In this document: piece by piece, positions 1 through 64,000 of the stretch | Numbering within the stretch: the stretch's first letter is position 1 | Layout of the letters: the number at the start of each line of letters is the position of its first letter | From: a virus | Length of the DNA: 64,000 nucleotides | Strand: one strand, 5' to 3' | Virus record (IMG/VR): IMGVR_UViG_3300023179_000106 | Span: 1-64,000 of that record | Translations under genes and position numbers: made by a program | The notes under the pieces: model-generated | What the model saw: only the letters and a program-made list of their open reading frames with translations | Database searches by the model: none | Told to the model about the DNA's origin: nothing

Positions 1-549
1 GCTGGCCTCGAACCCACCTTCTCGTCCGTGTTCGAGGCCAGCGTGACTCAACTTCCAGAGGGCGACTCGGTCATCATCTCCAAGGTGGCCTCCAAGAGGC
101 AGCAGGTGAAGTTCTACTTCGGCAACTCGGGGGCGGAGACCGCCCTCGGCTTTAACAAGATGGCCCCCGTGGCGGAGCTTCCGGAGTACTTCGAAAGGCA
201 CACGATCGCCAACGTGCGCGAGTTCGACGACTCCGTCGGGATGCTCATAAGGCTCGACGAGGCCGACACGACAGACCAGGCGGTCATAGAGAGGGCTGGG
301 TTAGACCCGAGCGCCATGAAGGCCGACTGGGAACTCCTCAGGGGCCGCGCGTCAGGCCTGTTCACGTTCCAGAAGCTGACCGTCGACGAAAGCGACAGGA
401 TAACCCAGATTATCGAGTATCCGGCTGGCGCCGTGGCCGGCGACTTCGCGAGGAAGATCAACTACGTCTACTCGGGGTCGAACACGAACCCGAGCGCGGT
501 GACGGAGATACCCCATGTCCTCCAGGACGTCGACCTCGTCGAGCCGTAA
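1..549 (+). CDS. Hypothetical protein, 5' end cut by window
   Basis: The reading frame is open from base 1, so the gene begins upstream of the window. A GTG at 28 lies in frame but has no ribosome-binding site and is probably internal. About 182 residues are visible and they match no family I recognise. The protein is acidic, with no membrane segment or signal peptide, and ends in a stretch rich in Val, Asp and Glu. It is co-directional with the next gene 39 bases downstream. In a T4-like genome this position could hold a neck or tail protein, but nothing in the sequence proves that. Confidence 0.7.
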   Translation, partial: AGLEPTFSSVFEASVTQLPEGDSVIISKVASKRQQVKFYFGNSGAETALGFNKMAPVAELPEYFERHTIANVREFDDSVGMLIRLDEADTTDQAVIERAGLDPSAMKADWELLRGRASGLFTFQKLTVDESDRITQIIEYPAGAVAGDFARKINYVYSGSNTNPSAVTEIPHVLQDVDLVEP

Positions 550-588
550 ACGCCGCGGAAAAAACCGGCCCTGCAGCTAGCTTATGGT

Positions 589-1515
589 ATGCAGTACTTC
601 GTCAGCTCAGAGAACACGAGTTATTTCTACTGGCAGCTGGAGCTCCTTATCGAGAGTTTCAAGATTCTCGGTATGGAGGACAAGCTCGTCATCGCCATGG
701 CGGAGAACGACTGCCAGAAGATAGGCGGGTTCTCGGCCAACCTCGTGAGGCACGGCAACAAGTTCGTGCACCCGAACGAGGGACGCGAACGCGGCTACCT
801 TCCGCTCAACCGCATAAGCTCGCTGCGGTATGCGCTGGCCTACGGGTTCCTCAAGTTCCCCTTCGCCCTGATACACGCGGACATGGTGATGCGGAGGCCT
901 CTGGAGGAGCCCCGGGGCGAGTTCCCGATCGTGACGCTCAACAACCTTGAGGACTACCCGGCCGCGGAGGAGGAGGCGATCAAGGGGGAGATCAGGGCAA
1001 ATCTGAACACCCTCGCCGAGGCCAACGAGATACCCGTGGACAGCCTGCCCACCGTCCCTTTCTTTTCCGCGCCCGTCGTGTTCAACGAGCCCTTCAAGCA
1101 TATATCGGAGGTGTTCTTCTCCCGCGTCCAGACGAACATGGTGGACATGGTGGGTCGACGCGGAGCGGACTTCCCCTGCGAGAAGGCGGCGTGGGAACTG
1201 ACCCTCGCCGAGTCCTTCCAGTACTGCTCCGTGTCGGGGAAGTTCATGTCGGCGTCCATCCTCTTCGACTCAGAGGACGTCAATTTCCTGCACTACAAGA
1301 CGGGAATACCGCCCGTATTCCACAAGAAGTTCTACCGGTACGAGGACGGCAATTCGTTCTCGGGGCAGGGCCCGTACGAGACGCTGATGGAGAACAACCC
1401 CACCGTGTCGACGGACTATGTGCAGAGGGTGATTAAGTCCTACGTAAACAGCAGGGTCAGAGGCGTCAGGCCGAGCCGTGAGCGTCAAACATCCCCCGCA
1501 GGCGCTCCCGATTGA
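589..1515 (+). CDS. Glycosyltransferase-like protein (possible GT-A fold)
   Basis: A 308-residue soluble protein. The N-terminal half alternates hydrophobic strands and helices in a Rossmann-like pattern. A segment near residue 90 (FPFALIHADMVMRRPL) resembles the strand and D-x-D-like metal site of GT-A nucleotide-sugar transferases, but D-x-D is not exact (HADM). The ATG at 589 lacks a good Shine-Dalgarno sequence, and an out-of-frame ATG sits five bases upstream. The 3' end overlaps the convergent CCA-adding enzyme gene by 50 bases. The product could glycosylate virion or host surface components. The family assignment is an inference from pattern only. Confidence 0.55.
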   Translation: MQYFVSSENTSYFYWQLELLIESFKILGMEDKLVIAMAENDCQKIGGFSANLVRHGNKFVHPNEGRERGYLPLNRISSLRYALAYGFLKFPFALIHADMVMRRPLEEPRGEFPIVTLNNLEDYPAAEEEAIKGEIRANLNTLAEANEIPVDSLPTVPFFSAPVVFNEPFKHISEVFFSRVQTNMVDMVGRRGADFPCEKAAWELTLAESFQYCSVSGKFMSASILFDSEDVNFLHYKTGIPPVFHKKFYRYEDGNSFSGQGPYETLMENNPTVSTDYVQRVIKSYVNSRVRGVRPSRERQTSPAGAPD

Positions 1516-3025
1516 TGTCGCGGAGTATGGCCGACCTCATGCTCGGGTCGACGCCGGCGAGGTTCCTTTTTGAAATCTCCGGGTGAACCTCTGCGGTGCT
1601 CTTGCCTTCGTTGTCCCTCGCGAACCAGTTCACCATCTGCCTGCGGTCCGGCTCGAAGTCTGCGAACTTTCTGAGGTTACTCGCCCACATCGGCTTGGGG
1701 GTTATCACCTTGTCGCCGTCGACCACGTCGAACAGCTCGACCCACCTGTGTATCTGGTCCTTGGTCACCCCGAGGTTTCTGCGGGACGAAAGCAGGCGCT
1801 GCAGGTCGTCCGCGTCGAACTCCTTGAGGCTTATGAGGAAGCAGACCATCTCGGCCTCGTGGTTCGACCACTTCATGCCCGAAAGAGTCCTTCTGACCTC
1901 GTCGGTCGGGTTGTCTTGGAGTATCCACGCGAGGGCAAGGAACCTGTCCTTCTTGTTTCGCATGCCCGGGGGCACGTCCGTCCTCAATGAAAGCCCCGGC
2001 AGGACGGTCTTCAGGAGGCCGAACTTGGCGTATGTCTTGATGTACTTGGTCGGGTCTATGTTCTTGTCCTCGATTCCCTTGACGAACTCCTCGCGGATCC
2101 TTTCCTGTGCAACTCCCTCCAGAGTGGCGAACTTGGGTATGGCCCTAGCCAGCTCTGCGTCGATCGACTTGTCGCTTCCGTACTTCGAGTGGAACCTGAC
2201 GGCCCTGAGTACGCGCAGGCGGTCCTCGTCGAATCTCTTCTCCGCGTTGCCCACGGCACGTATCCTGCCCTCGTGGGCGTCGGCGTAGCCCTTCTTGGTG
2301 GGATCGTACAGCCTCTTGTTCTCGCCGTCGGCCTTGGACAGCTCTATGTACATGGCGTTGATCGTGAAGTCCCTGCGCTCGGCGTCCTCGAGCGGGTTGT
2401 CGACGAAGTCAACCTCGGACTGCCCGTTGACCGTCTTGGCGTCCTTCCTGAAAGTGGCTATCTCGAACTCCTCGCCGTTCACGACGGCTCCGATCACGAA
2501 GGGCTTGTTGTCTCGGCTGGCGTCCCTCCCCTTGAGGTACCAAAGCCTAGCGTCGCCCTCGTCCGCCACCTGCGGCTTGAACGAGAGTCGCATCTCCTTG
2601 GCCATCTCTCCGTCCCTCGCGGTGTGCTTGCCACTCCTGTCGTAGTCGGGGACCATCTTGCCGTCTGGCCCCGGGGCGCCGGGGACTTTGAAGCCCGCGT
2701 TGTGGAGGATGTGGGCGATCTGCTCCGGCGTGGCGTTGGTGGCCATGTCGAAGTCCTTCGGCCTCTCGCCGCGGACGATGTCGCGCACGGCCCCGCCCAC
2801 GAGGTACAGGCTCTTCTTCGGCATGGTGACTTTCTTCGACAGGTCGTTGGTGAGCTCGATGCTCCCGCTGTCCAGGAACGCCTGGATCACCGGTCGCATG
2901 TTGGAATGGGGCTTGAACCCCGGCTCGAGGTTGACGAACTCCTGCTTCCAGTTGGTCTCCCTCTCCTTCTGCTGGGCCTCCTCGTGAATCTTCCTGCTCT
3001 CTATGAACTGCTTGAATGACTTCAT
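1466..3025 (-). CDS. cca: CCA-adding enzyme / tRNA nucleotidyltransferase (class II)
   Basis: A 519-residue protein of the class II nucleotidyltransferase / poly(A) polymerase family, which adds or repairs the 3' CCA of tRNAs using CTP and ATP. Visible motifs are YLVGGAVRD at residues 74-82, the metal-binding D-F-D at 91-93, RRDFTINAMY near 205 and DEDRLRVLRAVRF near 250. A long C-terminal helical region follows. The reading frame stays open far upstream, but ATG 3025 is chosen because the family homology and a CATAAATA promoter-like element both fit it. The N-terminus (MKSFKQFIES) carries a signature shared with unrelated proteins in this window. No tRNA gene is visible nearby. The 3' end overlaps the convergent upstream gene by 50 bases. 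Confidence 0.93.
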   Translation of the reverse strand: MKSFKQFIESRKIHEEAQQKERETNWKQEFVNLEPGFKPHSNMRPVIQAFLDSGSIELTNDLSKKVTMPKKSLYLVGGAVRDIVRGERPKDFDMATNATPEQIAHILHNAGFKVPGAPGPDGKMVPDYDRSGKHTARDGEMAKEMRLSFKPQVADEGDARLWYLKGRDASRDNKPFVIGAVVNGEEFEIATFRKDAKTVNGQSEVDFVDNPLEDAERRDFTINAMYIELSKADGENKRLYDPTKKGYADAHEGRIRAVGNAEKRFDEDRLRVLRAVRFHSKYGSDKSIDAELARAIPKFATLEGVAQERIREEFVKGIEDKNIDPTKYIKTYAKFGLLKTVLPGLSLRTDVPPGMRNKKDRFLALAWILQDNPTDEVRRTLSGMKWSNHEAEMVCFLISLKEFDADDLQRLLSSRRNLGVTKDQIHRWVELFDVVDGDKVITPKPMWASNLRKFADFEPDRRQMVNWFARDNEGKSTAEVHPEISKRNLAGVDPSMRSAILRDINRERLRGMFDAHGSA

Positions 3026-3032
3026 GGTTTTC

Positions 3033-3041
3033 TTATTTATG
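3033..3041 (-). promoter_or_regulatory. T4-late-like promoter element (CATAAATA) before the CCA-adding enzyme gene
   Basis: On the minus strand the bases read CATAAATAAG, one mismatch from the T4 late consensus TATAAATA. The element overlaps the TAA stop of the preceding minus-strand gene and ends 8 bases before the ATG at 3025. There is no other obvious signal between the two genes. Confidence 0.5.
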
Positions 3042-3903
3042 TGGTCACAGGACCAGTTTGGGAAGTAGGTATTCCGGCGCCTACATTTTGCGAATAAGTT
3101 CCGGGAGCATTCTGTAGCGGGGGTTGCGTGGCATTCTTGTTCTTGTTCGTCCCGCCGCTCAATTGATCTGCTATGTCGCCCCAGTCCTGACCGCCTATTT
3201 CGGCGTCTTTGTTCTTGGGGCTGACGGTGAACGAGCACATCATTATTATGTTCGACTGCTGGCCTTGGCGGGATGTCGGGAACTCCTGCCTGTCTTTCAG
3301 AACTGGGTTTTCGACGTTCAGGAGATGGGAGTACTGGAGTGTCCTCGACATGAGCCCCACCTTCATGAGGGACTCCGTGAAGTTCACGGCCGACTGGTAA
3401 GCCGCCGCGTTGTGCTGGGGGCCGGTACTGGTGTCGTATGCGAAGAGCTTCGTCTTCATGTTGCTGCCGCCGGCCGCTATCGATGTGTTGTTGTTGTTGT
3501 CGACCCTCCATATGCCCGGGTCGTCCAGGGGCTTCTGGGATATACCCCGAGCCATGTTCATGGTGCTCCTGCCGGAGTACAAGACCTGCCCGGAGTTCTC
3601 GTCGTAGTTGGTCGGAAGCTGGAGGGGCATGTATATCGCCTTGAGCATCGACCGCCTGATGTCTTCGATGTTGTTGAACTGCGGGACTTGCCCCGGCTCC
3701 GCACCCTTCCTTGCCCTGATGCTGGCGTTTGCCGCGCCGATGCCTCCTATGAGGCTGGCCGTGGCCCTGTTGTTGAACGTGGCGTCCAACGGGAGCATGG
3801 CGCGGGGTCCGTACGTGGCGTCTGGGCCTCGCATAAGCCCCTGTGAAGGGGCGGCGGCCTGGGCGGCCTCCTCCACAGAAATCAGCCATTCAGAGAAGTT
3901 CAT
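3037..3903 (-). CDS. Hypothetical structural-type protein
   Basis: A 288-residue protein that I cannot assign to a family. It begins MNFSEWLISVEEAAQAA, matching the F..WL N-terminal signature seen on several other proteins here. It is rich in Asn, Gln, Gly and Ser and has no membrane segment. An internal FNNIEDIRRSMLKAIYMP segment is followed by repetitive Asn residues. The start ATG overlaps the stop of the upstream gene (ATGA), so the two are probably translationally coupled. The low-complexity C-terminus (TNKNKNATQPP) looks like a disordered tail. Composition suggests a virion or internal head protein, but this is inference. Confidence 0.8.
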   Translation of the reverse strand: MNFSEWLISVEEAAQAAAPSQGLMRGPDATYGPRAMLPLDATFNNRATASLIGGIGAANASIRARKGAEPGQVPQFNNIEDIRRSMLKAIYMPLQLPTNYDENSGQVLYSGRSTMNMARGISQKPLDDPGIWRVDNNNNTSIAAGGSNMKTKLFAYDTSTGPQHNAAAYQSAVNFTESLMKVGLMSRTLQYSHLLNVENPVLKDRQEFPTSRQGQQSNIIMMCSFTVSPKNKDAEIGGQDWGDIADQLSGGTNKNKNATQPPLQNAPGTYSQNVGAGIPTSQTGPVTT

Positions 3904-4199
3904 AGGGCCCCCGAACTGAAGCCGAGCTTGGCGAGGACGAACGAAGCGGTGACGACCCACATCAGCTGCACTATGAAATTCAGGGCCATGTTCCACTTCT
4001 CCTTGTTTTCGTCGTGCTCCGACTCGAACGATTCCGCCTTGCCCTCCAGCCTCCAAATCTGCTGGCGAATGGGTTCGATGCCTTTGAACTCCAGGTCGTG
4101 AACCCTTGACTCCATGAACTTCATGGAATCCCTCATGTCTCGCACCGCCGACTCGACGGACCGGAGTCTCTCCTGCAAAACCTCTATGGATTCAGCCAC
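3900..4199 (-). CDS. Small coiled-coil protein with C-terminal membrane anchor (XhlA/holin-like)
   Basis: A 99-residue protein. Residues 1-70 form a heptad-patterned coiled coil (VLQERLRSVESAVRDMRDSM) and residues 75-95 form one hydrophobic membrane segment (FIVQLMWVVTASFVLAKLGF). This architecture resembles XhlA-type haemolysin or holin-associated proteins, although the family cannot be proved by eye. The start is GTG at 4199, preceded by a GAGG at a reasonable distance. The gene overlaps the next minus-strand gene by ATGA and is divergent from the gene at 4244. It could be a lysis accessory protein or simply a membrane-anchored structural factor. Confidence 0.75.
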   Translation of the reverse strand: MAESIEVLQERLRSVESAVRDMRDSMKFMESRVHDLEFKGIEPIRQQIWRLEGKAESFESEHDENKEKWNMALNFIVQLMWVVTASFVLAKLGFSSGAL

Positions 4200-4232
4200 G
4201 CGGCGGACCTCGACAATTGGGAACTCACACTC

Positions 4233-4240
4233 TATATAGC
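4233..4240 (+). promoter_or_regulatory. TATATAGC late-promoter-like element
   Basis: TATATAGC lies 3 bases before the ATG at 4244 in the gap between two divergent genes, the only good AT-rich element there. The proximity to the start codon would give a very short or absent leader. Confidence 0.4.
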
Positions 4241-4243
4241 GCT

Positions 4244-4681
4244 ATGAGCGAAGAACTGACCCCCCAGGAAGCAGAGTTGGCAGTCCCTGCCGCAGGAGGG
4301 GTCAAGGACATGTCCATCGTCAGCGACGAGGCCCTTCTGGGGGTGTACGGCGAGATCATGGACAACCTTCGGAGCGACCGCGAGCAGGTTTCGGGCCTGC
4401 TCGACACCTTTTCCAACATGGTGCTCAACGACGGCGACTCCAGCACCGCCAGCAAGGAGGCCCTGGTGAACCTGCTCAAGACGAAGATCGAGGCGAGCGA
4501 CAAGATGACCAGGATCGCCGACCTCATGACTCGCATAAAGCTCAAGCAGCCCGACACCTACCAGCCGTGGATGGGCAAGGGCAAGGAGAAGGGCGGAAAC
4601 ACGATAAACATATACGACTCTAGCGGGATAAACAGGAAGTCCCTCATAGAGCGGATACAGAAGGAGAAGGAAGAGAAATGA
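4244..4681 (+). CDS. Hypothetical protein, candidate terminase small subunit (gp16-like)
   Basis: A 145-residue largely helical protein. The centre (SSTASKEALVNLLKTKIEAS followed by KMTRIADLMTRIKLKQPDTY) and the NTINIYD segment near the C-terminus resemble my recollection of small terminase subunits of T4-like phages that bind concatemer DNA and stimulate gp17. I cannot confirm this without a profile search. An earlier TTG at 4217 is possible, but ATG 4244 is preferred because the reading frame becomes protein-like there. The gene overlaps the next one by ATGA. The terminase large subunit lies 45 kb away, which is unusual for a gp16/gp17 pair. Confidence 0.75.
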   Translation: MSEELTPQEAELAVPAAGGVKDMSIVSDEALLGVYGEIMDNLRSDREQVSGLLDTFSNMVLNDGDSSTASKEALVNLLKTKIEASDKMTRIADLMTRIKLKQPDTYQPWMGKGKEKGGNTINIYDSSGINRKSLIERIQKEKEEK

Positions 4682-5946
4682 GGCACAACCTTGAATTCTG
4701 GCTGGAGGAAGACCAGCAGATGCCGCAGATGCCACAGGACCCGCAGGTGACCAACCAGGCGGACGTGCAGGCCCAGGCTTCGGACGAAATGGGCCAGCCA
4801 CCCGCCCCCGAAGAGGGCCAGGCTCCCCCGGCGGACGACGTGTCGGAGGACCCCGAGACGCCCGACATGCCAGAGGAAGGGGACGGGGACCAGGACTTCG
4901 AGGTCTGGAAGAGCAACTACTTCAAGGAGAGCATCAAGGGCGACGCCGCAGCGCTCCTCGAGATGCTCTCGCCCATGAGGGAGAAGGAGGGCCTGGAGCC
5001 CTACCAGAGAAAGTTCGTCGACGACAACTGGAACGTTCAGCTTGTACGGCAAAACGCCAACGTGGCGGAGGCTTCGAAGCAGATAAGGAAGGCCATACGC
5101 GACCAGCTCGACAAGAACAACCCGGCGACGAGCGTGGTCAACCACATGTTCAACACGCTCCAGGGCATCCCTACGCTGAACGAGACGTTCATCCGCATGA
5201 TGGGATACACGGGGAACAAGGGCGAGCTCCACAGGAAGTTCGTCGCGGCGATCACGAGCTCCGTGCAGGTGAGCAGCAGCCCCGACAAGGAGAGCGTCAT
5301 ATTCAACGAGAAGGAGTATTCCATCAAGATCGCCACGAGGCTCAACAGCGACTGGGGCGAGGTTGCCCTCGGGAGCTGGTCGCTTCGGGAGGACGACCCC
5401 GAGCGCTACCTGTCCGAGCCCGAGATGAAGAGGCTGTCCGAGGGAAGCCCGCAGGAGCGGGACGTCTTGAGGAGGAGGGTCGTGGTGGAGTCGATATCCA
5501 AGCACTTCGACGAGCAGGCGTTCCTCATCACGGTCGTCTCGGACGACGGCACCATCTACCACCTCGGCTGGGACATGTCCAACGCGCTCAGGGGTGCGTA
5601 CGCGGAGGGAAAGGTGGTTGTGAAGACCGTGAAGTCGGAGAACTCGGAGGCCATGATCAGCGACTCCGGAGAGATACTGCCGATGGTCGACATGAAGATC
5701 TACTTCGTGAAGGACACCGACGAGCAGGACGAGAACGGCAACCCCAAGCCGGAGGAGATCGAGTTCATGGAGCGGAGGAACGGCATGCTGTTCCTCACGG
5801 CGAGCCTGCTCACCGTCAGGGAGGCCTCGTCGGCCATGCAGGGAACCGACTTCAAGGAGGTGCCGTACCAGGGCAACCCCAGCGACCTTAAGGCTCTAAA
5901 ACGTTGCGTGTACAGCGCGCACGACATGCTAATGAGGCAGTGCTAA
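4678..5946 (+). CDS. Hypothetical protein with acidic, Pro/Gln-rich N-terminus
   Basis: A 422-residue protein. Residues 10-80 are low complexity, rich in Gln, Pro, Glu and Asp, and probably disordered. The remainder is a mixed alpha/beta globular region. The start MRHNLEFWLEEDQQ carries the F-W-L-E signature shared with other genes in the window. The ATG overlaps the upstream stop (ATGA). No catalytic motif is recognised. It lies at the head of the tail operon and ends one base before the next gene, so a structural or assembly role is likely but unproved. Confidence 0.8.
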   Translation: MRHNLEFWLEEDQQMPQMPQDPQVTNQADVQAQASDEMGQPPAPEEGQAPPADDVSEDPETPDMPEEGDGDQDFEVWKSNYFKESIKGDAAALLEMLSPMREKEGLEPYQRKFVDDNWNVQLVRQNANVAEASKQIRKAIRDQLDKNNPATSVVNHMFNTLQGIPTLNETFIRMMGYTGNKGELHRKFVAAITSSVQVSSSPDKESVIFNEKEYSIKIATRLNSDWGEVALGSWSLREDDPERYLSEPEMKRLSEGSPQERDVLRRRVVVESISKHFDEQAFLITVVSDDGTIYHLGWDMSNALRGAYAEGKVVVKTVKSENSEAMISDSGEILPMVDMKIYFVKDTDEQDENGNPKPEEIEFMERRNGMLFLTASLLTVREASSAMQGTDFKEVPYQGNPSDLKALKRCVYSAHDMLMRQC

Positions 5947-5947
5947 A

Positions 5948-6409
5948 ATGAAATTCTCCTCTTTCGTCGACAAGAAAACCAACAAGGCCCGCAAGGAACT
6001 CGCTCTGGTGCGGGGCGTACTCGAGGAGGGCGGCCTCAAGGTGGAGGACTTCACGAAGGAGAGGGATCCGTACCTGTACGTTCCGTCCACCAAGAAGGGC
6101 TTGGATTTCGGAGGAATTAGAATCTACAAGGTCGGATCATCGATAGCGTACAGGATACAGAACGAGGGCGACACGGAGCCCTACGGGGCCTCGTACCCGC
6201 TGGACATCGAGGGCATGTTCGACGAGCTGATCAGCGAGATGGACGAGGACAAGGCGGCGGAGGAGATCAAGAAGGCCGTGTTGGAGGAGATAAACGGCTT
6301 CTTCGAGCGGAGCATGGAGGCCCAGGACGAGATCGGCGACAACATGTTCGACCCCCAGAGCAAGATAGTCGTCCCCGGCAGGGCGGGCGACCTCTCCAAC
6401 ATGATGTAA
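5948..6409 (+). CDS. Hypothetical protein
   Basis: A 153-residue soluble protein starting MKFSSFVDKK. It has an N-terminal basic helix, a beta-rich middle (GGIRIYKVGSSIAYRIQN) and an acidic helical C-terminus. The start lies a single base after the stop of the preceding gene, which indicates translational coupling. I recognise no family. A 67-base gap downstream contains a TATATA-type element. Confidence 0.75.
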   Translation: MKFSSFVDKKTNKARKELALVRGVLEEGGLKVEDFTKERDPYLYVPSTKKGLDFGGIRIYKVGSSIAYRIQNEGDTEPYGASYPLDIEGMFDELISEMDEDKAAEEIKKAVLEEINGFFERSMEAQDEIGDNMFDPQSKIVVPGRAGDLSNMM

Positions 6410-6436
6410 ACAGTCGAATTTTCTGCCAAAAACGGG

Positions 6437-6445
6437 CTATATACC
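6437..6445 (+). promoter_or_regulatory. CTATATACC late-promoter-like element
   Basis: CTATATACC is located 31 bases upstream of the ATG at 6477, in the first real gap of the tail operon. Position and sequence resemble the other TATATA elements of the window. Confidence 0.4.
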
Positions 6446-6476
6446 CTGTTCCCGCCTTTCCCGAGAGCAGAATCCC

Positions 6477-7019
6477 ATGGCCCCTTTGCCACCAAGATCC
6501 ACCGTTTTGCAGCAGTTCTTCAGGCCCGTGGGCCAGGACGTGGTCGCTAACCCTTCTCGCCGCATGGGCAAGAACCTGGTGGCCAAGACGGGGAGCCTGG
6601 TCACCTTCAACTACGCGTTTTGGAAAAACGACCCGTACCCGCTGATCATCGTCATAGAGAACAACCTGGGCAAGGACAAACTCTCGGGCATCAACCTTCA
6701 CTACCTGACCTTCAGAGACATCAAGAGTCTGATTTCGAAGGCCGGGAGCATGGGATTCTCCTACAAGTCGGTCTCCGACAGCCGTCCCTTCAGGGACTCC
6801 TACAGGTCGTACAAGCGTTCCGGCGTGCGCCAGCTCAAGGTGCTCGACCCCTCGTACCTGCTGGGCGTCATGGGCATGGTTCGCAGCTACGACCCCGCTG
6901 AGGTGCAGATCATAAGGAGGCAGGTGCAGGAGCAGCTGCGTACCCAGATCAACCCGAAAGCCTCGGAGGCGACTAATCTAGATCAGGCCGGCGCAGAACC
7001 GCCGGAAACCGGAGGCTGA
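6477..7019 (+). CDS. Conserved T4-like virion-region protein (NLHYL-type)
   Basis: A 180-residue protein directly upstream of the tape measure. The core has an aromatic strand segment (FNYAFWKNDPYPLIIVIENN) and then INLHYLTFRDIKSLI. That pattern, a PYPLI strand followed by G-I-N-L-H-Y-L, resembles a conserved protein found beside baseplate genes in T4-like phages, whose role I cannot state. Its C-terminus is helical and then disordered. The stop overlaps the tape measure start (TGATG). A role in baseplate hub or tail assembly is plausible from its position. Confidence 0.75.
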   Translation: MAPLPPRSTVLQQFFRPVGQDVVANPSRRMGKNLVAKTGSLVTFNYAFWKNDPYPLIIVIENNLGKDKLSGINLHYLTFRDIKSLISKAGSMGFSYKSVSDSRPFRDSYRSYKRSGVRQLKVLDPSYLLGVMGMVRSYDPAEVQIIRRQVQEQLRTQINPKASEATNLDQAGAEPPETGG

Positions 7020-10000
7020 TGGCAGAGGTACCTGACTATTTCGGACGGGTGGGGAACTTCAAGAACGCGGACTTCGACTCGCTCGCGGAGTCGCTGAAGT
7101 CGGCGGTAGGTAAGGCCGTGGAGTACGCGGCCGGTAAGGCGAAGTCCTCCGGCGACGAACTGAAGAAGGAGACCGACCGACTCGTCGACGCCATGGAGCA
7201 GCTCGGCGAGAAGATCAAGGAGAACCTGGAGGAGGTCAAGGACTTCGTGGACCAGGTCAAGAAGTCCTCGGAGGGCATCGAGAAGAAGAGGTCTTCCAAG
7301 GCCGCGGGCGGTGACGACCTGGCGGCCATGGCCCGGGAACAGACCCGAATCCTGCAGCAGATACTCAGGAGCCAGCAGAAGGCGGCGTCGGAGAAGGCTG
7401 CCAAGTTCACGAGCGGAGCCACCGCTCTTGCGGCCCCACGCGGCCGACGTGCGGGGCTCAAGGAAATGGGCTTCCGGCCGAAGGGGGCCGACAAGATACC
7501 CGCCATGCTAAGCCCCGGCGAGTTTGTGGTCAACAGGAAGGGAACGAGGGGCAACGAGTCGTTGCTAGACAGCATAAACCGTGGCTATTTCAGGGGAGGC
7601 AAGGTCAAGCCGGCCTACCTTGCCGATGGAAACTTCTTGGATCGCATGTTCGGCGGCCGTGGAGCGAGGGCCCAAGCCTCCAAGATAAAACTGATCCTCG
7701 ACGGCCCGTTCAACCAGAAGACGCACGACGAGGCGGTGGCGTGGTTCAATGGCCTGGGCCACGACGTCGAGGTCGAATTCTCCGACGAGTTCAACAAGAA
7801 CCTAAAGAGTTCCGCCGCGAGGTGGATCACCAGCATAACCTCTGCCTTCGTGGGACACGATCCGTTCGCCGTGATGTTCGAGGGCGGAGTGAAGGACATC
7901 ACGGAGTTCCGCAGGGAGATGAGGAACCTCGCGTTCCAGGCGGAGGGCATAACGGGCGAGTTCCGCAAGTCGCAGGCGGAGTTCGCGAGGATAGGGACGG
8001 ACATTGCGGGCAGGACGGGCGTTAGTGTGACGGCGTTCCAGAAGGCCTACCTCGCGAACGCACGAAAGGGCTTCAAGGACCAGAAGGCTTCGATGAAGGT
8101 TCTTGAGTCGGGGCTCAAGCTCTCCACGCTCATCGGTTCGGAGGCGCAGGCGACATCGACCTTGTTCGCGGACTGGCACAGGGACCTGGGTCTGGGTGCT
8201 GGCCAGATGGAACGCATGGCCAACAACATGCAGACGGTGGCGCGCAGGACGGGAATGACCGGCGACGAGCTCGTGGGCGTAATGAAGTCTTCGGAACAGA
8301 TACTGAAGAACCTGCGTAGGCAGGGGACTCTCACGAACGAGGCCTCCAAAAACATCATCCAGAGCCTAGCGGAGTTCAAGAAGGAAGGCTTCGAAGACGT
8401 CGGCCAAAAGATGCTGGGGGCTATGTCTGGATACTCCGCATTCCAAGGCGCTGACGAAAAGACGAAGACTTTGCTAGGGGTTGCGGCCTCGCAAGGAGGC
8501 GTAGATTATCGAGACTTGATGTTCGGGCGAGTTCCCCAAAATGCAGAAAGCATGGGCAAGATGGCCGAGGGACTCAAGAAACAAATGGCCGACATGATCG
8601 GCGTGAGGGCGGAGGACTTTGATTTCGAAAAACTAACGGAAGCCCAAAGAGAGAAGCTCGCAATAGGATCCGAAGGAACCTTCGGAGTTCAGATATCGGA
8701 GGTGGAAGCGGCATACAAGTCCTTCTCCAAGACGGCCGCCGGCCTTGGCGGGTCTCTTGCCGAATTAGAGAAGGGACGATCCAACCAGTTCGCCACGCCC
8801 AAAGAGAGGCAGGAGAACGAAAAGAAGATCAACGATACGCTTCTGTCCGCGTCTATGGACTTGTTGGGTAGCGTCACCGCAAACACCAAGGATCAGAGCC
8901 TTGCTGACGCCGCCAAAGCCATAGCGGAAGGAAAGACGAAGGATGCGATCGACTTCAAGTCGGGCACAAAAGACCTGTCAGCCATGGCTTCCTACATGTC
9001 TTCGGCGACAAAAGACCAATTCGGACTGTCTGGCACTCAAGAGGACATGGAAAAACAGATTCGGATGATGAGTGCCGAAAAGCAGATTCAGCTCAGGAGC
9101 ATGACGGCAGCGGAGCAGCTGGACAAGACGATGCAGGCCCAGGGCAAGGGGTCGAAGAACTTCGCGGGTCAGATGAAGGCGGCTCTCGCCAAGGGCGACA
9201 CAACGAAGTTCAAGGCTCTCGCGGACGAGATGGGAGCGGCGTTCTCCGAGTCACAGGTCAAGGACGCAACTAGCGTCGACCCGATGGAAAGACTCAACCA
9301 GACTATTACGGAACTCAACGAAACATTCAGGGGCTTCATGTCCCCGCTTGTCGGCGGGTTCATAGACCTGATTGGTTCGATGGGACTCATGGCCGGCGTC
9401 GTGGGCTCGATGGGGGGAACCCTCTACAACATGATGCCGTGGGATGTCATCGGAAACATAGCGGACCCCGAAAACGGAATAGGCAAGATACTGAAAGAGG
9501 GGATGGGGTCTGCCTTTTCTAGATTTGGCAAGTCTTTCAAAGCCGCAAAGTCGATGGGCTTCGGCACTGTGGACGCCACTGGACTCGGCATAGCCAAGCA
9601 AATTCAAACCTCTCTCACGGCCATTTTTGGTGGCGGCCCATTCGCAAGCACCATGGCAACAGTGATGCGGGGAGCCATCGGCCCCGCTGTGCTATTGCTG
9701 GGCGCCATCAAGGGCGTGATGGAGTCATCGGAGGCAGGCCGCACCAAAACCGAGGGAGCAATTCTGGGGGCTTTCACTGGCGGAGCCAAGACAGGCAGTT
9801 TCCTCACTGGTCGGTATGGAAACGAGGCAACTGCCGGCGACAAGGCCTTGGGTGTTGCCGGAGCGGCCGCTTGGGGGGCAACTGCCGGGGCCGCGATAAG
9901 CGTGTCGCTTGGCGGAGCAGATTTAGGTCTTGCCATGGTTCTAGGGGCTTTATTTGCTGGATTCTGGGAGATAGTGAAGATCGTCACAGAAGGCACCGAC

Positions 10001-13000
10001 ATCCTCCAGGACATATTCAAGCCCGTGCAGGTCGTGGTCGACTATGTCTACGAGGTCTGCAAGGGAATTTACGACATATTCGCCGGCCTCTTCACCTTGG
10101 ATATCGGCAGGGTTTTTACGGGAATATTCAACATCATAGGCAGCACGATAATGGTGCTTCCGAGACTCATCCTCGGAGTGTTCCAATCGATCGTGATCGG
10201 GATTCCGAAGCTCATCCTGAGGGCCATCGGCATGATCTGGATGATACCGAAGGCGATAGGGGACTCGATCAAGTCCGCTCTCGCGGGCCTCGTCGACAAC
10301 GCGTGGGTCGGCCCTATATTCAAGGTCTTGTCGGACGCGTTCAACGCGATATACGACGGGTTCATGGCGATATGGACGCCCATATCGGAGATATTCTCCG
10401 GCATCTACACGGTTTTCAACGACCTTGGCAAGGCCCTATTCGGGGCGGGCCAGGGAGGCGGAATACTGTCCGGAGTGATGTGGCTGCTGCAGAAGGCTGT
10501 CTACTCGCTCGCGTATGTGATCAGCTGGCTTCTCATGCCGATTAAGTTGTTGGCTTATGCCCTCGGCTTCGTGCTGAAGATCGTCGGCGCGCTGATCAAG
10601 GGCCTCATATATCCGTTCCAATATTTGTACGATGTGCTGGTGGGGCATTCCATCGTCCCCGACCTCGTCTTCGGCATCATCAAGTTCTTTGCCATGCTTC
10701 CGTTCAGGATATTCAAGGCGCTTTTGGCTCTTCCTCTGATCATAGGAAACATGTTCCTCAACGCGCTGCCGTCGGTCGGCAAACTCGTCTTCGGCATCAT
10801 CAAGTTCTTTTCCATGCTTCCGTTCAGGATATTCAAGGCGCTTTTGACTCTTCCTTTGGTCATAGGAAACATGTTCCTCAACGCGCTGCCGTCGGTCGGC
10901 AAACTCGTCTTCGGCATCATCAAGTTCTTTGCCATGCTTCCGTTCAGGATATTCAAGGCGCTTTTGACTCTTCCTTTGGTCATAGGAAACATGTTCCTCA
11001 ACGCGCTATCGTCGGTCGGCAAACTCGTCTACAGCGGCCTGAAGAGCATGTTCGACGTCAAGGCGTGGGGCAAGTGGCTCGGAGGCATCGGCACCTACGT
11101 TTACGACGGGTTCAAGTCGGCCCTGCAGGGGGTTTGGGACTGGATCCAGAGCTGGATACCGGGCCTGGGGGGGGCCAGCAAGGGATTCGGCGAGAGCTCA
11201 AAACAGCAAGAAGAAACGAGGCTCGCCGAGGGCGACAAGTTTTCTCACGCGATCGGCGGCCTAGCGGGAGCGGTCGGGAGCCTAGCGAAGGGCAACTTCG
11301 CCGAGGCTGGAGGAAAAGCTTGGTCTTCCACAAAGGAGGCCGCGGGTGCGACTTGGGAGGGCGTGAAGGCCGTCGGCTCCTACTTCAATCCCTTCAGTTA
11401 CTTCAAGGAGGGCACCAAGAAGATAGAGAAGCCGGGGCTGGGAATGCTGCACGCGGGCGAGATGGTCGTGCCCGCGAACATGGTGGACAAGATAGCGGCC
11501 ATGGGCAAGGGAGCGTTCGGATCGATCAAGTCGTTTGTGGGCGGCCGAGCCGAAGGCGACAAGGGGAGCCTGATTTCGGGTTTGAAGGACAAGATCATGG
11601 GGCTGGGCGATGTATTTAAAGGCTGCTGCCCCGGCGAGGCGGTAGAGAATGCGAACGCGGCCGTCGAGGGCGTCCCAGAAGCGCTCGCGGAGGCCCTGAG
11701 CAAGGCGGACGACGGATCCTTCCTCGGCGGCATCAAGAAAAGGCTCTCCCAGGCGACGGGCTACACGAACAAGTTCTTCAAACCTCTGACCACGGGCTTC
11801 ATTCGAGCGAGAAAGGGAGGGGAGGGATTCTTCGGCTCGATAAAGAGGGGCCTCAGCGCCCAATACATGAGCATGACCAAGGGTGGCGAAGAGGGTCCGC
11901 TCGCGGCCGGCGTCAACTGGCTGAGCGACAGCATATTCGGAAAGAAGGAGGGCGAGCAAACCAAGAAGGGGATACTGCAGAGGATTTCAGAGGGCTTGTT
12001 CGGGAGCAAGGGCGCGGAAGAAACAAAGAAAGGCATTTTCGGACTGATAAAAGAAGGTCTCTTCGGATCTGGGGACGACGTCAAGAAGGGTCTGTTCGGG
12101 ACGGTGAAAAGCGGCTTCAGCTGGATGAAGGAGAAGGTGTTTGGCCAGAAGATGGCCGAGGGCGAGATGGGCCCGCCTAGGCCCGGGGCGCTCGACAAAG
12201 TCAAGAACATGGGAAATTCGCTAGCTGAAAAGGCGATGGAAAAGCTGGGGATTGAGGCGGAGGATGGAATAGTGGGCGGGGCAAAGAAGGCAGCCAAGGG
12301 TCTCTACAGCAAGGGCAAGGAAAAGCTCTTCGGTCAGAAGGTGGCGGAGGGAGAGATGGGTCCACCCAAGCCGGGTCTTCTCGACAAGGCAAAAGGCAAG
12401 GCTATGGACATCTACGGAAAGGGCAAGGAAAAGCTCTTCGGTCAGAAGGTGGCGGAGGGAGAGATGGGCCCGCCCAAGCCGGGTCTTCTCGACAAGGCAA
12501 AAGGCAAGGCTATGGACATCTACGGAAAGGGCAAGGAAAAGCTCTTCGGTCAGAAGGTGGAGGAGGGAGAGATGGGCCCGCCCAAGCCGGGTCTTCTCGA
12601 CAAGGCAAAAGGCAAGGCTATGGACATCTACGGAAAGGGCAAGGAAAAGCTCTTCGGCAAGGGCCCCACCGAAGCGGTGGAGTCCGCGGCCAAGGCGGAC
12701 AGCAAGGCCTCTGGAAACATGGAGAGTTTCAAGGAAAAAATGAAAAACATAGCAGAGGGGGTGAAGCAGTTCTCTGGAGTACAAGTGTTGACCGGGGCTC
12801 TGAATCTAATACCCGCCTCCATCGGCTTGGCCGCCATGATTCCTGGCTCCTACGGTGCGAAGATGCTTGAGAAGTTGGACGGCGAGCGCCTCAAGACTTC
12901 GTTGGCGGGTCTCGCGGACGGCGTATCCTCGTTGGGCAAGGCCAAGGTACTTCTCGGCGCGGCCGCGATGCTTGTCGTGGGAGTGGCCTCGCTGGGGCTC

Positions 13001-14080
13001 ATACCGGCCATACCCATGCTCGCGCTGCTTGGTACGGTCGGACCACTTGTCCAGGGCGGCCTGAAGGCCCTCGGAAAGGGGCTCTCTATGTTTGGCAAGG
13101 CGGCGGCGAACCCGTACACATGGCTGGGGCTTGCATTGCTGGGGGCTCTCAATGTGGTGATGATTCCCTTGGCCTACGCGATACGCCTGCTCGCCCCGTC
13201 CATCGAGGCCTTTGGCAAGGCTATCAAGGGAGCCTTTGAGGGAGCGGGGTCTATGCTCAAGGCGGTCGGCGAGAGCATAGGGATGATACTGAAAGAGATA
13301 ACCATTTCCAAGGCTCTTGCCCTTGGCGTTGCTGCATTGGGCATAACCGCGCTGGGTGTGGCCATGGCAGCGTTCGCCGCCGGCGGCTTCGTAGCGAGCT
13401 GGATCGACTATTTCAGCGGCGACGGGGTTTTCAACAAGATAATGGATTTGGCGGCCATGGGCCCGAACCTGATGATGGCGGCCGACGCAATCAGCAAACT
13501 CGGTGCCGCATTCCAGAGCTTCGCCGCGAACAAGGGTGGTGGGTGGTCGGAGTGGTTCGCAGGCAGCGACGGGGTCATAGAGGGATTCAAGAAGCTTTCT
13601 GAAATAGGCACCCCAGAGTTCATGATGACCGCTGACGCCGTCCACAGGTTCGCCGAGGGCATGGAGAAGATGCAACAGACCCCCGGCGGCACGGGGTCTG
13701 AGGCCACCCAGGCGTCAGTTCGTCTAGATTCGCCGCCGGCGGCGGGTGTCGAGCCGGTTCATCTCCGCGACATAACCGGGTCGATACTCCGCGATCGAGC
13801 CGGATCGAGCGGTTCGAAGCTCCAGAGCGACGAGCTGACGAGGATGGAGGAGACCGCCTACAAGCAGGTGGAGGAACTCGAGCAGATAAGACAGGGAATA
13901 AACGAGCTCGTTTCATTGATGAGGCCGAAGGGTTCCCCGGTGGGCTCTGCCGGCGAGGCGCAGCCAGGCAACACCAAGGATCCGAGGAGACCATTGCACG
14001 CCGTGAGGTTCGGGAAGATGAAGTACGGCACCGTAGGCGGCCTCGCCAACAGGAGCTTCGTGAACAACGGAGAGGTATAA
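7019..14080 (+). CDS. Tape measure protein
   Basis: A 2353-residue protein, by far the longest gene, located between tail genes. Tape measure proteins span the tail lumen and set tail length. Residues 1-130 are a charged coiled coil. The motif MLSPGEFVVNRKG near residue 165 and GMLHAGEMVVPANM near 1480 are typical of tape measures. Residues 780-1350 hold many hydrophobic segments, including three 40-residue tandem repeats. Residues 1760-1880 carry three 36-residue hydrophilic repeats. No lysozyme or peptidase domain is evident. Roughly 8400-9100 uses a more A/T-rich codon set than its surroundings, which may reflect recombination. The start overlaps the upstream stop. Confidence 0.93.
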   Translation: MAEVPDYFGRVGNFKNADFDSLAESLKSAVGKAVEYAAGKAKSSGDELKKETDRLVDAMEQLGEKIKENLEEVKDFVDQVKKSSEGIEKKRSSKAAGGDDLAAMAREQTRILQQILRSQQKAASEKAAKFTSGATALAAPRGRRAGLKEMGFRPKGADKIPAMLSPGEFVVNRKGTRGNESLLDSINRGYFRGGKVKPAYLADGNFLDRMFGGRGARAQASKIKLILDGPFNQKTHDEAVAWFNGLGHDVEVEFSDEFNKNLKSSAARWITSITSAFVGHDPFAVMFEGGVKDITEFRREMRNLAFQAEGITGEFRKSQAEFARIGTDIAGRTGVSVTAFQKAYLANARKGFKDQKASMKVLESGLKLSTLIGSEAQATSTLFADWHRDLGLGAGQMERMANNMQTVARRTGMTGDELVGVMKSSEQILKNLRRQGTLTNEASKNIIQSLAEFKKEGFEDVGQKMLGAMSGYSAFQGADEKTKTLLGVAASQGGVDYRDLMFGRVPQNAESMGKMAEGLKKQMADMIGVRAEDFDFEKLTEAQREKLAIGSEGTFGVQISEVEAAYKSFSKTAAGLGGSLAELEKGRSNQFATPKERQENEKKINDTLLSASMDLLGSVTANTKDQSLADAAKAIAEGKTKDAIDFKSGTKDLSAMASYMSSATKDQFGLSGTQEDMEKQIRMMSAEKQIQLRSMTAAEQLDKTMQAQGKGSKNFAGQMKAALAKGDTTKFKALADEMGAAFSESQVKDATSVDPMERLNQTITELNETFRGFMSPLVGGFIDLIGSMGLMAGVVGSMGGTLYNMMPWDVIGNIADPENGIGKILKEGMGSAFSRFGKSFKAAKSMGFGTVDATGLGIAKQIQTSLTAIFGGGPFASTMATVMRGAIGPAVLLLGAIKGVMESSEAGRTKTEGAILGAFTGGAKTGSFLTGRYGNEATAGDKALGVAGAAAWGATAGAAISVSLGGADLGLAMVLGALFAGFWEIVKIVTEGTDILQDIFKPVQVVVDYVYEVCKGIYDIFAGLFTLDIGRVFTGIFNIIGSTIMVLPRLILGVFQSIVIGIPKLILRAIGMIWMIPKAIGDSIKSALAGLVDNAWVGPIFKVLSDAFNAIYDGFMAIWTPISEIFSGIYTVFNDLGKALFGAGQGGGILSGVMWLLQKAVYSLAYVISWLLMPIKLLAYALGFVLKIVGALIKGLIYPFQYLYDVLVGHSIVPDLVFGIIKFFAMLPFRIFKALLALPLIIGNMFLNALPSVGKLVFGIIKFFSMLPFRIFKALLTLPLVIGNMFLNALPSVGKLVFGIIKFFAMLPFRIFKALLTLPLVIGNMFLNALSSVGKLVYSGLKSMFDVKAWGKWLGGIGTYVYDGFKSALQGVWDWIQSWIPGLGGASKGFGESSKQQEETRLAEGDKFSHAIGGLAGAVGSLAKGNFAEAGGKAWSSTKEAAGATWEGVKAVGSYFNPFSYFKEGTKKIEKPGLGMLHAGEMVVPANMVDKIAAMGKGAFGSIKSFVGGRAEGDKGSLISGLKDKIMGLGDVFKGCCPGEAVENANAAVEGVPEALAEALSKADDGSFLGGIKKRLSQATGYTNKFFKPLTTGFIRARKGGEGFFGSIKRGLSAQYMSMTKGGEEGPLAAGVNWLSDSIFGKKEGEQTKKGILQRISEGLFGSKGAEETKKGIFGLIKEGLFGSGDDVKKGLFGTVKSGFSWMKEKVFGQKMAEGEMGPPRPGALDKVKNMGNSLAEKAMEKLGIEAEDGIVGGAKKAAKGLYSKGKEKLFGQKVAEGEMGPPKPGLLDKAKGKAMDIYGKGKEKLFGQKVAEGEMGPPKPGLLDKAKGKAMDIYGKGKEKLFGQKVEEGEMGPPKPGLLDKAKGKAMDIYGKGKEKLFGKGPTEAVESAAKADSKASGNMESFKEKMKNIAEGVKQFSGVQVLTGALNLIPASIGLAAMIPGSYGAKMLEKLDGERLKTSLAGLADGVSSLGKAKVLLGAAAMLVVGVASLGLIPAIPMLALLGTVGPLVQGGLKALGKGLSMFGKAAANPYTWLGLALLGALNVVMIPLAYAIRLLAPSIEAFGKAIKGAFEGAGSMLKAVGESIGMILKEITISKALALGVAALGITALGVAMAAFAAGGFVASWIDYFSGDGVFNKIMDLAAMGPNLMMAADAISKLGAAFQSFAANKGGGWSEWFAGSDGVIEGFKKLSEIGTPEFMMTADAVHRFAEGMEKMQQTPGGTGSEATQASVRLDSPPAAGVEPVHLRDITGSILRDRAGSSGSKLQSDELTRMEETAYKQVEELEQIRQGINELVSLMRPKGSPVGSAGEAQPGNTKDPRRPLHAVRFGKMKYGTVGGLANRSFVNNGEV
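10664..11023 (+). repeat. Three tandem 120-bp repeats inside the tape measure gene
   Basis: Units 10664-10783, 10784-10903 and 10904-11023 are nearly identical, with only a few substitutions. Each encodes 40 residues containing FGIIKFF.MLPFRIFKALL and a hydrophobic helix, so the encoded repeat is probably membrane-active. Removing or adding a unit would change tail length by a fixed step. Confidence 0.95.
12311..12657 (+). repeat. Three tandem 108-bp repeats plus a partial unit inside the tape measure gene
   Basis: Units start at 12311, 12419 and 12527, and a partial unit starts at 12635. Each encodes 36 residues around EKLFGQKVAEGEMGPPKPGL and KAKGKAMDIYGK. Identity is very high at the DNA level, implying recent expansion. 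Weaker copies of the LFG module occur just upstream (12000-12150). Confidence 0.95.
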
Positions 14081-14081
14081 C

Positions 14082-14627
14082 ATGCCAGCTGCTACAATAA
14101 TAGGCGGTTCTTTAGTCCCGATAAGGGACTGCTATGTCACGATACCGAACGGCGGCGACGAGTTCAAGCTCGTGTTCAAGGTGCTACCCGACATCAGCGA
14201 CTCCAAGACCGCCAGTTACAACGACGAGACGGTAATAGGCAGGGCGTCGCCCCTCAAGACCTACTCCCAGTCCGACAACCGTACGATATCCATGACCATA
14301 CACATGGTCGTATCCAGCGCCGAGGACGTGGACTACAACCTGAGGGCCATGCGCGCCATACAGAGTGCCGTTTATCCAAGGAAGGGACAAAACGGGGCTC
14401 CGTTCGTCCCCCCTCCCGTGTGCAGGATGAAGTGCGGAAGGCTGCTCGCGGAGGGCGAGGAGCTCTGCGTGATCCTCAAGAGTTACTCCGTTAAGTTTCC
14501 GACGGAGATAGCCTGGGACGAGTCGTCCTACACGCCGTACAAGTTCGACATAGACACACAGTGGGATGTGGTCTACACAAGTGCGGATCTGCCCGGGCAA
14601 GAGAGAATTTTCACATCGGGAAGGTGA
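14082..14627 (+). CDS. Baseplate / tail tube-associated protein
   Basis: A 181-residue beta-rich protein between the tape measure and the LysM-like baseplate gene. It carries ASPLKTYSQSDNRTISMTIH and a second conserved-looking block, LKSYSVKFPTEIAWDES followed by PYKFDID. This resembles the tube-initiator or LysM-partner proteins of contractile tails (injection-system tube-protein type, often encoded beside gp53/LysM). The exact gp number is uncertain. The start lies one base after the tape measure stop, and the gene overlaps the next by its last codon. Role inferred: baseplate hub/tube junction. Confidence 0.75.
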   Translation: MPAATIIGGSLVPIRDCYVTIPNGGDEFKLVFKVLPDISDSKTASYNDETVIGRASPLKTYSQSDNRTISMTIHMVVSSAEDVDYNLRAMRAIQSAVYPRKGQNGAPFVPPPVCRMKCGRLLAEGEELCVILKSYSVKFPTEIAWDESSYTPYKFDIDTQWDVVYTSADLPGQERIFTSGR

Positions 14628-14956
14628 TTGTGGCAAACAAGATCGAATATGCAGACATAAGACCGGCAGAGTTCGTCACCAGACTGAGCAGATACTCGGA
14701 AAGCAAGGTGGTTTACTACTCCGAAACAAAAATAATAACATTTGAGACATACAAAAGGAAGGCGTATGTCCCTTCGCCGAGAGATCAGGTCACCGTCATA
14801 ACGCCAGGAATGGAGTACAGGCCGGATTTGATGTCTTTCGACAAGTACGGGGCTCCTGATTTCTGGTGGAAGATCATGGAGGCCAACAGCATGAAAGATG
14901 TGACCGAATTCAAGGCTGGCAGGACCATCGTCCTCCCAGAAAATGTTTATGGCTGA
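14624..14956 (+). CDS. Baseplate wedge protein, gp53/LysM-like
   Basis: About 110 residues, with a C-terminal LysM-like pattern PDLMSFDKYGAPDFWWKIME then DVTEFKAGRTIVLPE. This matches small T4 gp53-type or LysM tail proteins that connect the wedge and hub. The frame is open further upstream, but the homologous part begins at GTG 14624 (overlapping the upstream TGA) or GTG 14630. The gene overlaps the hub gene start downstream. Confidence 0.8.
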   Translation: MIVANKIEYADIRPAEFVTRLSRYSESKVVYYSETKIITFETYKRKAYVPSPRDQVTVITPGMEYRPDLMSFDKYGAPDFWWKIMEANSMKDVTEFKAGRTIVLPENVYG

Positions 14957-16475
14957 ACCGAACTGCCTTGCGGGTTGCATTGCGAATTACTTGTGCGGCA
15001 CGCCCGATCTGCCGGGCCCTGCGGGGCAGCAGGCGGAGAGTTTCGCCCCGTGGTGCTGGATTACATTCGGCACCGGCACCGACAAGATAACGGTGGGCAA
15101 CGAGTCTTATCAGGGCGACCCCAACACCGCATGCGTCAAGTCGATGGAGATCGGATGGACTGATACTCCCTCGATGAAGTGCGAGATCGTGGACGAGAAG
15201 GGTGGCACTCTTCAGGCGGTGGCAAACTCTGTAAGGAAGTGCATAAAAGCCAGGTCGGGCAAGGGAGCCTTCTGTGAGTTTCAATTTGGATGGATATTGA
15301 CGACCTGCTCGGGCGGCGCGAAATCCAGCCATGTAATTCCATCTACAACATTCAGACTTCTCATAGCGCAGTTGGACGTGAGCTATAGCGAAGGAAAAAT
15401 CAAATACACGATAGAGAGCACCGCCTTCGACAAGGTCGAAGAAGTATCAAGAAAGGACGCGACCGTAGGGAGCGACTCCAAGCCCGTGAAAATCGAGGAC
15501 GCCATAAACTCGCTGTGCTCTCAAGATCCGCCGTGCACGGTCAGGTATGTGGAACTCACTCCTGACGGAAAGCTAAAAGACGTGAAGTTCAACTGGGCTC
15601 CTTCTGGCACCATACAGGCCGTGTGGCAGGGCGACAACATGAACAGAATTTCGGTCATAACGAAATGGCTGTCTCCGTTCAGAATAAAGGACGGGCCGTG
15701 CGATAAGGGCGTGGTCATATACTTCAACCCCCAGAAGCCGGACGAACTCATCATCATGAAGGATCCGTCCCCCGGACCAGACGAATCAAGGTCTTGCTCC
15801 AGAGAAGGCGCCGCCGGGGAGTGGGGACCCCTTGGGACTTTCATAGTCAACGGAGGAAAGTGCAGCAGCGTCATAGAGTTCACGCCGACGATGAACATAC
15901 TGAATGCTATAAACAGCATGGCTGCGGGCGGTGGCACATCGGGCCCGAACAAGACCGCCAGCCAACTCGCCGAAGACAGGCGGTGCTACAACCAAAATGC
16001 TCAGGGCGTCGACGCGGGAACCCAACTCCAGGGAACAATAACCCAGCAGGCCTTGGATAGCTACGGGACAAAAACGGCCAACGACCAGGCGATGAAGTCC
16101 GAAATAGCCCATCACAAGGCTTCGCTTGTGACCGCCATACAGAACCCCGGAGTATCCGCCCAGCTGAAGATACTCGGCAACCCAGACTCCAGATTCTTGA
16201 ACTGGGGTGCCAACCGATATCTTTCAATAGTGGTCATAAACCCCTACCACATAAGGGGATCGGGAAAGTGCGGCGACTGGCTTGCGTACCCAGTATGCAA
16301 CGAGCTGTTCACGAACAGGCTTTGGATGGCGAAGAGCATAAACCATTCTATTTCTACGGGAAGTTACACAACCACAATAGAGGCCGTTCTGGCCAGTCCT
16401 GTTCAAATTTCCGCAGGCGAACCTCTTGGTGGAACTGGCGGTGGCGGACCTAATCTAGAGAATAACTGTGAGTGA
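14943..16475 (+). CDS. Baseplate hub protein (gp27/gpD-like)
   Basis: A 510-residue protein between the LysM-like gene and the spike. It has a beta-rich N-terminal half and many cysteines, and ends in a region (LYLSIVV-like strands, MAKSINHSISTGSYTTTIEA) typical of phage hub proteins that form the ring on which the spike trimer sits. The call rests mainly on synteny, size and the C-terminal HSIS.G.Y.T..EA pattern, which is common in gpD/gp27-type late-control proteins. ATG 14943 or 14949 could be the start, and both overlap the upstream gene. Codon use is somewhat more A/T rich than in neighbouring genes. Confidence 0.75.
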   Translation: MFMAEPNCLAGCIANYLCGTPDLPGPAGQQAESFAPWCWITFGTGTDKITVGNESYQGDPNTACVKSMEIGWTDTPSMKCEIVDEKGGTLQAVANSVRKCIKARSGKGAFCEFQFGWILTTCSGGAKSSHVIPSTTFRLLIAQLDVSYSEGKIKYTIESTAFDKVEEVSRKDATVGSDSKPVKIEDAINSLCSQDPPCTVRYVELTPDGKLKDVKFNWAPSGTIQAVWQGDNMNRISVITKWLSPFRIKDGPCDKGVVIYFNPQKPDELIIMKDPSPGPDESRSCSREGAAGEWGPLGTFIVNGGKCSSVIEFTPTMNILNAINSMAAGGGTSGPNKTASQLAEDRRCYNQNAQGVDAGTQLQGTITQQALDSYGTKTANDQAMKSEIAHHKASLVTAIQNPGVSAQLKILGNPDSRFLNWGANRYLSIVVINPYHIRGSGKCGDWLAYPVCNELFTNRLWMAKSINHSISTGSYTTTIEAVLASPVQISAGEPLGGTGGGGPNLENNCE

Positions 16476-16493
16476 TAAGGGGCGTAAAAAATA

Positions 16494-18632
16494 ATGGGAT
16501 ATGTGAACTTGTCACTTCCGGAGACGATCCAGACCATGGAGCAGAGGCTCGCTCAGGTGGAGGAGCGATTCTCGGAGATGGGGTACGGCATAAAGAATCT
16601 CGTGCAAAGCCAGTTAAGTACAAACTGGCACACGCCCGCCCAAGAAGAGACCATCTATGGGATGCACACTGCCATATGCATTGACACCGTGGACATATAC
16701 AAGCAGGGCAGGGTCAGGTACTTCAGCCCCCTCCAGCACTCGCCGAACGCCGAGGTGAAGTCGCTACCTTGGGCTTGGCCCATATCGAACCAGGGCGGAT
16801 TTGACGACTGCGGATGCACGTGGGTGCCGCCAGCGGGGTCCAAACTCTGCCTGATATTCGAGGCGGGCAACAGGCAGTGGCCGTACTATCTGGGTACCAC
16901 CTGGGACAGAGACCGTACGGAGGGGTGGGGCTACCCAGTCCCAGAGTATGAGAAGATACACCGCGGACACAGGGGCGGGTACCTCCTCGGCAAGGACGAG
17001 ACCCAGGTGTTCCCGCCGTGGAACACGGAGAACTACAACGGAGTCGACATCGACTCCGTGAGCGACTTCGAGAACGATCCGGAGGCCAAGAACAAGATAA
17101 CCTACCCGAACATATACGGGTGGAAGACGCCCCAGAAGCACATGATCAAGATGGTCGACGGCAACTACAAGTGCAACTTCAGGTGGCAGCGCCTGGAGAT
17201 CAAGTCGGCACAGGGAAACCACCTGATATTCAAGGATGACCGTGTGCACCCCGCGGCCCAGTGGGCCCATCCGGACTGCGGTTGCGGGAGCGGGGATGTC
17301 TCGAAGTGCAACGAGGGAGACGAGCCGATAGAGAAGGTCGACAGGTGCCCGACCGATGTGCGGGGCGACAACGCTCCGATAGCGCCCATGGTGATGATGA
17401 TAGGACGTGGCGGAGAGGCCCCGCCCCCCAGCGAGAGCGGGAGCTCCGAGGGGCAGTGCGCCAATCCTTACTTCAAGCACAGGAGCGAATGCAGGCCGTT
17501 TTCCGGCCCCGGCAACCCGCAGAACAACAAGGTGGACAAGACGACCCTGCCGCAGTCGGGCATACAGATGACCTCCCTCAGCGGGCACACCTTCTGGATG
17601 GACGACGCTGTGAGCGAGCCGAAGGGCAAGAACGACTGGGAGAGCGGGATCAAGCCGTTCGACTACGGATGCGATGAGGTCTACAAGGGCAAGACGGTTT
17701 GGAAGTCGGCCCACGGCCACCAGATCATGATGAGCGATGTCGAGCCCGACGGGACGCCGAAGGGCAGGAGCGCCGAGAACTTCATAAGAGTCCTCACTGC
17801 CACCGGCAACCGCATAGAGCTCAACGACGACACGAACCCAAACTCGTGCCGGGCGGGCTCCCGGAGGGGCATCGAGCTTCACAGCACCTCGAATCACATC
17901 ATACAGATGATCGACGAGAACAACGATCACTGCAACCTTAACCGCCGAGAGGGCATGGCCCCCGCAGCCAAGGCAACCAACGCGTTCGTGAGGATACGAA
18001 CCGGGTATGGGCTTGAGGTCATGATGGCTGACGACAACCACCAGGAGGACACGCAGAAACAGTACATCCAGATAACGGCCCCCCAGAAGGACGCCTGCGC
18101 CGGCCCCCACTTCATCAGGATGCAGGAGAGCGACTACTGCGGGTACATTTGGGTGCGGGCGGGGGGCGATTACGTGTGCATGACGGAGGGCGACCACTTC
18201 ACCGTGGTCGGGACGGGAAGCACCACCCCGGAGGACGACTTTTGCAAGGGCGGGTGCCTCGGGCCGAGGAACTGGCTCACCGCGGTGTCGAAGCACTCCG
18301 TGCACTACAGCTGCAACTTCTACTTCAACAAGTCGGAGATCGCCGCGTTCCTCGCCGACAAGATGATTCTCCTGATGGCCGGCAAGGACTGCCCGCCCCC
18401 GCCCGAAGCCGAGGAGTGCGGGCCGTGCCTGGGCAGCGTGGCCATCCTCGTCTCGGATCCGAAGACTGGATTCTCGAAGCTCGTGGCGAGCGACAGGGTG
18501 TATGCGTCAGCCTCCCTCGAGTCACGCTGCATAACCCAGTTCGACCTTTCGCCCAACGCCTCTTGCGGCAGCCCGAACTGCCCGCCACCCGGCAAGGGCA
18601 ACACTTCGCCTTCTTACGCGGGAGAGACCTGA
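16494..18632 (+). CDS. Baseplate central spike protein (gp5/VgrG-like, OB-fold)
   Basis: A 712-residue protein. Residues 70-150 form a gp5/VgrG-type OB-fold: GRVRYFSPLQHSP, the double-glycine turn before CGCTWVPPAGSKLCLIFE, and WPYYLGTTW. The remaining ~550 residues are cysteine-rich, with repeated short segments ending in H..(Q/M)M.D, consistent with an elongated beta-prism or beta-helical spike. No lysozyme domain is visible, unlike T4 gp5. It would pierce the outer membrane during infection. It begins 18 bases after the hub gene stop. The high Cys content is notable for a spike. Confidence 0.85.
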   Translation: MGYVNLSLPETIQTMEQRLAQVEERFSEMGYGIKNLVQSQLSTNWHTPAQEETIYGMHTAICIDTVDIYKQGRVRYFSPLQHSPNAEVKSLPWAWPISNQGGFDDCGCTWVPPAGSKLCLIFEAGNRQWPYYLGTTWDRDRTEGWGYPVPEYEKIHRGHRGGYLLGKDETQVFPPWNTENYNGVDIDSVSDFENDPEAKNKITYPNIYGWKTPQKHMIKMVDGNYKCNFRWQRLEIKSAQGNHLIFKDDRVHPAAQWAHPDCGCGSGDVSKCNEGDEPIEKVDRCPTDVRGDNAPIAPMVMMIGRGGEAPPPSESGSSEGQCANPYFKHRSECRPFSGPGNPQNNKVDKTTLPQSGIQMTSLSGHTFWMDDAVSEPKGKNDWESGIKPFDYGCDEVYKGKTVWKSAHGHQIMMSDVEPDGTPKGRSAENFIRVLTATGNRIELNDDTNPNSCRAGSRRGIELHSTSNHIIQMIDENNDHCNLNRREGMAPAAKATNAFVRIRTGYGLEVMMADDNHQEDTQKQYIQITAPQKDACAGPHFIRMQESDYCGYIWVRAGGDYVCMTEGDHFTVVGTGSTTPEDDFCKGGCLGPRNWLTAVSKHSVHYSCNFYFNKSEIAAFLADKMILLMAGKDCPPPPEAEECGPCLGSVAILVSDPKTGFSKLVASDRVYASASLESRCITQFDLSPNASCGSPNCPPPGKGNTSPSYAGET

Positions 18633-18634
18633 CA

Positions 18635-19057
18635 ATGGACTTCAGAGGAGCGCCTTACCCAATAACCAAGCACCCGCTCGGGCTTCTGAGGAGCCAGCGA
18701 GGGGTCGCGCAGGTCAAATCCGACCTGCTGAGCCTTCTCCTGACCGAGCCCGGGGAGCGGGTGATGCTCCCCACCTTCGGAACGCCCCTGAAGCAGTTCT
18801 TTTTCGAACAAAACGACTCTGTTATTGTCGAAAGGGTCAAGGATGCCATAGCCAACGCCATCAGGACTTGGGAGCCGAGGATCGCCGTCACGGCCATAGA
18901 GGTGACGAACTCCTCTTCGAACATGGAGTCGTCTTTCAGTCCCCTGGAGAACGGCGAGAGCACGGAACATGTGTTGATGATCAGGATACTGTTCACGGAC
19001 TTCGATGACATTCGTAGCGTCCAGGAACTCAAACTAGAAATTCCCCTAGGAGGTTGA
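18635..19057 (+). CDS. Baseplate wedge protein gp25-like
   Basis: A 140-residue protein of the GPW/gp25 family (lysozyme-like fold without activity), which nucleates sheath assembly on the baseplate. Family hallmarks seen are PITKHPLGLLRSQRGVAQVK, LLLTEPGERVMLPTFGTPL and IRTWEPRIAVTAIEV. The start ATG 18635 follows the upstream stop by two bases, and long upstream extensions in this frame are only an overlap with the spike gene. It ends just before the AGGAGG of the gp6-like gene. Confidence 0.92.
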   Translation: MDFRGAPYPITKHPLGLLRSQRGVAQVKSDLLSLLLTEPGERVMLPTFGTPLKQFFFEQNDSVIVERVKDAIANAIRTWEPRIAVTAIEVTNSSSNMESSFSPLENGESTEHVLMIRILFTDFDDIRSVQELKLEIPLGG

Positions 19058-19059
19058 CG

Positions 19060-20634
19060 ATGCCAGAGAATTGCCCGTTCGAAGTGACTCCGTTCGCCCG
19101 TTCGAATCCGATAAAGATCGACAAGATACTGAGCCTGAACTACACGAACCAGGACTTCTGGTCGCTGAAGACTAGGCTCGTCGAGTTCATCAGGGAGAGG
19201 TTCGGCGATCAGGGTAGCGTGCTTCCGAACACATTCAACGACTTGGTCGAGGGTTCAATAGCGATCATGCTGATGGAGAACTGGGCGTTCATCGGCGACA
19301 TGCTCTCGTTCAAGATGGACCAGATGGTGAACGAGCTCTTCATCGACACGGTCACGGAGCCGGACAACGCCTTCAGGCTCTGCCGTCTGGTGGGCTTCAA
19401 GCCCACCCCGCCGATACCTTCGACCTGCATGTGGACCGCGACGCTGAACTCCGTGCTCGACTCCGACATAGTCCTGAGCACGCCGATAACCGTGGAGACC
19501 GCGACCGAGGACGGCTTGCTAACCATTGAGCTGTTTGCGGCGGACGCGAGGGGACGTCCGATCTTCGGCCAGGAGATCGTGATCCCCGCCGGGTCTTTCT
19601 CCAACTCCGCGGTTGTGGGCGTTGAGGGCAAGACCTTCTTGGACAACTACACGGGAACGGGCCAGACACTCCAGAGTTACCCAACCACGAAGGACTCCGT
19701 GATATTCGAATCCGTAAATGTCAGGGTCGACGGGGTTCTGTGGGATCGGGTCGATTACTTCAGCGACTCCCAGCCGAGGAGGGAGTACAGGGTTGAGTTC
19801 GACTCCTCGTACAGGGCCTACATCATGTTCGGCAACAACAAGGCCGGGCTGAGCCCGCCCGCCGGCGCCCAGATACAGATCGAGGGCAGGCAGGGGGGCG
19901 GGGTAATAGGGAACATAGTCACCGGGTACGTGGAGACGCAGATTCAGGCCAGGGTGTTCGGAATCACCGGGGGCATACCCGTTTCGTTCCGCAACTACAC
20001 AAGAGGGGAGAACGGATACAACGGCGACACGGTCGAGGACATTCGCAGGAAGTTGCCGCTCTACCTCCGCACGCAGGACAGGGCCGTAACGGGCCTGGAC
20101 TACAAGACTCTCACCGACCAGTTCGTGACGCCGTACAACGGCCAGATAGGCAAGAGCACAGCCGTGCTTCGCAACCACGGGTGCGCCGGCAACGTAGTGG
20201 ACATATACATACTGGCCCGCGAGGGTTCGTCCGGGCTTACGAGGGCGAACGACAACCTCAAGATGGAGCTCGCCGAGATGCTGGAACTCAAGAAGATGGT
20301 GACGGACTATGTCTGTCTCAAGGACGGTGTGGTTCTGGAGGCCGACGTGTCCATCGAGGTTAAACTTTCCAGGATCAACAAGAAGTTCGAGCAGGAGATA
20401 ATGACGGACATAGAGAACAGGACCGAAGAGTTCTTCTCTCTGACGAACTGGGAATACGGGAAGGAACTCAGGGAGGGAGACCTAGTCAAGACACTGGCCG
20501 CCGTCAAGCAAGCTGAGGGCTTCGACATAGTCTTCACCACCGACGACGAGGGCAACTCAGGAAACATGGTCACCGCCAAGTTTTTCGAGATAATCAGGCC
20601 GGGCAGGGTCGACATATCTTTCATGTATCAGTGA
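19060..20634 (+). CDS. Baseplate wedge protein gp6 / baseplate J-like
   Basis: A 524-residue wedge protein that would dimerise to form the inner baseplate ring. Features of the baseplate J family are the N-terminal LNYTNQDFWSLKTRLVEF, the central YTRGENGYNGDTVEDIRRKLP and the following DRAVTGLDYKTL. ATG 19060 is chosen over TTG 19054 because a perfect AGGAGG lies 6 bases upstream of the ATG. It follows the gp25-like gene, exactly as in T4-like and P2-like tails, and its stop overlaps the GTG start of the next gene. Confidence 0.9.
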   Translation: MPENCPFEVTPFARSNPIKIDKILSLNYTNQDFWSLKTRLVEFIRERFGDQGSVLPNTFNDLVEGSIAIMLMENWAFIGDMLSFKMDQMVNELFIDTVTEPDNAFRLCRLVGFKPTPPIPSTCMWTATLNSVLDSDIVLSTPITVETATEDGLLTIELFAADARGRPIFGQEIVIPAGSFSNSAVVGVEGKTFLDNYTGTGQTLQSYPTTKDSVIFESVNVRVDGVLWDRVDYFSDSQPRREYRVEFDSSYRAYIMFGNNKAGLSPPAGAQIQIEGRQGGGVIGNIVTGYVETQIQARVFGITGGIPVSFRNYTRGENGYNGDTVEDIRRKLPLYLRTQDRAVTGLDYKTLTDQFVTPYNGQIGKSTAVLRNHGCAGNVVDIYILAREGSSGLTRANDNLKMELAEMLELKKMVTDYVCLKDGVVLEADVSIEVKLSRINKKFEQEIMTDIENRTEEFFSLTNWEYGKELREGDLVKTLAAVKQAEGFDIVFTTDDEGNSGNMVTAKFFEIIRPGRVDISFMYQ

Positions 20635-23600
20635 GGAAAATCTTGAAAACAGTAGGGGTCGACGGGGACATATCAGTTGAGGAGCCGATCAGGTTCGTCT
20701 TGGAGACCAAAGACGGGGACGACTGCCTGATCAATCCGTACCGCATAGACTCCGTGACCGTATATTTCGTGTCGAGGGAATTCACGGACGTCACCGCCAA
20801 CTCCTACCAGATGGTAGTCGAGAACGAAAGGGCGGTGCGAGAGTACGAGGAGGCAAGGGACGTCCTGTGCTCTAAGAAGAAGGACCCCGTGGGGGCCGCC
20901 ACCACCTCGGAAATAACGCTGTCCGGCCTGCAGACCGTCGACGGCATAGCTCTTGACGAGGGCGCGAGGGTGCTCGTCAAAGACCAGGCGGACGCGACGC
21001 AGAACGGCATATACATCGCGTCGTCCTCGGCGTGGAAACGGTCGGACGACGCGAGGTCTTTCATGCCCAAGTCGTATGTCTTCGTGGAGGAGGGGATAGC
21101 GAATATCGGGAGCGGATGGTACTTGGAGTCGGGTCGGACGGTAGTGGTGGGCTCCACCCCTTTGACGTTCGTTCGGTTCTCTGACAACGGCGATCCCGCC
21201 TCGCCTGACGCCTACTCGGAGACCCGCGTCGCACAGCTCAAGAAGATCAAGTCCGACTCGGCGTCGAAAAGCGACTTCTACTACAAGGACGCGGCGGTCG
21301 TAAAGACTTTCGGAGGGGTGCAGGATCGGCAGACGGGGGAGCTCTTCCCAGCGTGGCTCAACCCAGACATGGTGTCATCCGAACTACGCGACAAGGTGGC
21401 CGGAGACAACATACTGACGAGAGTCTACGAGGGGGACGAGCCCGCCACAGGAAAATTTGAACTCGTGTGGGATCCGTCCGGTTGTCGAGAAGGCGACTAT
21501 TTCGTGTGTTGGTCCTGGCGTCCGACCCTTTCGGGCGAGACGATGTCCGCCCACCTCTATTTCTCGCTGGGCGGGGGCGTCGGGCTGACGTCCAGTATTC
21601 CCACGCACAGAACGGACCCCAAAAAATACAACATGTTGATGGCGAGGTACCTGCCCGACATGTTCGAGAACTTCATATCGGAAAACGACCTGAGCCCTTT
21701 GGTTCTCAAGGGGCTGAACGAATCGGTGGCGGCCGGCTTCACGATGATCGAGAACTTGGCCAACCAGATAATAGACCTTTTGGACTCCAACGCCACGCAC
21801 GAGCAGCTTCTGCCGCTTCTGTCGAACATGTTCGCCCTGAAGGTCAAGTCTTCCGACTCGACCCTGTGGCGTCGCCAGATAAAGAAGGCAATACCAAACT
21901 TCAAGAAGAAGGGGACGATCGTGGGTCTGCGGGAGGCTTACGGCGACGCCGGCATGAAGCTGCTGAGGCTCGCAAGGCTATGGCAGGTGGTCTCGGAGTA
22001 CACGCACCAGGAAAGCTTCACCTACGAAGACTCCAACACATTCCCGCTTTCCAAGGCGATGATCCTTCCGGTGGACTCTAATTTCGAATTGTGGTTTCGC
22101 CCCGCGGAAGGACAGTGGCAGGATGTGACCTCGAGCCACGGCGTGCTGGCGGGCTTCGACGGCTCCAATCTTGTGTGGAACGGGACCATTTCCAAGGGCG
22201 ACTCGGTGCGCGTACTGTACAAGACCAAGGAGATACCCTCGTCCAGGCAGGCGCTGGAGGACTACATCCGTGGGATGCCGCTCATGGACAACCGGGACGA
22301 AAGAGGCCAGCAGTACCCGCCGAAGAACTGGAACGTGCGGGTCGTGGAGGAGGACGATCCTATGTTCGGCGTCCTAGTGCCCGTGCGTCACCCCCTCGCA
22401 GATCCCGTGGTCTGGGGCAGGGTTCGCACGGAGTTCCCCTACAGCGAGAACGCCTACAACATGGACGAGTACAACGGCTCCAAGAGGGACAGCCTTGATC
22501 CTTGCGACATCGACAAGGACTTCGTCGATTCGTGCGGAAGTTGCCAGGCGAGCGTTTTCAACATCGACTTGGAGGTGGAGGGCCTATCCGACGCAGGCTT
22601 CGCGGAGGCCATGCAGGTGGCGGAGGAGAACATGCCGTTTCACTCCATGGTGCACACTTACAACCTGAGCGGCTCTCGCACGGAGTTCGTGGGGCCTCTG
22701 GAGGAGCGCATAGAGACTTTGGTCACCGTGTCGGGCGGGGAGACGCTCATAGCCGGCGAGGCGCAGCACATTTTCAATAGGAGTGTGGACGCCAGCCAGG
22801 TCGACGACGTGAGAAGGGACATACTCGCGAGTTTTGAGGCCGTCGAGGCTCCCGGCGGAGGCACCACATGGGGAGGAGTCCTGCGGAACAGCAGGGTTTG
22901 CCTATTCCCGTCGTCCCTCAATTCGGAGTCTGACCTCAACGAGCCCGACACGGCGGGACTGTCGCAAGGCTTCGGACAGTACAACATAGACACAAGTTCG
23001 CCCGACGAAGACCCGTTTGAGAGTGGAAACCTCTTGGAGTTGTTGGGTTCCACCGCCAGATACCACACTCTGTCTTCGATAGACCTGTCTGCGGCCGAGA
23101 TATACGGCGAGGTCGACCCATCCACCGTCGGCCCTTTGTTCGAATACCGCATATCCAACAAGGTCGCCGACATCACCGTCGACATCGTCCAATCGGACCG
23201 CGTCGTGTTTTCGGACGAGGACGCAGATTTCTATCTGGTCGGCATCGTGTCACAAAAGGACGTGGACGACGAGGTCGCCCCCGGGCCGGCGTGGACACTG
23301 AGGTTCGAGTCTTCCGAGTACAAGGTTCTCGACCTGCTTCCCGACGGGACGCTTCTGTTGGAGGAGGCAGGGGCCGTGCCTTCCTTGTCCGGTTGGCAGC
23401 TGTGGGCCGTCGGCGAACAAGTCGCCAGCGGGCCGGGAGGCTCAAAGGCCGTCAAGAAGATGGGGCTCGTCGAGGTGGTTTCGGCATTGGGCGTCGGGGC
23501 TCGATCCCTGATCCGACTTGGCGACTACCTGTACATCGGGTGGGGGTCGACGCCTTCAAGGCACAAAGTGAGATCATACAAGGCGGGCGAGGAACTCTTC

Positions 23601-24164
23601 TACATAGAGGACTACGAGGGGGGCGGCGCCGGGGGCGTGGATGCGAAGGTCTACCGCAGGGTGATAGAGTCGCGGGTGGGGCAGGTCGGGTACGACGGTT
23701 TGGTCCTGGACTCTGATGCGGATCTGGAGTCGGAACTGCCCATTTCCAACGGGCTGTCGGCGAATGTAAACGAGGTCAATTCGGACTTCTTGCGAGAGAA
23801 CTACCTCATTTTTATAGGGTCGGAATACTACACTATTCTGCATGTCGACGGCTCCAGCGCCATCCTAGGGGGGCGGCTGGACTCCTACACCAAGGACGGG
23901 CAGGAGGTTGATTTCACCGTCTACAGGTTCTCGAAGCAGGGTCTTACTTTGCGCGAGCGGGTCGAGCCCCGCGTGCCTTCGTTCGACTTCGACTTCGTCG
24001 ACAGGTCCGGGAAGGCATTGATAAAGAGCACGCAGGCTGTGGGCGGGATGAGTGTCCTTTCCTCAAGGTTGAACTCCGCCAACAGCGGACAGCCATTCGA
24101 TACGGCAGCGCAAGACGAGCAAATAGAGTTCACGGTGGAATACAGAGACGGAGAAGAAACATGA
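20631..24164 (+). CDS. Large baseplate/tail protein with gpI-like domain
   Basis: An 1177-residue protein starting at GTG 20631 (GTGA overlap). Residues 105-185 contain ARVLVKDQADATQNGIYIAS and a following Trp-rich turn, the small domain common in tail fibres and tail spikes. Residues 340-470 resemble the P2 gpI tail-protein family (RYLPDMFENFISENDLSPL, then IPNFKKKGTIVGLREAYGDAG). The rest is beta-rich. It probably occupies the gp7-like outer wedge position and links wedge to fibres. No enzymatic motif is seen. The stop overlaps the next ATG. Confidence 0.8.
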   Translation: MRKILKTVGVDGDISVEEPIRFVLETKDGDDCLINPYRIDSVTVYFVSREFTDVTANSYQMVVENERAVREYEEARDVLCSKKKDPVGAATTSEITLSGLQTVDGIALDEGARVLVKDQADATQNGIYIASSSAWKRSDDARSFMPKSYVFVEEGIANIGSGWYLESGRTVVVGSTPLTFVRFSDNGDPASPDAYSETRVAQLKKIKSDSASKSDFYYKDAAVVKTFGGVQDRQTGELFPAWLNPDMVSSELRDKVAGDNILTRVYEGDEPATGKFELVWDPSGCREGDYFVCWSWRPTLSGETMSAHLYFSLGGGVGLTSSIPTHRTDPKKYNMLMARYLPDMFENFISENDLSPLVLKGLNESVAAGFTMIENLANQIIDLLDSNATHEQLLPLLSNMFALKVKSSDSTLWRRQIKKAIPNFKKKGTIVGLREAYGDAGMKLLRLARLWQVVSEYTHQESFTYEDSNTFPLSKAMILPVDSNFELWFRPAEGQWQDVTSSHGVLAGFDGSNLVWNGTISKGDSVRVLYKTKEIPSSRQALEDYIRGMPLMDNRDERGQQYPPKNWNVRVVEEDDPMFGVLVPVRHPLADPVVWGRVRTEFPYSENAYNMDEYNGSKRDSLDPCDIDKDFVDSCGSCQASVFNIDLEVEGLSDAGFAEAMQVAEENMPFHSMVHTYNLSGSRTEFVGPLEERIETLVTVSGGETLIAGEAQHIFNRSVDASQVDDVRRDILASFEAVEAPGGGTTWGGVLRNSRVCLFPSSLNSESDLNEPDTAGLSQGFGQYNIDTSSPDEDPFESGNLLELLGSTARYHTLSSIDLSAAEIYGEVDPSTVGPLFEYRISNKVADITVDIVQSDRVVFSDEDADFYLVGIVSQKDVDDEVAPGPAWTLRFESSEYKVLDLLPDGTLLLEEAGAVPSLSGWQLWAVGEQVASGPGGSKAVKKMGLVEVVSALGVGARSLIRLGDYLYIGWGSTPSRHKVRSYKAGEELFYIEDYEGGGAGGVDAKVYRRVIESRVGQVGYDGLVLDSDADLESELPISNGLSANVNEVNSDFLRENYLIFIGSEYYTILHVDGSSAILGGRLDSYTKDGQEVDFTVYRFSKQGLTLRERVEPRVPSFDFDFVDRSGKALIKSTQAVGGMSVLSSRLNSANSGQPFDTAAQDEQIEFTVEYRDGEET

Positions 24165-24652
24165 AAGACGCGATGGGCTGCAGGGGAGACATCCAGATGA
24201 TCGTGGAGAGAAGGGGGAGCGTCGAGGTCGTCGAGTTTCGGAACGCGATACTGCGGACGGGTCGGGAGGCTTTGGCGTTGTCTTTGGCGAACAGGCTGGG
24301 CGGCGACTTCGACTTCTTCGTGAGCAGAATGCTGTTCGGCGACGGAGGGGCGATCGGAGGTTCTCCCAAGGCCGTAAACACGGAGCGGACGGCCCTGTAC
24401 GGGACGACTCGAGTGTGCAAGCCCGTCGTGGCCAACATCGACCCGAACAACGGCTCGCAGGTAACCTTCACTTCCGTGGTGTCCTACGACGAGGGCAACG
24501 GATTCGACATAAACGAGATGGCCCTCCAGCTCCACGGAAGCGTGCCACCTGGCGGAACGAGCCCCAGCCTGTACAGCATGGCCACATTCCCCGGAATATC
24601 AAAGACCTCGCTCATGCAGCTCACCTTCAACTGGCGCATCAGTTTCATCTAG
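24161..24652 (+). CDS. Hypothetical baseplate-region protein
   Basis: A 163-residue soluble protein with FRNAILRTGREALALSLANR near residue 28 and beta-rich C-terminal half ending LTFNWRISFI. It resembles small virion proteins encoded after wedge genes in T4-like phages, but I cannot name a family. The start overlaps the upstream stop (ATGA), so the gene is coupled to the large gpI-like gene. A structural role is inferred from the operon. Confidence 0.75.
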   Translation: MKDAMGCRGDIQMIVERRGSVEVVEFRNAILRTGREALALSLANRLGGDFDFFVSRMLFGDGGAIGGSPKAVNTERTALYGTTRVCKPVVANIDPNNGSQVTFTSVVSYDEGNGFDINEMALQLHGSVPPGGTSPSLYSMATFPGISKTSLMQLTFNWRISFI

Positions 24653-24659
24653 GAGTGCC

Positions 24660-24908
24660 ATGGCGAGGGACATCGAGTTTCGATCCGAATCCGGCAGGAT
24701 ATTGATAGACGGCGAGCCCTTCGACTGGGGGCTTGACGACGAAGCCATCGAAGAGGCCAACAGGCACGCCGGCACGCCTCGCTTCATGAAGGCGATACAC
24801 AACGACATCATGGGTCACTTCCTTGACTCGTTGTCCGAGGTCTTGGGCTTCAGGCCGTCAATGAAGCAGGTAAACGAGGGTCTAGACAGGGGCTTCATAT
24901 CTAAATGA
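24660..24908 (+). CDS. Small hypothetical protein
   Basis: An 82-residue acidic protein with an AGGAG ribosome-binding site close to the ATG. It appears helical and has no cysteines or membrane segments. It overlaps the SET-domain gene by ATGA, so the two may be co-translated. No family recognised. Confidence 0.7.
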   Translation: MARDIEFRSESGRILIDGEPFDWGLDDEAIEEANRHAGTPRFMKAIHNDIMGHFLDSLSEVLGFRPSMKQVNEGLDRGFISK

Positions 24909-25435
24909 TACTCATCGATGAGAACGACGACAGGTTCTACATAGCGAGGTCGACACAGCCGGAGGCCGGCAGGGGGCTGTTCGCGTCGCGCGATATCGAG
25001 GAAGGCGACTGCCTAGAGGTCAAAGGGGTGATGGTGGACAAGGGTTCGCCTGCCGACTCCTGCACCGCCTACGCCGACGCCTTCAAGTTCGCGGCTGACT
25101 ACGCAGGCGTCTACACCCGCCACATAATACCGATGGGCTACGCGGGCATCGTCAACCACGCCAACAACAAGGAAGAGCAGAACGTAGAGATCAGGCACAT
25201 CATGCGCGGAGGCAAGAAGGTCTGTGTGTACCAGTTCGTCAAGCCCGTCGCCGCGGGACAGGAAATCCTCGGGGACTACGGCGACGATTGGAGGGGGCTT
25301 GACGGGTGGAGCAGGAAGGTGAACGAGGCCTCAGACGAGTCGGAGGAGAGGGAGTGGGCCTCTTTTATAGGGCGCGGTCTATATAACCTGGACAGGCTCA
25401 GCAGGCCGAGGGGGGACGATGCCACAGATCAATAA
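24905..25435 (+). CDS. SET-domain protein (putative protein lysine methyltransferase)
   Basis: A 176-residue protein with the SET-domain motif order: GRGLFASRDIEEGDCLEV near residue 22, IVNHANN near 83 (the N-H catalytic/SAM-binding block) and FVKPVAAGQEILGDYGDDW near 110-122 (the E-L-x-x-D-Y block). SET domains transfer a methyl group from S-adenosylmethionine to lysine side chains. The pre- and post-SET cysteine clusters are absent, as in many bacterial and viral examples. It lies inside a structural operon, overlapping the genes on both sides, so the target may be a virion protein or a host factor. The substrate is unknown. Confidence 0.82.
   Translation: MILIDENDDRFYIARSTQPEAGRGLFASRDIEEGDCLEVKGVMVDKGSPADSCTAYADAFKFAADYAGVYTRHIIPMGYAGIVNHANNKEEQNVEIRHIMRGGKKVCVYQFVKPVAAGQEILGDYGDDWRGLDGWSRKVNEASDESEEREWASFIGRGLYNLDRLSRPRGDDATDQ
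25379..25388 (+). promoter_or_regulatory. CTATATAACC late-promoter-like element within the SET gene
   Basis: CTATATAACC lies 30 bases upstream of the ATG at 25419, inside the 3' end of the SET gene. It could start an adhesin-region transcript. A second AT-rich site (TTTTATAGGG) occurs 15 bases further upstream. Confidence 0.35.
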
Positions 25436-26279
25436 CATTCCGCAGGTGCTCTACGAGCCGAACCAGCCGTACCACTATCACTACGACAACCTGCCCCTCC
25501 GCAACATCCTCGCGAGGATCGGGCTGGTCAACATACAGGTCGACACGAACACGGACATGTTGCGCGGGGCGGCTGGCGACGCCGGTTCGCTGAACGCCCG
25601 ATTGGCCGAGGCTCTGGAGTCGGACGGCTCAATCAAAACCTCCGCAGTCGATTCGGCTCTTCATGGGATAGGGCACCATTCGGACGGGCCCGGGCCCGAC
25701 GGCGTAGAGTACGTAAGGATGAAGGAGGCGGAAAGGGCCAAGCTCTTATCCGTGGAGAGTTCCGCCAACAAGCTGACTATTTCCGTGGAGGACGATTTTC
25801 CCACCATCGGCGACACGGTCGAAATACTCAACGGAACAGTTAGCCTGCGGGGCTCTTCCAGCATATTCTTCGACTTCGAGGCTCCCAACATCGTTCGGGC
25901 ACACTCTGCGTTCCCGCCGGATACCGCCCATCGGCACCATTACGGTCGTGAGCCAGTATTGTTGGCCAATTCTTCGTCTTCGTCGTCCAGCTTGTCTAAC
26001 TATGCGACGACTTCGGTCTCCACGCCCTACGCGGAGGGGACTCTGCGCGTTTATGTGAACGGCGTGCGTCTCTCGAACTCTTCTGTGCCCGTGCCCAACA
26101 GCGACGGGAGTTCATTCGCCGCCACGCACGTCGTATCGGAGGAGCCTTCCGAAGGCCACTTCTCCTTGAACAGGCCGCTCGACGAGTCGGAAGTCATAAG
26201 GATAGATTTTGACGAGAAGTTTGTTGCCTCGTCATCTTCATCTTCAAGTTCATCTTCATCGTCGAGTTCATCTTCCTAA
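25419..26279 (+). CDS. Virion-type protein with poly-serine C-terminal tail
   Basis: A 286-residue protein. The N-terminus contains YEPNQPYHYHYDNLPLRNI, which looks like a virion attachment region. The middle is mixed alpha/beta, with a run of serines near residue 187. The protein ends in an almost pure serine tail of about 16 residues. The tail is encoded by varied Ser codons (TCA, TCT, TCG, AGT), so selection for serine rather than simple slippage is suggested. It starts inside the SET gene. It probably belongs to the fibre or head-decoration set and may be a glycosylation substrate, which is speculation. Confidence 0.75.
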   Translation: MPQINNIPQVLYEPNQPYHYHYDNLPLRNILARIGLVNIQVDTNTDMLRGAAGDAGSLNARLAEALESDGSIKTSAVDSALHGIGHHSDGPGPDGVEYVRMKEAERAKLLSVESSANKLTISVEDDFPTIGDTVEILNGTVSLRGSSSIFFDFEAPNIVRAHSAFPPDTAHRHHYGREPVLLANSSSSSSSLSNYATTSVSTPYAEGTLRVYVNGVRLSNSSVPVPNSDGSSFAATHVVSEEPSEGHFSLNRPLDESEVIRIDFDEKFVASSSSSSSSSSSSSSSS

Positions 26280-26288
26280 AAGGGGAAC

Positions 26289-26858
26289 ATGCAGTCCTGC
26301 GCCGATTTTTCATCTTCGCTCGGGTTCGTGATACTGTCGCCGGAGCCCAACATAGCGAGGCTGAGGGACACGGTGCGGTCTATTGGCTACCTTTTCGGTG
26401 ACGCGACCCCGATTGTTTGCTCAGTCGCCAAGGGGGCCGGAAAGTCCAGGATCGAAGAGATGAAGGGCGTGTGCTCGGTCGTCGAGGGCGGATCAACCAT
26501 AATGTCCCTGATAAACCGCGGCATGAAGGGGTGCAAGGGCGAGGGCTGGAGGATGCTGGTGATGGAGGGCGCCAGAATCCCGCGCGGAATAGAGAAGAGA
26601 TACAGCCGCTGGATACGCGGCGAGAAGGACGTCCTGTTCCCGATAACGGTCAGCCAAGACCGTGAGGGCCGGCCCCTGAAGATCATGGCCAACTTCGAGG
26701 AGTGCACACTCAACGGAATAGCGATGCACACAAGTCTGTTCAAAGAGGTCGGGGAGTTCTCGGACAACCCTATCGCCGTATCCAAGAGCTTCTGGGCGGT
26801 CGGGGCGCTTCAGAGCGGCGCGACTTTCAAGGCGGTGCTTGGGGTGAAGGTCATCTAG
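26289..26858 (+). CDS. Glycosyltransferase-like hypothetical protein
   Basis: A 189-residue protein. Its pattern, alternating strands and helices, a GWRMLVMEGARIPRGIEKRY segment and then NGIAMHTSLFKEVGEF, recalls GT-A glycosyltransferases, in which a central acidic site is followed by a substrate-binding G.....F..VG.F loop. The canonical D-x-D is absent, so an enzyme call is weak. It sits between the serine-tailed protein and the fibre genes and ends convergent with the 2-deoxyribosyltransferase-like gene, overlapping it by four bases. Confidence 0.65.
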   Translation: MQSCADFSSSLGFVILSPEPNIARLRDTVRSIGYLFGDATPIVCSVAKGAGKSRIEEMKGVCSVVEGGSTIMSLINRGMKGCKGEGWRMLVMEGARIPRGIEKRYSRWIRGEKDVLFPITVSQDREGRPLKIMANFEECTLNGIAMHTSLFKEVGEFSDNPIAVSKSFWAVGALQSGATFKAVLGVKVI

Positions 26859-27391
26859 ACCGAAAAAAAGTACCACCTCGACTTGAGGTCGACTTGGTCG
26901 GACGAGTCGACCTCCTTGAGATAGTTCATTATCTCTCCCCAGCTTGAGAAGATCATCTCGTGAGGTATGGTACCAAACAGCCAGTCGGGGGCCTGGTTCT
27001 TGCCCTGCTCGACGTGCACCAGTATGGGCTTCTTCTGACGATTCGCCCAGAATATCTCCTCGAGCGTGCCGCAGGGATGCGTGTTTATGTCCAGATTGAC
27101 GACTAGGAAGTCGCTTATGTCGACTAGCCTGAGGTCGGTGGCTCTGATCACCTTCATCATAGCCGACAGCTCGTCATAGCGCTCGGACGCCTTGAGCGAG
27201 GCCTTTGTCTCGTGGGTGGAATCGTCCTCCGCGCCGACTTCAGTGGGCTTATTGAGGGGGTTGAAGACGACCACGCCCATGTCCTTGAGAAAAGGCGTGA
27301 TGTCCGAACGCCACCCCGCCCCCCTGTCCGGAACCCTGTCTATGGCTCCCGCGAGGTACGCCCTCTGGTTCTTGAGTCTGTTCAAGGCCAA
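26855..27391 (-). CDS. Nucleoside 2-deoxyribosyltransferase-like protein
   Basis: A 178-residue protein with the Rossmann-like layout of nucleoside 2-deoxyribosyltransferases and related phage proteins: RAYLAGAIDRVPDRGAGWR near residue 10, VVFNPLNKP near 40, and RLVDISDFLVVNLDINTHP with GTLEEIFWANRQKKPILVHV near 92-125. Such enzymes exchange or cleave the base of deoxynucleosides. The TTG start at 27391 is preferred because a strong AAGGAGGG lies four bases upstream. This is the only minus-strand gene between 4.2 and 35.3 kb. Confidence 0.8.
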   Translation of the reverse strand: MALNRLKNQRAYLAGAIDRVPDRGAGWRSDITPFLKDMGVVVFNPLNKPTEVGAEDDSTHETKASLKASERYDELSAMMKVIRATDLRLVDISDFLVVNLDINTHPCGTLEEIFWANRQKKPILVHVEQGKNQAPDWLFGTIPHEMIFSSWGEIMNYLKEVDSSDQVDLKSRWYFFSV

Positions 27392-27434
27392 ATTCCCTCC
27401 TTGTTTTCTCTAATACTATAGGAGGATCAATACC

Positions 27435-28100
27435 GTGTCAAGCGATATGATAACGCAGGCTTCTGACATCCTATCAAAAACTAGGATTTCGGGGCGCCAC
27501 ACATTCTACCAGCTCAAGCACTTCGTGCTGGGCAAGGAACTCACGACCCAGGCCAAGATGTGGAAGTGCCTCCGCGAGCTCGAGGCCAGGCTGGCGTCCG
27601 CCAAATCGGCAGAGGCGGCCATCGAAGAGGCCGAGGACGACGCCCGAATCCTGCAGATAAAGATGGAGGTTTTGGAAAAAAAGAAGACCAAAGGAAGACT
27701 ACATAGGGAGCACAACGAGATTCAGGGGCGCAAGCTTGGGCGCAAGAGGAAGGTCTTGATGGATTCTATTTCCGAGATGAAGAAAAGGCTTGCGGAGACG
27801 GAGGAAGAGATGGGCTTTTTCATGGGCGCCTTCCGCCAGTTGGAGGCCATCGAGCCTTTGAGGAGCCAAGACGACCCGGAAACCTGTTCTCATTACTGGG
27901 ACCAGAATTTCGCACAGGAACTCCATCTCAGGCTCATGTTTCAGAAGCCCCTTGATCTGGAGCTCATCAAGTCGATTCTGGCCCTTGACGACAAGTCTTC
28001 GACCCGAAGGGAATTGGTGGGGATGATCGAGCAGATACAGCGAATGGCCATTTCGGCCAGGGAGCCCGAGGCCATAGGTCAAAAAGGGGCAGCGAGTTGA
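27435..28100 (+). CDS. Hypothetical coiled-coil protein
   Basis: A 221-residue protein dominated by charged helices (residues 45-135), then a compact helical C-terminus. The start is GTG 27435, about 9 bases after AGGAGG, with ATG 27447 as an alternative. Position just before the adhesin paralogues suggests a chaperone or attachment protein. No family recognised. Its stop overlaps the TTG start of the next gene. Confidence 0.75.
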   Translation: MSSDMITQASDILSKTRISGRHTFYQLKHFVLGKELTTQAKMWKCLRELEARLASAKSAEAAIEEAEDDARILQIKMEVLEKKKTKGRLHREHNEIQGRKLGRKRKVLMDSISEMKKRLAETEEEMGFFMGAFRQLEAIEPLRSQDDPETCSHYWDQNFAQELHLRLMFQKPLDLELIKSILALDDKSSTRRELVGMIEQIQRMAISAREPEAIGQKGAAS

Positions 28101-29074
28101 GGAGAATATCCAGCTACGACGATGGCTATGTCACCGGAGACCTGTCCTTGTTCCCTGCGGCCTTGGACGACAAGGACAGTCTGTACGAGGCGAGGAACAA
28201 CGCGGAGACGCGCCTGAGGTCGGGGCTGTCTTACAATGCGAGGCAGATCATAGTCGAAAGCACGGTCGGGTTCCCCGACAAGGGTCTCGTGCGCGTCGGG
28301 CCGCCTGCGGGGCGCTCGGGCGAGGCGGAACTCATCTACTACGGGGCGAAGACCGACTCCGTTCTCAAAGACCTGACTCGGGGCTTCTCGGGTTCCAGGC
28401 AGAACCAGTGGCCTTCCGGGTCTTGGGTCACCAACGCCGTCACCGCGGAGCCGCACAACGCGATCAAGGACGCCCTGATCAACATGCAGCGCAGGCTGGG
28501 CCTGAAGTCGTTCCCGGAGGAGGGCACGCTCAACAGGAGGCTCCGGGACATGGAGCTTCGCTACCTGTCGCCCAAGGCTCTCTTCAGGGTGTTCCCGCGG
28601 GCGTGCAAGCCCGGGACGCCGATAAGGTTTCAGAGCCTGTGCGAGGGCGACATCATCCGATACATGTGGGATTTCGGCGACGGCGGGACGAGCGTCGAAC
28701 AGAATCCCGTTTACGCCTACGCTAACGAGGGGACTTATACCGTCAAGCTGCACCTCGTTACGGCATCCGGGGCGCAGGGCATATCGACCAAGTCGAACTA
28801 CATCAGGGTTTCTATGGCCGAGCAGGCGCCGTTCTTTTATGTGTCGCTCATCTCTGGCCGCACCTACAGGTTTGTCGACCAGACGGACGGCGACGTCAAG
28901 CAGCGCTTCTGGGTGTTCGGCGACGACCAGAACTATGTGGAGTCCGACCCGAATGTGCACGAGCACATACACACCTATGCAGACGCCGGCACATATAGGC
29001 CGTCGCTTCTGGTCGGCTTCGCCGACCAGTCCATAAGAAGGGTGTTCCTGAAAGAGACGCTGGAGGTGGCATGA
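28097..29074 (+). CDS. PKD-domain virion protein, paralogue 1
   Basis: A 325-residue protein. Residues 20-150 form a region shared with the next two genes: a D..SLYEARNN stretch, a beta-rich core, GSWVTNAV and HNAIKDALINMQRRLG. Residues 165-235 form a PKD domain (IIRYMWDFGDGGTSVEQNPV, then YANEGTYTVKLHLV), and a second PKD-like unit follows (FWVFGDDQNY, THTYADAGTYRPSL pattern). PKD domains are Ig-like folds used in adhesion and carbohydrate contact. TTG 28097 overlaps the upstream stop. It is probably a fibre or baseplate-tip protein. Confidence 0.82.
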   Translation: MRRISSYDDGYVTGDLSLFPAALDDKDSLYEARNNAETRLRSGLSYNARQIIVESTVGFPDKGLVRVGPPAGRSGEAELIYYGAKTDSVLKDLTRGFSGSRQNQWPSGSWVTNAVTAEPHNAIKDALINMQRRLGLKSFPEEGTLNRRLRDMELRYLSPKALFRVFPRACKPGTPIRFQSLCEGDIIRYMWDFGDGGTSVEQNPVYAYANEGTYTVKLHLVTASGAQGISTKSNYIRVSMAEQAPFFYVSLISGRTYRFVDQTDGDVKQRFWVFGDDQNYVESDPNVHEHIHTYADAGTYRPSLLVGFADQSIRRVFLKETLEVA

Positions 29075-31350
29075 CCATTCCTACGGCGAGTCTGTTTCCG
29101 GACGAGTACGACAGCGACCTCAACCTGTTCCTGGTTAGGGACTCCCTTCGAGTTCGACTTCTCAACGACTACGAGCCCGGCGATGCGAGCGTGATAGTCG
29201 AGGACTACCCCGAGATGATGGACAGGTTCCCTCCGACGGGGATCATCACCCTCACAGAACAATGCAGCGACATAGACCTGCGGGCGTTGAGCTTCCACTA
29301 CTCTTCCAAGACATCCACGAGCTTCGACGGCCTGGAGATACTTCCCGAGTTCGCCGCTCTGGACTCCGTGAAGCCGAAGAAGGCGACGAATGTGACCATG
29401 AACGTAGTGGCCATGCACCACAACCACCTCAAGGACTCGCTGGTGGCCATACAGGGCAACTTGGGGACAAAGTACACAACCGACAGGGAGACCATAACCG
29501 GCAGGATAAAATATCTGGAGGGCCTGGCATTCCGTCCGAAGGCGTGGTTCTCCGCCAGCACGCCGATAGGACTCGCCCCGCTTTCGGTCACCTTCAAGAA
29601 CGAGAGCTTCAGGCTCGGCCCGTCGGCCGTGACGCACACATGGGACTTTGGGGAAGGAAATCCGGTGACCTTCCAGACGGCGAACCAAAGCGAGTACGAG
29701 AGCTACGAGGGCGTCATAGACGGTGTGCAGATAAAGGGATCGACCCTCACGAAGGTCTATTCCACCCCGGGCATTTACACCGTGTCGCTTATCATGAGCA
29801 ACGAGTGGGGCGATAGCGAGGTCGCATTCGAGGACATGATAACGGTCAAGACAGAGTGTCCCGAGGAGGCCTCGATAGTCATAAACGCTAGGTCGACGCA
29901 AACATACACGGACGGCGATCCCGCGCTCGGCACGCGCCCGAAGATACGATCCGTGGCGAACAGCTTCGTGGACTTCGAGGTTCCGTACGGAAACGACCCC
30001 TCCAGAAGCGGATTCTCCTACGCGGGGGAACTCTTGGAGCTGACGAGCAGCTCGAGCATGTTCGGAAGCCCAGTCGACCCTATCGTGGAATACACATGGA
30101 GCCTCGGCGATGACCTGCCCCATTCGAATTCGGCGTCCGCTCGAGCCTCTTACGGAATAGGAGGGATATACGACATAGTGCTCCGCGTCGACACGAGCTT
30201 TGGGTCGTATCGCATAACGAAGTACGAAGGCTCTGTCGACATAGTCGAATCAAGGAACCTCTGGCTTTTCAAGTTCGATTCAGAAGGCTACAGCGGAGCG
30301 GTTAAGGCATACGAGTTCGGGCTCGACAGCGAGACTTTCAAGCTCCTCGGAAACCAGACCATATCAATAGACAGGAACAGAGAGTTCCTGGACGTGTATG
30401 TAGGGGCGGCATACGACTCGTCCACGCGGTCGCGGGCGAGGAGCGAGTTCGAAAGGAACACCGAATTTGTGCCGTACGGAAGCCTCAGCTCCGGCCTGCG
30501 GGGCAATTCAATGTTGTTCTGGGCGAAGGGTGGATCTTCGCAGGATTCGGCGCAGATCGGAGTGGCAAAATACAATGCCTTCGACGATCAGTATGAGTCG
30601 TTCAGTTCCATATCAGGAAGGCCGTGGAACTGGGTGGCTCTGAACTCTCCGGACAAGACTTACTTCCTTTTCGGAAGTGCGAACCAGTCCCTGCCGAACA
30701 CCAACGCGTCGACGGCCTTGCGGACGGACTACGACCTTCCGAGCCATTCGGTGACATCGTCGTCGGCTCTGGACTCGTCGTCGTTCGGCAACGGCGCGGA
30801 CGAGCTTCTTGAGCATCCGTCATACTTCGAGAACGGTGTGCCGACCAATGGGTATTTCGCGACGTACAGGTCTGCATGGAAGGATTCGGTGGGATACATA
30901 CTGCGCAACTCGGCGGTGAACGAGTTCTTCCGCATCTCCAGTTTCTACAAGACCGTCGGAAGCGTATCCACGCCATTCAGCACAATCACGAAGTTGATCG
31001 ACATGACTGGCACGGCCAAGACCGAGGGTCGACTCGTAACAATGTCGAACGGCATATTCTTCTTTGGCAACTCCGGCGAGGTGAGCGCCTGGAACGACAC
31101 CACGATGACATGGGAGGTCGGACGCACGGGGTCTGCGTCGCTGACCTTCAGGTCGGTACAGGACACCGCGGCCTCCGGGTTCGACGAACGTTCGAATACG
31201 CTTCTTGCCTCTTCGGACGGGGATCGGGTCGCGTACCTGAGTTATGACTACAGCAACAAGGCGTTCGTGAAGTTCAACGGCACGGACTTGACGTTCTCGA
31301 TGCTGAAACAGCGCCCCGCCGGCTCTCAATTCAACATGGGGGTGTACTGA
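29071..31350 (+). CDS. PKD-domain virion protein, paralogue 2 (large)
   Basis: A 759-residue protein with the same N-terminal layout as its neighbours (DSDLNLFLVRDSLRVRLL, then HHNHLKDSLVAIQGNLG near 125), a PKD domain around residues 170-265 (THTWDFGEGNPV, VYSTPGIYTVSLIMSN) and another PKD-like unit near 325-385 (EYTWSLGDDLPHS). The C-terminal half (400-759) has repeated beta segments with short aromatic motifs, which may be a beta-propeller or receptor-binding head. It overlaps the genes on both sides by one or four bases. Confidence 0.82.
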   Translation: MTIPTASLFPDEYDSDLNLFLVRDSLRVRLLNDYEPGDASVIVEDYPEMMDRFPPTGIITLTEQCSDIDLRALSFHYSSKTSTSFDGLEILPEFAALDSVKPKKATNVTMNVVAMHHNHLKDSLVAIQGNLGTKYTTDRETITGRIKYLEGLAFRPKAWFSASTPIGLAPLSVTFKNESFRLGPSAVTHTWDFGEGNPVTFQTANQSEYESYEGVIDGVQIKGSTLTKVYSTPGIYTVSLIMSNEWGDSEVAFEDMITVKTECPEEASIVINARSTQTYTDGDPALGTRPKIRSVANSFVDFEVPYGNDPSRSGFSYAGELLELTSSSSMFGSPVDPIVEYTWSLGDDLPHSNSASARASYGIGGIYDIVLRVDTSFGSYRITKYEGSVDIVESRNLWLFKFDSEGYSGAVKAYEFGLDSETFKLLGNQTISIDRNREFLDVYVGAAYDSSTRSRARSEFERNTEFVPYGSLSSGLRGNSMLFWAKGGSSQDSAQIGVAKYNAFDDQYESFSSISGRPWNWVALNSPDKTYFLFGSANQSLPNTNASTALRTDYDLPSHSVTSSSALDSSSFGNGADELLEHPSYFENGVPTNGYFATYRSAWKDSVGYILRNSAVNEFFRISSFYKTVGSVSTPFSTITKLIDMTGTAKTEGRLVTMSNGIFFFGNSGEVSAWNDTTMTWEVGRTGSASLTFRSVQDTAASGFDERSNTLLASSDGDRVAYLSYDYSNKAFVKFNGTDLTFSMLKQRPAGSQFNMGVY

Positions 31351-34217
31351 TGGCTGTCGGATATCCCCCGAGACCAGCGTTCCCTATTTCCCTAGATTCC
31401 GATCGCACCCTGTATTTGGTCTACAACACGAGTGAGGCCAAGACCACTTCCGAAAACGCTCCGTGGCAAGAGGAGATCGAAATAGTTCCGGTCGGCCCCG
31501 GCGACCTAGAGATATGGGCGGACAACGGGTTTGCCAACATATCTGGAGAGTTGTTCTACTACGACTCCGTGGACAAAGACGAGAACGGCAAGGTGTTCAG
31601 GCTCAAGCGTTGCGCCAGAAACCTAGGGGGGAAGCAGACCAGGTTCAACCCTTCGGGCACGTGGGTTCGCGGCTTTGTCATAGCCGAACACCACAATCAG
31701 TTGGTGGACGCCACGATAGCCACCCAAGCGTACATATTCGACCTTGAGGAAGACCTTTCGGCGTTGGAGGAGGAGACCCCATGCCTCGACGACTCTCCAT
31801 GCGTCGACGCACAGATCGAAACCGAAGTGGTAGACCCTAACCCGCCGAATTGTGCAGGAACGGTGGTCAGCTATTCGGTGACGATCAACGGAACATTCAA
31901 CAATTTTGTGTTGGACTTCGGAGACGGCCAGTCGACCACTTCTAGCCTTTCTGGCCTGCACACTTACAGTCCGGGGGCAAACATAGATCCCGTCCTAACC
32001 GTGTTCAGCGATTCTTGCACGGTAGTCCAGACCCCTCGAGAACGAGACAGGGACGAAGTTCCAGATTCCCCTGCGCCAGACGAGCCCACCCTTACTGTTC
32101 CGGAACTGTGTCTTTTTCCGACTATCAACATACCGACGCTGGAGGTGCCCTCGACGACTGTGGAGGTGCCCCCCATCGTGTTCCCCTGTCTCAATCTGGC
32201 GCCTAGCCTGAATCTGCCGAGCATAATCAGCATAATCCCGCCAGAGATATCGATTGTTCCGTTCAGCTTTACGCCCATAACCATAAGTTTCGGCCCGGCT
32301 CCATTCATATCGCCAAGTTTCACCTTCGGACCGGCTCCGACCATACCGCCGGTGTCGTTCACCTTCGGTCCCGCTCCGGTGGTAACGCCGGCCTCCTTCA
32401 TTTTTGGGCCGATGTCGTTCACTTTCGGTCCGGCTCCGACCATACCTCCGGTGTCGTTCACGTTCGGGCCTGCTCCAAACATACCGCCGGTGTCGTTCAA
32501 CTTCGGCCCCGCTCCGCTGATACCGCCGGTGTCGTTCAACTTCGGCCCGGCTCCGACCATCCCTCCGGTGTCGTTCAACTTTGGCCCGGCTCCGACCATC
32601 CCTCCGGTGTCGTTCAACTTTGGCCCTGCTCCGCTGATACCGCCCGTTTCTTTCAACTTCGGTCCGGCCCCGAAAGTCGAACCCGTGCAGTTCACATTCG
32701 GCGCTGCTCCGAAGGTCCAGCCTGTCGAGTTCACATTCGGCGCTGCTCCGAAGGTCGAACCTGTGTCGTTCAACTTCGGCCCGGCTCCGAAGATATCGCC
32801 TGTGTCGTTCAGTTTCGGCCCGGCTCCGAAGATATCGCCTGTGTCGTTCAGTTTCGGCCCGGCTCCGAAGATAACGCCTGTGTCGTTCAGTTTCGGCCCT
32901 GCTCCGAAGATATCGCCCGTGTCGTTCAGTTTCGGCCATGCTCCGAAGATATCGCCCGTGTCGTTCACATTCGGCCCTGCCCCCGTGGTGTCGGCGACTT
33001 CGTTCACATTCGGCCCTGCCCCCGTGGTGTCGGCGACTTCGTTCAGTTTCGGCCCTGCTCCGAAGATATCGCCCGTGTCGTTCAGTTTCGGCCATGCTCC
33101 GAAGATATCTCCCGTGTCGTTCACATTCGGCCCTGCCCCCGTGGTGTCGGCGACTTCGTTCACATTCGGCCCTGCCCCGAACGTACAGAGTTCCTTCGAA
33201 TGGGGACAGCCGCCGAAGATAGATGGCTCTTTCACATTCGGCACGGCGCCCAAGGTGGGAGGATCGTTCACATGGGGGTCTCCGCCGAAGGCAGGAGGGT
33301 CGTTCACATGGGGTACGGCCCCCAAGGTGGGAGGGTCGTTCACATGGGGGTCGCCACCGAAGATAGACGGATCCTTCACATGGGGTCAGCCGCCTCAAAT
33401 TGGAGGTTCGTTCACTTGGGGCGAGCCACCCCAGGTCGGGGGTTCGTTCACATGGGGCGATCCTCCCGCGATACAGACATCCATAGATTGGGGCGAGCCT
33501 CCTGCGATTCAGGCGTCGATTGACTGGGGAAATCCCCCGAAAATACAAATCGACTGGAGCGACCAGCCAACCATTTCCTGCGTAGTTTCCGTCGAATGCC
33601 CCTCAGGAGGATCCGGGAGTTCTGGGCAGCCGTTCAGGAGGAACATGACTCTCGACGACAACTTCGTCGACGATTTCAATACCGACGACTTTGAGATAGA
33701 GATAGGCAATCTCGGTATACCTTCCGAAATCAAGGTCGTGGCTCCCAAGTTCCCGGACATAAAGGTCGTGCACGACATGCCCGAGTTCATAGAACTCAAG
33801 TCGGACATCCCGAGCAGGATCATAGTGTACCAGGCCGACGTGCTTCCCAAAGAAATAAAGATCGTGTCGGAGTCGATACCCGACACGATCGCCGTAGACG
33901 CCTCTTCTGTTCCGAAGTCTATAGTCATGGACGCCTCCGCCGTTCCTAGCTTCATAACGGTAGTGGCTCCGGACCTGCCGTCCGTCATAAAACTCGACGG
34001 CTCGGGAGTCCCCGATTCGATCAAGGTCTTCGGGATACCCGACTCCATAGAGGTTCGCATGCCCAGCGAGATAGTGGCCCGACTGGAGGTCCCAGAAAAC
34101 CTCGAGGTGCCACTCGTATACAGAGGAGACCCTGTGCCGGTGAGGTTTGACGCATCGGTGATATCCGAATCGGGCGAGCAAATGTGCTTCGCTTTGGTCC
34201 CTTGCGGCAAGAAATGA
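31350..34217 (+). CDS. PKD-domain virion protein, paralogue 3, with FG/WG-P tandem repeats
   Basis: A 955-residue protein. Residues 1-150 match the docking region of the two preceding paralogues (DSDRTLYLVYNTSE, GTWVRGFVIAEHHNQLVDAT). Residues 160-215 are PKD-like (LDFGDGQSTTSS, LHTYSPG). Residues 310-405 are Pro/Ile-rich, and from about residue 312 to 740 there are about 35 copies of a 13- or 12-residue unit of the form S-F-(T/N/S)-F-G-P-A-P-x-I-x-P-V. Residues 780-920 hold a different 9-12-residue repeat with a P.xI pattern. It is likely a long, stiff fibre. The ATG overlaps the upstream stop. Confidence 0.85.
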   Translation: MAVGYPPRPAFPISLDSDRTLYLVYNTSEAKTTSENAPWQEEIEIVPVGPGDLEIWADNGFANISGELFYYDSVDKDENGKVFRLKRCARNLGGKQTRFNPSGTWVRGFVIAEHHNQLVDATIATQAYIFDLEEDLSALEEETPCLDDSPCVDAQIETEVVDPNPPNCAGTVVSYSVTINGTFNNFVLDFGDGQSTTSSLSGLHTYSPGANIDPVLTVFSDSCTVVQTPRERDRDEVPDSPAPDEPTLTVPELCLFPTINIPTLEVPSTTVEVPPIVFPCLNLAPSLNLPSIISIIPPEISIVPFSFTPITISFGPAPFISPSFTFGPAPTIPPVSFTFGPAPVVTPASFIFGPMSFTFGPAPTIPPVSFTFGPAPNIPPVSFNFGPAPLIPPVSFNFGPAPTIPPVSFNFGPAPTIPPVSFNFGPAPLIPPVSFNFGPAPKVEPVQFTFGAAPKVQPVEFTFGAAPKVEPVSFNFGPAPKISPVSFSFGPAPKISPVSFSFGPAPKITPVSFSFGPAPKISPVSFSFGHAPKISPVSFTFGPAPVVSATSFTFGPAPVVSATSFSFGPAPKISPVSFSFGHAPKISPVSFTFGPAPVVSATSFTFGPAPNVQSSFEWGQPPKIDGSFTFGTAPKVGGSFTWGSPPKAGGSFTWGTAPKVGGSFTWGSPPKIDGSFTWGQPPQIGGSFTWGEPPQVGGSFTWGDPPAIQTSIDWGEPPAIQASIDWGNPPKIQIDWSDQPTISCVVSVECPSGGSGSSGQPFRRNMTLDDNFVDDFNTDDFEIEIGNLGIPSEIKVVAPKFPDIKVVHDMPEFIELKSDIPSRIIVYQADVLPKEIKIVSESIPDTIAVDASSVPKSIVMDASAVPSFITVVAPDLPSVIKLDGSGVPDSIKVFGIPDSIEVRMPSEIVARLEVPENLEVPLVYRGDPVPVRFDASVISESGEQMCFALVPCGKK
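32283..33560 (+). repeat. FG/WG-P tandem repeat array (39-bp then 36-bp units)
   Basis: About 24 units of 39 bp are followed from about 33192 by about 10 units of 36 bp. The 39-bp units encode SF-x-FGPAP-x-I/V-x-P-V. The 36-bp units encode SF-x-WG-x-PP-x-I-x-G-S. Three consecutive units near 32900-32990 recur almost exactly near 33040-33160, showing a 117-bp segmental duplication. One unit near 32400 is truncated to seven residues. Confidence 0.95.
33700..34110 (+). repeat. Degenerate Pro-x-x-Ile repeat region
   Basis: About a dozen 9-12-residue units of the form P-(D/S/K)-x-I-x-V, for example IPSEIKVVAPKF, FPDIKVV, IPDTIAVDASSV and VPSFITVVAPDL. The spacing and strand alternation suggest a second, different beta-solenoid after the FG array in the same protein. 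Confidence 0.8.
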
Positions 34218-35065
34218 GAGTAAAAAGGACAAAGAACAACGAGTTCGTGCTTGAGGAGGGGGTTTGGATTAGAAATCCCTTTTCGGGCTCTAGGCCACTG
34301 GACATCAACTCTCTTGCCAAGACCGAGTCGTCCCTTTTTCTGCGCAACGAGTTCGAAAATCTCCGGCGCCCGTACATGCAAATGGATGAGGCTCTTGATT
34401 TGACCATGGAGAACGTGGTCATAGTTTCGGACGGATACGGTTGGGACGAAAGGCAGTTGGCGCTCGGGTCGCTCCCCAACAAGCAAGTCAAGGTTCTTGG
34501 CGTGAACGGAAGCCTGGCGAGGTGGGGCATGGTTGGCGACTCTGCCCCGACCAAGAGGACGATGACCTTCTATGTGGTGAACAACCCCTATCCTGAATGC
34601 ATGGGGTATCTGCCGAGGAAGCACCGCTACTACCCGAATCTGATCGCCTCGACGAGAACCTTCCCGCGTTTTCTTCAGGAGTACCGAAACGAGCCGTACA
34701 TGTACCGCCCAACTCAAGATTTGGACTTTTCGGGGGCGGGCTTCGCGGAGGTGAACTCAGTGATTGACGACTACAGGAACCCCATTTGCGCGGCCATAAG
34801 CGTCGCCGTCAAAAGGGGAGCCAAAAAGATCGCCCTTATGTGCTGCGACGAGTCGTTCAAGGACAGTCGGCCAGGGGCCGACAGGATGCCAAACGGCCTG
34901 TACCAGTACCCCCAGCAGGCCAAGTGCCAGAAAATTATCGACAAGCAACTTTTTTGGCTTCGTTCGGCGGGCATCGAGGTGGCGGATTGCTCTTCGGGCT
35001 TGGAAATGAAAAATGCAAGATATATAGATGTTGAGGGTTTGCCAAAGTTTTTTGAAAGGATTTAG
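34214..35065 (+). CDS. Hypothetical Rossmann-like protein (DUF115/Maf-like pattern)
   Basis: A 283-residue protein. NVVIVSDGYGWDERQL and KVLGVNGSLARWGM near residues 70-105, together with AISVAVKRGAKKIALMCCDE near 200, form a Rossmann-like strand-loop-helix arrangement similar to the Maf/DUF115 proteins linked to flagellin glycosylation. The similarity is weak and not proved. ATG 34214 overlaps the stop of the repeat-protein gene. Location next to the fibres suggests a role in modifying them. Confidence 0.65.
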   Translation: MRVKRTKNNEFVLEEGVWIRNPFSGSRPLDINSLAKTESSLFLRNEFENLRRPYMQMDEALDLTMENVVIVSDGYGWDERQLALGSLPNKQVKVLGVNGSLARWGMVGDSAPTKRTMTFYVVNNPYPECMGYLPRKHRYYPNLIASTRTFPRFLQEYRNEPYMYRPTQDLDFSGAGFAEVNSVIDDYRNPICAAISVAVKRGAKKIALMCCDESFKDSRPGADRMPNGLYQYPQQAKCQKIIDKQLFWLRSAGIEVADCSSGLEMKNARYIDVEGLPKFFERI

Positions 35066-35066
35066 A

Positions 35067-35351
35067 ATGGTAGACTTCAGACATCTGAACCCGGACGACT
35101 TCAGGCGCTGGATCAAAAATAAAGAAGACAAAGAAGATACGGACGCTTGGATGGTGGGCCGTAAGGTCGACCCGAAGTTCTGCGGAAAGAAAACCGCAAG
35201 GAGCATTTCGCTGGAAAGCGGCAAGGCAGGGAGAGTGGTTCGCGAGTTCGTTCAGGCAGGTGGCGTCATAAAGTCGGTCTGCGGCGATGAGGTTTTGGTC
35301 GAGGTCGACTCGGGGTCTTTCTATATCTGCAAGAAGAAGGTCATCTTTTGA
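35067..35351 (+). CDS. Small hypothetical protein
   Basis: A 94-residue basic protein starting ATG 35067 one base after the upstream stop. The C-terminal half has a beta-strand/turn pattern (VIKSVCGDEVLVEVDSGS) ending KKKVIF, resembling a small SH3-like barrel. No family recognised. It ends convergent with and overlapping a minus-strand gene by 11 bases. Confidence 0.65.
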   Translation: MVDFRHLNPDDFRRWIKNKEDKEDTDAWMVGRKVDPKFCGKKTARSISLESGKAGRVVREFVQAGGVIKSVCGDEVLVEVDSGSFYICKKKVIF

Positions 35352-35709
35352 GGCTTGAGGCCCTTCTCATCATGGTAGACTTTTCAGTTACGACGGAGTC
35401 TTTGTTCAGCCCGGTGGAAGGAACATATCCGTTGAATTGACTCATGGGCAGGTTTGTGTAGCCCCGCTTTCTGAGGGCGCTCTTGAGCTCCTCGAACGAC
35501 ATCGCTGACTCCGCGTAGAGTTCGTGGGTCATCTTGTTCGCGTGACATTCGGAGTTTACCTTGTGGGCAAGCCCTCGCTCCAGGCCTAGCGATCCCACGT
35601 CGCGAACTCGCGTGGGATAGACCTTCATGTGGCTTTCGAAGGCTGTCACGACATCTATTCCCTTTTTGTCGAGGCGAGCGAGGTATATGTAGACTCTACT
35701 CTTTTTCAC
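35341..35709 (-). CDS. Hypothetical protein
   Basis: A 122-residue basic protein beginning at GTG 35709, in the frame VKKSRVYIYLARLDKKGIDV. The start overlaps the stop of the small upstream gene by 14 bases, suggesting coupling. The sequence has an N-terminal strand-helix unit and a helical middle. There are no membrane segments or motifs I recognise. The reading frame extends further upstream, but that part is only a shadow of the divergent + gene. Confidence 0.65.
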   Translation of the reverse strand: MKKSRVYIYLARLDKKGIDVVTAFESHMKVYPTRVRDVGSLGLERGLAHKVNSECHANKMTHELYAESAMSFEELKSALRKRGYTNLPMSQFNGYVPSTGLNKDSVVTEKSTMMRRASSLKR

Positions 35710-35839
35710 CCATGAGCTCCCGAAAAAATTCTTCAAGTACGATTGAGGCGTGGGCGTCGATTGTTCCGAACTGGCCGAAGAATGCCTCAAGGGCGTCCGC
35801 GGCGTCTTTTTCTTCCCCGTCTCCGTTTTGCCCCTGCAT
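35696..35839 (-). CDS. Small acidic hypothetical protein
   Basis: A 47-residue protein starting ATG 35839 and ending in MGEKE. It contains DALEAFFGQFGTIDAHASIV. It is coupled to the next minus-strand gene and divergent from the + gene at 35882, with a TATATA element between the two starts. Frame assignment is supported by the overlap with the GTG start of the downstream gene. Confidence 0.55.
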   Translation of the reverse strand: MQGQNGDGEEKDAADALEAFFGQFGTIDAHASIVLEEFFRELMGEKE

Positions 35840-35841
35840 GA

Positions 35842-35852
35842 CATATATAAGG
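35842..35852 (+). promoter_or_regulatory. Divergent TATATAAGG promoter-like element
   Basis: CATATATAAGG lies between divergent starts at 35839 (minus) and 35882 (plus), and the TATATA core is symmetric. It is at a normal promoter distance from the plus-strand ATG, which has a GAGAGGG ribosome-binding site. Confidence 0.45.
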
Positions 35853-35881
35853 GACGAGCGGGGCAAAAAGAGAGGGATTCC

Positions 35882-36427
35882 ATGAGCGTTTTTAGGGTGA
35901 GGCTGAGCAACAGCAGGCAGGGCCTTTTGGACATCTACGACAACCAGAGAACGGCCTACATAATGGGTCCGAACCGAATCAACAGGAGGCTGAAGGACGG
36001 GGAGGTCTTCACGGACTGCAACTACTGGAAGCGCTTCGCTCATCCCAACTTGCCCCTCGAAGAGGCGTTCATAGAGGTGGTGGAGGACGACGGCACAATA
36101 TACAGCGACCAGATACGGGACAACACATACCCAAAGGTCTACGACATATCGGCGGCAGCCGGCTCCGGCTTTGAAGACAACCGGGCGGACATAGCGGGCG
36201 ACTCCGGCAGTTTCGCCCTGTTCGCACAGATCACAAACAAGGGTTCGGAGTCGATCAGGGTTCGGATCAACGGGCTCGACAGTGCGATCATAGACCTGCC
36301 GGGCGGGGCGACCCAGACCTTCGCGGTCGGCGATCTTACGATAGGCCTCATAGAGGTGGCGAACCAGTCGGAAGAGACCGTGGATGTGCAGATAGTGGTG
36401 TCCGTCAGGGTCGCGTCCACGAGTTGA
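35882..36427 (+). CDS. Hypothetical structural-type protein
   Basis: A 181-residue protein with an N-terminal beta region (MSVFRVRLSNSRQGLLDIYD) and a C-terminal beta-sandwich-like half (TNKGSESIRVRINGLDSAII, then TQTFAVGDL). This pattern suggests a virion decoration or attachment protein. It is expressed from a divergent promoter region and followed by a short gene in the same direction. No known family is recognised. Confidence 0.75.
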   Translation: MSVFRVRLSNSRQGLLDIYDNQRTAYIMGPNRINRRLKDGEVFTDCNYWKRFAHPNLPLEEAFIEVVEDDGTIYSDQIRDNTYPKVYDISAAAGSGFEDNRADIAGDSGSFALFAQITNKGSESIRVRINGLDSAIIDLPGGATQTFAVGDLTIGLIEVANQSEETVDVQIVVSVRVASTS

Positions 36428-36464
36428 AAAACCTGTCTCGGCCACTAATTTATCAGGGGGGCGA

Positions 36465-36683
36465 ATGCCTAATTTGATCAAGCAGGGCGAGGCCAGGGTG
36501 GTGACGAAGAACGGAGAGGTCTTCGTCAACATCTCTCTTGAATTGAACATCAAGCTGGAGGGCGTGTCCGGAGTCCAAGGATTCTCGCAGGCCGCAGGAG
36601 CGACGACGGCTTTGCCCAACGAAGACAAGGTGAACTGGGAGATACCCGACTTCGCCCCTGGAAAAATAGATTTCGGAAAATGA
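36465..36683 (+). CDS. Small hypothetical protein
   Basis: A 72-residue protein with an ATG after a GGGGGGCG ribosome-binding region. The sequence is beta-rich (EVFVNISLELNIKLEG) and ends in FAPGKIDFGK. Located 10 bases upstream of the actin-like ATPase, it could be its partner, but that is position-based only. Confidence 0.65.
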   Translation: MPNLIKQGEARVVTKNGEVFVNISLELNIKLEGVSGVQGFSQAAGATTALPNEDKVNWEIPDFAPGKIDFGK

Positions 36684-36693
36684 GGTGTACAAA

Positions 36694-37713
36694 ATGAGGA
36701 TCGGATTCGACTGTGGCACTTATCATCTGGTGAGCTGCAAAAGGGGCGAGGACAACGCCTTGTCGTACAAGAAAGAAGTTAACGCTTTCCTTCAGATGCC
36801 GTTGGACAACCGCTTCGTCTTCAACATGATGAAGAACGCGGGAGTCCCTTTGATCGAGCAGCCAGAGGCCAACGTGGGCTACGCCCTAGGCGAGGCTGCC
36901 GTGAACATGGCCTACACTATGACTCAAATCGAACTCAAGAGGCCCATGAAGGACGGATGCCTCAACCCCAAGGAGAAGCACGCCCAGCAGATAATGAATG
37001 TCATGTGCCACAGCCTCATAGGCGACGTGGACGAGGACGGCTCCCTTCTGTACTACTCGGTTCCCGCGAACGCCATCAACCAAGAGACCGACGCCGACTA
37101 TCACGGCAAGGTGTTGGAGGCGATGTTCAAGTCATACAGAAGCGAGAAGGGATACCGCGTGGAGCCTCACCCCATCAACGAGGCCTTGGCGCTCGTGTAT
37201 GCGGAACTGCAGGGCAAGGCTTGGACGGGCGTGGGGATCAGCTTCGGGGCCGGAATGGTGAACCTCTGCTATGCCATGTACGGGGCTCCGATATTTCAGT
37301 TCTCCCTGGTGAACAGCGGCGACTGGATCGATAAGATGGCGTCCAAGGCCATCGGAGAGGATACGACCACCTATGTGAACAGGGAAAAGATGCACGCCGA
37401 CCTGACCGTGGAACACCCGGAGACCCTGGTCCAGAGGGCCATAAAGTCCCAGTACGAGATAATGATCCAGCACACCGTGGCGGGCATCAAGAAGGGCGTC
37501 GAGGAGGCGGGCAACAAGGCTCGATCCGAACAGCCAATAGACATCGTCATAGCTGGCGGCACGAGCATGCCGAAGGGCTTCGACGTTCTGTTCAGGAAGA
37601 TACTCGAGCAGGCGAAGATAACGAACATGAAGATCGGGGAGGTGATCCGCCCGGCGGATCCGCTATTCTCGGTGGCGCGCGGCTGCCTGATCGCCGCAGA
37701 AAACGCGAAGTAG
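36694..37713 (+). CDS. Actin/Hsp70-like ATPase (ParM/MreB-type fold)
   Basis: A 339-residue protein with the three nucleotide-binding motifs of the actin-Hsp70-sugar kinase superfamily: phosphate-1 IGFDCGTYHLV at residues 3-13, phosphate-2 ISFGAGMVNLCYA near 182, and the adenosine motif IVIAGGTSMPKGF near 285. Family members bind ATP and either polymerise (ParM, MreB, Alp) or act as chaperones. The length fits ParM/MreB better than Hsp70. A role in genome or virion positioning is a hypothesis. ATG 36694 is chosen because GAGGTG lies at a proper distance. GTG 36685 is the alternative. Confidence 0.85.
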   Translation: MRIGFDCGTYHLVSCKRGEDNALSYKKEVNAFLQMPLDNRFVFNMMKNAGVPLIEQPEANVGYALGEAAVNMAYTMTQIELKRPMKDGCLNPKEKHAQQIMNVMCHSLIGDVDEDGSLLYYSVPANAINQETDADYHGKVLEAMFKSYRSEKGYRVEPHPINEALALVYAELQGKAWTGVGISFGAGMVNLCYAMYGAPIFQFSLVNSGDWIDKMASKAIGEDTTTYVNREKMHADLTVEHPETLVQRAIKSQYEIMIQHTVAGIKKGVEEAGNKARSEQPIDIVIAGGTSMPKGFDVLFRKILEQAKITNMKIGEVIRPADPLFSVARGCLIAAENAK

Positions 37714-37729
37714 AAAGAAAGGAAAGAAA

Positions 37730-37948
37730 ATGAAGAAGACTGTTAGCGACTTGGGGGCGGGTGCGTACCTGCTCATGCACGGCCACAAGGTTGTGGGCAG
37801 GAGAGGCCGGGACTTCATATTTGAGGTGGCCGAGCACGAGGATTCGGAGTTCGAGCAGAGAAAGTTGGAGTACCTCTCCAGCGAATTCCATCGGTTCGAC
37901 TCGTACATCATGTCCCTCAAGAAGATTGGGGAGTACAACCCGGAATGA
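37730..37948 (+). CDS. Small hypothetical protein (DUF5659-like pattern)
   Basis: A 72-residue protein whose layout, LGAGAYLLMHGHKVVGR then RDFIFEV, resembles small phage proteins with an AYLL..G......GR..F.F pattern. It has a GAAAGG ribosome-binding site 16 bases after the ATPase stop and overlaps the next gene by ATGA. Function unknown. Confidence 0.65.
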   Translation: MKKTVSDLGAGAYLLMHGHKVVGRRGRDFIFEVAEHEDSEFEQRKLEYLSSEFHRFDSYIMSLKKIGEYNPE

Positions 37949-38340
37949 GTCCGAAGGGGCTGGAGTACTTCGTCGGCAAGGTGTGCACGGTCTTCACCGT
38001 GCCCATCAACAGGGACTTCAAGTCGGAAAATCCCCAGACCTTTCCCCAGCCGGTGTTCCACTACTTCGTGGGAAAGGTTCTGGAGGTTGGGAGCCGCGGG
38101 GTGGCCCTCGAGCAGTGGAACAGCGACAAGAAACTCAGAACTTTCTTCTTCGTCGACCACATAGTCGCCATATCAGAAGAAGAAATCCTCGATCCTTCGA
38201 ACCCCAAGGACAGGGCGCTCATAGAGGACTACAAAAAGACCAGCGAGGCGTCCGTGGGCGAAACAAAGGAGAAGGCATCCGAGGAGGAGGCCTGCAAGTA
38301 CGTCGACATCAGGCAGCTCACGGAACTTTCGTCCAAGTAG
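37945..38340 (+). CDS. Hypothetical protein
   Basis: A 131-residue protein. The N-terminal half has a beta-barrel-like pattern (LEYFVGKVCTVFTVPI, FHYFVGKVLEVG), while the C-terminus is charged and helical. Its stop directly abuts the convergent primase gene, with no intergenic base. It may be regulated with the actin-like ATPase, since the genes run without gaps. No family recognised. Confidence 0.7.
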   Translation: MSPKGLEYFVGKVCTVFTVPINRDFKSENPQTFPQPVFHYFVGKVLEVGSRGVALEQWNSDKKLRTFFFVDHIVAISEEEILDPSNPKDRALIEDYKKTSEASVGETKEKASEEEACKYVDIRQLTELSSK

Positions 38341-39390
38341 TCAGCATATGCCGTTCAGGCCGAGTCTGGTTCCCTCCCAATCGCCCCCCGCCACGGTTTC
38401 GTAGTCTCTCTCTTGGCTCTTTATGTACTCGGCCAATATTCTGGAACCCTTTGCGACGAGCAGGCCGTTCCAGTCCTTGTATTCGCGGCTAGGTCTTACG
38501 TAGCGTATCGTCTTGAACTTGTTCTTTTGGAGTTTTTGAGCGATGCGGGGCAGGGCTTCGGCGCCCGCTTCGTCCGCGTCAAGGCAAAGAACCGGGTTCG
38601 TTCCGACCAACATGGCGACCTGTTTGTCCGTCATGTTCTTGCCCCCGAGGGCGACCGATTTGAGGCCGCACAGGTCCAAGGAGATCGAGTCCATCTCTCC
38701 CTCCGTGATGTAGACCTTTTCGCCGGGAGATGGCCAATCTCGGCAGTAAAGGACATCGCCCTTGCCGATGCCCAATTCTTTCGGAGGCCCGAGATACCGC
38801 AGGTTGGTGCCCGGATCGCCGATGTACCTGCCGTTGTAGTAAATGAGCCTTCCCTGACGATCTCTGTACGGGATCATTATTCGGTTCCTGTACCTTCCCG
38901 CGGTGCATATCATCAGGCCGGCCGTGGGAATTTTCCTCAAGGCGAGGTATTCTTCGGCCTGCGATCGGAGCCTGTGGCTGGAAGGCAGGTCGTCGAAGAG
39001 GTAGCAGTCTGGGGGCATGTCGAGAGATCCTATGGGCTCTCCCGTTGGCGTCTGATTTTCTTCCGCTCTGCCGGCGAACATGTCGTTCACGCGTTTCTCG
39101 AGATCCTCGAGGCTCCCTTCGGACACGGCGCCGAGCGCCTCGACAGCCTGCTCGTACGAGCAGTTGTCCACGATCATTACGAGTCCGACGAGGCTTCCCT
39201 TCTTGTCGGACTTCCAGCAGTGGTAGACGCCCGACTTCGACCCTGTTTTTCCTCCCGAGGGGTTGCACCAGAGGTGCCTCTTTCGGTCTTCGCAGAAGAT
39301 GGAATTGACCTTTATTTCGTCTCCGCTCACCACGGCGTCGCCGAGCCTGGACTCCGCCCAGTCTAAAAATCTATCGAAATCTATTGACAT
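38341..39390 (-). CDS. DNA primase (DnaG/gp61-type, TOPRIM)
   Basis: A 349-residue protein. A TOPRIM catalytic site is visible, with VYITEGEMDSISL near residue 225 and VLCLDADEAG near 267, preceded by YRNRIMIPYRDRQGRLIYYN near 160, as in DnaG-like primases. The N-terminal 80 residues hold a degraded zinc-finger region (FCEDRKRHLWCNP, GVYHCWKSDKKGS) with fewer than the usual number of cysteines. It would synthesise RNA primers for lagging-strand synthesis. Its size fits phage primases. The start is 18 bases from the divergent nuclease gene. Confidence 0.88.
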   Translation of the reverse strand: MSIDFDRFLDWAESRLGDAVVSGDEIKVNSIFCEDRKRHLWCNPSGGKTGSKSGVYHCWKSDKKGSLVGLVMIVDNCSYEQAVEALGAVSEGSLEDLEKRVNDMFAGRAEENQTPTGEPIGSLDMPPDCYLFDDLPSSHRLRSQAEEYLALRKIPTAGLMICTAGRYRNRIMIPYRDRQGRLIYYNGRYIGDPGTNLRYLGPPKELGIGKGDVLYCRDWPSPGEKVYITEGEMDSISLDLCGLKSVALGGKNMTDKQVAMLVGTNPVLCLDADEAGAEALPRIAQKLQKNKFKTIRYVRPSREYKDWNGLLVAKGSRILAEYIKSQERDYETVAGGDWEGTRLGLNGIC

Positions 39391-39408
39391 GTTCGCTCTC
39401 CAAGCCGT

Positions 39409-40257
39409 ATGATACTTCGAAGACTAGAAAATGGCAATTCCGCCCTCTATCACCTCATGAACATCGAGCACATATCCGTGTCGAGGGGCAAGTCCTATAG
39501 GCAATGCCCATACTACTACAAACTCAAGTACCACGACAAAATACCTAATCCGGGCGAGGAGCAGTTCTATTTCGTCTACGGCAAGATAATCCACAAAATA
39601 GCCGAATGCCACGTGGCAGAGGAGGGTGCCAGGAGCATCAAGGAGATATCCAAGGAGGTGCTTGGCGGGAAGATCGAACTAGAGCACGGGAAGTTCGCGC
39701 CTCCTTTGCCGCCGGAGTTCAGAAGTCGTCTGCCGGGGCATCTCAAGGCCTTGGAGAGGCTCAACAAGAAGATCGGATGCTCCGGAATCACGGAGCACAA
39801 ATTCAGGTACGACCTGGAGATCCCCAACTGCAAGTATGTGACGGGTTTTATCGACCGTATCATACTGAAGGAGGGCAAGGCGTGGATAATCGATTACAAG
39901 ACCACGAAGAAGGGCCCGTTCAGGGAGGATAAGAAAACCATCAAGTACGACCCCCAGCTTCGGATCTATTCCAGGGTCGTGCAGAAGGAGTTCGGGATAG
40001 ATCCGAAGGACATCAGGGCCGCGTTGTTCTACCTTGAGGACGAGGAGATCATAGACGCTTCGTACTCGGAGGAGTCTCTGGAGGCGGCCGAAAGAGAACT
40101 TCTGGAGTTGTACGACTCTATAAGCTCGCACCGGGCCGAAGACGCCAGGGGAATAACGGGACAGCACTGCAAGCGGTGCGAATACAGAGACATGTGCCCC
40201 TTCTTCAAGAACAGCCAGAGAAAGGTCTATTGGAACGGCGACCTGTCGTCTCTCTGA
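39409..40257 (+). CDS. PD-(D/E)XK nuclease (Cas4/RecB/AddB-like, Fe-S cluster)
   Basis: A 282-residue exonuclease-type protein. The N-terminal ISVSRGKSYRQCPYYYKLKY contains the first cluster cysteine, GFIDRI near residue 146 gives the catalytic Asp, IIDYKTTK near 161 the D-x-K, and HCKRCEYRDMC near 253 the three last cysteines of a 4Fe-4S cluster. Such proteins process DNA ends and could act in replication or recombination. ATG 39409 is used. ATG 39457 is an alternative, since homology to the family begins there. The stop overlaps the convergent serine protease gene. Confidence 0.87.
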   Translation: MILRRLENGNSALYHLMNIEHISVSRGKSYRQCPYYYKLKYHDKIPNPGEEQFYFVYGKIIHKIAECHVAEEGARSIKEISKEVLGGKIELEHGKFAPPLPPEFRSRLPGHLKALERLNKKIGCSGITEHKFRYDLEIPNCKYVTGFIDRIILKEGKAWIIDYKTTKKGPFREDKKTIKYDPQLRIYSRVVQKEFGIDPKDIRAALFYLEDEEIIDASYSEESLEAAERELLELYDSISSHRAEDARGITGQHCKRCEYRDMCPFFKNSQRKVYWNGDLSSL

Positions 40258-41111
40258 TTTCGGTTCGATGGTCTGGGCACGAAGTGCCTGTCGTACCTCG
40301 CCTCTGGATTCTCTCTGTCGACCACCGGTATCGCGGACGGGTCGAAGGCCGAAGAAAGAAGCCAGGCGTGTGCGTTTTTCGTGAACACCTCGCTGATCGC
40401 GGAGAGCGGCGTGAAGAATCCGATCCCGTCGCCCGAAGATACGTCGGAAGTACCCCAACACACGCCCACAAGTAGCCCGTCGTCGGTGAGCAGCCCTCCA
40501 CCCGACCTGCCCGGGCGCGGGCTGTTCAGCCTCGTTACGAGGTCGGCGCCCTCCGTGGACTTCACGACGACTTCGTAGCGCGCGACCTCTTTTCCTCCGT
40601 CGCATCCCATCGAGTTCAGGCGCATTCCGACCTTCGGAGAGAAACCCATCGAGATCGGAGCGAAGGAGCATTCCCAGTCTGGCTTGAACCTGAGTAGGCT
40701 GACGTCTTGTCCTCTCCTGTTGCTCCAGAATAGCACCTCTGCCTCGTAGGAGGCGGGAGAGGCCAGCCTGGGTCCATCCTGATACCAGGTGGTTATTTTG
40801 GCTCGCTCCATTCCGTTCGGGCTGTAGTCCATATCTCCGCTCCACAGGTGGCCGCAGGATATTACATAAGCCCATCCCGTTTCCCTGTCGTAATGGCATA
40901 TGGTTCCGGAGCCCGCCGCGCCGTGGACGGAAATTCTCACGGAAACCATCAGCAGGTTCTGGAACCTCTCGTCCCTTTGCTCGTTTAGTATGCACGGGCT
41001 GTAGGAGCAGGACTCCCTGTATAGGGGGTGCTCAGGGGCGACGGGCGAAGCCGTCGCAGACGATGCCCAAGAGAGGGCTAGAATGATCCCCAGAAGCAAA
41101 ATCCTTTTCAT
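40227..41111 (-). CDS. Secreted trypsin-like serine protease
   Basis: A 294-residue protein with an N-terminal Sec signal peptide (MKRILLLGIILALSWASS, likely cut after ATA near 21). The chymotrypsin-like triad is visible: His88 in YVISCGHLW, Asp136 in QDVSLLRF and Ser203 in PRPGRSGGGLL. It resembles Trypsin-2/Deg-type proteases without PDZ domains. The C-terminus carries a tail with RHFVPRPS at residues 276-282, shared with the cysteine protease encoded nearby. Start ATG 41111 is preferred over an ATG 15 bases upstream because GGAGG lies 8 bases away. It probably acts in the host periplasm. Confidence 0.88.
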   Translation of the reverse strand: MKRILLLGIILALSWASSATASPVAPEHPLYRESCSYSPCILNEQRDERFQNLLMVSVRISVHGAAGSGTICHYDRETGWAYVISCGHLWSGDMDYSPNGMERAKITTWYQDGPRLASPASYEAEVLFWSNRRGQDVSLLRFKPDWECSFAPISMGFSPKVGMRLNSMGCDGGKEVARYEVVVKSTEGADLVTRLNSPRPGRSGGGLLTDDGLLVGVCWGTSDVSSGDGIGFFTPLSAISEVFTKNAHAWLLSSAFDPSAIPVVDRENPEARYDRHFVPRPSNRNQRDDRSPFQ

Positions 41112-41139
41112 ATTTTCAGCCTCCATGCCGTACTAGTTT

Positions 41140-41147
41140 TATATAGG
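41140..41147 (+). promoter_or_regulatory. Bidirectional TATATAGG promoter-like element
   Basis: TTATATAGG lies in the short gap between the divergent serine protease gene and the gene at 41155, with the reverse strand reading CCTATATAA. The plus-strand ATG is only 7 bases downstream, so the transcript would be nearly leaderless. Confidence 0.45.
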
Positions 41148-41154
41148 TTTTACG

Positions 41155-41670
41155 ATGTCCAATAATCTCGCCCTGTTCGTCACTCACCACGTATTTTTGA
41201 CCGACCACGAAATCTCGCTGGCCGTTTGCGGTCGCTCGCTGCGGAAGATCGGACACTGCGTCCCCGTGTGGGTTGATGCAAAAACTGGCAAGACGACGGA
41301 GCCGGCCAAAGAGGTTTTTTGCGACTATCACTTGGCGGGGATATCGGAATCCTCCGGCGAGGTGAAATTGGAAGGCGACGCGACATTCAGAATCATGCTG
41401 CCGAACGCGGGTGCTTGGAAACCGCCGCAGGAGTTGGACTTCGCCGAAATGGCCGAGTGGACGAGCGAGATGAGGCTTGAATTTATGAAGCAGAGGGATG
41501 CATGGTGGTTCAACAACCCCAGGCCATCGGACTTCAAAGACCTTGCTCGTGGATACCTGCGTTTCGAGGTGAGGAAACAGGATTTGAAGCTGGGGCGCAG
41601 GAAGTACTCGGCACAGCACGTGGTCGAGATCGCGTCTGAAAAAAGGTTGCTTGACTCCCTAACAGCCTGA
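41155..41670 (+). CDS. Hypothetical protein
   Basis: A 171-residue protein without recognised domains. The N-terminus (LALFVTHHVFLTDHEISLAV) is beta-rich and the C-terminus (DLARGYLRFEVRKQDLKL) is charged. There is no signal peptide. It is divergent from the serine protease gene and shares its promoter gap, and overlaps the convergent downstream gene by 12 bases. A link to the protease, such as an inhibitor, is only a guess from its position. Confidence 0.65.
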   Translation: MSNNLALFVTHHVFLTDHEISLAVCGRSLRKIGHCVPVWVDAKTGKTTEPAKEVFCDYHLAGISESSGEVKLEGDATFRIMLPNAGAWKPPQELDFAEMAEWTSEMRLEFMKQRDAWWFNNPRPSDFKDLARGYLRFEVRKQDLKLGRRKYSAQHVVEIASEKRLLDSLTA

Positions 41671-42165
41671 AAGCGACATGGCCATCCGTATGGATATTGT
41701 CTCCCCCGGAGACACGACGAGGTTCTGGCCTATGTTCGCGGACGATATGAGAATGGTTCCGCTTCCGTAGTCCACTCCTGTGCTCATGAAGATGTTCCGA
41801 ACCGGACCCCACGACTCCGTGGTGGATGTGAACAAGACCGTCGGGCTGTTGGCCTGGTTGCCCGTCGGAGCAGACGTGACATCGAAGTTGTCGGATCGGA
41901 TCGCCTGACGCTCGTAACCACCTGCGTCGGGCTCCAAGCCTTCCAGGGTGGCTATGGTGTCCGACGCCGAAATCGAACTCCTTGAGTCCAAGCCGAGATA
42001 GTACTGGTTCGGTATCTCGCCTCCCGCGAACAGAACTCGCAGTATGTAGTCCTCTCCAAGCACGTGCATCGTGTTAAGTATGTTCCGTTCCGTTCGCAGG
42101 ACGCTTCCGGTGCGGGATGTATGCACCAGTTCGACTATACGCATGATTCCATTCCACTTCTTCAT
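41659..42165 (-). CDS. Hypothetical virion-type protein
   Basis: A 168-residue beta-rich protein with no signal peptide. It contains GEDYILRVLFAGGEIPNQYY, SISASDTIATLEGLEP and a GYERQAI motif, which recall fibre- or capsid-decoration proteins found once per phage genome. It is alone on the minus strand between two protease-containing regions. The start is ATG 42165. Family not certain. Confidence 0.65.
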   Translation of the reverse strand: MKKWNGIMRIVELVHTSRTGSVLRTERNILNTMHVLGEDYILRVLFAGGEIPNQYYLGLDSRSSISASDTIATLEGLEPDAGGYERQAIRSDNFDVTSAPTGNQANSPTVLFTSTTESWGPVRNIFMSTGVDYGSGTILISSANIGQNLVVSPGETISIRMAMSLSGC

Positions 42166-42213
42166 GACCTAATTTAGGCCCGCTGGCATCCTTTTTGATC
42201 GGAGGCGGTGCAG

Positions 42214-42223
42214 CATAAATAGG
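42214..42223 (+). promoter_or_regulatory. CATAAATAGG late-promoter-like element adjacent to ATG
   Basis: CATAAATA is followed by GGTC and then ATG 42226. The same arrangement occurs before 57961. No Shine-Dalgarno sequence lies at normal distance, so a leaderless transcript is likely. Confidence 0.55.
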
Positions 42224-42225
42224 TC

Positions 42226-42408
42226 ATGGAATTCAAGAGGTGGCTGGCGGAGGTTGGCATGGGGGGCGGAGGGCCGGGTTCTGGGATGGCGCCGCCGCTC
42301 CAGAGGCCCGGAGTGGAGGCCCTTGCTGATTATCAGGGCCCTGAGCAGACCGATCCCAGAAATCCCAAGGGGAAGCTGCCCCCGACAAAAAGGAAAATCA
42401 AGAAATGA
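42226..42408 (+). CDS. Small Gly/Pro-rich protein with F..WL signature
   Basis: A 60-residue protein starting MEFKRWLAEVGMGGG. Residues 12-60 are Gly-, Pro- and Lys-rich and probably unstructured, ending in a basic PPTKRKIKK tail. The N-terminus matches the signature seen on several other proteins in this window. It overlaps the cysteine protease gene by ATGA, so they are probably co-translated. Confidence 0.6.
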   Translation: MEFKRWLAEVGMGGGGPGSGMAPPLQRPGVEALADYQGPEQTDPRNPKGKLPPTKRKIKK

Positions 42409-43124
42409 GGTCAGCATTCGCATTTCTTCTGGTGGTGTTCGCACATGTGGCTCTGGCCTCTGATGGGGACGCGATCGCCAGGTACAAGGTGGCTACCGAG
42501 GATTTTTCGTCCGAAAAAGCCCACATCAACACGGTTGTGCCGGCATATGTGTCCTCTGGTCGGGACGAGCCGGTAGAGACGCTTCAGTGCCCGATACCCC
42601 GCTCCGACCGAGTGAAGAACTTCACGGGCATTCAGTGCGTGTGGTCGTCCATAGAGACGCTCGGCAGATGGGCGGGGGAGGAGAGGCTCATGATCCCTCC
42701 GCTAACCAGCAGGGCGCAATGCAAGAGTTACTCCGGCCCCGACAAGTCCGCAACGGTCATGAAGTCGTTAGGGGTCAGATTCTCGCAGACTTACGGCGAC
42801 AAAAGGAAGGGCGTGGAGATGATAAGGGCTGCAATGGAGCAGGGTCGCGGAGCTCTTTTTGACGTCCCGGGCCACGCGATGGTGCTTGTGCACTTCGACG
42901 AGGCCGGGGACAGGGCTTGCTGGATCGACAATTCCGACGAGACGCTCAAGGTTCAGAAGAGCACGGTCGCGGCCTTCATGAAGAGGTGGGGGTCGTGGGT
43001 TCTAGTCATCTACGCAGAGCAGGAAATCGTGCAATATAAGGCATATGGGCCATTTATGCCCGTGATGGAGGCCGAACCTCCCTTTCTTCGACTCGAGGGA
43101 AATTTCGTGCCCCGTCCTCACTAA
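42405..43124 (+). CDS. Secreted cysteine protease-like protein (papain/C39-like pattern)
   Basis: A 239-residue protein with a signal peptide (MRSAFAFLLVVFAHVALAS) and a Cys-His-Asn order seen in papain-fold peptidases: Cys78 in FTGIQCVWSSIETLG, His157 in VPGHAMVLVHFDE and Asp175/Asn176 in CWIDNSDE. The Cys-containing helix and the GHA strand fit C39 or transglutaminase-like enzymes. The protein ends EGNFVPRPH, repeating the FVPRP tail of the secreted serine protease. Function in the host envelope is inferred from the signal peptide. The ATG overlaps the upstream stop. Confidence 0.78.
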   Translation: MRSAFAFLLVVFAHVALASDGDAIARYKVATEDFSSEKAHINTVVPAYVSSGRDEPVETLQCPIPRSDRVKNFTGIQCVWSSIETLGRWAGEERLMIPPLTSRAQCKSYSGPDKSATVMKSLGVRFSQTYGDKRKGVEMIRAAMEQGRGALFDVPGHAMVLVHFDEAGDRACWIDNSDETLKVQKSTVAAFMKRWGSWVLVIYAEQEIVQYKAYGPFMPVMEAEPPFLRLEGNFVPRPH

Positions 43125-43129
43125 ATAAC
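43121..43129 (+). promoter_or_regulatory. CTAAATAAC promoter-like element
   Basis: CTAAATAAC lies 4 bases before the ATG at 43134 and overlaps the stop of the cysteine protease gene (TCACTAAATAAC). The same string occurs in the loop of the hairpin upstream of 57311. Confidence 0.4.
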
Positions 43130-43133
43130 AAAA

Positions 43134-44939
43134 ATGAATCCCGAAGAGCTCAAAAGTCAGATAAGTCAGGTTGTTGACCTATGGGTCAGCGACATACTGC
43201 GTTCCAAGTTCCTCCAGAAGCCCGACAACCAGGAGAGAAGGAGCCTGTGGGACAAGTTCAAGCAGGGGATGACGAACTGGTGGTGGGGCAGGAACGGGGA
43301 AAAGTACAACCCCTACAGGTGGAGGAACAGGTTCGGCGACGAACTGGGGGTGTCCGAATCCTTCGATCCAGCCGTATTTACCTTGAACGAATACAAGAAC
43401 ATAAAGACTCTGGTTGATTCGGTCGAGGTCGGGTTCAACGAGTCCGAAGAGGGATTCGACAACCTTCGCCTTATGCAGATCGTTCGCTCCGCAGCCGAAC
43501 GTCTAAAGGAAATGCTTTTCGACGCACTGCGTGGCAGAGTGCAGGCCGCCGAACAGCCGGCTCAGGGGGCTCCATCTGCCGAACGGCCGCCGCAGTCACG
43601 ACCAAGCCCCCGCACAGGGCTCGTACAGGATCCCAAGGCGACATCTGGTGGTTCGGGAGAATCTTCTGACGGTGGTCAGGAAGGAGCCATGGGACTCGTT
43701 AAGGCCTCCGCAGTTGGAAGCACGGAGGCTGACTTGTCGTCTAGACCCAAGAGGAAGAGCGACCGCGCGAAGATCGAAGATGGCGCCCGCGAGGTCGCCG
43801 CGATGCCGAAGTCGGAGCTGAAGCCCGAAGCCACTTGGCTTAACCTAAAAAACCAAGTCAAGAAGGAAAAGCTCCCTCATGTAATCGCTTGGATGGCAAT
43901 GAAGTCGCACAAAAACCCGCTTGATGACGAAGAAATCAAGGGAGAACTACAACTGGCGCTGGGGAAGAAGGTCGACCTTGGAATCCGCGGTGCGGGCAAG
44001 ATAAAACTGAAGAGTTACCTGCAGCAAGTTCTTGACGATAAGTTCGAAAAGATGATGTCGCTTTTAGGTGTGGAGGTCGCGGGCTCCATCGGCTCCGCCG
44101 CACGGGAGCCCGCAAAGCGAACCAACCCCCGAACCGTTCCGCTCAAAGCGCCCAAAAAGACGCCCGAAAAGAAAGAGCCAGAGAATTCAAAGCCAGCGGC
44201 AGATCCAGTCAGTGAGCCCCCGGCCCGCGAGCCCAAGCAAGAACCAGAGGGCGGCGACGACGATCAACTCAAGGGCTACCTCTATGAGGGCGATCGCCCA
44301 AAGACGATAAATTCTGTCATGTCGCTCCTCCGCGACTTTGTCAAGCAAATCGGTCATGAGAGGAACAAGGTAGATGATGTGAGGAGTTGGTGGTCTTCGG
44401 AGATCAAAAGACTGGAGGGCATTCCGAAGGCCGACAAGTTCGAATACCTAGAGGCAGCCATCTTGGGGTCGGGCGAGTATGTCGACGCTATCGCCAAGGC
44501 GGTGGGCATGTCTTCTGGCGACCTGCGCAACAAGATGAAAGATTTCTTGGGTTCGGAAGGCGCCGCTTCCAAAACCACGCCTTCCGACGAAAAGACCGCA
44601 GACGAGGTGGACGAGTCTCTAGGGATCGACTCGTATTTGATGACCGACGGCAAGCCACACGGCCTAGAAAGGACTTTGAATCTCATCGGGCGTTTTATGA
44701 ACAATCCAATGGCCCTCATCAATGTGGGTCAGGACGACGCTCGGGTAAGAAGACTTGCAGAATGGTGGGACAGGGAGAAAGAGTCAATATCTAAAAATAG
44801 CGACCCCATGGGATACATCAAGAAAAGTCTTACGGAAGACAAGTCGTGGTTCAAGTCCGTTGGAGAAATATTAGGTAAATCGCCAGATTTCGTCAAGAAT
44901 ATTATGGCTTCTCATATAAAAAGAAAATCGAATCGATAA
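43134..44939 (+). CDS. Hypothetical multi-domain protein with disordered linkers
   Basis: A 601-residue protein. Three helical blocks (about 1-130, 240-330, 400-601) are separated by low-complexity linkers rich in Pro, Ser, Lys and Glu, at residues 135-230 and 330-395. Tryptophans are frequent in the first block (MTNWWWGRNG). The gene is more A/T-rich than its neighbours, which may indicate separate acquisition. There is no catalytic motif. The two C-terminal blocks look like internal duplicates (YLEAAILGSGEYVDAIAKAV and YIKKSLTEDKSW, then VGEILGKSPDFVKN). Function unknown. Confidence 0.75.
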   Translation: MNPEELKSQISQVVDLWVSDILRSKFLQKPDNQERRSLWDKFKQGMTNWWWGRNGEKYNPYRWRNRFGDELGVSESFDPAVFTLNEYKNIKTLVDSVEVGFNESEEGFDNLRLMQIVRSAAERLKEMLFDALRGRVQAAEQPAQGAPSAERPPQSRPSPRTGLVQDPKATSGGSGESSDGGQEGAMGLVKASAVGSTEADLSSRPKRKSDRAKIEDGAREVAAMPKSELKPEATWLNLKNQVKKEKLPHVIAWMAMKSHKNPLDDEEIKGELQLALGKKVDLGIRGAGKIKLKSYLQQVLDDKFEKMMSLLGVEVAGSIGSAAREPAKRTNPRTVPLKAPKKTPEKKEPENSKPAADPVSEPPAREPKQEPEGGDDDQLKGYLYEGDRPKTINSVMSLLRDFVKQIGHERNKVDDVRSWWSSEIKRLEGIPKADKFEYLEAAILGSGEYVDAIAKAVGMSSGDLRNKMKDFLGSEGAASKTTPSDEKTADEVDESLGIDSYLMTDGKPHGLERTLNLIGRFMNNPMALINVGQDDARVRRLAEWWDREKESISKNSDPMGYIKKSLTEDKSWFKSVGEILGKSPDFVKNIMASHIKRKSNR

Positions 44940-44957
44940 GAGCCTTGGAAGATTAGA

Positions 44958-45401
44958 TCAAGAGCTCTCCCAGTCGTCTTCGTCTTCGTCTTCGTCTTCC
45001 CAATCATCTTCGTCTTCGTAGTCGTCCCAGTCGTCCTCGTCCTCGTCCTCCCAATCTTCATCTTCGTCGTCTTCTTCATCTTCGTCGTCTTCGTCGTATT
45101 CGTCGTCTTCTTCATCTTCGTCGTCTTCTTCATCTTCGTCGTATCCGCGCCAATCATCGGCATCGTCGTCTTCATCTTCATCATCCTGATCGTCTTCAAG
45201 GATTTCCTCGTAGTCTTCTTCGTCCTCATCGCCGTAAGAAGCTTCCTCCCAACTCCATTCCGCTATGTATTGGAGACGAGACGGCTCATGCGGACTTTCT
45301 GATGTCTGATCGGACTTTGCGCTTGCAGAAGCCCACTCTTCATACCACCCAGTGCCGTATATGTCATCGGCAGACTCTTCGAAATCCTCTCTGAAGTGCA
45401 T
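44958..45401 (-). CDS. Extremely acidic protein (possible DNA-mimic)
   Basis: A 147-residue protein. Residues 1-55 look ordinary (MHFREDFEESADDIYGTGWY). Residues 57-145 are almost entirely Asp and Glu punctuated by Trp and Tyr, for example EDWEDEDEDDWDDYEDEDDW. The start ATG 45401 has AAGGAG upstream. The composition recalls DNA-mimic anti-restriction proteins and histone-chaperone tails, but there is no fold evidence. The nucleotide repeat (GAC/GAA triplets) suggests triplet expansion. It ends 18 bases from the convergent gene at 44939. Confidence 0.75.
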   Translation of the reverse strand: MHFREDFEESADDIYGTGWYEEWASASAKSDQTSESPHEPSRLQYIAEWSWEEASYGDEDEEDYEEILEDDQDDEDEDDDADDWRGYDEDEEDDEDEEDDEYDEDDEDEEDDEDEDWEDEDEDDWDDYEDEDDWEDEDEDEDDWESS

Positions 45402-45506
45402 CCTTTGAATGTCTCCTTTAGGGCTTTAAACTTACCAATAGAATCTAGCTGAGTCAAGGCCGGTTTAGGGCTTTGGCGGTCGTTATGTATGCGCCTCAAA
45501 CTCTTT

Positions 45507-46229
45507 TCAGCGCATGAATTTACGAACCAGTTTGCCTCCCGACTCCTCCCACATGCCGTCGGACAGGGCCTGGGCGACGCAAGCCGCGGAGGCCAAGCGG
45601 GCCTCTTTTGGGTCGTGCACGACCTCGTCGACCAGCTTGCCTGACGGGTCGAATTCGTAGTAGGAATCCGAGGCGATCTCCACCTCTAGGTCTGGGCTCA
45701 CATTGAGCACAGAGACGACTGGCAGGTCTGATATCTTGGCGTATTTCGGCTCCCTGACCGCCACGATCGCGCCTCCGCCCTTCGTTTTGACGACCTTGTC
45801 GCCCCGATTGAGGCCGACGAGAACCTCGGCCCAGGACTTCGAAGAAAGCGCCTTGATTTCGTTGGGCTCCACTATCTTCCAAGCCACAAACACTTCCCGG
45901 AAAATGTTCGATATGTCCGCGCCTTGATCTTTTGCGCAGGCCACCATGCATTTCGCCGCGGCCGAATAGTACTTGGGCGTTCTGGGGGTGAGGGGCACGG
46001 CCTTGAGCAGGACGGAAAAGCATATGTCTCTGGCCTTCTTGAACGCCACGGACCTCGCGTCTCCTTTGGCCACAAGGGAGTCATAGACCTTGGTGAATGC
46101 GTTGTACCAGGCTGCCGAAAAAACCCTTCCGAAGCTGTGGCACTCCGCCGCTAGCTTGTTGTTGGATGTTTCGGCGGGAAGCTTGGACGGGTCGACGTAC
46201 AGGAAAAGCTCTCTGGCGGGGTCGCGCAA
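45507..46229 (-). pseudogene. C-terminal half of a frameshifted thermolysin-like metalloprotease
   Basis: Read alone this frame gives 240 residues from TTG 46229 (LRDPARELFLYVDPSKL). The frame remains open further upstream, and its reading between about 46250 and 46229 (DPSYLPNALRDPARE) joins sensibly to the N-terminal half encoded at 46151-46903. It contains CHSFGRVFSAAWYNAFTK near residue 31, matching the H..G..F..A.Y block of thermolysin-type (M4) peptidases. The C-terminal third (150-240) is beta-rich and may be a separate domain. A -1 shift in reading (or a one-base deletion) is needed to join the halves. Confidence 0.65.
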
Positions 46230-46903
46230 GGCGTTGGGGAGGTAGGACGGGTCTTGGTGACGGCCCTTATGAGTTCGCCGACCTCTTCGGCAAGGCGGGA
46301 GGCGGAGTTGGAGAGCCTCAGGTCGCCGCCCGTTTCCTTGAGTACCTTTTCTATCACCGCGTCATAATTCATGAGATTGAACATCGCCACGATGTCGGAG
46401 AACGCCTCGTGGAACGACCATATCTCGAGAGCCTGGACGCTCCAGAAGTCGGGTCTCATAGAGTCGAGCACGGCGTGTCCCAGTTCGTGCGTCACTATGT
46501 CCGAGGAGTCTGCGAAGTATGTGTTTTTGCCCCTGTAGTTGTAGTAGAAGAACCTGAGGGAACGCCTGTCGTAGTACGCGTTCATTTCTACCCCGGCCGC
46601 CGGAATCACGGAAAGAGAGCTGGTGGCCGCCCACCGCTGCAGGGGCGACTTCAGCAGGGCCTGGATCGCGTTTATGCAGGATCCCACGGAGATGTGGCAG
46701 TTGAGGGCCCTTCTTTCGCTGGCGTTTTTTGGCTGCGGCGACAGGCCTTGAACCGAGTATTTCAGAGCCCCAATGGCGGGCGGCTGGACGTTCGCTACCA
46801 GGTCGGGGGTGGTGGGGTCGTTTATCACGAAGCCTCCAACCATGTTGACCAGTTCCGCGCGTATCTTTGCGAGGCGTCCCGCCTCCGTGGTTTTCTTGAG
46901 CAT
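46151..46903 (-). CDS. Thermolysin-like (M4) metalloprotease, N-terminal half, frame changes near 46255
   Basis: A 250-residue frame starting ATG 46903 with AAGGAGG 4-5 bases upstream. The zinc-binding HELGH is at residues 139-143 (SDIVTHELGHAVLDSM) and the third ligand Glu at 166 in WSFHEAFSDIVAMF, the hallmark of M4 peptidases. There is no signal peptide. The frame is protein-like until about residue 220 (LIRAVTK), after which it degenerates to low-complexity Thr/Pro/Ser, while the overlapping frame continues the family homology. The gene may be a pseudogene, need programmed frameshifting, or contain a sequence error. Confidence 0.72.
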   Translation of the reverse strand: MLKKTTEAGRLAKIRAELVNMVGGFVINDPTTPDLVANVQPPAIGALKYSVQGLSPQPKNASERRALNCHISVGSCINAIQALLKSPLQRWAATSSLSVIPAAGVEMNAYYDRRSLRFFYYNYRGKNTYFADSSDIVTHELGHAVLDSMRPDFWSVQALEIWSFHEAFSDIVAMFNLMNYDAVIEKVLKETGGDLRLSNSASRLAEEVGELIRAVTKTRPTSPTPCATPPESFSCTSTRPSFPPKHPTTS

Positions 46904-46925
46904 GCTACCTCCTTGTGGCTCTAAA

Positions 46926-46935
46926 CATATATACG
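46926..46935 (+). promoter_or_regulatory. CATATATACG promoter-like element between divergent genes
   Basis: CATATATACG lies between the divergent metalloprotease (start 46903) and MscL-like (start 46953) genes. A perfect AGGAGG follows it at 46941. The core is symmetric, so it may serve both directions. Confidence 0.4.
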
Positions 46936-46952
46936 CAACTAGGAGGTGCATA

Positions 46953-47570
46953 ATGATGGATTCCTTCCACTCGCACGAAAGAGCGTTCATCGGACGAATA
47001 GGGGAGAAAGAATGGAGGGAATACAAGAGATTCGCCTTCAGGGACGACATGCTGAAGCTGAGCGTGGGAGTCGTGCTCGGAAGCGCATTCAACAAGGTGG
47101 CAAACAGCATTTCCGACAACCTCTTGATGCCCGTTCTGTCGTTCCTCGCGCTTGATGCCGGGGAGGCCTGGAGGGACTGGTCTTGGAGTCCTCTGGTCGG
47201 CCTGAACTTCAGGCTGGGGCGGGTTGCGGGAGACGGGTTCGACTTTCTTATCGTTTCGGTCGCCCTCTATCTCGTTTATGTCAAGATGGCCGGTTTTGGG
47301 CCGAAAGAGCCCCCTCCATGCAGGCGGTGTCGCCTGTGCATGGAGTGCGTGAACCCCGAGGCGGTCAAATGCAGGTCTTGTGGAGGAGAACTAGATGGCG
47401 TCGAAAGAAGAGATCGAGTCGAGGATAAAGGAACAAAGGACGGCGGAGGCGAACAAAAAAGGACTGATGGGTCAAGGAGGAAAGATCGGAACCGTGCTTC
47501 GGATGCTGGGAAGTCCGATAGTCGGCCAGTCGGAAGACGTCGCGTTCCTCGATCTCGAGGGAAGGGGTGA
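46953..47570 (+). CDS. mscL: MscL-like mechanosensitive channel with zinc-ribbon-like tail
   Basis: A 205-residue protein. Residues 24-112 align by eye with large-conductance mechanosensitive channels: an N-terminal amphipathic helix, TM1 LKLSVGVVLGSAFNKVANSI near 35-53, and TM2 DGFDFLIVSVALYLVYVKM near 94-112. The DFLIV motif in TM2 is characteristic. Residues 123-143 carry C..C..C..C and a later C..C pair, a possible metal ribbon. The last 60 residues are charged, rich in Arg, Lys, Asp and Gly, and overlap the next gene. It would pass ions and small solutes under membrane tension. A role in lysis or osmotic protection is inference. Confidence 0.85.
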   Translation: MMDSFHSHERAFIGRIGEKEWREYKRFAFRDDMLKLSVGVVLGSAFNKVANSISDNLLMPVLSFLALDAGEAWRDWSWSPLVGLNFRLGRVAGDGFDFLIVSVALYLVYVKMAGFGPKEPPPCRRCRLCMECVNPEAVKCRSCGGELDGVERRDRVEDKGTKDGGGEQKRTDGSRRKDRNRASDAGKSDSRPVGRRRVPRSRGKG

Positions 47571-47988
47571 CGACCCGACTGGGTCGCCCATGATGGACCT
47601 GCCGGTCGCATACCTAGAAGGGGTCATGAGGCCCGAGGGCGTCGAGTGGGGGGACATAGCAGACGCCGTCCCGGTTTCTACGAGGACAGCCGGAATGCAC
47701 TTCGACGGCCTCAGTCGATCGATGCATCTTGAGATAATCTACAAGGACGAACCGCCGGAATTGAGCGTCTATCACAGGGGCCACTTGGTCTACAGAGAAG
47801 TCCAAGGCGACCTCGTCTGCTATGTGCCGCTAGACGAGTGGGAGGAGTGGGTGTCGTCCCTCTTCAAGACGGCGAAAAGAATTCAAAGGGAGTCCAAGGA
47901 ACTGGAGTTCAAGGAGAGGGTTCAACAGGCCGACGAGTCAAAGCAGTCTTGGCTCAGGCACATCGCATCCCGATGGGGAATCACATGA
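47395..47988 (+). CDS. Hypothetical protein overlapping the MscL-like gene
   Basis: A 197-residue soluble protein starting ATG 47395 with GGAGGAG 6 bases upstream. The N-terminus is helical and charged, and the centre is beta-rich (MHLEIIYKDEPPELSVYHRG). The 176-base overlap with the MscL-like frame is unusually long, yet both frames look like real proteins over at least part of it. No family recognised. It ends overlapping a convergent gene by 8 bases. Confidence 0.72.
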   Translation: MASKEEIESRIKEQRTAEANKKGLMGQGGKIGTVLRMLGSPIVGQSEDVAFLDLEGRGDDPTGSPMMDLPVAYLEGVMRPEGVEWGDIADAVPVSTRTAGMHFDGLSRSMHLEIIYKDEPPELSVYHRGHLVYREVQGDLVCYVPLDEWEEWVSSLFKTAKRIQRESKELEFKERVQQADESKQSWLRHIASRWGIT

Positions 47989-48352
47989 AGAAAAGCACAT
48001 ACGCCAACGCGGCGACCTGAACGAGTATGATCGCGCCGAACACATAGATGCTCTTTTTGATTCCCGATATCTTCTTCTCCACGGCGGCCCTCATCGGAGA
48101 AGCCACCGACTGCACAGAGGCCTGTCCGCCTCCCGCACAGAGGTTCTCGACGACGCTGCTTACCACCTCGCCGGTTGTCTCGTCAAGGGTCTGCGTCTCG
48201 CGCTCGCAGACGCAGAGCCTCTCGATCACGCGTTGAGACAGGCGCTTCACGGCCTTGGGCTCGACGTAGACCTCCGTGACCTTTGTGCGGGCGTCTGGGG
48301 CCATCTCGACCTTCTCTGCCTTCCTGCCGTCGTCAAGCGTGAACTCTGTCAT
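47981..48352 (-). CDS. Small tail-anchored membrane protein
   Basis: A 123-residue protein with a soluble N-terminal region containing a Cys pair (RLCVCERETQ), a Gly-rich hinge, and a C-terminal membrane helix (IYVFGAIILVQVAALAYVLF). Start ATG 48352 is preceded by GGAG and a CATAAATA element 28 bases upstream. The single C-terminal anchor resembles spanin or holin accessory proteins, but I recognise no family. Lysis involvement is a hypothesis. Confidence 0.72.
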   Translation of the reverse strand: MTEFTLDDGRKAEKVEMAPDARTKVTEVYVEPKAVKRLSQRVIERLCVCERETQTLDETTGEVVSSVVENLCAGGGQASVQSVASPMRAAVEKKISGIKKSIYVFGAIILVQVAALAYVLFFM

Positions 48353-48380
48353 TTTAAGTCTCCTTGTTTTGATCCGAGAG

Positions 48381-48388
48381 TATTTATG
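48381..48388 (-). promoter_or_regulatory. CATAAATA late-promoter-like element (minus strand)
   Basis: On the minus strand CATAAATA lies 28 bases before the ATG at 48352, at a conventional promoter-to-ribosome-binding-site distance. A GGAG lies between the element and the start. Confidence 0.5.
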
Positions 48389-48421
48389 GGCCGGCGAAAA
48401 AATTTGCGGACACAAAAAGCA

Positions 48422-48455
48422 GGGGGTCGATTGGTCTTTTGACCAATCGACCCCC
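48422..48455 (-). terminator. Rho-independent terminator downstream of the 48479-48763 gene
   Basis: A perfect 15-bp stem (GGGGGTCGATTGGTC and its complement) encloses a 4-base loop at 48437-48440. Read on the minus strand the stem is followed by GCTTTTTGTG. It lies 23 bases past the stop at 48479, so it fits the minus-strand gene. Confidence 0.85.
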
Positions 48456-48478
48456 TCAAGACCGCGTCGGGCGGGATT

Positions 48479-48763
48479 TCAGGCTCCGTGGACGACCAGA
48501 TCAGCAAGCGTGTGCTTGCTGAGCGTGGTCCGAGAAGAGCCACGGATGGTTGCCATCTCGCTCTTCTTGAAGCTCTTGACGGGGGCGTCCTGGAGGCGGG
48601 CGCAGACTGCGTTGCCCCTCCGCAGGACATATCCCTTCACGATGTTGCCCTTCACCTCCGTGACCGCGAGGGTCGTCCGAACGGGCTTGCTGTGGGTTCC
48701 CTTGTAGAAGAACTTCCAGACGGGAAGGTTCCTGATGAGGCAAAAGTCATTGGTCTTCGACAT
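48479..48763 (-). CDS. Small basic hypothetical protein
   Basis: A 94-residue basic protein. The core (KPVRTTLAVTEVKGNIVKGY and VLRRGNAVCARLQDA) is beta-rich, suggesting a small barrel that could bind nucleic acid. GGAG lies 10 bases before ATG 48763, and the gene is followed by a strong terminator, so it is probably a single-gene transcript. Function unknown. Confidence 0.72.
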   Translation of the reverse strand: MSKTNDFCLIRNLPVWKFFYKGTHSKPVRTTLAVTEVKGNIVKGYVLRRGNAVCARLQDAPVKSFKKSEMATIRGSSRTTLSKHTLADLVVHGA

Positions 48764-48826
48764 TTTTGAACTCCTTTCTTTTAAGTTCAGGTGTGTGGTC
48801 ACATTCTAACAAAATCTAAGCCGCTG

Positions 48827-49297
48827 TCAACGTCTTCCTTCAAGCATCTCCAAGATGTTGTCGGCGTCCGCTCGGCTGTCGAGAATCTGGTCTTCCAGGA
48901 ACAACGCGACATACATCCCGTCGACGGAGTCCTCGGGCGACGAGGCCGCCAGCTCCTCGGCCTGCGCATGGCGCAGGACGTAGTTCTGCACGACTTGATC
49001 TTCAAGCGCCAGCGCGGAACGGAGGATTTCCGCTGGGTCCGACGACTTGACCTGAAATTCCCCGACGGCACTGGGGACTGACGGGTCTAACCCGCGGCGG
49101 GTCGCGATGCCGTGAATCAGCCTGCGGAACTGTTCGATGTGCTTCATTTCCCCGGAGGCCTGCTCCAGGAAGAACTCCGACATTTCTTCGCGGTGCAGGC
49201 CACGCACGGTGGTGGCGGCCTGCATGTAGAAGTGCCAGTGTGCGTACTCATTCGCCAGGTCGACCTTCAGGAGGCCAACCATCTCGTCAATCTTCAT
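48827..49297 (-). CDS. Ferritin-like / bacterioferritin-like protein
   Basis: A 156-residue four-helix protein. Helix A contains NEYAHWHFYMQAA, helix B contains EQASGEMKHIEQFRRLI (the E..H metal site), and later helices contain LALEDQVVQNYVLRH and LFLEDQILDSRADADNIL, giving the repeated E-x-x-H/E pattern of ferritin-like di-iron proteins. Bacterioferritins and DPS-like proteins oxidise and store iron and protect DNA. ATG 49297 is chosen because the homology starts there. The start overlaps the upstream gene by 11 bases. Confidence 0.8.
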   Translation of the reverse strand: MKIDEMVGLLKVDLANEYAHWHFYMQAATTVRGLHREEMSEFFLEQASGEMKHIEQFRRLIHGIATRRGLDPSVPSAVGEFQVKSSDPAEILRSALALEDQVVQNYVLRHAQAEELAASSPEDSVDGMYVALFLEDQILDSRADADNILEMLEGRR

Positions 49298-49583
49298 TTT
49301 CAATGTCCTTTCTTGGGCTGAACTTGGGCTCTCCTTGTCCGTCGAAGCCAACTATGCTGACCGAGCCGGACAAGAAATTCTTCCACAGTATTTCGCCGAT
49401 CCTAACGGATCCGCACCACTGTATGACCTTGAATATGTCGTCCAGTTCTTTGATGTCCTGGAGTACGCATGCGGCGATTATGTCGTCCATCTCCTCGCGC
49501 GAGAGAGAAACATACTTGCCCTCCTCCTCGCACCAGTGGAGGTCGTCGGCGGGTATGATGTTGTTGATTACGTATTTATACAT
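49287..49583 (-). CDS. Hypothetical protein
   Basis: A 98-residue acidic protein from ATG 49583, which has AAGGG at 7 bases. ATGs at 49604 and 49607 in the same frame would add 7-8 residues including CPQGH. Two helical segments (DDIIAACVLQDIKELDDIFK, IQWCGSVRIGEILWKNF) suggest a small helical bundle. A TATAAATA string lies just inside the frame. The stop overlaps the ferritin-like start. Confidence 0.6.
   Translation of the reverse strand: MYKYVINNIIPADDLHWCEEEGKYVSLSREEMDDIIAACVLQDIKELDDIFKVIQWCGSVRIGEILWKNFLSGSVSIVGFDGQGEPKFSPRKDIENED
49573..49580 (-). promoter_or_regulatory. Exact TATAAATA (T4 late consensus) on the minus strand
   Basis: The sequence TATAAATA is present on the minus strand directly after the ATG at 49583. 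It could drive the downstream ferritin-like gene about 280 bases away, or it may be coincidental, since it lies inside an open frame. Confidence 0.3.
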
Positions 49584-49627
49584 GAAATGCCCTTGTGGGC
49601 ACATCATATTAGAAAATGCGAGATAAA

Positions 49628-49783
49628 TCAACTCCGGCGCTCGCGGCGGGACTTCCATTTTTCCCACCCGTGCTTCGTAAAGAACGCGGCGGTCGCGTAC
49701 AGGACGCCCCCGGCCACGGTTCTGACGAGCCATGCGATCAACGCGCAGCTTGCAATGCTGACGGCAACAAATCGCCTCTTCAA
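49628..49783 (-). CDS. Small membrane protein, TTG start
   Basis: A 51-residue frame starting TTG 49783, with GGGAGGG six bases upstream. It encodes a basic N-terminus (MKRRFVAVSIASCALIAWLV), one hydrophobic membrane segment, a Gly-Gly kink, then aromatic and basic residues ending KSRRERRS. The gene fills the gap between the terminase and the preceding minus-strand cluster. Size and topology resemble small phage lysis or membrane-interaction proteins. Function unknown. Confidence 0.6.
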   Translation of the reverse strand: MKRRFVAVSIASCALIAWLVRTVAGGVLYATAAFFTKHGWEKWKSRRERRS

Positions 49784-49799
49784 TTGCGTCCCTCCCTAA

Positions 49800-49811
49800 C
49801 TAGATATCTAG
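49800..49811. promoter_or_regulatory. 12-bp palindrome between divergent genes
   Basis: CTAGATATCTAG is a perfect palindrome located two bases before the terminase ATG and 17 bases from the divergent small gene. It could be an operator, but may be chance. No Shine-Dalgarno sequence is obvious for the terminase start. Confidence 0.35.
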
Positions 49812-49813
49812 AG

Positions 49814-51625
49814 ATGGAAAATGGAAAAAACGGAGTACCAGAGGGGCTTCCCTACCCGAAGGAGCCCTTCGAGGACTTTTATTTCAGATTCAAGAACACT
49901 TCGGAGATGGTCGAGGACCCAGAGTGGTCGTCCATATACGCGACCTACTACAGCCTCACGCCGTACGAGACCGACATACCCATCGGGGAGAAAGTCGAGG
50001 ACTTGAACTCGTTCTCTGCGGACAAGCAGATCGCCGAGGTCACGAAGTGCGCCAGAAATTTCTTCTACTGGTGTCATCGGTATGTGAAAATCCTTCACCC
50101 CAAGTTCGGCACGATACCCTTCGTCCTGTACAAGTACCAGAGGAGGGTGATCGAGGAGTACGGGCGGAACAGGTTCAACATGATCAGCAAGTTCCGCCAG
50201 GGCGGACTCAGCACCGTCAGCGTGCTATGGGGCCTCCATAAGTGCATGTTCCAGAAAGACCAGCAGATATACTTCCTTTCCAAGACCGACCGCGAGGCGC
50301 TCGCCTCCGGCGACATAGCCAGAAGGGCGATGGACAACTTCCCCTACTGGATGTACGACTCGTCCGCCGCGGACATCACGAAGCACGAGAAGTCGTTCAA
50401 CGACATAGGCTCGAAGATGTGCTTCTATACGCCGGAGGCGGCGCGAGGCAAGTCCGCGACCTACATCATGATCGACGAGGCCGCGTTCATCGACAAGATG
50501 GACGAGCACTGGAAGGCCATGTACCCCGTGATCGCGACGGGCGGACACATCGAGATCATCTCGACGGTCAACGGCCTTGGCAACTGGTACGAGGAGACCT
50601 ACCACGAGGCCACGGCGGGCAAAAACTTCTTCAATGTGATAGACCTGGACTACTGGGAGCACCCTGTCTACGCGAACCCCGAGTGGGCCGAGGCGATGCG
50701 GGCGAACCTCGGCGAGAAGGGTTGGAGACAAGAGGTTCTGCGCGACTTCCTCGGCTCGGGGGACACCTACATATCGACAAACGTCATAAGCCAGTACGAC
50801 AGGGCCTCGAAGTCTTCTCCTCCCGTCAGGACGACGTTCGCCAAGTGGGCGAACGAGGAACAGAAGGGTCAGGAATGGGGCGACGGGGCTCTCTGGATAT
50901 GGCGGGAGCCGATGGAGGGGCACGAATACATCATCGGCGTCGACTGCGCGGAGGGGGTGGGCAAGGAAGGCGACAACTCCTGTTTCCAGGTCATCGACGC
51001 ATCCAGCATGGAACAGGTTGCGGAGTTCTACAGCAACCTTGTCCCGCCGAATGTGTTCGCCCAGATCATCCACCAGATAGGGATATACTACAACACGGCG
51101 ACCGTGGTGGTGGAAAACAACGCCATCGGAAGTGCCGTGATTAGCACACTCGGCAACGACCTCGGGTACGAAGCCGTGTACTACGAGAACAAGAAGACCT
51201 CCTCGCGGCTGGGGATCAAGGTCACGCCGTCGAACAGGCCGGTTCTGCTCGAGGCGATGCAGAGCCGTCTGATGAACGGGAGCGTGAGGGTGAACAGCCA
51301 GAGGCTGGTGTCCGAGATGAAGACGTTCATCTACAGCCCGCAGAAGAAGAGAGCCGAGGCGATTCGGGGCAAGCACGACGACGCCATCATGGCCCTTTGC
51401 CTCGCCCTTTACGTGCGTGACGAGCGTCTGCGGGGATTGCCACTAGACGTCGAGTACTCCGAGGGAATGGCGAACTTGTCGAGGGGCGGCCCGATCGAGG
51501 AAATCAAGAAGGAAATCATGGAGGGCGGGGTAGATAGATGGATGGAGTTTCGGATAGAAGACGCGAGGCAGGACGATCAGGAGCCTTCTAGAAGAAACCC
51601 ACTGCTCAAGGAGTTCGGCTGGTAG
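49814..51625 (+). CDS. Terminase large subunit (gp17-like)
   Basis: A 603-residue packaging motor. The ATPase region has an unusual P-loop, SKFRQGGLSTVS near residue 125, lacking the usual G-K-T/S. Walker B is TYIMIDEAAFI near 218-228 and the coupling motif STVNG follows. The nuclease domain has IIGVDCAEG near 373, and the C-terminus has the conserved KHDDAIMALCLAL. It cuts concatemers and pumps DNA into proheads through the portal. The small gene at 51631 follows, and an antisense modification cassette separates it from the portal gene. The start ATG 49814 abuts a palindrome. Confidence 0.95.
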   Translation: MENGKNGVPEGLPYPKEPFEDFYFRFKNTSEMVEDPEWSSIYATYYSLTPYETDIPIGEKVEDLNSFSADKQIAEVTKCARNFFYWCHRYVKILHPKFGTIPFVLYKYQRRVIEEYGRNRFNMISKFRQGGLSTVSVLWGLHKCMFQKDQQIYFLSKTDREALASGDIARRAMDNFPYWMYDSSAADITKHEKSFNDIGSKMCFYTPEAARGKSATYIMIDEAAFIDKMDEHWKAMYPVIATGGHIEIISTVNGLGNWYEETYHEATAGKNFFNVIDLDYWEHPVYANPEWAEAMRANLGEKGWRQEVLRDFLGSGDTYISTNVISQYDRASKSSPPVRTTFAKWANEEQKGQEWGDGALWIWREPMEGHEYIIGVDCAEGVGKEGDNSCFQVIDASSMEQVAEFYSNLVPPNVFAQIIHQIGIYYNTATVVVENNAIGSAVISTLGNDLGYEAVYYENKKTSSRLGIKVTPSNRPVLLEAMQSRLMNGSVRVNSQRLVSEMKTFIYSPQKKRAEAIRGKHDDAIMALCLALYVRDERLRGLPLDVEYSEGMANLSRGGPIEEIKKEIMEGGVDRWMEFRIEDARQDDQEPSRRNPLLKEFGW

Positions 51626-51630
51626 AGTTC

Positions 51631-51933
51631 ATGGAAAAGCACAAGGAAATCAAAAGACTGATAGAGCGCGCCTTGGCTTCGTGCACTGGCTATCGCATGC
51701 GGGAGGTAAGGCTTCGCCTTGAGAGCTCCTTGGCGGCGTTGGGGCGCGTCGAGGCCGAAAGGAAGACGAGTCAACAGCCCTCAAGACCGCAGTGGTTTCT
51801 TGACCTGTCTAGCGGCTCGCTGCGCAATCTCACCCGCAGTCAGGCGAGAGACGCCATAAGCAAGATCGAACAGATGATCGGCGACGAAAGAAAGAGAATT
51901 TCTTACGGCAACGAAGATGTAATCATGGGATGA
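51631..51933 (+). CDS. Hypothetical protein downstream of terminase
   Basis: A 100-residue basic helical protein beginning 5 bases after the terminase stop. Helices near residues 5-45 (IKRLIERALASCTGYRMREV) and 65-90 (LTRSQARDAISKIEQMI) might form a small bundle. It may aid packaging, but no family is recognised. A 108-base gap with no clear gene follows. Confidence 0.65.
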   Translation: MEKHKEIKRLIERALASCTGYRMREVRLRLESSLAALGRVEAERKTSQQPSRPQWFLDLSSGSLRNLTRSQARDAISKIEQMIGDERKRISYGNEDVIMG

Positions 51934-52041
51934 AGCGTACGGAAAGACAACCAAGAAGGTACCCCAGCAAATAAGCCGCGGCACACACAGACCCGAAAAA
52001 AATCGATTTTGTCATTGTGGTATAAACGAATGGGTTTACCA

Positions 52042-52770
52042 TCAAGACGGTAGTCTTTGGCTGATCTTTGCCACTCCCCATTCTGACCCCTTGTTCGCCA
52101 CATAGTCTTGTCTTATTGCCGCATCCTCGCATATGTTCTTGCTCAGATCCATCGTCTCCCGTATGTCCTTGAGTTGGCAGTTCGCTGTTCTGACCTCGTT
52201 GGAATGGGCGATGCAGGAAAGGACCGGCGGGGCGACAAAAAGCTCCAGCCTGTTGTGCATGCGAACCCTGAACTGGTAGTTGGTGTCGTCGTACCCCCAG
52301 CCTAGGTTTATGCTCTCGTCGTAGCCGTTGACGGAATAGAAGTCCTCCCTCGTCGCCCCAATGAATCCCGCGCATCCGTTGTTTCCGTTCGCATCCTCGC
52401 TTGCGAACGACATCACTATCCTTTTGTTCGCGAAAGACCGCTCGACGAACTCGCAGAACCCATTCGGCATCGTGATGTCCGAGTCGAGGTTGCACAGGAT
52501 GTCGCCTCCCGCGGCCCTGTGGGCTATGTTCTTGGCGTGTGCGGCGACCCAGTACCGAGGCTCGTCGGTTCTCAAGAAACGAAGCATGCCGGAATCAAGG
52601 TAGGAAGACAGATTTTCTGAAACCCACTTGCCCACTTCGTCCTTCCCTCCGTAGTCGAGAAGCACGAACTCTACGTTGCCGTACGACTCGCACGCCTTCA
52701 GGTTCTTGGGGTAGGTCTCCTTGAGGTGGAAGAGTCGATCCATGCACGTGGTGCAGAAGGATATTTTCAA
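52042..52770 (-). CDS. Glycosyltransferase family 2-like protein
   Basis: A 242-residue GT-A enzyme. Residues 1-15 (LKISFCTTCMDRLFHL) give the first strand, ILCNLDSDITMPNGF near 92-105 contains the D-x-D metal site, and NLGWGYDDTNYQFRVRM near 170 matches the acceptor-side W-G-Y-D-D motif seen in galactosyl/N-acetylgalactosaminyltransferases. It would transfer a sugar to an acceptor that cannot be named. The TTG start overlaps the stop of the oxygenase gene (TTGA), with GGAG at the proper distance. Confidence 0.88.
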   Translation of the reverse strand: MKISFCTTCMDRLFHLKETYPKNLKACESYGNVEFVLLDYGGKDEVGKWVSENLSSYLDSGMLRFLRTDEPRYWVAAHAKNIAHRAAGGDILCNLDSDITMPNGFCEFVERSFANKRIVMSFASEDANGNNGCAGFIGATREDFYSVNGYDESINLGWGYDDTNYQFRVRMHNRLELFVAPPVLSCIAHSNEVRTANCQLKDIRETMDLSKNICEDAAIRQDYVANKGSEWGVAKISQRLPS

Positions 52771-53399
52771 GCGTTCTCCTTGAAGAAGCCCACCACGGAA
52801 GCGCGACAGTGATCGCCCGCGTCTGCGTCCACCCTGTTTATGCTGTGCCATACGCCGGCCCTCGTCAGCACCAGCCTGTTTGGCTTGCAAGTCACGTAAG
52901 TTCCTATGCCGTAGGTGGCAAGGAAGCCGTCCTCGTACCTGTGGTCAAGATGGGGGTGAACGAAGTTCTCTTCGCGAGGCGTCTTGGCGAGGAGCAGTTC
53001 GCCGCCCCAAGTGCTGGCCCATTCGGGGTGGACATAGTATATGACGGCCCCTGTGTACCCTTGGTCGTTGTGCCAGGAAAGCTTGGTGCCCCGCGGGTAG
53101 AGGTAGGCCCTGACGGTCAGAGCCGCCCAGTTCGGCACAAGCGAAGGATGGGCCTTGGCCACGTTTGTGAACATCACGTTCATGAGGTCGATGTAGTTGC
53201 CGTAAGGGCACCCCGAAGCGTCGTAGTTCTTGCCGCCGATGCATGTCCCGTCTGTGAGCCGCCAGACCTTCGACCACCCGGATATGTGAGGCATGAGGTA
53301 CTCCTCCTGCTGCACGGCAGTCCAAAGCGCGTCGAACTGGGTTTTCTCGAGCACATCGTCGTACACGACGAAGTCTTCAGTCTCCATCAATTTTATCAT
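52767..53399 (-). CDS. 2-oxoglutarate/Fe(II)-dependent oxygenase (prolyl-hydroxylase-like)
   Basis: A 210-residue double-stranded beta-helix enzyme. The iron ligands are visible as H-x-D in KLSWHNDQGYTG near residue 110 and the distal His in GVWHSINRVD near 183, with the 2OG-binding Arg in HCRASVVGF near 195. GGELLLA after the first motif is typical. It would hydroxylate a protein or small molecule. It is translationally coupled to genes on both sides (sulfotransferase-like upstream, glycosyltransferase downstream), implying a shared modification pathway. Confidence 0.9.
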   Translation of the reverse strand: MIKLMETEDFVVYDDVLEKTQFDALWTAVQQEEYLMPHISGWSKVWRLTDGTCIGGKNYDASGCPYGNYIDLMNVMFTNVAKAHPSLVPNWAALTVRAYLYPRGTKLSWHNDQGYTGAVIYYVHPEWASTWGGELLLAKTPREENFVHPHLDHRYEDGFLATYGIGTYVTCKPNRLVLTRAGVWHSINRVDADAGDHCRASVVGFFKENA

Positions 53400-53979
53400 T
53401 CGATCGACCCAATCCGATGCTTTTAAGGTAGTAGAAGTATCTGTCGTAGGCCTGCTGGCACTCCTCGACGACCGCCTCGGAACACAGTTCCGCTTCCGGG
53501 ACGGTCGCCTGCACCGACTGAAGCGGGGCGGACAGGCCCAGGAACTCGTGAATTATACTCATGCTTGATTCTCTAGCAAGGTCGTCCCAGGTGACCAAGA
53601 GGGAGTGTTTCGACCTCCTTGCCATCTCGCAGATCCGCCGCAGCCTGAACCTGTAGTAGGAGGATGCCCCCTTCTCGTTGTACCCGTGACGCAGTATCTC
53701 GTTGAGGGAGTGCCTTGCGGGCCTGATGACGAATATGTTCATGAACATCCCGTACAGCCTTCTGCTCGACATGGACGCGTTGAACAGCAGGTGGTCGCCG
53801 TACACGGCGGATGCGTCCCTGCACTTGTGGCCCAGCCGGAACAGCCACCTGACGCCCGAGGGGCTGTCGTACCTCGCCCCCGACTCCCTTATTTCGCACC
53901 TCGGGTCGGAGTTCAGGGCGGCCACGAGGCTTCCGGAACCTGATCCGAGATGACTAACTACGAAACAGACCTTTTTCAA
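53377..53979 (-). CDS. Sulfotransferase-like protein
   Basis: A 200-residue protein. VCFVVSHLGSGSGSLVAAL at residues 4-22 resembles the 5'-phosphosulfate-binding loop of PAPS sulfotransferases, and NIFVIRPARHSLNEIL near 99-115 resembles the 3'-phosphate motif (R.P....S). The rest is helical, as in the family. TTG 53979 is used because GGAGG lies upstream and the homology starts there. The enzyme would sulfate a carbohydrate or protein. Confidence is limited because the family is divergent. Confidence 0.68.
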   Translation of the reverse strand: MKKVCFVVSHLGSGSGSLVAALNSDPRCEIRESGARYDSPSGVRWLFRLGHKCRDASAVYGDHLLFNASMSSRRLYGMFMNIFVIRPARHSLNEILRHGYNEKGASSYYRFRLRRICEMARRSKHSLLVTWDDLARESSMSIIHEFLGLSAPLQSVQATVPEAELCSEAVVEECQQAYDRYFYYLKSIGLGRSNDKIDGD

Positions 53980-54044
53980 CGCGTATCGCCCCTCCGAAGC
54001 TACCTTAATGGAGCGGCGTCCAGCAAGAATCAGAGAGGGAATAG

Positions 54045-56546
54045 ATGGCGTGGTGGGATTTCTACAGGCTTTGGACTTACCAGTTCGAGAAGGGACCACT
54101 TGAGAAGCTCGACAACCGCAATCTGACGGGTGCGGGCGTCGTCGTGCCCGACGCCATGCCAGACCTCCGCAGCGACGCCTACGGCGACGCGAGGAGTCAG
54201 ATCAGGCTCCACGACAGCAACGACTTCATCGACCTGAGCACCGTCACAAACCGCCAGAGCCGATACAAGGAGTACGAGAGGCTCAGGAGCGTGGCGGAGG
54301 TCGAGATGGCCATGACCGTCATCAGCGACGAGGCCTGCGTCCACGGCGACACCCGTATCTCCACCCTTTTCGACGGACAGAAGACCATACGCTGGCTCAC
54401 CGAGAGGTGGAAGAAGAACCCCAGTCCGTTCCTGGTCTACTGCTGGGACTTCTCCAAGGAGGACTACACACTCGGGTGGGCCTACGAACCCAGGATCGTC
54501 AAACGGGACAAGACCGTGAAGGTGCTGCTGGACGACGGCACGAGGTTCGTGGTCACGCCGGACCACAGGATACTCACACGCGACCAGAGGTGGGTGGCCG
54601 CCGGCGACCTGAAGAAGGGCGACGAGCTCATGCCGTTCTACCGCCTGCAGCCGAACAAGAAGCTGAATAGGCTGCGTACGGGCCAGTTCCCCAGAATATT
54701 CACGTTCGACGGCTGGAAGCACGAGAGGCAGTTCATAGACGAGTGGAAGGGCGAGGGGGAGCGGTACGGAAAGGTCGGGATGGCGACGAAGCTCCTCGCC
54801 TCGGGGTTCAGCACCAGGAAGGTGGGGAGCATCATGAAGCACTCCTGGAACAGCGTCAGGGACTGGATCGGCAAGGAAGGGTTCAACACCAAGGAGCTCA
54901 AGTGGCTCGGGCGGATGAACGACAGAAGGCGCGTGGTCGGCGTGATAGAGGGCGAGGACGCCGAGGTCTACGACCTCAGCGTAAGGGAGCACGAGAACTT
55001 CTGCACCGACGGCGTGGTGATGCACAACTGCCAGAAGAACGACAAGGGCGACATCTTCAGGATATCGTGCGAGGACGAGCAGGTTCGCAAGGAACTCGAG
55101 TTCCTTTGCTTCAACAGGAAGATGCTGAACCTGAACCGCAGGGCGTGGCAGATGGTAAAGAAGCTGTGCATATTCGGCGACGCCTTCTACGAGCTGGTGA
55201 CGGATCCGGAGGAGCCCAAACAGGGCGTGCTGAAGATGCAGGAGCTCCCTCCCGACAGCATGTTCAAGATCGTAACCACGAAGGGGCGGGTGGTCGAGTA
55301 CCAGCAGAGCAAGGAGGGCCCCGACTACCAGGCCCTCACGAGGAGCTCCGTCACGACGGCTTCGGAGCAGGAGCTCATGCAGTCCAATGCGATAAGGTTC
55401 GCCCCCAGCCAGGTGATCCACATATACCTCGGCGACGACAGGAGGACGTTCTACCCCTACGGGCAGAGCCTCATGGAGCCGGCGAGGGGGCCGGCCCACC
55501 AGCTGCGTCTGATGGAGGACGCCATGCTCGTGTACCGGCTCGTAAGGGCCCCGGAGCGCAGGATATTCTACATCGACGTCGGGCAGCTCCCGCCGTACAA
55601 GGCCGAGGCCTTCGTGGAGAGGATGAAGGACCAGTTCAGGAAGAAGAAGGTGCAGACGGGACGCGGAACCGGGGCCAACGCCGTCGACGAGAGGTGGCAC
55701 GCCCCGGCGGCCGACGAGGACTACTGGATACCGATCCGCCCGAACGCAAACACGAGGATAGAGACGCTGCCCGGCGCCCAGAACCTCGGAGAGATCGACG
55801 ACGCCATCTACTTCAGGAACAAGCTCTTCACCGCCCTGAACTTCCCGAAGAACTACATGAACAACGAGGACGCGGGGGCGACGAGGATAACGCTCAGCGC
55901 CCAGGACGCAAGGTTCGCGAGGATGGTGGAACGCATACAGTCGAGCGTCGAGGACGGCATCCTTGAGATATGCGAGAGGCACCTCGAGATGAGGGGCTTC
56001 CCGGCGGAGGCCTACGAGGATCTCAAGATCGAGATGACCCCGCCGAGCAGCTGGAAGGAACTGAGCGAGGCAGAGATCATGAACAACAGGATCAGCGTGG
56101 TCACCTCGCTCAAGAGCAGCATGCTGATGAGCGACTTCGACCTTCTCACCCGATACATGCGGGTGTCTGAGGAGGAGGCTCAAAGGATAATCAGCCGCAA
56201 CAAGATCCAGAAGCTCGAGGATCTCAAGATACAGATCATCGGCCAGAACCCGCAGCTCCTCGGCGTGGGTGTGCCTGGCTCCGACTCCGGGGGCCCCGAG
56301 ATGGGCGCGGAGATGGGCGGGCCGACGCCAGACATCGGCGGGGACCAGCCCCTCGGCATGGACGGGCCGCCTGAAGGTGGTGGCGAGCAACCAGAGCTAG
56401 AGGGACTACCGAAAGAAGAGGGCGACGAGGCGCCGCCGGAGCTCCCCGATCCGACAGACGAGGAGATCAAGAAGTACGACCTCGGCGTTGAGGACTACAG
56501 CAGGGTGATCGACCAGGAGGACATCGACTGGAGCGAGGAGGGTTAG
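54045..56546 (+). CDS. Portal protein (gp20-like) precursor containing an intein
   Basis: An 833-residue precursor. After removal of a 231-residue intein (residues 98-328) a 602-residue portal remains, close to the T4 gp20 range. Portal features are SVAEVEMAMTVISDEA before the intein, FRISCEDEQVRKELEFLC after it, then GQSLMEPARGPAHQLRLMED and AYEDLKIEMTPPSSW. The C-terminus (about 740-833) is acidic and Pro/Gly-rich. Portals form the dodecameric vertex through which DNA is packaged and the neck attaches. Order and synteny with the protease, scaffold and capsid genes agree. Confidence 0.95.
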   Translation: MAWWDFYRLWTYQFEKGPLEKLDNRNLTGAGVVVPDAMPDLRSDAYGDARSQIRLHDSNDFIDLSTVTNRQSRYKEYERLRSVAEVEMAMTVISDEACVHGDTRISTLFDGQKTIRWLTERWKKNPSPFLVYCWDFSKEDYTLGWAYEPRIVKRDKTVKVLLDDGTRFVVTPDHRILTRDQRWVAAGDLKKGDELMPFYRLQPNKKLNRLRTGQFPRIFTFDGWKHERQFIDEWKGEGERYGKVGMATKLLASGFSTRKVGSIMKHSWNSVRDWIGKEGFNTKELKWLGRMNDRRRVVGVIEGEDAEVYDLSVREHENFCTDGVVMHNCQKNDKGDIFRISCEDEQVRKELEFLCFNRKMLNLNRRAWQMVKKLCIFGDAFYELVTDPEEPKQGVLKMQELPPDSMFKIVTTKGRVVEYQQSKEGPDYQALTRSSVTTASEQELMQSNAIRFAPSQVIHIYLGDDRRTFYPYGQSLMEPARGPAHQLRLMEDAMLVYRLVRAPERRIFYIDVGQLPPYKAEAFVERMKDQFRKKKVQTGRGTGANAVDERWHAPAADEDYWIPIRPNANTRIETLPGAQNLGEIDDAIYFRNKLFTALNFPKNYMNNEDAGATRITLSAQDARFARMVERIQSSVEDGILEICERHLEMRGFPAEAYEDLKIEMTPPSSWKELSEAEIMNNRISVVTSLKSSMLMSDFDLLTRYMRVSEEEAQRIISRNKIQKLEDLKIQIIGQNPQLLGVGVPGSDSGGPEMGAEMGGPTPDIGGDQPLGMDGPPEGGGEQPELEGLPKEEGDEAPPELPDPTDEEIKKYDLGVEDYSRVIDQEDIDWSEEG
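54336..55028 (+). other. Intein coding segment within the portal gene
   Basis: The segment encodes 231 residues starting at Cys98 of the precursor (ACVHGDTRI, block A). Block B is GTRFVVTPDHRILTRD, with the T-x-x-H motif, and the C-terminal blocks are YDLSVREHENFCTDGVVMHN, ending His-Asn followed by extein Cys329. The middle (SGFSTRKVGSIMKHSWNSV) looks like a helix-turn-helix linker. No LAGLIDADG or HNH endonuclease motif is evident, so it is a mini-intein or has lost its homing nuclease. Confidence 0.93.
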
Positions 56547-56596
56547 GATCGCAGCCGAAAAGACCTAGCTGAAAAGGCGTAAAACAGGAGGCAAAA

Positions 56597-56788
56597 ATGG
56601 GATTCGATTATGAGACGCCCGAGATGGTGAGCAAACCTATGGCGGGCGGAGGCGGAGGCGGAGGCGGAGGAAGAAACAAATTCGGCTCTCCCGAACCGCC
56701 CGACCCCAACAAAAACAACAGAGACCTTAAGTTCAAGCCCGAAGCCTTCAAGACATGGCTCGGCAACAGGATAAGGAAGCAGAAGTGA
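56597..56788 (+). CDS. Small Gly-rich hypothetical protein
   Basis: A 63-residue protein with a nine-glycine run (GGGGGGGGG) near residue 20 and a basic, Pro-rich C-terminus. The N-terminus MGFDYETPEMVSKPM is acidic. An AGGAGG precedes the start by 6 bases. It may be a disordered head- or packaging-associated protein. Function unknown. Confidence 0.6.
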   Translation: MGFDYETPEMVSKPMAGGGGGGGGGRNKFGSPEPPDPNKNNRDLKFKPEAFKTWLGNRIRKQK

Positions 56789-56886
56789 ATTCAAGAAACA
56801 GGATGGGATAAAAAAGTCGTTCGCACTTGATGCGTTCTGGATTGCGCAACAGGGCTATAATCCGGCCGCGGCCGGGGGAGGGCCGA

Positions 56887-57066
56887 ATGGAAGAGTGGCG
56901 TATCGTTTGCAAGATCGCGGAGATGAGGAGCTACATAGCGAGCGACTGGCCGGGCGTACAGGAGAGGAAGAATCTCTACAAGGCGGTGGCCGAACTAGAA
57001 GTTGAACTAAAGAGGATTAGGGATGATGCCGAAAAGGCCAAGTCGAAAAAAGATAAAGAGGCTTGA
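56887..57066 (+). CDS. Small helical hypothetical protein
   Basis: A 59-residue charged protein starting ATG 56887 with GGGAGGG upstream. Most of it is one long coiled-coil helix (LYKAVAELEVELKRIRDDAE). The next gene starts inside its 3' end. No family recognised. Confidence 0.55.
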   Translation: MEEWRIVCKIAEMRSYIASDWPGVQERKNLYKAVAELEVELKRIRDDAEKAKSKKDKEA

Positions 57067-57208
57067 GAGACAGAGCAGGTTGAGGGACAGATTCGAACTC
57101 TGGGTCTGTCGCCACAACCACAAGATGGAGCTCGTGCGAACCCTGACCAGCGTAATGGGGCTGGTGGTCTCGTCCATAGTCATGATGAAGGTTTTCGGCA
57201 TAATTTGA
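57023..57208 (+). CDS. Small basic membrane-anchored protein
   Basis: A 61-residue protein beginning ATG 57023 or 57026, overlapping the preceding gene by 44 bases. The first half is very basic (RPSRKKIKRLERQSRLRD), followed by one hydrophobic segment (LTSVMGLVVSSIVMMKVF). It resembles small membrane proteins common in large phages. Function unknown. Confidence 0.55.
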   Translation: MMPKRPSRKKIKRLERQSRLRDRFELWVCRHNHKMELVRTLTSVMGLVVSSIVMMKVFGII

Positions 57209-57276
57209 TTTGTCGACGCGAATGCGACGCGTATTGTTGTGGAAAATAGTGCTTCCAAAACATATGCAATTGCCAT

Positions 57277-57309
57277 CGGCCTCCTTCTAAATAACATAAA
57301 AGGAGGCCG
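57277..57309 (+). promoter_or_regulatory. Hairpin that masks the ribosome-binding site of 57311
   Basis: CGGCCTCCTT (57277-57286) pairs perfectly with AAGGAGGCCG (57300-57309), the Shine-Dalgarno sequence of the gene at 57311, leaving a 13-base loop that contains CTAAATAAC. Initiation from within the loop would release the site, whereas read-through RNA would fold and block translation. Confidence 0.7.
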
Positions 57310-57310
57310 T

Positions 57311-57850
57311 ATGTTTTCCAGCAGCAAACTGGTGTTCGCCTGTGATTTGAATCAGAATTCCTCAAACCCGAACAATCCAGGCGACGACTGCAATCCGGCC
57401 TTGTTCGACCAGAATGGATACCCACAGACATGCGGACTCTGGTATGTGGAGCTGCCGAGCATGCTACAGTCGGTCGTGATAGAAGGAATCCAAGGGATCG
57501 ACCCGCAGAGCGTATACACGCAGTGCGTGTTTTCGACTGATTCTCAAGGGCAAGCCCTGAAACAGTGCATAATGTACTTCACAGACTCAACATTCGGTTT
57601 TCAGCCAGGGATTCCCGCGGCCAACCGCACTGTCGCCGTGAACCTCTCGACCGGAACCCTATCTAGAGGGGCCATAAGCCTGCTTTTGACCAACGATCCC
57701 ACGGATTTCGAATGCCCACTGGGCACCTACTTCACCGGGGGCGGAAACTACGGATCTGGCACCTGCCTGGCAATCAGATGCTGCGGTGGCCCATGCGCGT
57801 CCAGCGGTGATGCATCAAGGTGCGGCACATGCAGACTTGGCACTTGTTGA
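57311..57850 (+). CDS. Cysteine-rich hypothetical protein
   Basis: A 179-residue protein. The frame is open 72 bases earlier, but ATG 57311 follows an AAGGAGG. The middle is beta-rich and the C-terminal 40 residues hold nine cysteines (GTCLAIRCCGGPCASSGDAS, then CGTCRLGTC), consistent with disulfide or metal binding. It has no clear signal peptide (start MFSSSKLVFACDLNQNSS). It may be a virion surface protein. Its translation may be controlled by the upstream hairpin. Confidence 0.7.
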   Translation: MFSSSKLVFACDLNQNSSNPNNPGDDCNPALFDQNGYPQTCGLWYVELPSMLQSVVIEGIQGIDPQSVYTQCVFSTDSQGQALKQCIMYFTDSTFGFQPGIPAANRTVAVNLSTGTLSRGAISLLLTNDPTDFECPLGTYFTGGGNYGSGTCLAIRCCGGPCASSGDASRCGTCRLGTC

Positions 57851-57948
57851 GGACGGCCTGTCGCCAACGCGAACAAAAAGCGCCTTCGCCATTATTTGGC
57901 GGTTATCATACTTTCACCCTGAAAAACATTGATTATTCCGCCGCAATA

Positions 57949-57958
57949 CATAAATAGG
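57949..57958 (+). promoter_or_regulatory. CATAAATAGG late-promoter-like element adjacent to ATG
   Basis: CATAAATA-GGGC-ATG at 57961 has the same spacing as the element before 42226. No ribosome-binding site is present between the element and the start, so a leaderless mRNA is suggested. Confidence 0.55.
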
Positions 57959-57960
57959 GC

Positions 57961-58635
57961 ATGTTTGCATTTAGGGAATGGCTCATGAACGAGGCCGCCA
58001 TGGGCCCCAACAGCATCCGTTACGACGCCCAAGGCAGGCCGAACTTCCGAGTTTACATAATGAACGACGGCGGACTCGTAGGCCTTGAGACGCTGCAGAA
58101 TGGCCAATACAAGTTCGCGGGAGACATGTTCAGCAACATCTTCGGGGACTCAAGCCTATTGAGGGGCCGAAAGATATTCAACTGGCATTCCGACCTCCCC
58201 GAGGGTTCGGGCTACGGCCCAATGTTCTACGACATATGCATGGAAATCGCGACGATCAAGGGAGGTCACCTCGCCTCCATGACGCTCGTGAATCGACTCG
58301 CGCTCGTAAGTTCGGGGAAGGACTTCGACTACGAACAGTCGAAAGAGAGGAAGGGCGCCTCCATGGGCGACACGAGCGACAGGGCGGAGCCGATCTATAA
58401 GTTCTATTACGAGAAGAGGGGCGATGTCGAAAAGGTCGACCCCGGTGTCAGGGTGGCCAAGCTGCGAGCCGCGGCGGACAGGGCGGGGATACCGAAAACC
58501 CAGCAGAGCAACCTGAAGGGCCATATGGTCGGAGGCGTTGTGGTCTCCGTCAACAGCAGGAAAGTACGCCTGACGCCCGATGAGGCCGAGAACTTAAAGT
58601 TCGCCCAGGAGTTAGCAAGGAGAATGGGCAACTAG
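57961..58635 (+). CDS. Conserved hypothetical protein with F..WL signature
   Basis: A 224-residue protein beginning MFAFREWLMNEAAMGPNS. The middle segment GSGYGPMFYDICMEIATIKG resembles a conserved motif in phage proteins of unknown function with an acetyltransferase-like flavour, which I cannot prove. A C-terminal helical region contains two basic patches. The ATG lies directly after a late-promoter-like element and has no Shine-Dalgarno sequence. It overlaps the convergent AAA+ ATPase gene by four bases. Confidence 0.7.
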   Translation: MFAFREWLMNEAAMGPNSIRYDAQGRPNFRVYIMNDGGLVGLETLQNGQYKFAGDMFSNIFGDSSLLRGRKIFNWHSDLPEGSGYGPMFYDICMEIATIKGGHLASMTLVNRLALVSSGKDFDYEQSKERKGASMGDTSDRAEPIYKFYYEKRGDVEKVDPGVRVAKLRAAADRAGIPKTQQSNLKGHMVGGVVVSVNSRKVRLTPDEAENLKFAQELARRMGN

Positions 58636-59765
58636 AAGCCGACCTTGTTCTCCTGCTTCTCGACATGGAAGTTGTCGTCGGGGTTATATATCTCCGCGAG
58701 CGTCATGGGGCCAGATGCCCTTCTCCCGTCGCCGACCCTCTCCAAGACCCTGTTCGACGCCTCTTCGGAGAGCGGGCCGAAGTGGTGCTCCACGAGCAGC
58801 CTGCCCTTCCTGACGAGGGCGGAGTCGATCCTCTCCCTGTCTATGTTGAAGGTCGCGATCACCATGACGTTCAGGCAGTCGCCGAGGATGCCGTCCGTGA
58901 TGTTCAGGATGTTGCTGATGGCCGTGTTGTCCTGCTCGTCGCGGGCACGCAGCACCTTCTCCGCGTCCTCAAGCAGAAGGACGCAATCCCTGTGTCTCAT
59001 GATGAAGGTGAGAAAGTCTGGGCTGGTCAGGTGGTCCGCCGCCCCGCTGGACAGGTAGATGACCTTCCTCGTGGTCTTGGTGGTGAGGTACTTGATGAAG
59101 GTGCTCTTGCCCGTCCCCGGGTCGCCCGACAGCAGCACCAGGCCGTTCTTGTCGGCGGACAGCTCGCCGACGATCTTGTCGAACTTCATGGAGGCCTCGG
59201 CCCCGTAGTTCAACTCCAGGTCGACGCCTGCGCGAGGGAGCTTGACGTTGAACCTCTGGAGCATGAGCATGCCGTCCATGCTGCACAGGAGGTGGACGTT
59301 GCCCTTCCTCTTGCGTTCGGACTCCCGCGATATCAGGCGCAACGCCGAATCAAGCTCCCAGGGGCGGGAGTAGACTATCTTGCATCGGTAGCCTTCCCCG
59401 ACTTCTTCCCGCTCGTCGTTGCCGTCCTCGCCTTCGTCGTCGTCGTCCCTTTCGGAGAACTCGAAGCGGTGGATTAGCCCCTCCTTCCTGAAGAAGTAGA
59501 CCAGGGCGCCCTCCAGTTGGTAGCACGCCTCGGACGGGGCCACCACCTTCTGTCCCTTCACGAGGCGCTCCGTCTCGCAGAGGAAAATCCTCCTGGCGCC
59601 AGCCTTTTCAAGGGCCTCCAACGAGCAGGGCTTCACCAGATTCGCGAACTCGTACATATCCGGGTGGGACCCGAACTTCTCCATGTAGTAGTACAGGAGG
59701 TTGAAGTACGTGCCGTAGTCGGAGGGCGAGGCCTTGCGGGCGAATGGGTTGAAGTCCTTCTTCAT
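58632..59765 (-). CDS. AAA+ ATPase (BCS1-like pattern)
   Basis: A 377-residue protein. The AAA core lies at about 195-345: Walker A LLSGDPGTGKSTFIKYL near 210-226, Walker B DCVLLLEDAEKVL near 258-270, sensor 1 MVIATFNIDRERID near 300, and R-finger-like RKGRLL. A charged N-terminal region with an acidic loop (residues 105-125) precedes it. The fold recalls BCS1-type and proteasome-like ATPases that unfold or remodel proteins. It is on the minus strand inside the head gene region. The partner or substrate is unknown. Confidence 0.88.
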   Translation of the reverse strand: MKKDFNPFARKASPSDYGTYFNLLYYYMEKFGSHPDMYEFANLVKPCSLEALEKAGARRIFLCETERLVKGQKVVAPSEACYQLEGALVYFFRKEGLIHRFEFSERDDDDEGEDGNDEREEVGEGYRCKIVYSRPWELDSALRLISRESERKRKGNVHLLCSMDGMLMLQRFNVKLPRAGVDLELNYGAEASMKFDKIVGELSADKNGLVLLSGDPGTGKSTFIKYLTTKTTRKVIYLSSGAADHLTSPDFLTFIMRHRDCVLLLEDAEKVLRARDEQDNTAISNILNITDGILGDCLNVMVIATFNIDRERIDSALVRKGRLLVEHHFGPLSEEASNRVLERVGDGRRASGPMTLAEIYNPDDNFHVEKQENKVGF

Positions 59766-59837
59766 GGACGAGGATTGTAAGCGCAAAGGAAGAAAAACGC
59801 AACACTTGCTACGAAACCTCGGTTAATAGGCATAACT

Positions 59838-59862
59838 ACCCTACATCCGCGAGTTGTAGGGT
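59838..59862. promoter_or_regulatory. Hairpin in divergent intergenic region
   Basis: An 8-bp perfect stem (ACCCTACA / TGTAGGGT) with a 9-base loop sits in the 184-base gap between the divergent ATPase and head genes. It is near TTAATAGG and an A-rich stretch, and could be a regulatory hairpin or transcription-attenuation element. Confidence 0.35.
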
Positions 59863-59949
59863 GCCGCCAATTAAAAAACGGAGGCAGAAGCATACATAGT
59901 ACCTAGCTCCGGCTTTCCAGAGCGGCAGCAGAAGAATCAGGAGTAAATA

Positions 59950-61758
59950 ATGAAAAGAAAACTGATCGAGTTCGAAGCCTTCCGCAAGATCAGGGAGGGC
60001 TCGCTTTCCAACACGCAGACCGAGCTTGAGGCCGCCGCGCCGCTGCTCGCCGCCGCCCTAGAGGTCGACGGGCTCGCGCTAGAGTCGTTCGACACGGAAG
60101 GGGCGCTCTTCGAGTCGCCCTCGGGCGAATTCGTACACGCAAACTACGCCATCCGCAACGGATTCGTGCAGTTCGACAACGTCGAGCAGCTCGTCCTCAA
60201 CGAGGAGACGGAGGCCAAGGCCAGCCGTGAAATCCTGTCCGGCATGCTTGACGCGCTCATCGAGAGCGACGAGGCCAAGGCCGACGCCCTGTTCGGCGAG
60301 TGGATGGGCCTCCCGAGGACCAAGGGCCTCTTCAGCGAGGCCAGGAAGCTCCGCAGCGCGCCGAAGTACAAGACCGTGGGCGGGAAGAAGAAGATCGTCG
60401 GCTACCGCAAGGTGCGCTGGAGCGACACCCCCAAGCACCACGAGAGCAGCAGCAAGACACTCAAGAGGATGCGGAGCAAGAAGATCAACAACCGCAGGAT
60501 GCCCCCGGGGCTCAAGAAGTTCCTCAAGATGAAGCGCTCGCAGGTAAACCGCTCGATCGGCAAGAGCATGAAGGAGTGGACCGTCATCGCGGAGAACGTG
60601 CTCGGGTTCGTCGACCTCCAGGTCAACGGGCCGGACGTCAACCGCGTCGAGGTGCTCCGCAAGTACGGCGAGATCGCATCCGTCAGGGTTCCGACCGTGG
60701 CCCTCCGCAACGAGGCCAGAATCCTCAAGTTCGACTGGAAGACCATGAACACCGACGTCGCCATCAAGAGACGCGACAGCAAGAGAATGCACGAGAGCGA
60801 GGAATTCGCCAAGACGGCCTCCGACCTCCGCAAGCTCAATGCCCTCTCCGACTCCAAGGGTTTCGAGACCGCCCTTGAGAACGCCGTCGCCAGGTTCCCC
60901 GGCGTGGTATACCTCACCCAGGACGAGCTCGCCAACGGCGTCAAGACGGCTCTCGAGGCCGTCGGCGACAGCAACTTCGACGACGAGGCATGCGCCTTCA
61001 TCGCCGAGGGGCTCCTCCGAACGGCGCACGACTCGTTCGCCGACAGGATCGCCAAGATCGTCAAGCTGGCCGGCGGGAAGCTCAACGAGCAGGCCGCCGA
61101 CCCGTACGCCGAGTTCCGCAACATAGCAGACCAGTTCTACGCCACGCTCGACGAACAGGCCGAACTTGAGATGCAGGCGTTCGTCGACGTGTACGAGTCG
61201 CTCCGCCAGGTCCACGAGCTCGCCAAAGAGGAGAAAAACGAGGACGTGGCCAACGAGACGGCCGCCCACCTCGACGCCCTCCTCCCGATCGTGTCAGGCA
61301 AGACCGGACTCGACCTCGAGGTGCTCGGCGAGGCCGCCGAGTGGCTCTACGACGTCGTGGAGGCCACGCAGCCAGAGGAGTGGAAGGTGTCCGAGCCGGT
61401 CGTGAGCGCCATGGGCGACCACCCCGAGCTCGCCAAGAAGGGCCGCCACTCGCAGTCGCCGGCTGACATGGAGGGGTCTACACCCGACGCCCACCACACC
61501 AGCGACGGCAAGGACTACAAGGGCGCCGCCGCAAGCGAACTGGCCAACGACGGCTGGAGCAACATGGGCGGCGACGGCGTCTACCCCGAGATCGACAACC
61601 CCTACGTCCCCAAGGCCGAAGTGCCGAAGATCGTGGGCGATAAGGACGTCGACTCCGACAGCGGGCAGCTCGCCCACTGGGGGGACAACGACACATGGCC
61701 GAACCTGCAGAACCCCTATTCAAAGGCCTCGGTGACCCCGAAGTCCGTCAAGGAGTGA
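59950..61758 (+). CDS. Head-region protein, probable internal/prohead core protein
   Basis: A 602-residue protein between the portal and the prohead protease. It begins MKRKLIEFEAFRKIREGS. A basic segment near 135-205 (KYKTVGGKKKIVGYRKVRW, then KTLKRMRSKKINNRRM) could bind DNA, the middle is helical and acidic, and the C-terminus is a disordered region. In T4 this interval holds core proteins gp67/gp68 and the cleavable internal proteins, so a core or internal role is likely. Its start has the AGGAG ribosome-binding site and follows CAGGAGTAAATA. Confidence 0.75.
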   Translation: MKRKLIEFEAFRKIREGSLSNTQTELEAAAPLLAAALEVDGLALESFDTEGALFESPSGEFVHANYAIRNGFVQFDNVEQLVLNEETEAKASREILSGMLDALIESDEAKADALFGEWMGLPRTKGLFSEARKLRSAPKYKTVGGKKKIVGYRKVRWSDTPKHHESSSKTLKRMRSKKINNRRMPPGLKKFLKMKRSQVNRSIGKSMKEWTVIAENVLGFVDLQVNGPDVNRVEVLRKYGEIASVRVPTVALRNEARILKFDWKTMNTDVAIKRRDSKRMHESEEFAKTASDLRKLNALSDSKGFETALENAVARFPGVVYLTQDELANGVKTALEAVGDSNFDDEACAFIAEGLLRTAHDSFADRIAKIVKLAGGKLNEQAADPYAEFRNIADQFYATLDEQAELEMQAFVDVYESLRQVHELAKEEKNEDVANETAAHLDALLPIVSGKTGLDLEVLGEAAEWLYDVVEATQPEEWKVSEPVVSAMGDHPELAKKGRHSQSPADMEGSTPDAHHTSDGKDYKGAAASELANDGWSNMGGDGVYPEIDNPYVPKAEVPKIVGDKDVDSDSGQLAHWGDNDTWPNLQNPYSKASVTPKSVKE

Positions 61759-61759
61759 T

Positions 61760-62467
61760 ATGAAGCTACTTCTGGAGCACGAACTGACCCCGGGATCGGT
61801 GTTCGAGAACAGGCTCATCCTGGGCGGGGGCGCCGTCCTCAACGAGATGGACCTGCACGAGGCCACCGGGGCCGGCGGACTCGTCAAGTTCCGCGGCAAG
61901 TTCCAGGAGGCCGACGCGGTCAACAAGAACAAGAGAACCTACCCGTTCAACATCCTCAACGACAACGTGAAGGGACTCCAAGAGACCATCAAGAACGGCG
62001 GGCTGATCGGCGAACTCGACCACCCCACCGACTCGATCGTCCACTTCGCAAACGCCAGCCACAAGATCACCAGACTCTGGTGGGAGGGCAAGACCCTCAT
62101 GGGCGAGGGCGTCATTCTGAACACACCCCACGGCAAGATTCTCAAGGCGCTCATCAACGACGGCGTCAGGGTTGGCATCTCCAGCCGCGGGGTGGGCAAC
62201 GGTAAGGTCAACGAGGAAGGCATCCTCGTCATCGGCGAGAGCTACAAGCTCATCACCTTCGACGCGGTCGCCGACCCCAGCACCAGCCAGGCGTTCCAGG
62301 AGAAAGTAGTCTCCAAGGAGAGCGTGGTCCACGCGGCTGCCCCGGAGGAAGCGCGCGTGTCAGTGAAAAATGAAGCCAGCGGCATACATACCCTGAACAA
62401 GGACATAGTTCTTGCCGCCCTCGGCGGAATCATCCAGAAACAGGCCAAAGCCATAAAGAGAGGTTGA
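61760..62467 (+). CDS. Prohead core protease (gp21-like, family S80)
   Basis: A 235-residue serine protease that cleaves head proteins during prohead maturation. Hallmarks are NKRTYPFNIL near residue 58, the catalytic His86 in IGELDHPTDSIV, and the Ser in VRVGISSRGVG near 138-143. GESYKLITFDAVADPST near 155 is also typical. It starts one base after the upstream stop and overlaps the next gene. The active site is intact, so cleavage of the scaffold and of internal proteins in this window is expected. Confidence 0.93.
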   Translation: MKLLLEHELTPGSVFENRLILGGGAVLNEMDLHEATGAGGLVKFRGKFQEADAVNKNKRTYPFNILNDNVKGLQETIKNGGLIGELDHPTDSIVHFANASHKITRLWWEGKTLMGEGVILNTPHGKILKALINDGVRVGISSRGVGNGKVNEEGILVIGESYKLITFDAVADPSTSQAFQEKVVSKESVVHAAAPEEARVSVKNEASGIHTLNKDIVLAALGGIIQKQAKAIKRG

Positions 62468-62472
62468 ATCAC

Positions 62473-63390
62473 ATGGAAAAGATTGTTGAAGCTTTGACTA
62501 AGCTGCTCCCCGAGGACGCGGTCGCCGAGGTGACTGAGGCTGTCAAGAACGAACTCGAGACCGCCAAGCAGGCCCTCGAGACCGAGTACACCACCAAGCT
62601 CGAAGAGGCCTACGCGGAACTCTCCGACGAGCTCAAGGGCGCCGAAGAGACCGCCATCAAGGGCTACAAGGAGGCGTACGCCATCATCACCGACCTGCGC
62701 GCCAGGCTTGAGACCCAGCAGAAGGAGTTCGAGGCCAGCATGGAGGAAGGTTACGAAGAGGCCTACCAAATGCTCCAGGCCGAGAAGAGCAAGAACGAGA
62801 ACCTGGAAGTCGAGATGTACGACACCTTCGACAAGAAGCTCCAGGAGATGAAGGAGTACATGGTCGACAAGGTCGACCAGTTCCTCCAGTACAAGGGCTC
62901 GGAGATCTACGAGAGCGCCCGCAAGGAGCTCGAGGGCGACCCGCGCACCAACGAACACAAGGTCGCCCTCGACAAGATCGTCGAGGCAGTGGCCAGCTAC
63001 ATCGGAGAGGAAGGCGTCGCGGCGACCGACTCGGCCAAGGCCGACGAGCTCGCCCGCAAGGTCGAGGAGATCAAGGCCCAGGTCAAGATCCTCGAGGCCC
63101 GCAACATACGCCTCAGCTCCGAGAACACCAAGCTTACCGAGGCAGTCCGCGAGACCCAGAAGGTCATCACGGAAAGCGCCAAAGCCGAGAAGAAAGAAAG
63201 AACCGAAAGAGCGAAGAATGTGCAGGGGAGAGGACGTGCCGTCAGCGAGGCGGAGGTCGTCGCCGAATGGACCGGAGACAAGACCGCCAAGCCCGAGAAG
63301 GGCAACGCCGACAACACCCTGGTCGAGAGCATCGACCCGGACCTGCTTCGTCAAATGCAGGTTCTAGCCGGGACGAAGAAGGAAGACTAA
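62473..63390 (+). CDS. Prohead scaffold protein (gp22-like)
   Basis: A 305-residue highly helical, acidic protein rich in Glu, Lys and Ala. A long coiled coil covers residues 20-245 (for example EAVKNELETAKQALETEYTT), and the C-terminus is polar and probably flexible. It lies directly between the prohead protease and the capsid gene, the gp22 position in T4-like phages. ATG 62473 follows AGAGG at a typical distance. TTG 62464, overlapping the upstream stop, is an alternative. It should be degraded by the protease. Confidence 0.85.
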   Translation: MEKIVEALTKLLPEDAVAEVTEAVKNELETAKQALETEYTTKLEEAYAELSDELKGAEETAIKGYKEAYAIITDLRARLETQQKEFEASMEEGYEEAYQMLQAEKSKNENLEVEMYDTFDKKLQEMKEYMVDKVDQFLQYKGSEIYESARKELEGDPRTNEHKVALDKIVEAVASYIGEEGVAATDSAKADELARKVEEIKAQVKILEARNIRLSSENTKLTEAVRETQKVITESAKAEKKERTERAKNVQGRGRAVSEAEVVAEWTGDKTAKPEKGNADNTLVESIDPDLLRQMQVLAGTKKED

Positions 63391-63428
63391 GGGAAACCAT
63401 TTCTAGTTAAACCAAGGAGAATTACCAA

Positions 63429-64000
63429 ATGCAAGCTAATGCAAAGTTCCTGAATGAAGCAAGGGAGCTGGAATCTCGTTGGGCGCAGACAGGTTTGCTA
63501 GAGAACATCACAGACAAGTACACACGTTCTTGCACTGCCGTTCTCCTCGAAAACCAGCGCCTCATCAACGAGTCCAGCACCGACTCGGGCGACGTCGCCC
63601 AGTTCAAGAGGATCTCGATTCCGCTCGTGCGCAGAATCTATCCGCAGCTGATCGCCAACAAGGTCGTCTCGGTCCAGCCGTTGCTCGGCCCGACCGGCCT
63701 CGTGTACTACCTCCGCTTTCGCTACGGTAGCAACAAGGGTTCGGTACGCGGAGCCACCAAGAGCGGCTTCCCGACCGACGACGTCAACTCGCTCCAGCAG
63801 CTCGCCTCCGGCGACGCCAACCTGAGCGTGTACTACTCGCACCAGTTCGTCGAGAACGAGTCGAGCGCGACCGACGCGGGCGGCACCAGCACGTCCCACG
63901 TCCTCGAGCACACGCCCGTCCTCGCCGGCACCGTGACAGGTACCGTCTATGACGGCACCGTCGCCGTCCAGACCTTCGTGGTCTCGGAAAGCGGCTCGTT
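63429..64000 (+). CDS. Major capsid protein (gp23-like), 3' end outside the window
   Basis: The frame is open from ATG 63429 to the last base (about 190 residues), with AAGGAG 10 bases upstream. Early residues (MQANAKFLNEARELESRWA) are helical, and IPLVRRIYPQLIANKVVSVQ followed by PLLGPTGLVYYLRFRYGSN is the T4 gp23-type HK97-fold signature. In T4 the first ~65 residues are removed by the prohead protease, and a similar delta domain is plausible here. The C-terminal part is not visible. Confidence 0.95.
   Translation, partial: MQANAKFLNEARELESRWAQTGLLENITDKYTRSCTAVLLENQRLINESSTDSGDVAQFKRISIPLVRRIYPQLIANKVVSVQPLLGPTGLVYYLRFRYGSNKGSVRGATKSGFPTDDVNSLQQLASGDANLSVYYSHQFVENESSATDAGGTSTSHVLEHTPVLAGTVTGTVYDGTVAVQTFVVSESGS

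Follow-up and report, generated by a model that had tools for sequence, protein, structure and literature searches.

A phage SET-domain protein paired with a small upstream gene, with a C-terminal extension that changes together with that partner

SET-domain lysine methyltransferases are familiar chiefly from eukaryotic chromatin, and the substrates of known SET enzymes are lysines of proteins or peptides. A viral example is vSET (A612L) of the chlorella virus PBCV-1, an H3K27 methyltransferase which, like the protein considered here, is a small, virus-encoded SET protein. SET genes in phages are already known as well; what differs at the locus described here is a partner gene directly upstream, which we call PAR, a C-terminal extension of the SET protein, and a link between PAR relatives and homologues of L-lysine 6-transaminase (LAT). 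The Stenotrophomonas phages Mendera and Ps15 are tailed phages with an annotated SET protein, as here: that of Mendera is a minimal 103-aa protein with neither PAR nor extension, which lies among small genes with no assigned function, and that of Ps15 is reported as "SET domain protein (ORF62)" (PMC9025141). The cyanophages P-SSM7 and P-RSM6 encode short, 99-aa SETs annotated as hypothetical that keep the Asn-His pair and the Tyr found in our protein; LAT was found in neither record, and PAR was not found in P-SSM7, the one of the two in which it was searched for. In P-RSM6, an unrelated phage, the minimal SET gene (L104) stands directly before a gene noted as "similar to gp25", which is followed by a baseplate wedge gene. 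Minimal forms are also found in a 735-kb phage. For bacterial cells, SET proteins acting on host chromatin have been reported in a paper (PMC3980110) that contains none of the words phage, virus or viral. A paper on huge phages (PMC7162821) does not contain the terms SET domain, lysine, methyltransferase or aminotransferase, and the open-access literature searched holds no prior description of the PAR-SET arrangement, the extension or the LAT link, an absence that weighs little in open-access material alone.

The window we analysed is a 64,000-nucleotide stretch of a 65.7-kb viral record (IMG/VR IMGVR_UViG_3300023179_000106), in which a single open reading frame, at 24905-25435 on the plus strand, matches the SET family. 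A sequence-only reading had proposed a SET protein here from three motifs in SET order, and its coordinates and motif order both hold. The frame runs from an ATG at 24905 to a stop codon ending at 25435 and encodes a complete 176-aa protein, with a SET core of approximately residues 1-130 that contains GRGLFASRDI (residues 22-31, with G22-x-G24), VNHANN (83-88, with N84-H85) and EILGDYGD (120-127, with Tyr125). The Pfam SET model (PF00856) aligns along its whole length of 105 positions with residues 22-126 (E 2.3e-6), scoring 28.4 bits where the cut-off is 22.4. In the PDB, the top match by sequence is vSET (E 1.9e-5), and a family profile matches 4rz0 (PFL0690c) at E 9e-12. An AlphaFold2 model built from 55 relatives has a mean pLDDT of 82 and gives 364 Foldseek matches at E <= 0.001. 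Against SET and PR domains its VIA Z reaches 14.1, the value for PRDM9 (4c1q_A; rmsd 2.6 over 125 residues). PRDM9, SET7/9, MLL and EZH2 share the predicted fold at VIA Z 12-14 over 105-135 residues, and the cellular SET/PR-domain methyltransferases among the matches listed are 17-26% identical to the window protein.

The presumed catalytic positions are retained. In an alignment of 56 distinct relatives (53 viral, identical proteins collapsed), N84, H85, E120 and Y125 are invariant, and the GxG of the SAM site has G24 in 56/56 and G22 in more than 90%. The sequence-only reading had named loss of the catalytic Tyr as a result that would speak against it; Y125 is kept in all 56 proteins and aligns with Tyr105 of vSET, which we take to be the catalytic residue. 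The alignment with vSET covers residues 10-129 and brings the catalytic Tyr, the N-H pair and the YGDD motif into register. Unlike vSET, the window protein continues for about 45 residues in a C-terminal extension, is encoded beside a partner gene, and belongs to a tailed phage. The gene is under purifying selection (dN 0.19 and dS 0.93 against the relative at locus L011), and the family profile, the predicted fold and a dN far below dS together rule out a chance motif or pseudogene. A PHROG family with no function given, phrog_28741, matches 40 of the 56 family members. The window gene is thus confirmed as encoding a SET protein with a predicted SET fold and catalytic positions in place, and, judged from its sequence, that protein is likely to be an active protein-lysine methyltransferase.

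The nearest upstream gene, which the earlier reading did not mention, is the most informative neighbour. PAR (24660-24908, plus strand) encodes an 82-aa protein with an F-D-W motif at residues 21-23, and its stop codon overlaps the start codon of the SET gene in an ATGA at 24905-24908, an overlap that probably couples the translation of the two. PAR is also under purifying selection. Its model (pLDDT 86) consists of three short strands, three helices and a final strand, for which Foldseek returned no match below E 0.47 in PDB or BFVD and VIA Z was at most 2.5, an absence of matches that does not show the fold to be new. The window PAR matches no Pfam or PHROG family, and its relatives have only scattered weak matches, most often to phrog_5473 (5/51 members, best E 2.2e-4).

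The pair lies in a tail module. Upstream on the plus strand are genes for a baseplate wedge protein (19054-20634; phrog_219, E 2.2e-20), a large tail protein, c2, with a Tail_P2_I domain (20631-24164; PF09684, E 1.7e-5, over the cut-off), and a tail-collar-fibre-like protein, c3, directly 5' of PAR (24161-24652; phrog_5417, E 9.7e-10; Phage_tail_fib, E 7.7e-4, below the cut-off). Downstream, also on the plus strand, the start of c4 (25419-26279) overlaps the end of the SET gene; c4 is a conserved 3' neighbour, present in 38/56 distinct loci, and has no Pfam or PHROG match. The placement between baseplate and adhesin genes given by the sequence-only reading is therefore borne out on the baseplate side, while the adhesin finds no support. 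Co-transcription with tail genes, which that reading also proposed, fits this lineage (c2 is a neighbour in 43/56 and c3 in 42/56 distinct loci), although tail adjacency is not a constant feature of the family. Several other things in this region deserve mention in their own right. Residues 82-188 of c2, a shared module, match ten PHROG families, among them several with virion or tail fibre annotations. A gene resembling nucleoside 2-deoxyribosyltransferases (26855-27391, minus strand) lies on the opposite strand within the tail operon and is found in 34/56 distinct loci. A 955-aa protein (31350-34217, plus strand), in which PVSFNFGPAP-like repeats fill a long stretch, adjoins PKD-domain proteins.

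Across relatives, it is PAR and not tail adjacency that is the constant feature beside the SET gene. Viral contigs scanned with nothing but the SET alignment yielded 71 loci, 70 of which have PAR upstream by profile. When the SET scan was widened, these 71 came back among 79 loci, and 72 of the 79 have PAR (a partial match at L111 is counted as present), so PAR is not universal in the subfamily; the seven loci that do not have it (L069, L109, L110, L112, L113, L114 and L115) do not have the extension either. In 50 of 52 distinct pairs the two genes lie between -17 and +2 bases of each other, and 26 of the 52 share the same 4-base overlap, start codons having been chosen by script and overlaps counted by hand; 578 and 620 bases separate the genes at L076 and L077. 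At L077 (G007 108209-108461, minus strand) the match to the SET-side PAR is broken into two parts that lie in different frames, through either a frameshift or a faulty assembly. Among 50,697 phage records, the sole match to the window family is in LR756511, an uncultured 595-kb phage, and there too the pair is present. One scan covering genomes of bacteria and archaea found three loci in metagenome-assembled genomes (Chloroflexi and planctomycetes) with short SETs and no adjoining PAR. In two planctomycete genomes (L101 and L102), a SET gene of the same broad family lies directly 3' of a gene some 1,325 codons long.

PAR and SET are kept together in at least four neighbourhoods. For the 60 distinct SETs in our tree, the tail module holds 43 that have PAR (L033 and L089 were assigned to it although the script placed no c3 directly before PAR), three others with PAR have an AAA-ATPase/methyltransferase-like region on one side and a glycosyltransferase gene on the other, one (L063) is in another neighbourhood, and six with PAR are in huge phages near helicase and AspA/AstE-like genes. 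In LR756511 and the 341-kb contig G006, the tail module is continuous without PAR, SET or c4 and lies more than 150 kb from the pair in record coordinates. Because the pair occurs in other contexts and these huge-phage tail modules do without it, tail adjacency is a feature of a lineage and not a requirement. The earlier step from a tail neighbourhood to a virion target is weakened by the same facts, with at least three other neighbourhoods for the pair and two huge-phage tail modules free of SET. That an adjacent tail gene encodes the target is unsupported as a general rule, the pair being found in three other contexts. Lysines are invariant in c3 (K70 and K148, with K87 nearly so) and c4 (K108), and decide nothing about the target, since the PAR-less locus L069 keeps them too.

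The second feature that sets the window protein apart is its C-terminal helical extension, approximately residues 131-166 (25295-25402, plus strand), which is present in SETs with PAR and absent in those without. The model places helices at 127-141, 145-156 and 159-166 at low confidence (pLDDT about 56-67). SETs with PAR have some 30-51 residues after the catalytic Tyr and finish in a W..F....LYNL-like end; those without have 11-38 residues, and this end is missing. A regular expression for it finds 52 of 53 SETs with PAR and 0 of 7 without, the one exception being L067, whose tail, WATFSEKALYNF, was counted by eye as having the extension. On a tree of the 60 distinct SETs made from core columns only (L113 and L114 were left out, though not identical to L112), the PAR state changes four times: between bacteria and phages, at L069, at L109 with L112, and at L115, with L069 and L115 on long branches. 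The extension changes in the same way as PAR in 4/4 independent pairs, a number at which the lowest possible sign test p is 0.125, the value obtained, so that it cannot reach significance. A mirror-tree test gives no SET-PAR co-evolution signal beyond that with flanking genes, as the correlation of distances between SET and PAR (0.74-0.78) is no better than with the flanking genes (0.59-0.83). One 168-kb contig carries both forms, a SET with PAR and the extension, and a short SET with neither, which sits behind a dNMP-kinase-like gene.

PAR also has relatives elsewhere in these genomes. Searches of whole records found five further copies away from SET (in LR756511, G006, G007, G011 and G009), and four of the five, which we call PAR2, are directly 5' of a LAT homologue (LR756511, G006, G007 and G011; regions L119, L120, L122 and L123), the gene beside the G009 copy not being LAT. 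All of these lie outside the window. The enzyme they adjoin resembles L-lysine 6-transaminase (TIGR03251) at 447-514 bits, just under the equivalog cut-off of 520.8. LAT enzymes act on free lysine. Starting from LAT, 30 of 51 viral loci have a PAR-family frame upstream; starting from PAR2, 20 of 34 loci have LAT. The remaining 14 PAR2 loci, many in the same gene order, do not have LAT, so the PAR family must also have a role without lysine enzymes. For distinct LATs, 25/44 have PAR upstream, mostly within a few bases and in some cases with one small gene between, and the PAR label changes three times on the LAT tree. Two PAR copies are found in seven of 38 records (G006, G007, G011, G012, LR756511, G024 and G025), one copy in 24 and none in seven, and in each of the seven two-copy records SET adjoins one copy and LAT the other (in G012 about 330 bases lie between LAT and its copy). 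G024 and G025 were chosen by LAT alone, and their SETs were found with the Pfam model. The window record, itself a fragment, has one PAR and no LAT match. The 30 distinct PAR2 proteins all end exactly in Gly-Trp/Tyr-Ile at the C-terminus (for example L120:5009-5269), and the ends of SET-linked PARs are variable. LysW-type amino-group carrier proteins, a type considered for PAR, end in an EDWG(E) tail, which does not fit these endings.

We propose that the window SET protein is a SAM-dependent protein-lysine methyltransferase of the small, vSET-like type, working as one part of a two-component enzyme. PAR, made just before SET from the overlapping gene upstream, would dock on the helical extension, and we infer that this extension is where it binds; PAR would then direct SET to a lysine of a target protein, or activate SET on it. 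That PAR is a targeting or activating subunit seems to us somewhat more probable than the contrary. In the window phage, the target would perhaps be a virion protein of the tail or baseplate, which is favoured because the pair is made from a tail operon and PAR paralogues lie among other conserved phage genes; the distance of the pair from tail genes in huge phages weakens this step. Taken whole, with SAM binding, methyl transfer, contact between PAR and SET, and a target that is most likely a virion protein, we give this proposal about an even chance.

The two proteins may instead not work together: SET would act alone, and PAR would be an independent, merely co-transcribed gene, the pair being carried as a linked cassette. 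The 14 PAR2 loci without LAT speak for this, since the function of PAR there needs no lysine enzyme, as do the mirror-tree result and the 7/60 distinct SETs that have no PAR and yet keep Tyr125. A cassette would not readily account for a pair that survives several changes of neighbourhood, for the extension that changes with PAR in 4/4 cases, or for second PAR copies that adjoin SET or LAT in 7/7 two-copy records, and we consider independence rather unlikely. It is also unlikely that SET, with a tail location that is incidental, methylates a host protein (nucleoid, ribosomal or envelope) during take-over. In huge phages the pair adjoins helicase and AspA/AstE-like genes and is remote from the tail module, a position that would suit such a function, and the report on bacterial SETs and host chromatin (PMC3980110) offers a precedent, but at 43 of the 60 distinct loci the pair stays in a late tail operon, which is a poor site for a take-over gene.

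PAR might itself be the substrate or carrier, with SET methylating and LAT transaminating a lysine on, or attached to, its own PAR. PAR-family genes do precede two different enzymes of the lysine epsilon-amine, and the 30/30 Gly-Trp/Tyr-Ile endings look as though a free C-terminus matters. However, the best conserved lysine column in SET-linked PARs has lysine in 26/52 and no column is conserved throughout, the PARs of L011 and L017 having two lysines each, which makes PAR unlikely as a substrate; LAT enzymes use the free amino acid, and PAR2 occurs without LAT. We regard this arrangement as quite improbable.

Four PAR-less loci join a SET gene and LAT in another way. In L153, L155, L157 and L165 (4/51 LAT loci), a 121-aa SET gene lies between aldehyde dehydrogenase and DDAH-like genes and directly before LAT. 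The two of these short SETs tested against the Pfam SET model, from L155 and L165, match at E 3e-6 and 2.4e-6. All four short SETs are distant from the window family, whose profile finds three of the four at E 2e-4 to 8e-4 and does not find that of L165. Independent cases are few, because the matches at L155 and L157 coincide in both position and score. These operons also hold a sugar-nucleotide-dehydrogenase-like gene and resemble lysine catabolism in a phage. The idea that SET and LAT serve lysine or methyl-amino-acid metabolism, with SET modifying free or peptide lysine and not a signalling target, draws on these operons and on the saccharopine-dehydrogenase-like gene 3' of LAT in L165, but is most improbable for the window family given the distance of the short SETs, the protein and peptide substrates of known SET enzymes, and the five other SET-bearing phage records in which no LAT was found by a search run without a positive control.

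The dedicated partner gene is a handle on what phage SET enzymes do, as the pair can be co-expressed and PAR used as bait for the target. The occurrence of PAR relatives beside two enzymes of the lysine epsilon-amine suggests a role for PAR proteins in delivering substrates that carry lysine. A bolder version, which we offer as speculation and think doubtful, is that PAR is a new family of small phage adaptors that programs lysine-side-chain enzymes, its paralogues handing targets either to a SET methyltransferase or to an enzyme of the lysine 6-transaminase type. If that were true, large phages would use a common targeting module to mark or convert the epsilon-amines of lysines on selected proteins, the product being methyl-lysine in the SET case and an aldehyde in the transaminase case. 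Were the link between PAR and LAT functional, it would amount to a phage system that rewrites the side chains of lysines, and would give an origin for the control of a SET enzyme by an accessory protein outside eukaryotes.

Follow-up and report, generated by a model that had tools for sequence, protein, structure and literature searches.

A volactin-family actin with two small partner genes in a lineage of huge T4-plan phages

Volactin (VolA, HVO_2015; Pfam PF25216) of Haloferax volcanii forms dynamic filaments in vivo that grow and shrink, and it serves the disk shape of haloarchaeal cells (PMC10869688); members of the family are also found on haloarchaeal megaplasmids. Phage-encoded actins are not new: prophage CGP3 encodes AlpC, which makes up a ParM-like system (PMC4446434). 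PhuZ of phiKZ-like phages, a phage-made cytoskeleton in very large phages, possibly fills a role equivalent to that of the actin described here, but it has a tubulin fold and uses GTP, whereas the phage volactin has an actin fold and presumably uses ATP. To our knowledge, the known jumbo-phage cytoskeletons are tubulins. Papers on jumbo and huge phages (PMC7824862, PMC13282480, PMC7950403, PMC7162821 and PMC12619734) describe PhuZ or no cytoskeleton and make no mention of a phage actin, and the literature searched, which included few subscription papers, held no report of volactin-family actins in phages. What appears to be new is that volactin, another actin family, is near-constant in a large lineage of huge phages, in a module unlike ParMRC.

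The DNA analysed here (the window, 64,000 nucleotides) is most of a 65,674-base IMG/VR fragment, and the huge size of the phage is read from its relatives (532-595 kb). Matches to portal, prohead protease, large terminase, baseplate wedge and tape-measure proteins follow a T4-like plan; the exact T4 late-promoter motif is absent from the plus strand of the window (58% GC). A frame open from 36685 to 37713 on the plus strand contains the actin ORF, whose ATG lies 10 nt past an upstream stop codon with GAGGTG directly ahead. In the lineage of the window (lineage A), this gene sits in the structural region, with tail genes on one side and head genes on the other. The features of the locus are as follows.

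36465..36683, plus strand: upstream partner, 72 aa, its stop codon 10 nt ahead of the actin start (HMM match at 76/80 loci, alignment)
36636-36680, plus strand: C-terminal tail of the upstream partner, W-E-I-P-D-F-A-P-G-K-I-D-F-G-K (alignment)
36694..37713, plus strand: volactin-family actin, 339 aa (PF25216 E=1.4e-62, AF2 pLDDT 92.3, MamK filament Z 29.1)
36703..36732, plus strand: phosphate-1 loop, residues 4-13 (GFDCGTYHLV), with D6, G8 and T9 invariant in phage alignments A1 and A2
37180..37182, plus strand: E163, which starts helix 163-171, equivalent of the MamK/MreB catalytic Glu (MamK alignment, model, invariant in A2)
37240..37263, plus strand: phosphate-2 loop, residues 183-190 (SFGAGMVN), canonical Asp replaced by Ser183, which is invariant in A2
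37543..37581, plus strand: adenosine motif, residues 284-296 (IVIAGGTSMPKGF), with G288 and G289 invariant
37730..37948, plus strand: downstream partner, 72 aa (HMM match at 77/80 loci, alignment, AF2 pLDDT 94.9)
37945..38340, plus strand: 131-aa ORF overlapping the downstream partner (synteny table)

Elsewhere in the window, a 955-aa ORF (31350-34217) consists mostly of degenerate tandem repeats (F-x-F-G-P-A-P... / P-V-S-F) that leave antisense frames of 471 and 517 aa open, and is probably a fibre or surface protein; a trypsin-like protease with a putative signal peptide (40227-41126, minus strand) has a primase and a PD-(D/E)XK nuclease nearby.

Differences between the actin gene and its nearest relative number 29, 19 and 162 at the first, second and third codon positions, respectively. 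This third-position bias, together with a dN of 0.077 against a saturated dS of about 2, indicates a genuine gene on which purifying selection acts strongly. Judged from the sequences, the ORF and its motifs lie far beyond chance, which is excluded by the Pfam E value, by conservation over hundreds of viral stretches and by the codon pattern.

The 339-aa product is, with near certainty, an actin-type ATPase of the volactin family. The HMM search against actin-superfamily models, which the original prediction had proposed as a check, returned the Pfam Volactin model in full length (model positions 1-321 of 321 on actin residues 1-335; 212.5 bits versus a cut-off of 35), whereas MreB remained below threshold in Pfam (21.1 bits versus 27) and in NCBIfam (17.2 versus 293), and NCBIfam MamK was not reached either (35.9 bits versus 400). 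ParM, Alp, Hsp70 and kinase models gave no match at E <= 10 in the Pfam scan of the actin ORF, which returned Volactin and the weak MreB only, and PHROGs gave no significant match for the actin and no family for either partner. A pairwise comparison of the whole phage actin with a haloarchaeal (Haloarcula) homologue gave 31% identity (E=4e-55), and H. volcanii was the sole genome over the Volactin cut-off among 14 control genomes. Phage and archaeal members have in common the phosphate-2 motif Ser-x-Gly-Ala/Gly-Gly-Met, RRPM and GDWID; H. volcanii volactin, a member of the same family, has the Ser phosphate-2 loop and RRPM, as do the Haloarcula and Natrinema members. Unlike volactin, the phage actin of the window is carried by tailed phages, has its own long branch in the tree (100/100 support) and lies in an operon with two small partners. 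A second huge-phage lineage (lineage B; LR745208, 485 kb, with one relative contig of 618,736 bases) carries a separate branch of the volactin family, and the tree test neither establishes nor rejects one common origin for the phage members (p-AU 0.20).

Cellular relatives extend to the Planctomycetota, in which 76 of the 199 sampled genomes exceed the Volactin cut-off. These proteins share the Pfam family and the motifs, but their genes are chromosomal and the proteins are often C-terminally extended or fused. Planctomycetota genomes often hold two paralogues, and many of the frames are unusually long; in genome G021 (locus L202), the volactin domain shares a 925-aa protein with a T2SSE/PilT-type ATPase, and in genome G194 (locus L201) it shares one of 1088 aa with a Wzz/GNVR/AAA_31 polysaccharide-kinase-like module, fusions that give a hint, at the level of sequence, about cellular roles of the family.

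Four rival explanations of the phage actin were weighed. In falling order of probability, it would act on the host cytoskeleton, serve as a chaperone, segregate DNA in ParMRC fashion or be part of the virion. In the first, its targets are host actins, either MreB or a volactin-like protein, which it would cap, titrate or join in co-polymers and thereby alter cell shape or stop division, and the occurrence of the family in the Planctomycetota, as well as its members acting in haloarchaeal cell shape, would suit it. We nonetheless consider it unlikely, because nothing points to the volactin family in the hosts, because the actin is kept with two phage-specific partners, and because its neighbours are late structural genes, whereas genes for host takeover often vary. 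The bacterial matches in MAGs of the Neisseriaceae (L092) and the Verrucomicrobiales (L099) resemble phage contigs, and no host was named from them.

Structure prediction, the other computational check proposed, gave a complete two-domain, four-subdomain actin fold (AlphaFold2 with 46 related sequences as alignment input; mean pLDDT 92.3, pTM 0.89). Foldseek against the PDB ranked MamK, MreB, BeeR and eukaryotic actin highest among the matches listed, and a second aligner gave, among the matches listed, the MamK filament first (Z 29.1, rmsd 2.8, 295 residues), followed by the BeeR filament (Z 27.6), MreB (about 26), crenactin (25.5) and F-actin (about 25); these neighbours come from the best 50 matches listed, which say nothing on ParM or Hsp70. 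MamK, the magnetosome actin and the best structural match among those listed, is only 18% identical to the phage actin and retains the phosphate-2 Asp. The original prediction of an actin-superfamily ATPase in a T4-like phage is thus borne out by the PF25216 match, the modelled fold and the T4-plan genes; its comparison with ParM/MreB holds for the superfamily and fails for the family, which is Volactin, with weak resemblance to MamK, BeeR and MreB.

The alternative that the same prediction had named against itself, a small Hsp70-like chaperone or a kinase, is unlikely given the missing model matches, the missing substrate-binding domain and the filament-subunit neighbours. As a wider rival, a monomeric chaperone-like or assembly ATPase would fold or assemble virion parts in Hsp70 fashion, as might be expected of a gene between tail and head genes; in lineage B, too, the actin adjoins long ORFs without an identified family, and Hsp70-type proteins occur among distant viral structure matches. 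We rate this rival as quite unlikely, because an Hsp70 model match is absent, 339 aa hold no substrate-binding domain, the closest solved structures among the matches listed are filament subunits, and no nucleotide-exchange-factor or J-domain partner was recognised. As an identity, an Hsp70-like chaperone was rejected: no Hsp70 profile matched at E <= 10, and the 339 aa form one actin-fold domain.

The three nucleotide-binding motifs quoted in the original prediction are present and in order (D6-C-G-T9, F184-G-A-G-M-V-N190 and A287-G-G-T-S-M-P293), and Asp6, Gly8, Thr9, Glu163, Ser183, Gly185, Gly187, Asn190, Gly288 and Gly289 are invariant over the 46 sequences of alignment A2. A profile search of PDB sequences ranked MamK first (E 5e-5) and aligned Glu163 with the Glu of MamK SEPF and Ser183 with the Asp of MamK DIGAG. 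In the model, Glu163 lies in the first helical turn past strand 156-162, where actin has Gln137. The phosphate-2 change from Asp to Ser is typical of the family, being common to the haloarchaeal and most planctomycete members. To go by the sequence, it could weaken hydrolysis, but it probably does not exclude polymerisation, because the filaments of archaeal volactin are dynamic in cells, both growing and shrinking (PMC10869688).

Relatives of the actin occur in at least 458 IMG/VR stretches, on contigs of up to 532,729 bases (a single-sequence query had retrieved 88, compared with this wider search), and the 595-kb record LR756511 carries one with 60% identity. To avoid circularity, contigs of at least 60 kb were picked via the large terminase (n=23); the actin is present in 20 of these, which argues that it is a near-core gene of the lineage. 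Within its own neighbourhood in lineage A, the actin is the best conserved gene. In one lineage B contig (L220:7929-8838), the actin frame is broken, with homology to residues 1-155 in one frame and to 197-320 in another; the gene may have decayed to a pseudogene, the contig may be misassembled, or an intein site may have degraded.

Some phage actin genes are interrupted by in-frame inteins, at three sites that all fall in the most conserved motifs. Four lineage A contigs (L080, L081, L092 and G222, the last a 716-aa frame) have an intein at the phosphate-2 loop; those of L080, L081 and L092 directly follow Ser183 and have C...N|C junctions. In lineage B, the intein of L215 lies a few residues further on, after MTN, and those of L216, L217 and L219 lie in GDWID. 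Pfam identified an intein splicing domain and LAGLIDADG or HNH endonucleases in the scanned insertions. The interrupted genes with coordinates are the following.

L080:1930-4059, intein-interrupted actin gene, lineage A
L081:9989-12127, intein-interrupted actin gene, lineage A
L092:5369-7504, intein-interrupted actin gene, lineage A
L215:7956-10160, intein-interrupted actin gene, lineage B
L216:7962-10058, intein-interrupted actin gene, lineage B

Inteins typically persist at catalytic motifs of genes that must stay intact, and their sites in conserved motifs of the actin support an important, active nucleotide site.

Both partner genes are nearly constant in lineage A, and neither was found at lineage B loci by HMM search. 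The four loci of the 80 at which the upstream gene was missed are contigs that end upstream of the actin. The downstream gene starts 16 nt past the actin stop codon here, and in some relatives a variable gene is inserted into this gap; on one lineage A contig (L077:881-3400), several extra ORFs lie between the actin and the downstream partner, one of them terminase-fragment-like. The 131-aa ORF that follows is on the opposite strand in most relatives and is thus not core to the module, although it is in the operon here. Searches for a known family gave no match for either partner. The upstream protein combines a conserved beta-rich N-terminus, a variable linker and a conserved C-terminal tail, which has the C-terminal peptide WEIPDFAPGKIDFGK and the consensus W-[AE]-I-P-D-F...K-x-F-G-K over its relatives; as a possible shared filament-binding peptide, the tail motif was sought in other phage proteins and found nowhere else in the window or the sampled loci. 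A folded part and a flexible conserved tail, encoded beside a filament gene, are the look of filament adaptors such as ParR. The downstream protein is predicted by AF2 to fold as beta-alpha-beta-beta-alpha-alpha, without a significant structural match (no Foldseek match at E <= 0.001; best Z 4.7), and in many relatives it is tandem-duplicated in one chain.

These partners bear on the rival in which the phage chromosome is partitioned or placed via a DNA-bound adaptor, as in ParMRC or AlpAC. ParM and the phage-encoded AlpC are likewise actin-fold filament systems, and an actin in an operon with small partner genes recalls AlpC, which has this role in prophage CGP3 (PMC4446434). However, the phage actin lacks a ParM or Alp profile match, the downstream partner is not ParR-like, its predicted fold being other than ribbon-helix-helix, and no iteron-, centromere- or parC-like repeats lie near the operon, where only a two-copy, chance-like 12-nt repeat was found. 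We therefore regard DNA segregation of this type as very unlikely; a ParM/AlpC-type identity was rejected on the absent profile match and repeats.

Instead, the near-universal presence of a volactin-family actin in this widespread lineage of uncultured giant phages, with two dedicated partners, argues that these phages probably build their own actin filaments. In the mechanism that we propose, the actin would be the motor or scaffold of a phage-encoded module. ATP would be bound in the cleft of the complete four-part fold, a step strongly supported by sequence and model, and the actin would assemble into filaments as volactin and MamK do; by this analogy, ATP-driven polymerisation is likely. 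Glu163 would drive the hydrolysis cycle, which Ser183 in place of Asp may slow or tune. The upstream protein would act as an adaptor whose folded N-terminus holds cargo or self-associates and whose conserved flexible tail grips the filament; we give this tail-bearing adaptor, whose actin binding we infer, about an even chance. From its invariant co-localisation, the downstream protein may be a second cofactor, either a regulator or a second linker. During infection, the module would then place or transport phage material inside the cell, whether replicating genomes, capsids or an assembly site; placing of genomes or virions by the actin is plausible, and should filaments form, the arguments for and against positioning or transport of phage cargo are roughly balanced. 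Because of the structural-gene neighbourhood and the absent repeats, capsids or assembly sites are as likely a cargo as DNA. Taken whole, the model of an ATP-dependent filament that the partners couple to phage cargo is one that we favour slightly.

The same neighbourhood would also suit a protein that is packaged in the virion, such as a filament or a tail-associated component, and in lineage A the actin is indeed encoded in the structural region; yet full conservation of the nucleotide site and the cellular relatives point to a cytoplasmic ATPase, and the protein matches no structural-protein family, making this the least probable of the four rivals.

The cytoplasmic filament that we favour may do the job of the PhuZ tubulin in nucleus-forming jumbo phages, which the lineage appears to lack. 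No tubulin was found in 12 large phage relatives by a search that does find PhuZ in phiKZ, and no chimallin was found in 12 large relatives with a single phiKZ ChmA query, which could miss distant shells. We suggest only tentatively, and with more doubt than confidence, that in these globally widespread phages, which are huge, T4-like in plan and lack both PhuZ and a chimallin shell, the actin and its two partners organise infection instead of a tubulin spindle, and that such an actin cytoskeleton is an independent viral solution to the transport of genomes or capsids within large infected cells.

With an actin that is near-core across hundreds of huge-phage contigs, giant phages would prove to have adopted both great cytoskeletal families, and the range of the volactin family would widen from archaea to phages and Planctomycetota. 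The three-gene system is compact, making expression and testing in E. coli feasible. For actin hydrolysis, Ser in place of Asp at phosphate 2 is a natural experiment, and through protein splicing the inteins may make filament assembly controllable.

Follow-up and report, generated by a model that had tools for sequence, protein, structure and literature searches.

What do three proteases of three catalytic classes do close together in a virus that also encodes a prohead protease, and do they work as one unit? To our knowledge, most of what has been learned about phage proteases concerns capsid maturation, and exported ones have hardly been described. An earlier note on this DNA had proposed that a trypsin-like, a papain/C39-like, and a thermolysin-like enzyme form an envelope- or host-protein-degrading module. 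The window we analyzed is the whole 64 kb stretch, which makes up most of a 65.7 kb IMG/VR record. Because the nearest relative of its terminase (about 49%) is in LR756511.1, a 595 kb uncultured phage, and because it encodes a T4-type portal with an inserted intein (54045–56546, plus strand; PF14890), a T4-type S77 prohead protease, a baseplate wedge, and a tape-measure protein, we treat it as part of the genome of a huge T4-type phage. The genes on which the argument turns are these:

40227–41111, minus strand: SerP, a predicted exported trypsin-like serine protease of 294 aa (H88, D136, S203), called from Trypsin_2, the triad, and a ribosome site
41659–42165, minus strand: conserved neighbor of SerP, with a weak match, below the cut-off, to the phage fiber protein Gp80 (PF23140, E=5.7e-5)
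42226–42408, plus strand: conserved 60-aa ORF that overlaps the CysP start (ATGA) and is kept in 8 other contigs
42405–43124, plus strand: CysP, a predicted exported papain-like cysteine protease of 239 aa (C78, H157, N176), called from its residues and a fold match
45507–46229, minus strand: C-terminal part of MetP, in another frame, with a conserved ECHSFGRVF; the break is bridged by the ORFs of relatives
46232–46903, minus strand: N-terminal part of MetP, thermolysin-like, without an export leader (HELGH at 46489–46475)
61760–62467, plus strand: T4-type prohead protease (S77; PF03420, E=2.1e-28), separate from the other three, which are thus additional to it, as had been claimed

The window also encodes a SET-domain protein (24905–25435, plus strand), a protein with a poly-serine tract at its C terminus (25419–26279, plus strand), and a 2OG-Fe(II) oxygenase (52767–53399, minus strand); a search for anti-phage defense families found none. 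FxxWLxE-like N termini, at 42226–42408 and 57961–58635 (both plus strand) and in contig L008 (14856–15332), recall T4 capsid-targeting sequences.

The assignments to catalytic classes held when homologs were aligned, and no catalytic residue was lost: the His/Asp/Ser triad of SerP was invariant in 46/46 sequences, C78/H157/N176 of CysP in 10/10, and the HELGH motif and downstream glutamate of MetP in 39/39 relatives. SerP matched Pfam Trypsin_2 (PF13365) with E=1.1e-8 and 36.3 bits (curated cut-off 27.6), which together with the triad places it in S1 / Trypsin_2. In the longest ORF the start falls at Met6, which has a GGAGG ribosome site, and the residue numbering proposed earlier is therefore exact. 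SerP shares the triad, an SGGG oxyanion motif, and predicted export with the Trypsin_2 and HtrA/Deg proteins (PF13365, MEROPS S1), but it does not belong to HtrA/Deg: the HtrA-type equivalog score was 19 bits against a cut-off of 470, and there was no PDZ match. It also differs in being phage-encoded and in bearing a C-terminal tail.

CysP matched no family in Pfam, PHROG, or NCBIfam. Its AlphaFold model (pLDDT 74 overall, about 77–94 across most of the core) matched papain-like CdiA-CT toxin domains and C39 peptidases with a Foldseek probability of 1.0 and TM-scores of up to 0.70 by target length. On this model, Cys-His-Asn residues in a papain-like fold identify CysP as a member of papain-like clan CA, in line with the earlier call. 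It differs from C39 and CdiA-CT proteins in having no sequence-family match, no toxin fusion, and its own leader and tail, and it is probably not a C39 bacteriocin-processing peptidase, since no ABC-transporter domain was found. The 60-aa ORF was considered as a CysP-specific leader ORF and rejected, because it also occurs without CysP. Neither SerP nor CysP had a match among 50,697 deposited phage records.

The claim of an HELGH metalloprotease stood as regards the motif, although a one-base frameshift near 46250–46266 divides the gene in this record. The break is crossed by the ORFs of 53 relatives, and MetP is a single intact frame in about 40. A programmed frameshift was rejected because relatives keep the gene in one open frame and no slippery heptamer occurs at GTCACCAAGACC; the frameshift is either a mutation or a sequence error. 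The model of the homolog in contig L003 (pLDDT 89) matched aureolysin, thermolysin, and M36 proteases, and M4 profile scores were 17.1 bits for the window and 23.0 bits for the L004 homolog (cut-off 22.4). MetP resembles the M4/M36 thermolysin-like peptidases in its HExxH, a downstream E with D four residues on, a later conserved H, and its predicted fold. Unlike them, it has neither an M4-type secretion signal nor a propeptide (91% of orthologs have no hydrophobic leader), and it carries an additional C-terminal domain; the window copy is frameshifted. MetP homologs were also found on bacterial MAG contigs L112, L113, and L114 (Eisenbacteria, Eremiobacterota), and the context in L112 looks chromosomal. 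A very acidic Asp/Glu-rich protein (44958–45401, minus strand) adjoins MetP at a position conserved in L003 and LR756511.

The earlier note had also assigned Sec signal peptides to the first two proteases, and their relatives agree. A hydrophobic N-terminal stretch was found in 95% of SerP and 90% of CysP orthologs, compared with 9% for MetP and 0–10% for other genes of the block. SerP and CysP are thus predicted to carry Sec-type export leaders, and MetP is not. Some leaders look cleavable, including those of both window proteins (predicted c-regions ATA/S for SerP and ALA/S for CysP), and many resemble uncleaved anchors; lipobox-like leaders appear on the CysP of G014 and on a C14 protease described below.

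We then asked how the genes are arranged in relatives. Single-sequence scans with CysP and MetP gave nothing, but alignment-based scans of viral contigs found 56 SerP, 44 MetP, and 5 CysP loci, and profile searches raised CysP to 10 contigs; profiles run against PDB sequences found nothing useful. The conserved gene order is actin-like, small gene, primase, nuclease, SerP, 41155, 41659, (CysP), MetP, (MscL), 47395, 47981, 48479, ferritin-like, terminase. The actin-like protein (36685–37713, plus strand; Pfam Volactin, E=1.4e-62) is kept at the block edge in many contigs, and the ferritin-like protein (48827–49351, minus strand) is a conserved member. Among 58 contigs containing both nuclease and terminase, SerP and MetP occurred together in 25 and all three proteases in 7. 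MetP was present without SerP in 9/58, including the 595 kb phage LR756511, and SerP without MetP within the fetched stretch in 17/58, in one of which (a 532 kb record) MetP is present further along. The MetP-terminase half is inverted in some phages, and CysP there remains with MetP. CysP itself occurs in only part of the clade, lies far from SerP in G002, and is also found in the unrelated contigs L008 and L009.

MetP and SerP are therefore long-standing neighbors in a conserved block, and CysP is a mobile extra. The scatter of CysP and the independent gains and losses show that the genes did not arrive together as a single cassette, and their alternating strands likewise argue against one. 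The proposed three-protease module does not survive these results or the predicted absence of export for MetP. What remains of it is that SerP and CysP, both of them apparently exported, could act on the envelope.

Sequence elements upstream of the genes bear on when they are expressed:

41140–41145, no strand assigned: late-promoter-like TATATA in the region between the divergent genes SerP and 41155
42216–42221, plus strand: TAAATA element preceding the small ORF that lies upstream of CysP
46928–46933, no strand assigned: TATATA in the region between the divergent MetP and MscL genes

TATATA was the most enriched upstream hexamer for SerP (36/49, against 1.2 at random positions), MetP (28/44, against 0.7), and terminase (24/51, against 0.8); with TAWATA the counts were 37/49, 29/44, and 25/51. 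TA[AT]ATA was close to background before primase (3/47 vs 2.0), nuclease (4/47 vs 2.2), actin (2/37 vs 1.8), and ferritin (2/41 vs 2.0). Divergent neighbors share some sites, and so the counts for SerP and 41155, and for MetP and 47395, are not independent. The late promoters of T4 and cyanophages are TATAAATA/NATAAATA (PMC2984593), and in this clade an element like TATAAATA was enriched before SerP, MetP, and terminase but not before the four control genes. Because TATATA resembles the T4 late promoters, SerP and MetP are probably late genes. The case for CysP is weaker, because the element precedes the small upstream ORF (in the window, at 42216, and in L011 and L096). PF16805, the one family searched among the T4 late-transcription regulators gp33/gp55, had no match anywhere, and the controls were silent too. 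The MscL gene that has the TATATA element in common with MetP (46953–47570, plus strand; PF01741, E=6e-15; relatives in 17 contigs) is a phage-encoded mechanosensitive channel that could bear on lysis or osmotic control.

A stronger link than the module came from whole-record profile searches, in which SerP and CysP hit each other at their C termini. Both families end in a common 21-residue tail, IPIxDRNNPQxxYPxDYIPLP, which two further exported families share and MetP lacks. In the window, the tails are:

40269–40331, minus strand: SerP tail, IPVVDRENPEARYDRHFVPRP, clear by tail model and alignment
43056–43118, plus strand: CysP tail, MPVMEAEPPFLRLEGNFVPRP, degenerate, placed by its aligned position (3.5 bits with the SerP tail model)

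With a model built solely from SerP tails, CysP C termini scored up to 34 bits, and none of 10,014 other C termini scored above 6.6. The window CysP tail is assigned by homology to CysPs whose tails are clear and by a shared FVPRP end; the tail is also degenerate on the L008 and L009 CysPs. In L011, CysP (9002–9889) has a poly-serine tract after the tail. We scanned 2.9 million viral contigs with two degenerate DNA patterns that demanded neither a frame nor a stop and that, being designed from SerP and CysP, favored close variants. All 23 stretches recovered were in frame, started within 45 residues of the stop, and lay in exported SerP, CysP, or a third tailed family, CdP, which has the motif IGHG...WWQxSC and is, from this caspase-like motif only, a putative protease. 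When 24 whole records were scanned with profiles, a C14 caspase with both a lipobox and the tail also emerged (PF00656, E=2.4e-9), in a 459 kb record. Across these contigs and records, the tail was found only at the C termini of exported SerP, CysP, C14 caspase, and CdP proteins. No similar tail turned up in 50,697 phage records, and 72,556 plasmid records gave only chance matches (E of at least 3). Two further exported peptidases near the block in relatives, an M14 carboxypeptidase (L126, 9222–10310, E=2.5e-31) and an M28 aminopeptidase (L020, 1724–2845, E=3.4e-47), are, like MetP, without the tail. Tails within one phage were more alike than tails across phages (score 777 vs a mean of 603, reached in 0/20,000 shuffles), a likeness to which shared descent of whole phages contributes.

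The T9SS CTD, LPXTG, and PEP-CTERM signals are likewise C-terminal tags, each shared by exported enzymes with differing folds. The phage tail differs from all three: it is a proline/tyrosine-rich segment of 21 residues that terminates the protein and is followed by neither a TM helix nor an Ig-like domain, and it is phage-encoded and so far found on proteases only. It looks like an unrecognized address or docking tag. We know of no other phage feature in which unrelated exported proteases carry a common C-terminal tag, and a full-text literature search found no such tail or protease set, although it covered few subscription papers and is thus weak evidence of novelty.

We give a probability of about 0.45 to the reading that SerP and CysP are late, envelope-anchored, tag-docked proteases that degrade host envelope proteins near lysis and release, with MetP as a separate cytosolic late protease. 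It draws on the protease folds and families, the invariant catalytic residues, the leaders, the late-type element of SerP, and the common tail. SerP and CysP would be Sec-exported, membrane-anchored or periplasmic enzymes of this huge-phage clade; the tail would dock otherwise unrelated enzymes to one envelope partner; the docked proteases would cleave host proteins of the periplasm or outer membrane as infection draws to a close; and this proteolysis would help lysis and release. A bolder proposal, which we consider rather unlikely, is a tag-addressed proteolytic assembly in the host envelope, in which the 21-residue signal recruits trypsin-, papain-, and caspase-like exported proteases to one partner; if true, the virus would build a degradation complex outside the cytoplasm.

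MetP would be a separate, late, non-exported protease that more likely acts in the cytosol, on virion or host proteins. An uncharacterized conserved zincin-like metallopeptidase of phiKZ-type jumbo phages has a suggested role in virion maturation (PMC7824862), and MetP is likewise a clade-wide phage metallopeptidase. A part in virion maturation, such as Iyer et al. suggest for the conserved peptidases of jumbo phages (PMC7824862), would be consistent with what is seen of MetP, which occurs in most of the clade.

The main rival to envelope degradation near lysis is receptor stripping, or superinfection exclusion, in which the exported proteases cleave outer-membrane receptors and so block competing phages, or the adsorption of progeny to debris, with the tail placing them at the envelope. 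The leaders of SerP and CysP speak for it, and Al-Shayeb et al. suggest that huge-phage envelope proteins affect susceptibility to other phages (PMC7162821); late-type promoters make an early shield less plausible but leave room for stripping before release, and we regard this explanation as unlikely. It is more doubtful still that the genes are unrelated accessory proteases in one block, each with a stabilizing or autoinhibitory C-terminal segment and no shared address. The independent gains and losses speak for this, as do the low confidence of the tail in the CysP model and its decay in some members; but it is kept in nearly all SerP relatives and occurs on four sequence families, always at the C terminus, and a single inhibitor segment for several active-site types is improbable. 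Least probable is a virion role, in which the proteases travel in or on the particle, work during entry or maturation, and are loaded by means of the tail: the late-type promoters, the fiber-like gene beside SerP, the terminase beside MetP, and the argument of Iyer et al. that conserved jumbo-phage peptidases mostly process virion proteins (PMC7824862) favor it, but the Sec-type leaders present on every tagged family are at odds with assembly in the cytosol, and this role suits MetP better than SerP or CysP.

We return to SerP and CysP as proposed tag-docked proteases of the host envelope. Should the tag prove to direct docking or sorting, its sequence could be used to find phage proteins that act on the envelope, together with the host partner, and to test directly how huge phages take apart or protect that envelope at late stages of infection.

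Follow-up and report, generated by a model that had tools for sequence, protein, structure and literature searches.

Two predicted secreted proteases of the window, the whole 64,000-nucleotide stretch of viral DNA analysed here, terminate in one C-terminal module of ca. 21 residues, of which FVPRP is, judged from sequence comparison, this phage's variant. The module closes members of four protease families in large, uncultured phages of the T4 type, where it probably directs several unrelated exported proteases to a single putative partner shared by all of them, or serves to dock them there. With modest confidence, we favour the explanation that FVPRP belongs to a transferable tag of that length at the C-terminus, which serves as an address or for docking, acts outside the cytoplasm and is read by a common, co-evolving putative partner. 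No description of the module was found in the libraries and literature searched and, including that literature, we know of no phages in which a number of unrelated exported proteases have a C-terminal address tag in common.

The two window proteases

The first protease (40227..41111, minus strand) is an HtrA/DegS-like serine protease (Trypsin_2), predicted to be secreted, with a signal peptide, His-Asp-Ser residues and a C-terminal tail; it comprises 294 aa if translation starts at the ATG at 41111 and 299 aa if it starts at an upstream ATG (41126). It matches Pfam Trypsin_2 (E=1.1e-8), and the top PDB matches of its AlphaFold model (pLDDT 86.5) are DegS/DegP protease domains; the HtrA models of NCBIfam gave weak matches. 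H88, D136 and the GRSGGG motif are invariant across 39 aligned relatives, and the trypsin-like domain with a His-Asp-Ser triad expected of an HtrA protease is present. No PDZ domain was matched in Pfam and all 39 aligned proteins end in a linker and the tag: the protease-domain fold is that of HtrA/DegS proteases, but linker and tag replace the PDZ domain.

The second protease (42405..43124, plus strand) is a papain-like (C39/C70-like) cysteine protease of 239 aa, also predicted to be secreted, with a signal peptide and a C-terminal tail. It has no Pfam match itself; a relative (L074) resembles Pfam C70 weakly and below the cut-off (E=0.049), and Q77, C78, H157, N176 and D178 are invariant in 14 aligned relatives. 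Its structure model was poor (pLDDT 53) and was left out of the analysis.

The serine protease ends in ...RYDRHFVPRPSNRNQRDDRSPFQ*, in which FVPRP occupies residues 277-281 and is followed by 13 polar residues, and the cysteine protease ends in ...LEGNFVPRPH*. The earlier note had reported FVPRP at both C-termini and in no other product of the window, which is confirmed and holds for the complete virus record of 65,674 bases: the motif is unique to these two products because the DNA pattern for F-V-P-R-P (TTYGTNCCNMGNCC, in which MGN admits Ser too) occurs at exactly two places, those of the two proteases, and at none when read backwards. The likeness reaches ca. 16 residues upstream of FVPRP, with 10 of 21 residues identical between the serine protease module IPVVDRENPEARYDRHFVPRP (40269..40331, minus strand; tail profile E=1.7e-9 and 9.0e-9) and the cysteine protease module MPVMEAEPPFLRLEGNFVPRP (43056..43118, plus strand; E=3.2e-6 and 7.9e-5). 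Only four of the ten shared residues use the same codon, so the window tails are not a recent DNA copy.

A C-terminal module in four protease families

The module has the consensus IPIxDRNxPQGxYPxxY-I-[P/L]-x-P and ends in [FY][VI][PL]xP. Relatives of the serine protease display FVPLP, YIPIP, FIPIP or YIPLP at the same C-terminal place, and those of the cysteine protease FIPLP or YVPFP. The literal string FVPRP was rejected as the motif since its positions 1-4 vary among relatives; what is kept in the orthologues is the variant end and its location. The five-residue match alone would be weak evidence, and it is conservation across relatives that carries the case.

In viral contigs, 126 ORFs (distinct by exact sequence, near-copies included and a few cut at the 5' end by a locus boundary) fall into four protease families, with 56 serine, 46 cysteine and two caspase-like groups of 18 and 6. 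The module is present in all except about three of them, among the serine proteases in 55 of 56 as counted by motif; the tails of L187 (cysteine) and L209 (caspase-like) are degenerate or absent. One caspase-like group (cas1) matches Pfam C14 (L075, E=3.7e-10; L081, E=5.5e-10) and has a His/Cys dyad, H119 and C162, invariant in three aligned proteins. In the other (cas2), L076 and L092 have no Pfam match, C14 and C13 having been looked for, and only a GHG...SC pattern suggests that the group is caspase-like. The phages are T4-type myoviruses, with portal, terminase, prohead protease and baseplate genes.

In 94 of 125 cases, 0-3 residues separate the module from the C-terminus. Extensions beyond it amount to 13 residues in the window serine protease and 50 in the L012 cysteine protease and are polar where read, and the linker ahead of the tag varies in length. 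Among 116 distinct tails, Asp is found in 90 and the following Arg in 65; the final P is not independent evidence in these counts as it is included in the counting motif, but it is invariant in 39/39 of a serine alignment made without that motif. In the AlphaFold model of the serine protease, the last ca. 34 residues (261-294) have no secondary structure (block pLDDT 52-77).

Profiles trained on one family recognized the tails of the others at a threshold of at least 10 bits and almost nothing else. The serine-trained profile detected 53 of 70 other-family proteins, 0/3,572 other ORF ends and 1/1,400 shuffles; the caspase-trained one 81/102, 0/3,572 and 2/2,040; and the cysteine-trained one 61/80, 2/3,572 and 1/1,600, the 3,572 control ends including spurious ORFs. 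When fifty virus or MAG records were searched with the tail profile, all 64 matches at E<=1e-4 (assigned to read ORFs by coordinates and ORF length) were these proteases; the two records without a match, G021 and G042, are explained by the diverged L048/L049 tail, which the profile misses. BLAST between unrelated families aligns mainly the tail; the highest value, 86% over 22 aa, links the serine protease L087 with the cysteine protease L088. A DNA-pattern scan of IMG/VR returned 15 stretches, each of which encodes the C-terminal end of one of these proteases, a serine protease in 11 cases, a cysteine protease in 3 and a caspase-like one in 1; the chance expectation of ca. 0.2-0.3 matches relies on a rough collection size and was not used as evidence. 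The earlier suggestion of a signal shared by otherwise unrelated secreted proteases is thus strongly supported in general, with the ca. 21-residue module in place of FVPRP.

The tag is restricted to a subset of exported proteins. In four large records, signal-like starts occur in 77 of 1,589 crude gene models, and the eight models scoring above 12 bits are all these proteases. A tag on all exported proteins was ruled out by these eight models and by two tailless exopeptidase groups, both predicted to be exported and with differing C-termini, M28 (33 loci, Pfam E=8e-42) and M14 (17 loci, E=1.2e-27). A tag on every protease of these phages was likewise ruled out by an M4-like metalloprotease without tail, and L059 is a predicted exported HtrA-like protease that also lacks it. 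Beyond this group of phages, six protease queries had no homologue by tblastn among 50,697 named phage records, and seven named phage records (five of 484-642 kb) gave no tail match, a weak negative as there was no positive control.

Covariation of tails within genomes

Serine and cysteine protease tails of one genome resemble each other more than expected, with a similarity of 45.4 vs 30.7 when permuted (15 genomes; 0/20,000 permutations) and of 50.0 vs 35.0 in 12 dereplicated genomes (0/20,000). The association persists in a partial Mantel test given both cores (r=0.48, 0/5,000). Tails of MAG G044, LKIIDRNNSQKSYEENYIFSP from the serine protease and LKIIDKNNSQGKYDENYFISP from the caspase-like one, agree at 15 of 21 positions, including an unusual SP ending. 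This co-variation between protease families supports the reading of a common signal. Identical tail residues use the same codon at only 7/16 positions in G011, 5/14 in G050 and 2/12 in G015, and the retention of residues while codons mostly differ indicates long-term selection.

The within-genome match partly reflects phylogeny. Three changes on the serine tree and two on the cysteine tree suffice to account for the P-to-L switch, which indicates that the switch was for the most part a single event common to both. The excess of same-genome similarity inside the L group is marginal (5 genomes, p=0.049).

Export, candidate explanations and genomic context

By a crude rule based on hydropathy, rather than by a trained predictor, a signal peptide or anchor was assigned to 116 of 130 proteins (serine 51/58, cysteine 43/47, caspase-like 16/19 and 6/6). 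These signal-peptide-like N-termini point to a location of the tagged proteases outside the cytoplasm. In the mechanism that we propose, T4-type large phages would export HtrA-like serine, papain-like cysteine and two kinds of caspase-like endoproteases, each ending in the tag. The N-terminus would route each protease through Sec; outside the cytoplasm, one common reader, phage- or host-encoded, would bind the tag as a linear peptide and gather the proteases at one place or build them into one complex. This reader would differ by phage lineage, and the tags of one phage would then change together. Since the tag tolerates 13-50 extra residues, the reader probably needs no free C-terminal carboxylate. 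Among exported or membrane proteins, at the sensitivity of blastp, only the serine protease is common to all four large records; a TolQ/ExbB-like trio and small exported proteins were considered as readers and none is universal.

We put forward tentatively, as a rather doubtful extension, that large T4-type phages have an extracytoplasmic address code of their own, in which a co-evolving receptor assembles HtrA-, papain- and caspase-like endoproteases into one machine in or on the host envelope. If true, this machine would be the viral equivalent of gingipain-type secretion or the cellulosome. If the proposed tag holds, these phages may employ a coordinated set of endoproteases to remodel the envelope or surface of the host, and both the receptor and the targets could be traced by means of the tag. 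Searches could be keyed on it as well: exported proteins of these phages that have such an end are predicted to belong to the same set. It would also clearly exemplify a short linear motif kept in step over three or four unrelated folds in a virus.

Several known systems share features with such a tag. Sortase/LPXTG and exosortase signals on exported proteins likewise feature a short, conserved stretch close to the C-terminus, but in LPXTG/PEP-CTERM-type signals a membrane helix and basic residues follow; the phage tag has no membrane segment or basic cluster behind it, only 0-3 residues in most cases (94/125) and polar extensions where read. PDZ ligands and degrons are short C-terminal peptides, an example being the YxF peptide that activates DegS; the phage tag is also short and C-terminal and the serine protease core is DegS/DegP-like, but the tag bears 13-50 extra residues and no PDZ domain was seen in the phage serine protease. 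In cohesin-dockerin scaffolds and with encapsulin targeting peptides, unrelated enzymes are brought together on a single receptor by a common tag; the phage tag differs in having no dockerin match and in being viral and probably extracytoplasmic.

By analogy with type 9 secretion (T9SS), the tag might instead address the proteases to an outer-membrane export machinery of the host, with phages hijacking host sorting to display proteases at the surface. T9SS C-terminal domains (TIGR04183/PF18962, types B and C; gingipains and other Bacteroidota cargo) similarly provide one C-terminal address common to unrelated Sec-exported cargo, proteases included, and a signal peptide combined with a C-terminal signal is what was found here in four families (116/130 by the crude rule). 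A ca. 22-residue end can suffice in T9SS, the last 22 residues of HBP35 being enough to export GFP (PMC10202324). Of 98 tail proteases, 29 have Gln directly behind the cleavage site predicted for them, which recalls the Bacteroidetes Q-rule (PMC5837995). However, this signal is mixed, with Gln at 0/20 (G050), 0/14 (G011), 2/19 (G016) and 2/15 (G022) predicted sites in four large genomes. Moreover, neither Pfam nor NCBIfam gave any sorting-domain match, with none to TIGR04183/PF18962 at E<=1 (NCBIfam, 10 proteins; Pfam, window proteases and relatives), and the phage tag consists of ca. 21 residues after a variable linker without an Ig-like folded domain, is encoded by phage genes and is carried by endoproteases only. 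It also spans divergent phages whose hosts may differ. A general host signal was not found: the sole match among 299 sampled genomes from the phylum of the one MAG hit is that MAG, which holds the phage contigs (0/298 others). Such an export signal is improbable.

An element acting in cis, namely an inhibitory propeptide, a folding aid or a common processing site (e.g. a cut at Asp-Arg) that matures the proteases, appears equally unlikely. Every tagged protein is a protease, the conserved Asp (90/116) and Arg (65/116) could be a cleavage site, and the moderate confidence of residues 261-280 in the serine model (pLDDT 71-77) leaves room for some packing on the protein's own body. Against this, one peptide would have to fit unrelated trypsin-like, papain-like and caspase-like surfaces, conservation runs to the far end (Y-I-x-x-P), past one cleavage site, and the predicted exported M28 and M14 peptidases lack the tag.

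Less probable still is a virion packaging signal that would bring the proteases into the phage head or onto its tail, for action at the next infection. T4-type myoviruses, to which these phages belong, are known to package enzymes, and a Gp80-like fibre gene lies between the two proteases of the window; however, the signal-peptide-like N-termini would take the proteases out of the cytoplasm, where virions are assembled, and the T4 head-targeting sequence is N-terminal, unlike the tag. From the proposal of a sorting, docking or packaging signal made earlier, a C-terminal signal conserved in four families is retained, and a virion destination is improbable. Finally, the absence of any functional link, with the tails either due to chance or left over from fusion of, or copying between, protease genes, is largely refuted and highly improbable, for a five-residue match alone could arise by chance but not 53/70 cross-family matches vs 0/3,572 control ORF ends, with residues kept while codons mostly differ.

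The Gp80-like (podophage GP4 fibre I) gene located between the two window proteases (41659..42165, minus strand; Pfam PF23140 E=5.7e-5, below the curated cut-off) encodes a product without tail. Next to it, a small conserved ORF of 171 aa (41155..41670, plus strand), in which no signal peptide or tail was seen, belongs to a cluster of 49 loci with syntenic homologues in L004, L005 and L006. On the other side of the serine protease, a PD-(D/E)XK exonuclease gene (phrog_69; 39409..40257, plus strand; Pfam PF12705 E=3.5e-30, PHROG 69 E=1e-26) is convergent with it and overlaps the last serine protease codons with its 3' end.

A C-terminal tail on two unrelated proteases

The window phage is a T4-type myovirus according to PHROG matches (portal, terminase, prohead protease, tape measure and baseplate wedge), and its full record comprises 65,674 bases, of which the window covers 1-64,000. 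Its HtrA-like serine protease (40227-41111, minus strand) ends in ...RYDRHFVPRPSNRNQRDDRSPFQ and its papain-like cysteine protease (42405-43124, plus strand) in ...LEGNFVPRPH, both having signal-peptide-like N-termini. These ends confirm the earlier observation that both proteins carry FVPRP, and its absence from any other product also held, since a DNA pattern encoding this pentapeptide matches just the two protease sites in the whole 65,674-base record.

The earlier note had further proposed FVPRP as a shared C-terminal signal. The C-terminal location was retained in IMG/VR relatives (4 and then 56 loci for the serine protease, 5 for the cysteine protease) while the literal five residues were not, the same C-terminal element being found with the ends FVPLP, YIPIP, FIPIP, YIPLP, FIPLP and YVPFP. 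Likeness extends ca. 16 residues upstream of this end and, as judged from sequence, the tail is a longer and variable module rather than five residues. The commonest residues over 116 distinct tails are IPIIDRNNPQGKYPKDYI[P/L]LP, with the highest information at I/L-P-I, D, Y and Y-I-[P/L]-x-P. In the serine alignment, a variable linker lies between protease core and tail.

Other genes of the window include an M4-like HELGHA metalloprotease (45513-46840, minus strand) that occupies two frames, versus one ORF in relatives such as viral locus L004. Residues 40-229 of the L004 protein align to one frame and residues 231-479 to a second. The break, near 46265, may stem from an error in sequencing, from a real frameshift or from programmed frameshifting. 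It adjoins an extremely Asp/Glu-rich ORF (44958-45401, minus strand), similar to one in L004 (6874-7335). A phage-encoded homologue of the MscL mechanosensitive channel (46953-47567, plus strand; Pfam E=5.9e-15) has relatives in 13 other loci.

Protease families sharing the tail

Tail-profile searches of 30 and then 50 whole records added distant members of the cysteine protease family, together with two other groups. The first is caspase-like by Pfam C14 (E=3.7e-10 for locus L075 and 5.5e-10 for L081). The second displays a GHG...SC pattern in alignment and we infer that it is also caspase-like; a Pfam scan of two members (L076 and L092) gave no match. In the 50-record search, all 64 matches with E<=1e-4 fell within ORFs of these four families; the 8 weaker ones corresponded to the same proteases (3) or to chance matches in ORFs with no tail at their end (5). 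Scanning 2.9 million IMG/VR viral contigs with the DNA pattern for DRNxxQGx[YF]xxxY[IV]P returned 15 stretches on 14 contigs, all of them protease ends (11 serine, 3 cysteine and 1 second caspase-like), and further searches yielded 58 cysteine, 22 first-caspase and 5 second-caspase loci.

The collected DNA contains 126 distinct ORFs with a stop codon (56 serine, 46 cysteine, 18 first-caspase and 6 second-caspase), 125 of which have a permissive tail motif, the exception being an exported HtrA-like protease (L059). Two others (L187 and L209) match the motif with a poor profile score, so that "all but about three" is a fair count. When profiles were trained with the tails of one family, the others being held out, a threshold of at least 10 bits was reached by 53/70 other-family proteins for the serine profile (versus 0/3,572 other distinct ORF ends and 1/1,400 shuffled ends), 61/80 for the cysteine profile (versus 2/3,572 and 1/1,600) and 81/102 for the caspase profile (versus 0/3,572 and 2/2,040). 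BLAST alignments between families cover mainly the tail, with a maximum of 86% over 22 residues. A small ORF adjoining the cysteine protease in two loci (L166, 8842-9273; L168, 4739-5170) ends in ...IEIINYDKEGMPVKLANPS. It reaches 10.4-10.7 bits under the cysteine-trained profile and is possibly a non-protease carrier of a degenerate tag.

No tail was found in the members read of the M28 aminopeptidases (33 loci) and M14 carboxypeptidases (17 loci) exported by the same phages, nor in those of their M4-like metalloprotease. Among 1,589 crude gene models from four large records, 77 of which have signal-like N-termini, just 8 exceeded 12 bits with the tail profile and all 8 are tail proteases. 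Taken together, these data argue that the tail is a mark of the exported endoprotease set and not of exported proteins generally. The M28 aminopeptidases end in a conserved, His-rich sequence of their own (often xxYxHDHGHPExPF), which differs from the protease tag and occurs in about 30 loci (e.g. L012, 349-1569; L006, 596-1783).

Six protease queries found no homologue among 50,697 phage records. The tail was not seen to be covered by any model of Pfam, PHROG or NCBIfam, and literature searches for secreted proteases of phages carrying a signal at the C-terminus gave, at the level of search results, nothing relevant. A C-terminal tag common to exported cargo is of a known kind; this tag, the set of proteases carrying it and its occurrence in viruses appear to be new.

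Co-variation of tails within genomes

In 15 genomes having both serine and cysteine proteases, same-genome tails scored 45.4 on average versus 30.7 after genome permutation (0/20,000), and 50.0 versus 35.0 in 12 dereplicated genomes (0/20,000). The difference was found within the group having mostly Y-I-P-x-P ends (57.9 versus 44.1; 7 genomes, p=1e-4) and within the Y-I-L-x-P group (39.0 versus 33.7; 5 genomes, p=0.049). When conditioned on the core distances of both proteases, a partial Mantel test gave r=0.48 (0/5,000). Codons at tail residues identical between the two proteases are mostly different (same codon in 7/16 for genome G011 and 2/12 for G015), so that in most genomes selection, and not recent copying, maintains this likeness; exceptions are G001 (5/5 same) and G018 (4/5). 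The P-to-L switch requires only three changes on the serine tree and two on the cysteine tree, and part of the signal thus reflects one shared event.

Possible role of the tail

Alignments reveal invariant His, Asp and GRSGGG in the serine proteases, Q-C-H-N/D in the cysteine proteases and His/Cys in the caspase-like groups. A crude hydropathy rule detected a signal peptide or anchor in 51/58 serine, 43/47 cysteine, 16/19 first-caspase and 6/6 second-caspase proteins, and a few (L123, L124 and L130) have a lipobox-like sequence. The tail proteases are probably active and exported. The serine protease model (pLDDT 86.5) best matches DegS/DegP protease domains and is devoid of a PDZ domain; its final ca. 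34 residues have no secondary structure (block pLDDT 52-77).

The best reading of the tail is an address or docking tag. It would be a short linear peptide, either transferred to unrelated proteases or evolved on them. A single putative reader shared by all, which would change along with the phage lineage, would bind it outside the cytoplasm. The tag itself is not catalytic, the common trait of its cargo being that they are proteases. Rival readings are an intramolecular element, a processing element, a virion-packaging signal or a host-export signal. The closest analogue of the proposed tag by architecture is the cargo of type IX secretion (PMC10202324); no type IX model of Pfam or NCBIfam matched the tail proteases scanned.

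In 29/98 tail proteases (8/15 first-caspase, 13/37 cysteine and 8/42 serine), the residue after the predicted signal-peptidase site is Gln. This recalls the Bacteroidetes Q-rule (PMC5837995) and hints that part of the clade has Bacteroidota-like hosts. In four large genomes this Gln is not a rule, and genome collections yielded a single match, on a contig within a MAG bearing the title Neisseriaceae.

In nine loci (L024, 8014-10029; L015, 16061-18005; and 7 others), the serine protease is flanked by a set of three genes that may represent a phage-encoded envelope motor. One encodes a proton-channel protein of the MotA/TolQ/ExbB type (Pfam E=7e-8), the second a membrane-anchored protein that probably has a periplasmic domain, and the third another membrane protein. 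Finally, an intein (CLCPGTKIYTKEG...HNC) apparently interrupts an Actin/ParM-like protein (L064, 4616-6754), whose uninterrupted relative in genome G050 is 337 aa long.
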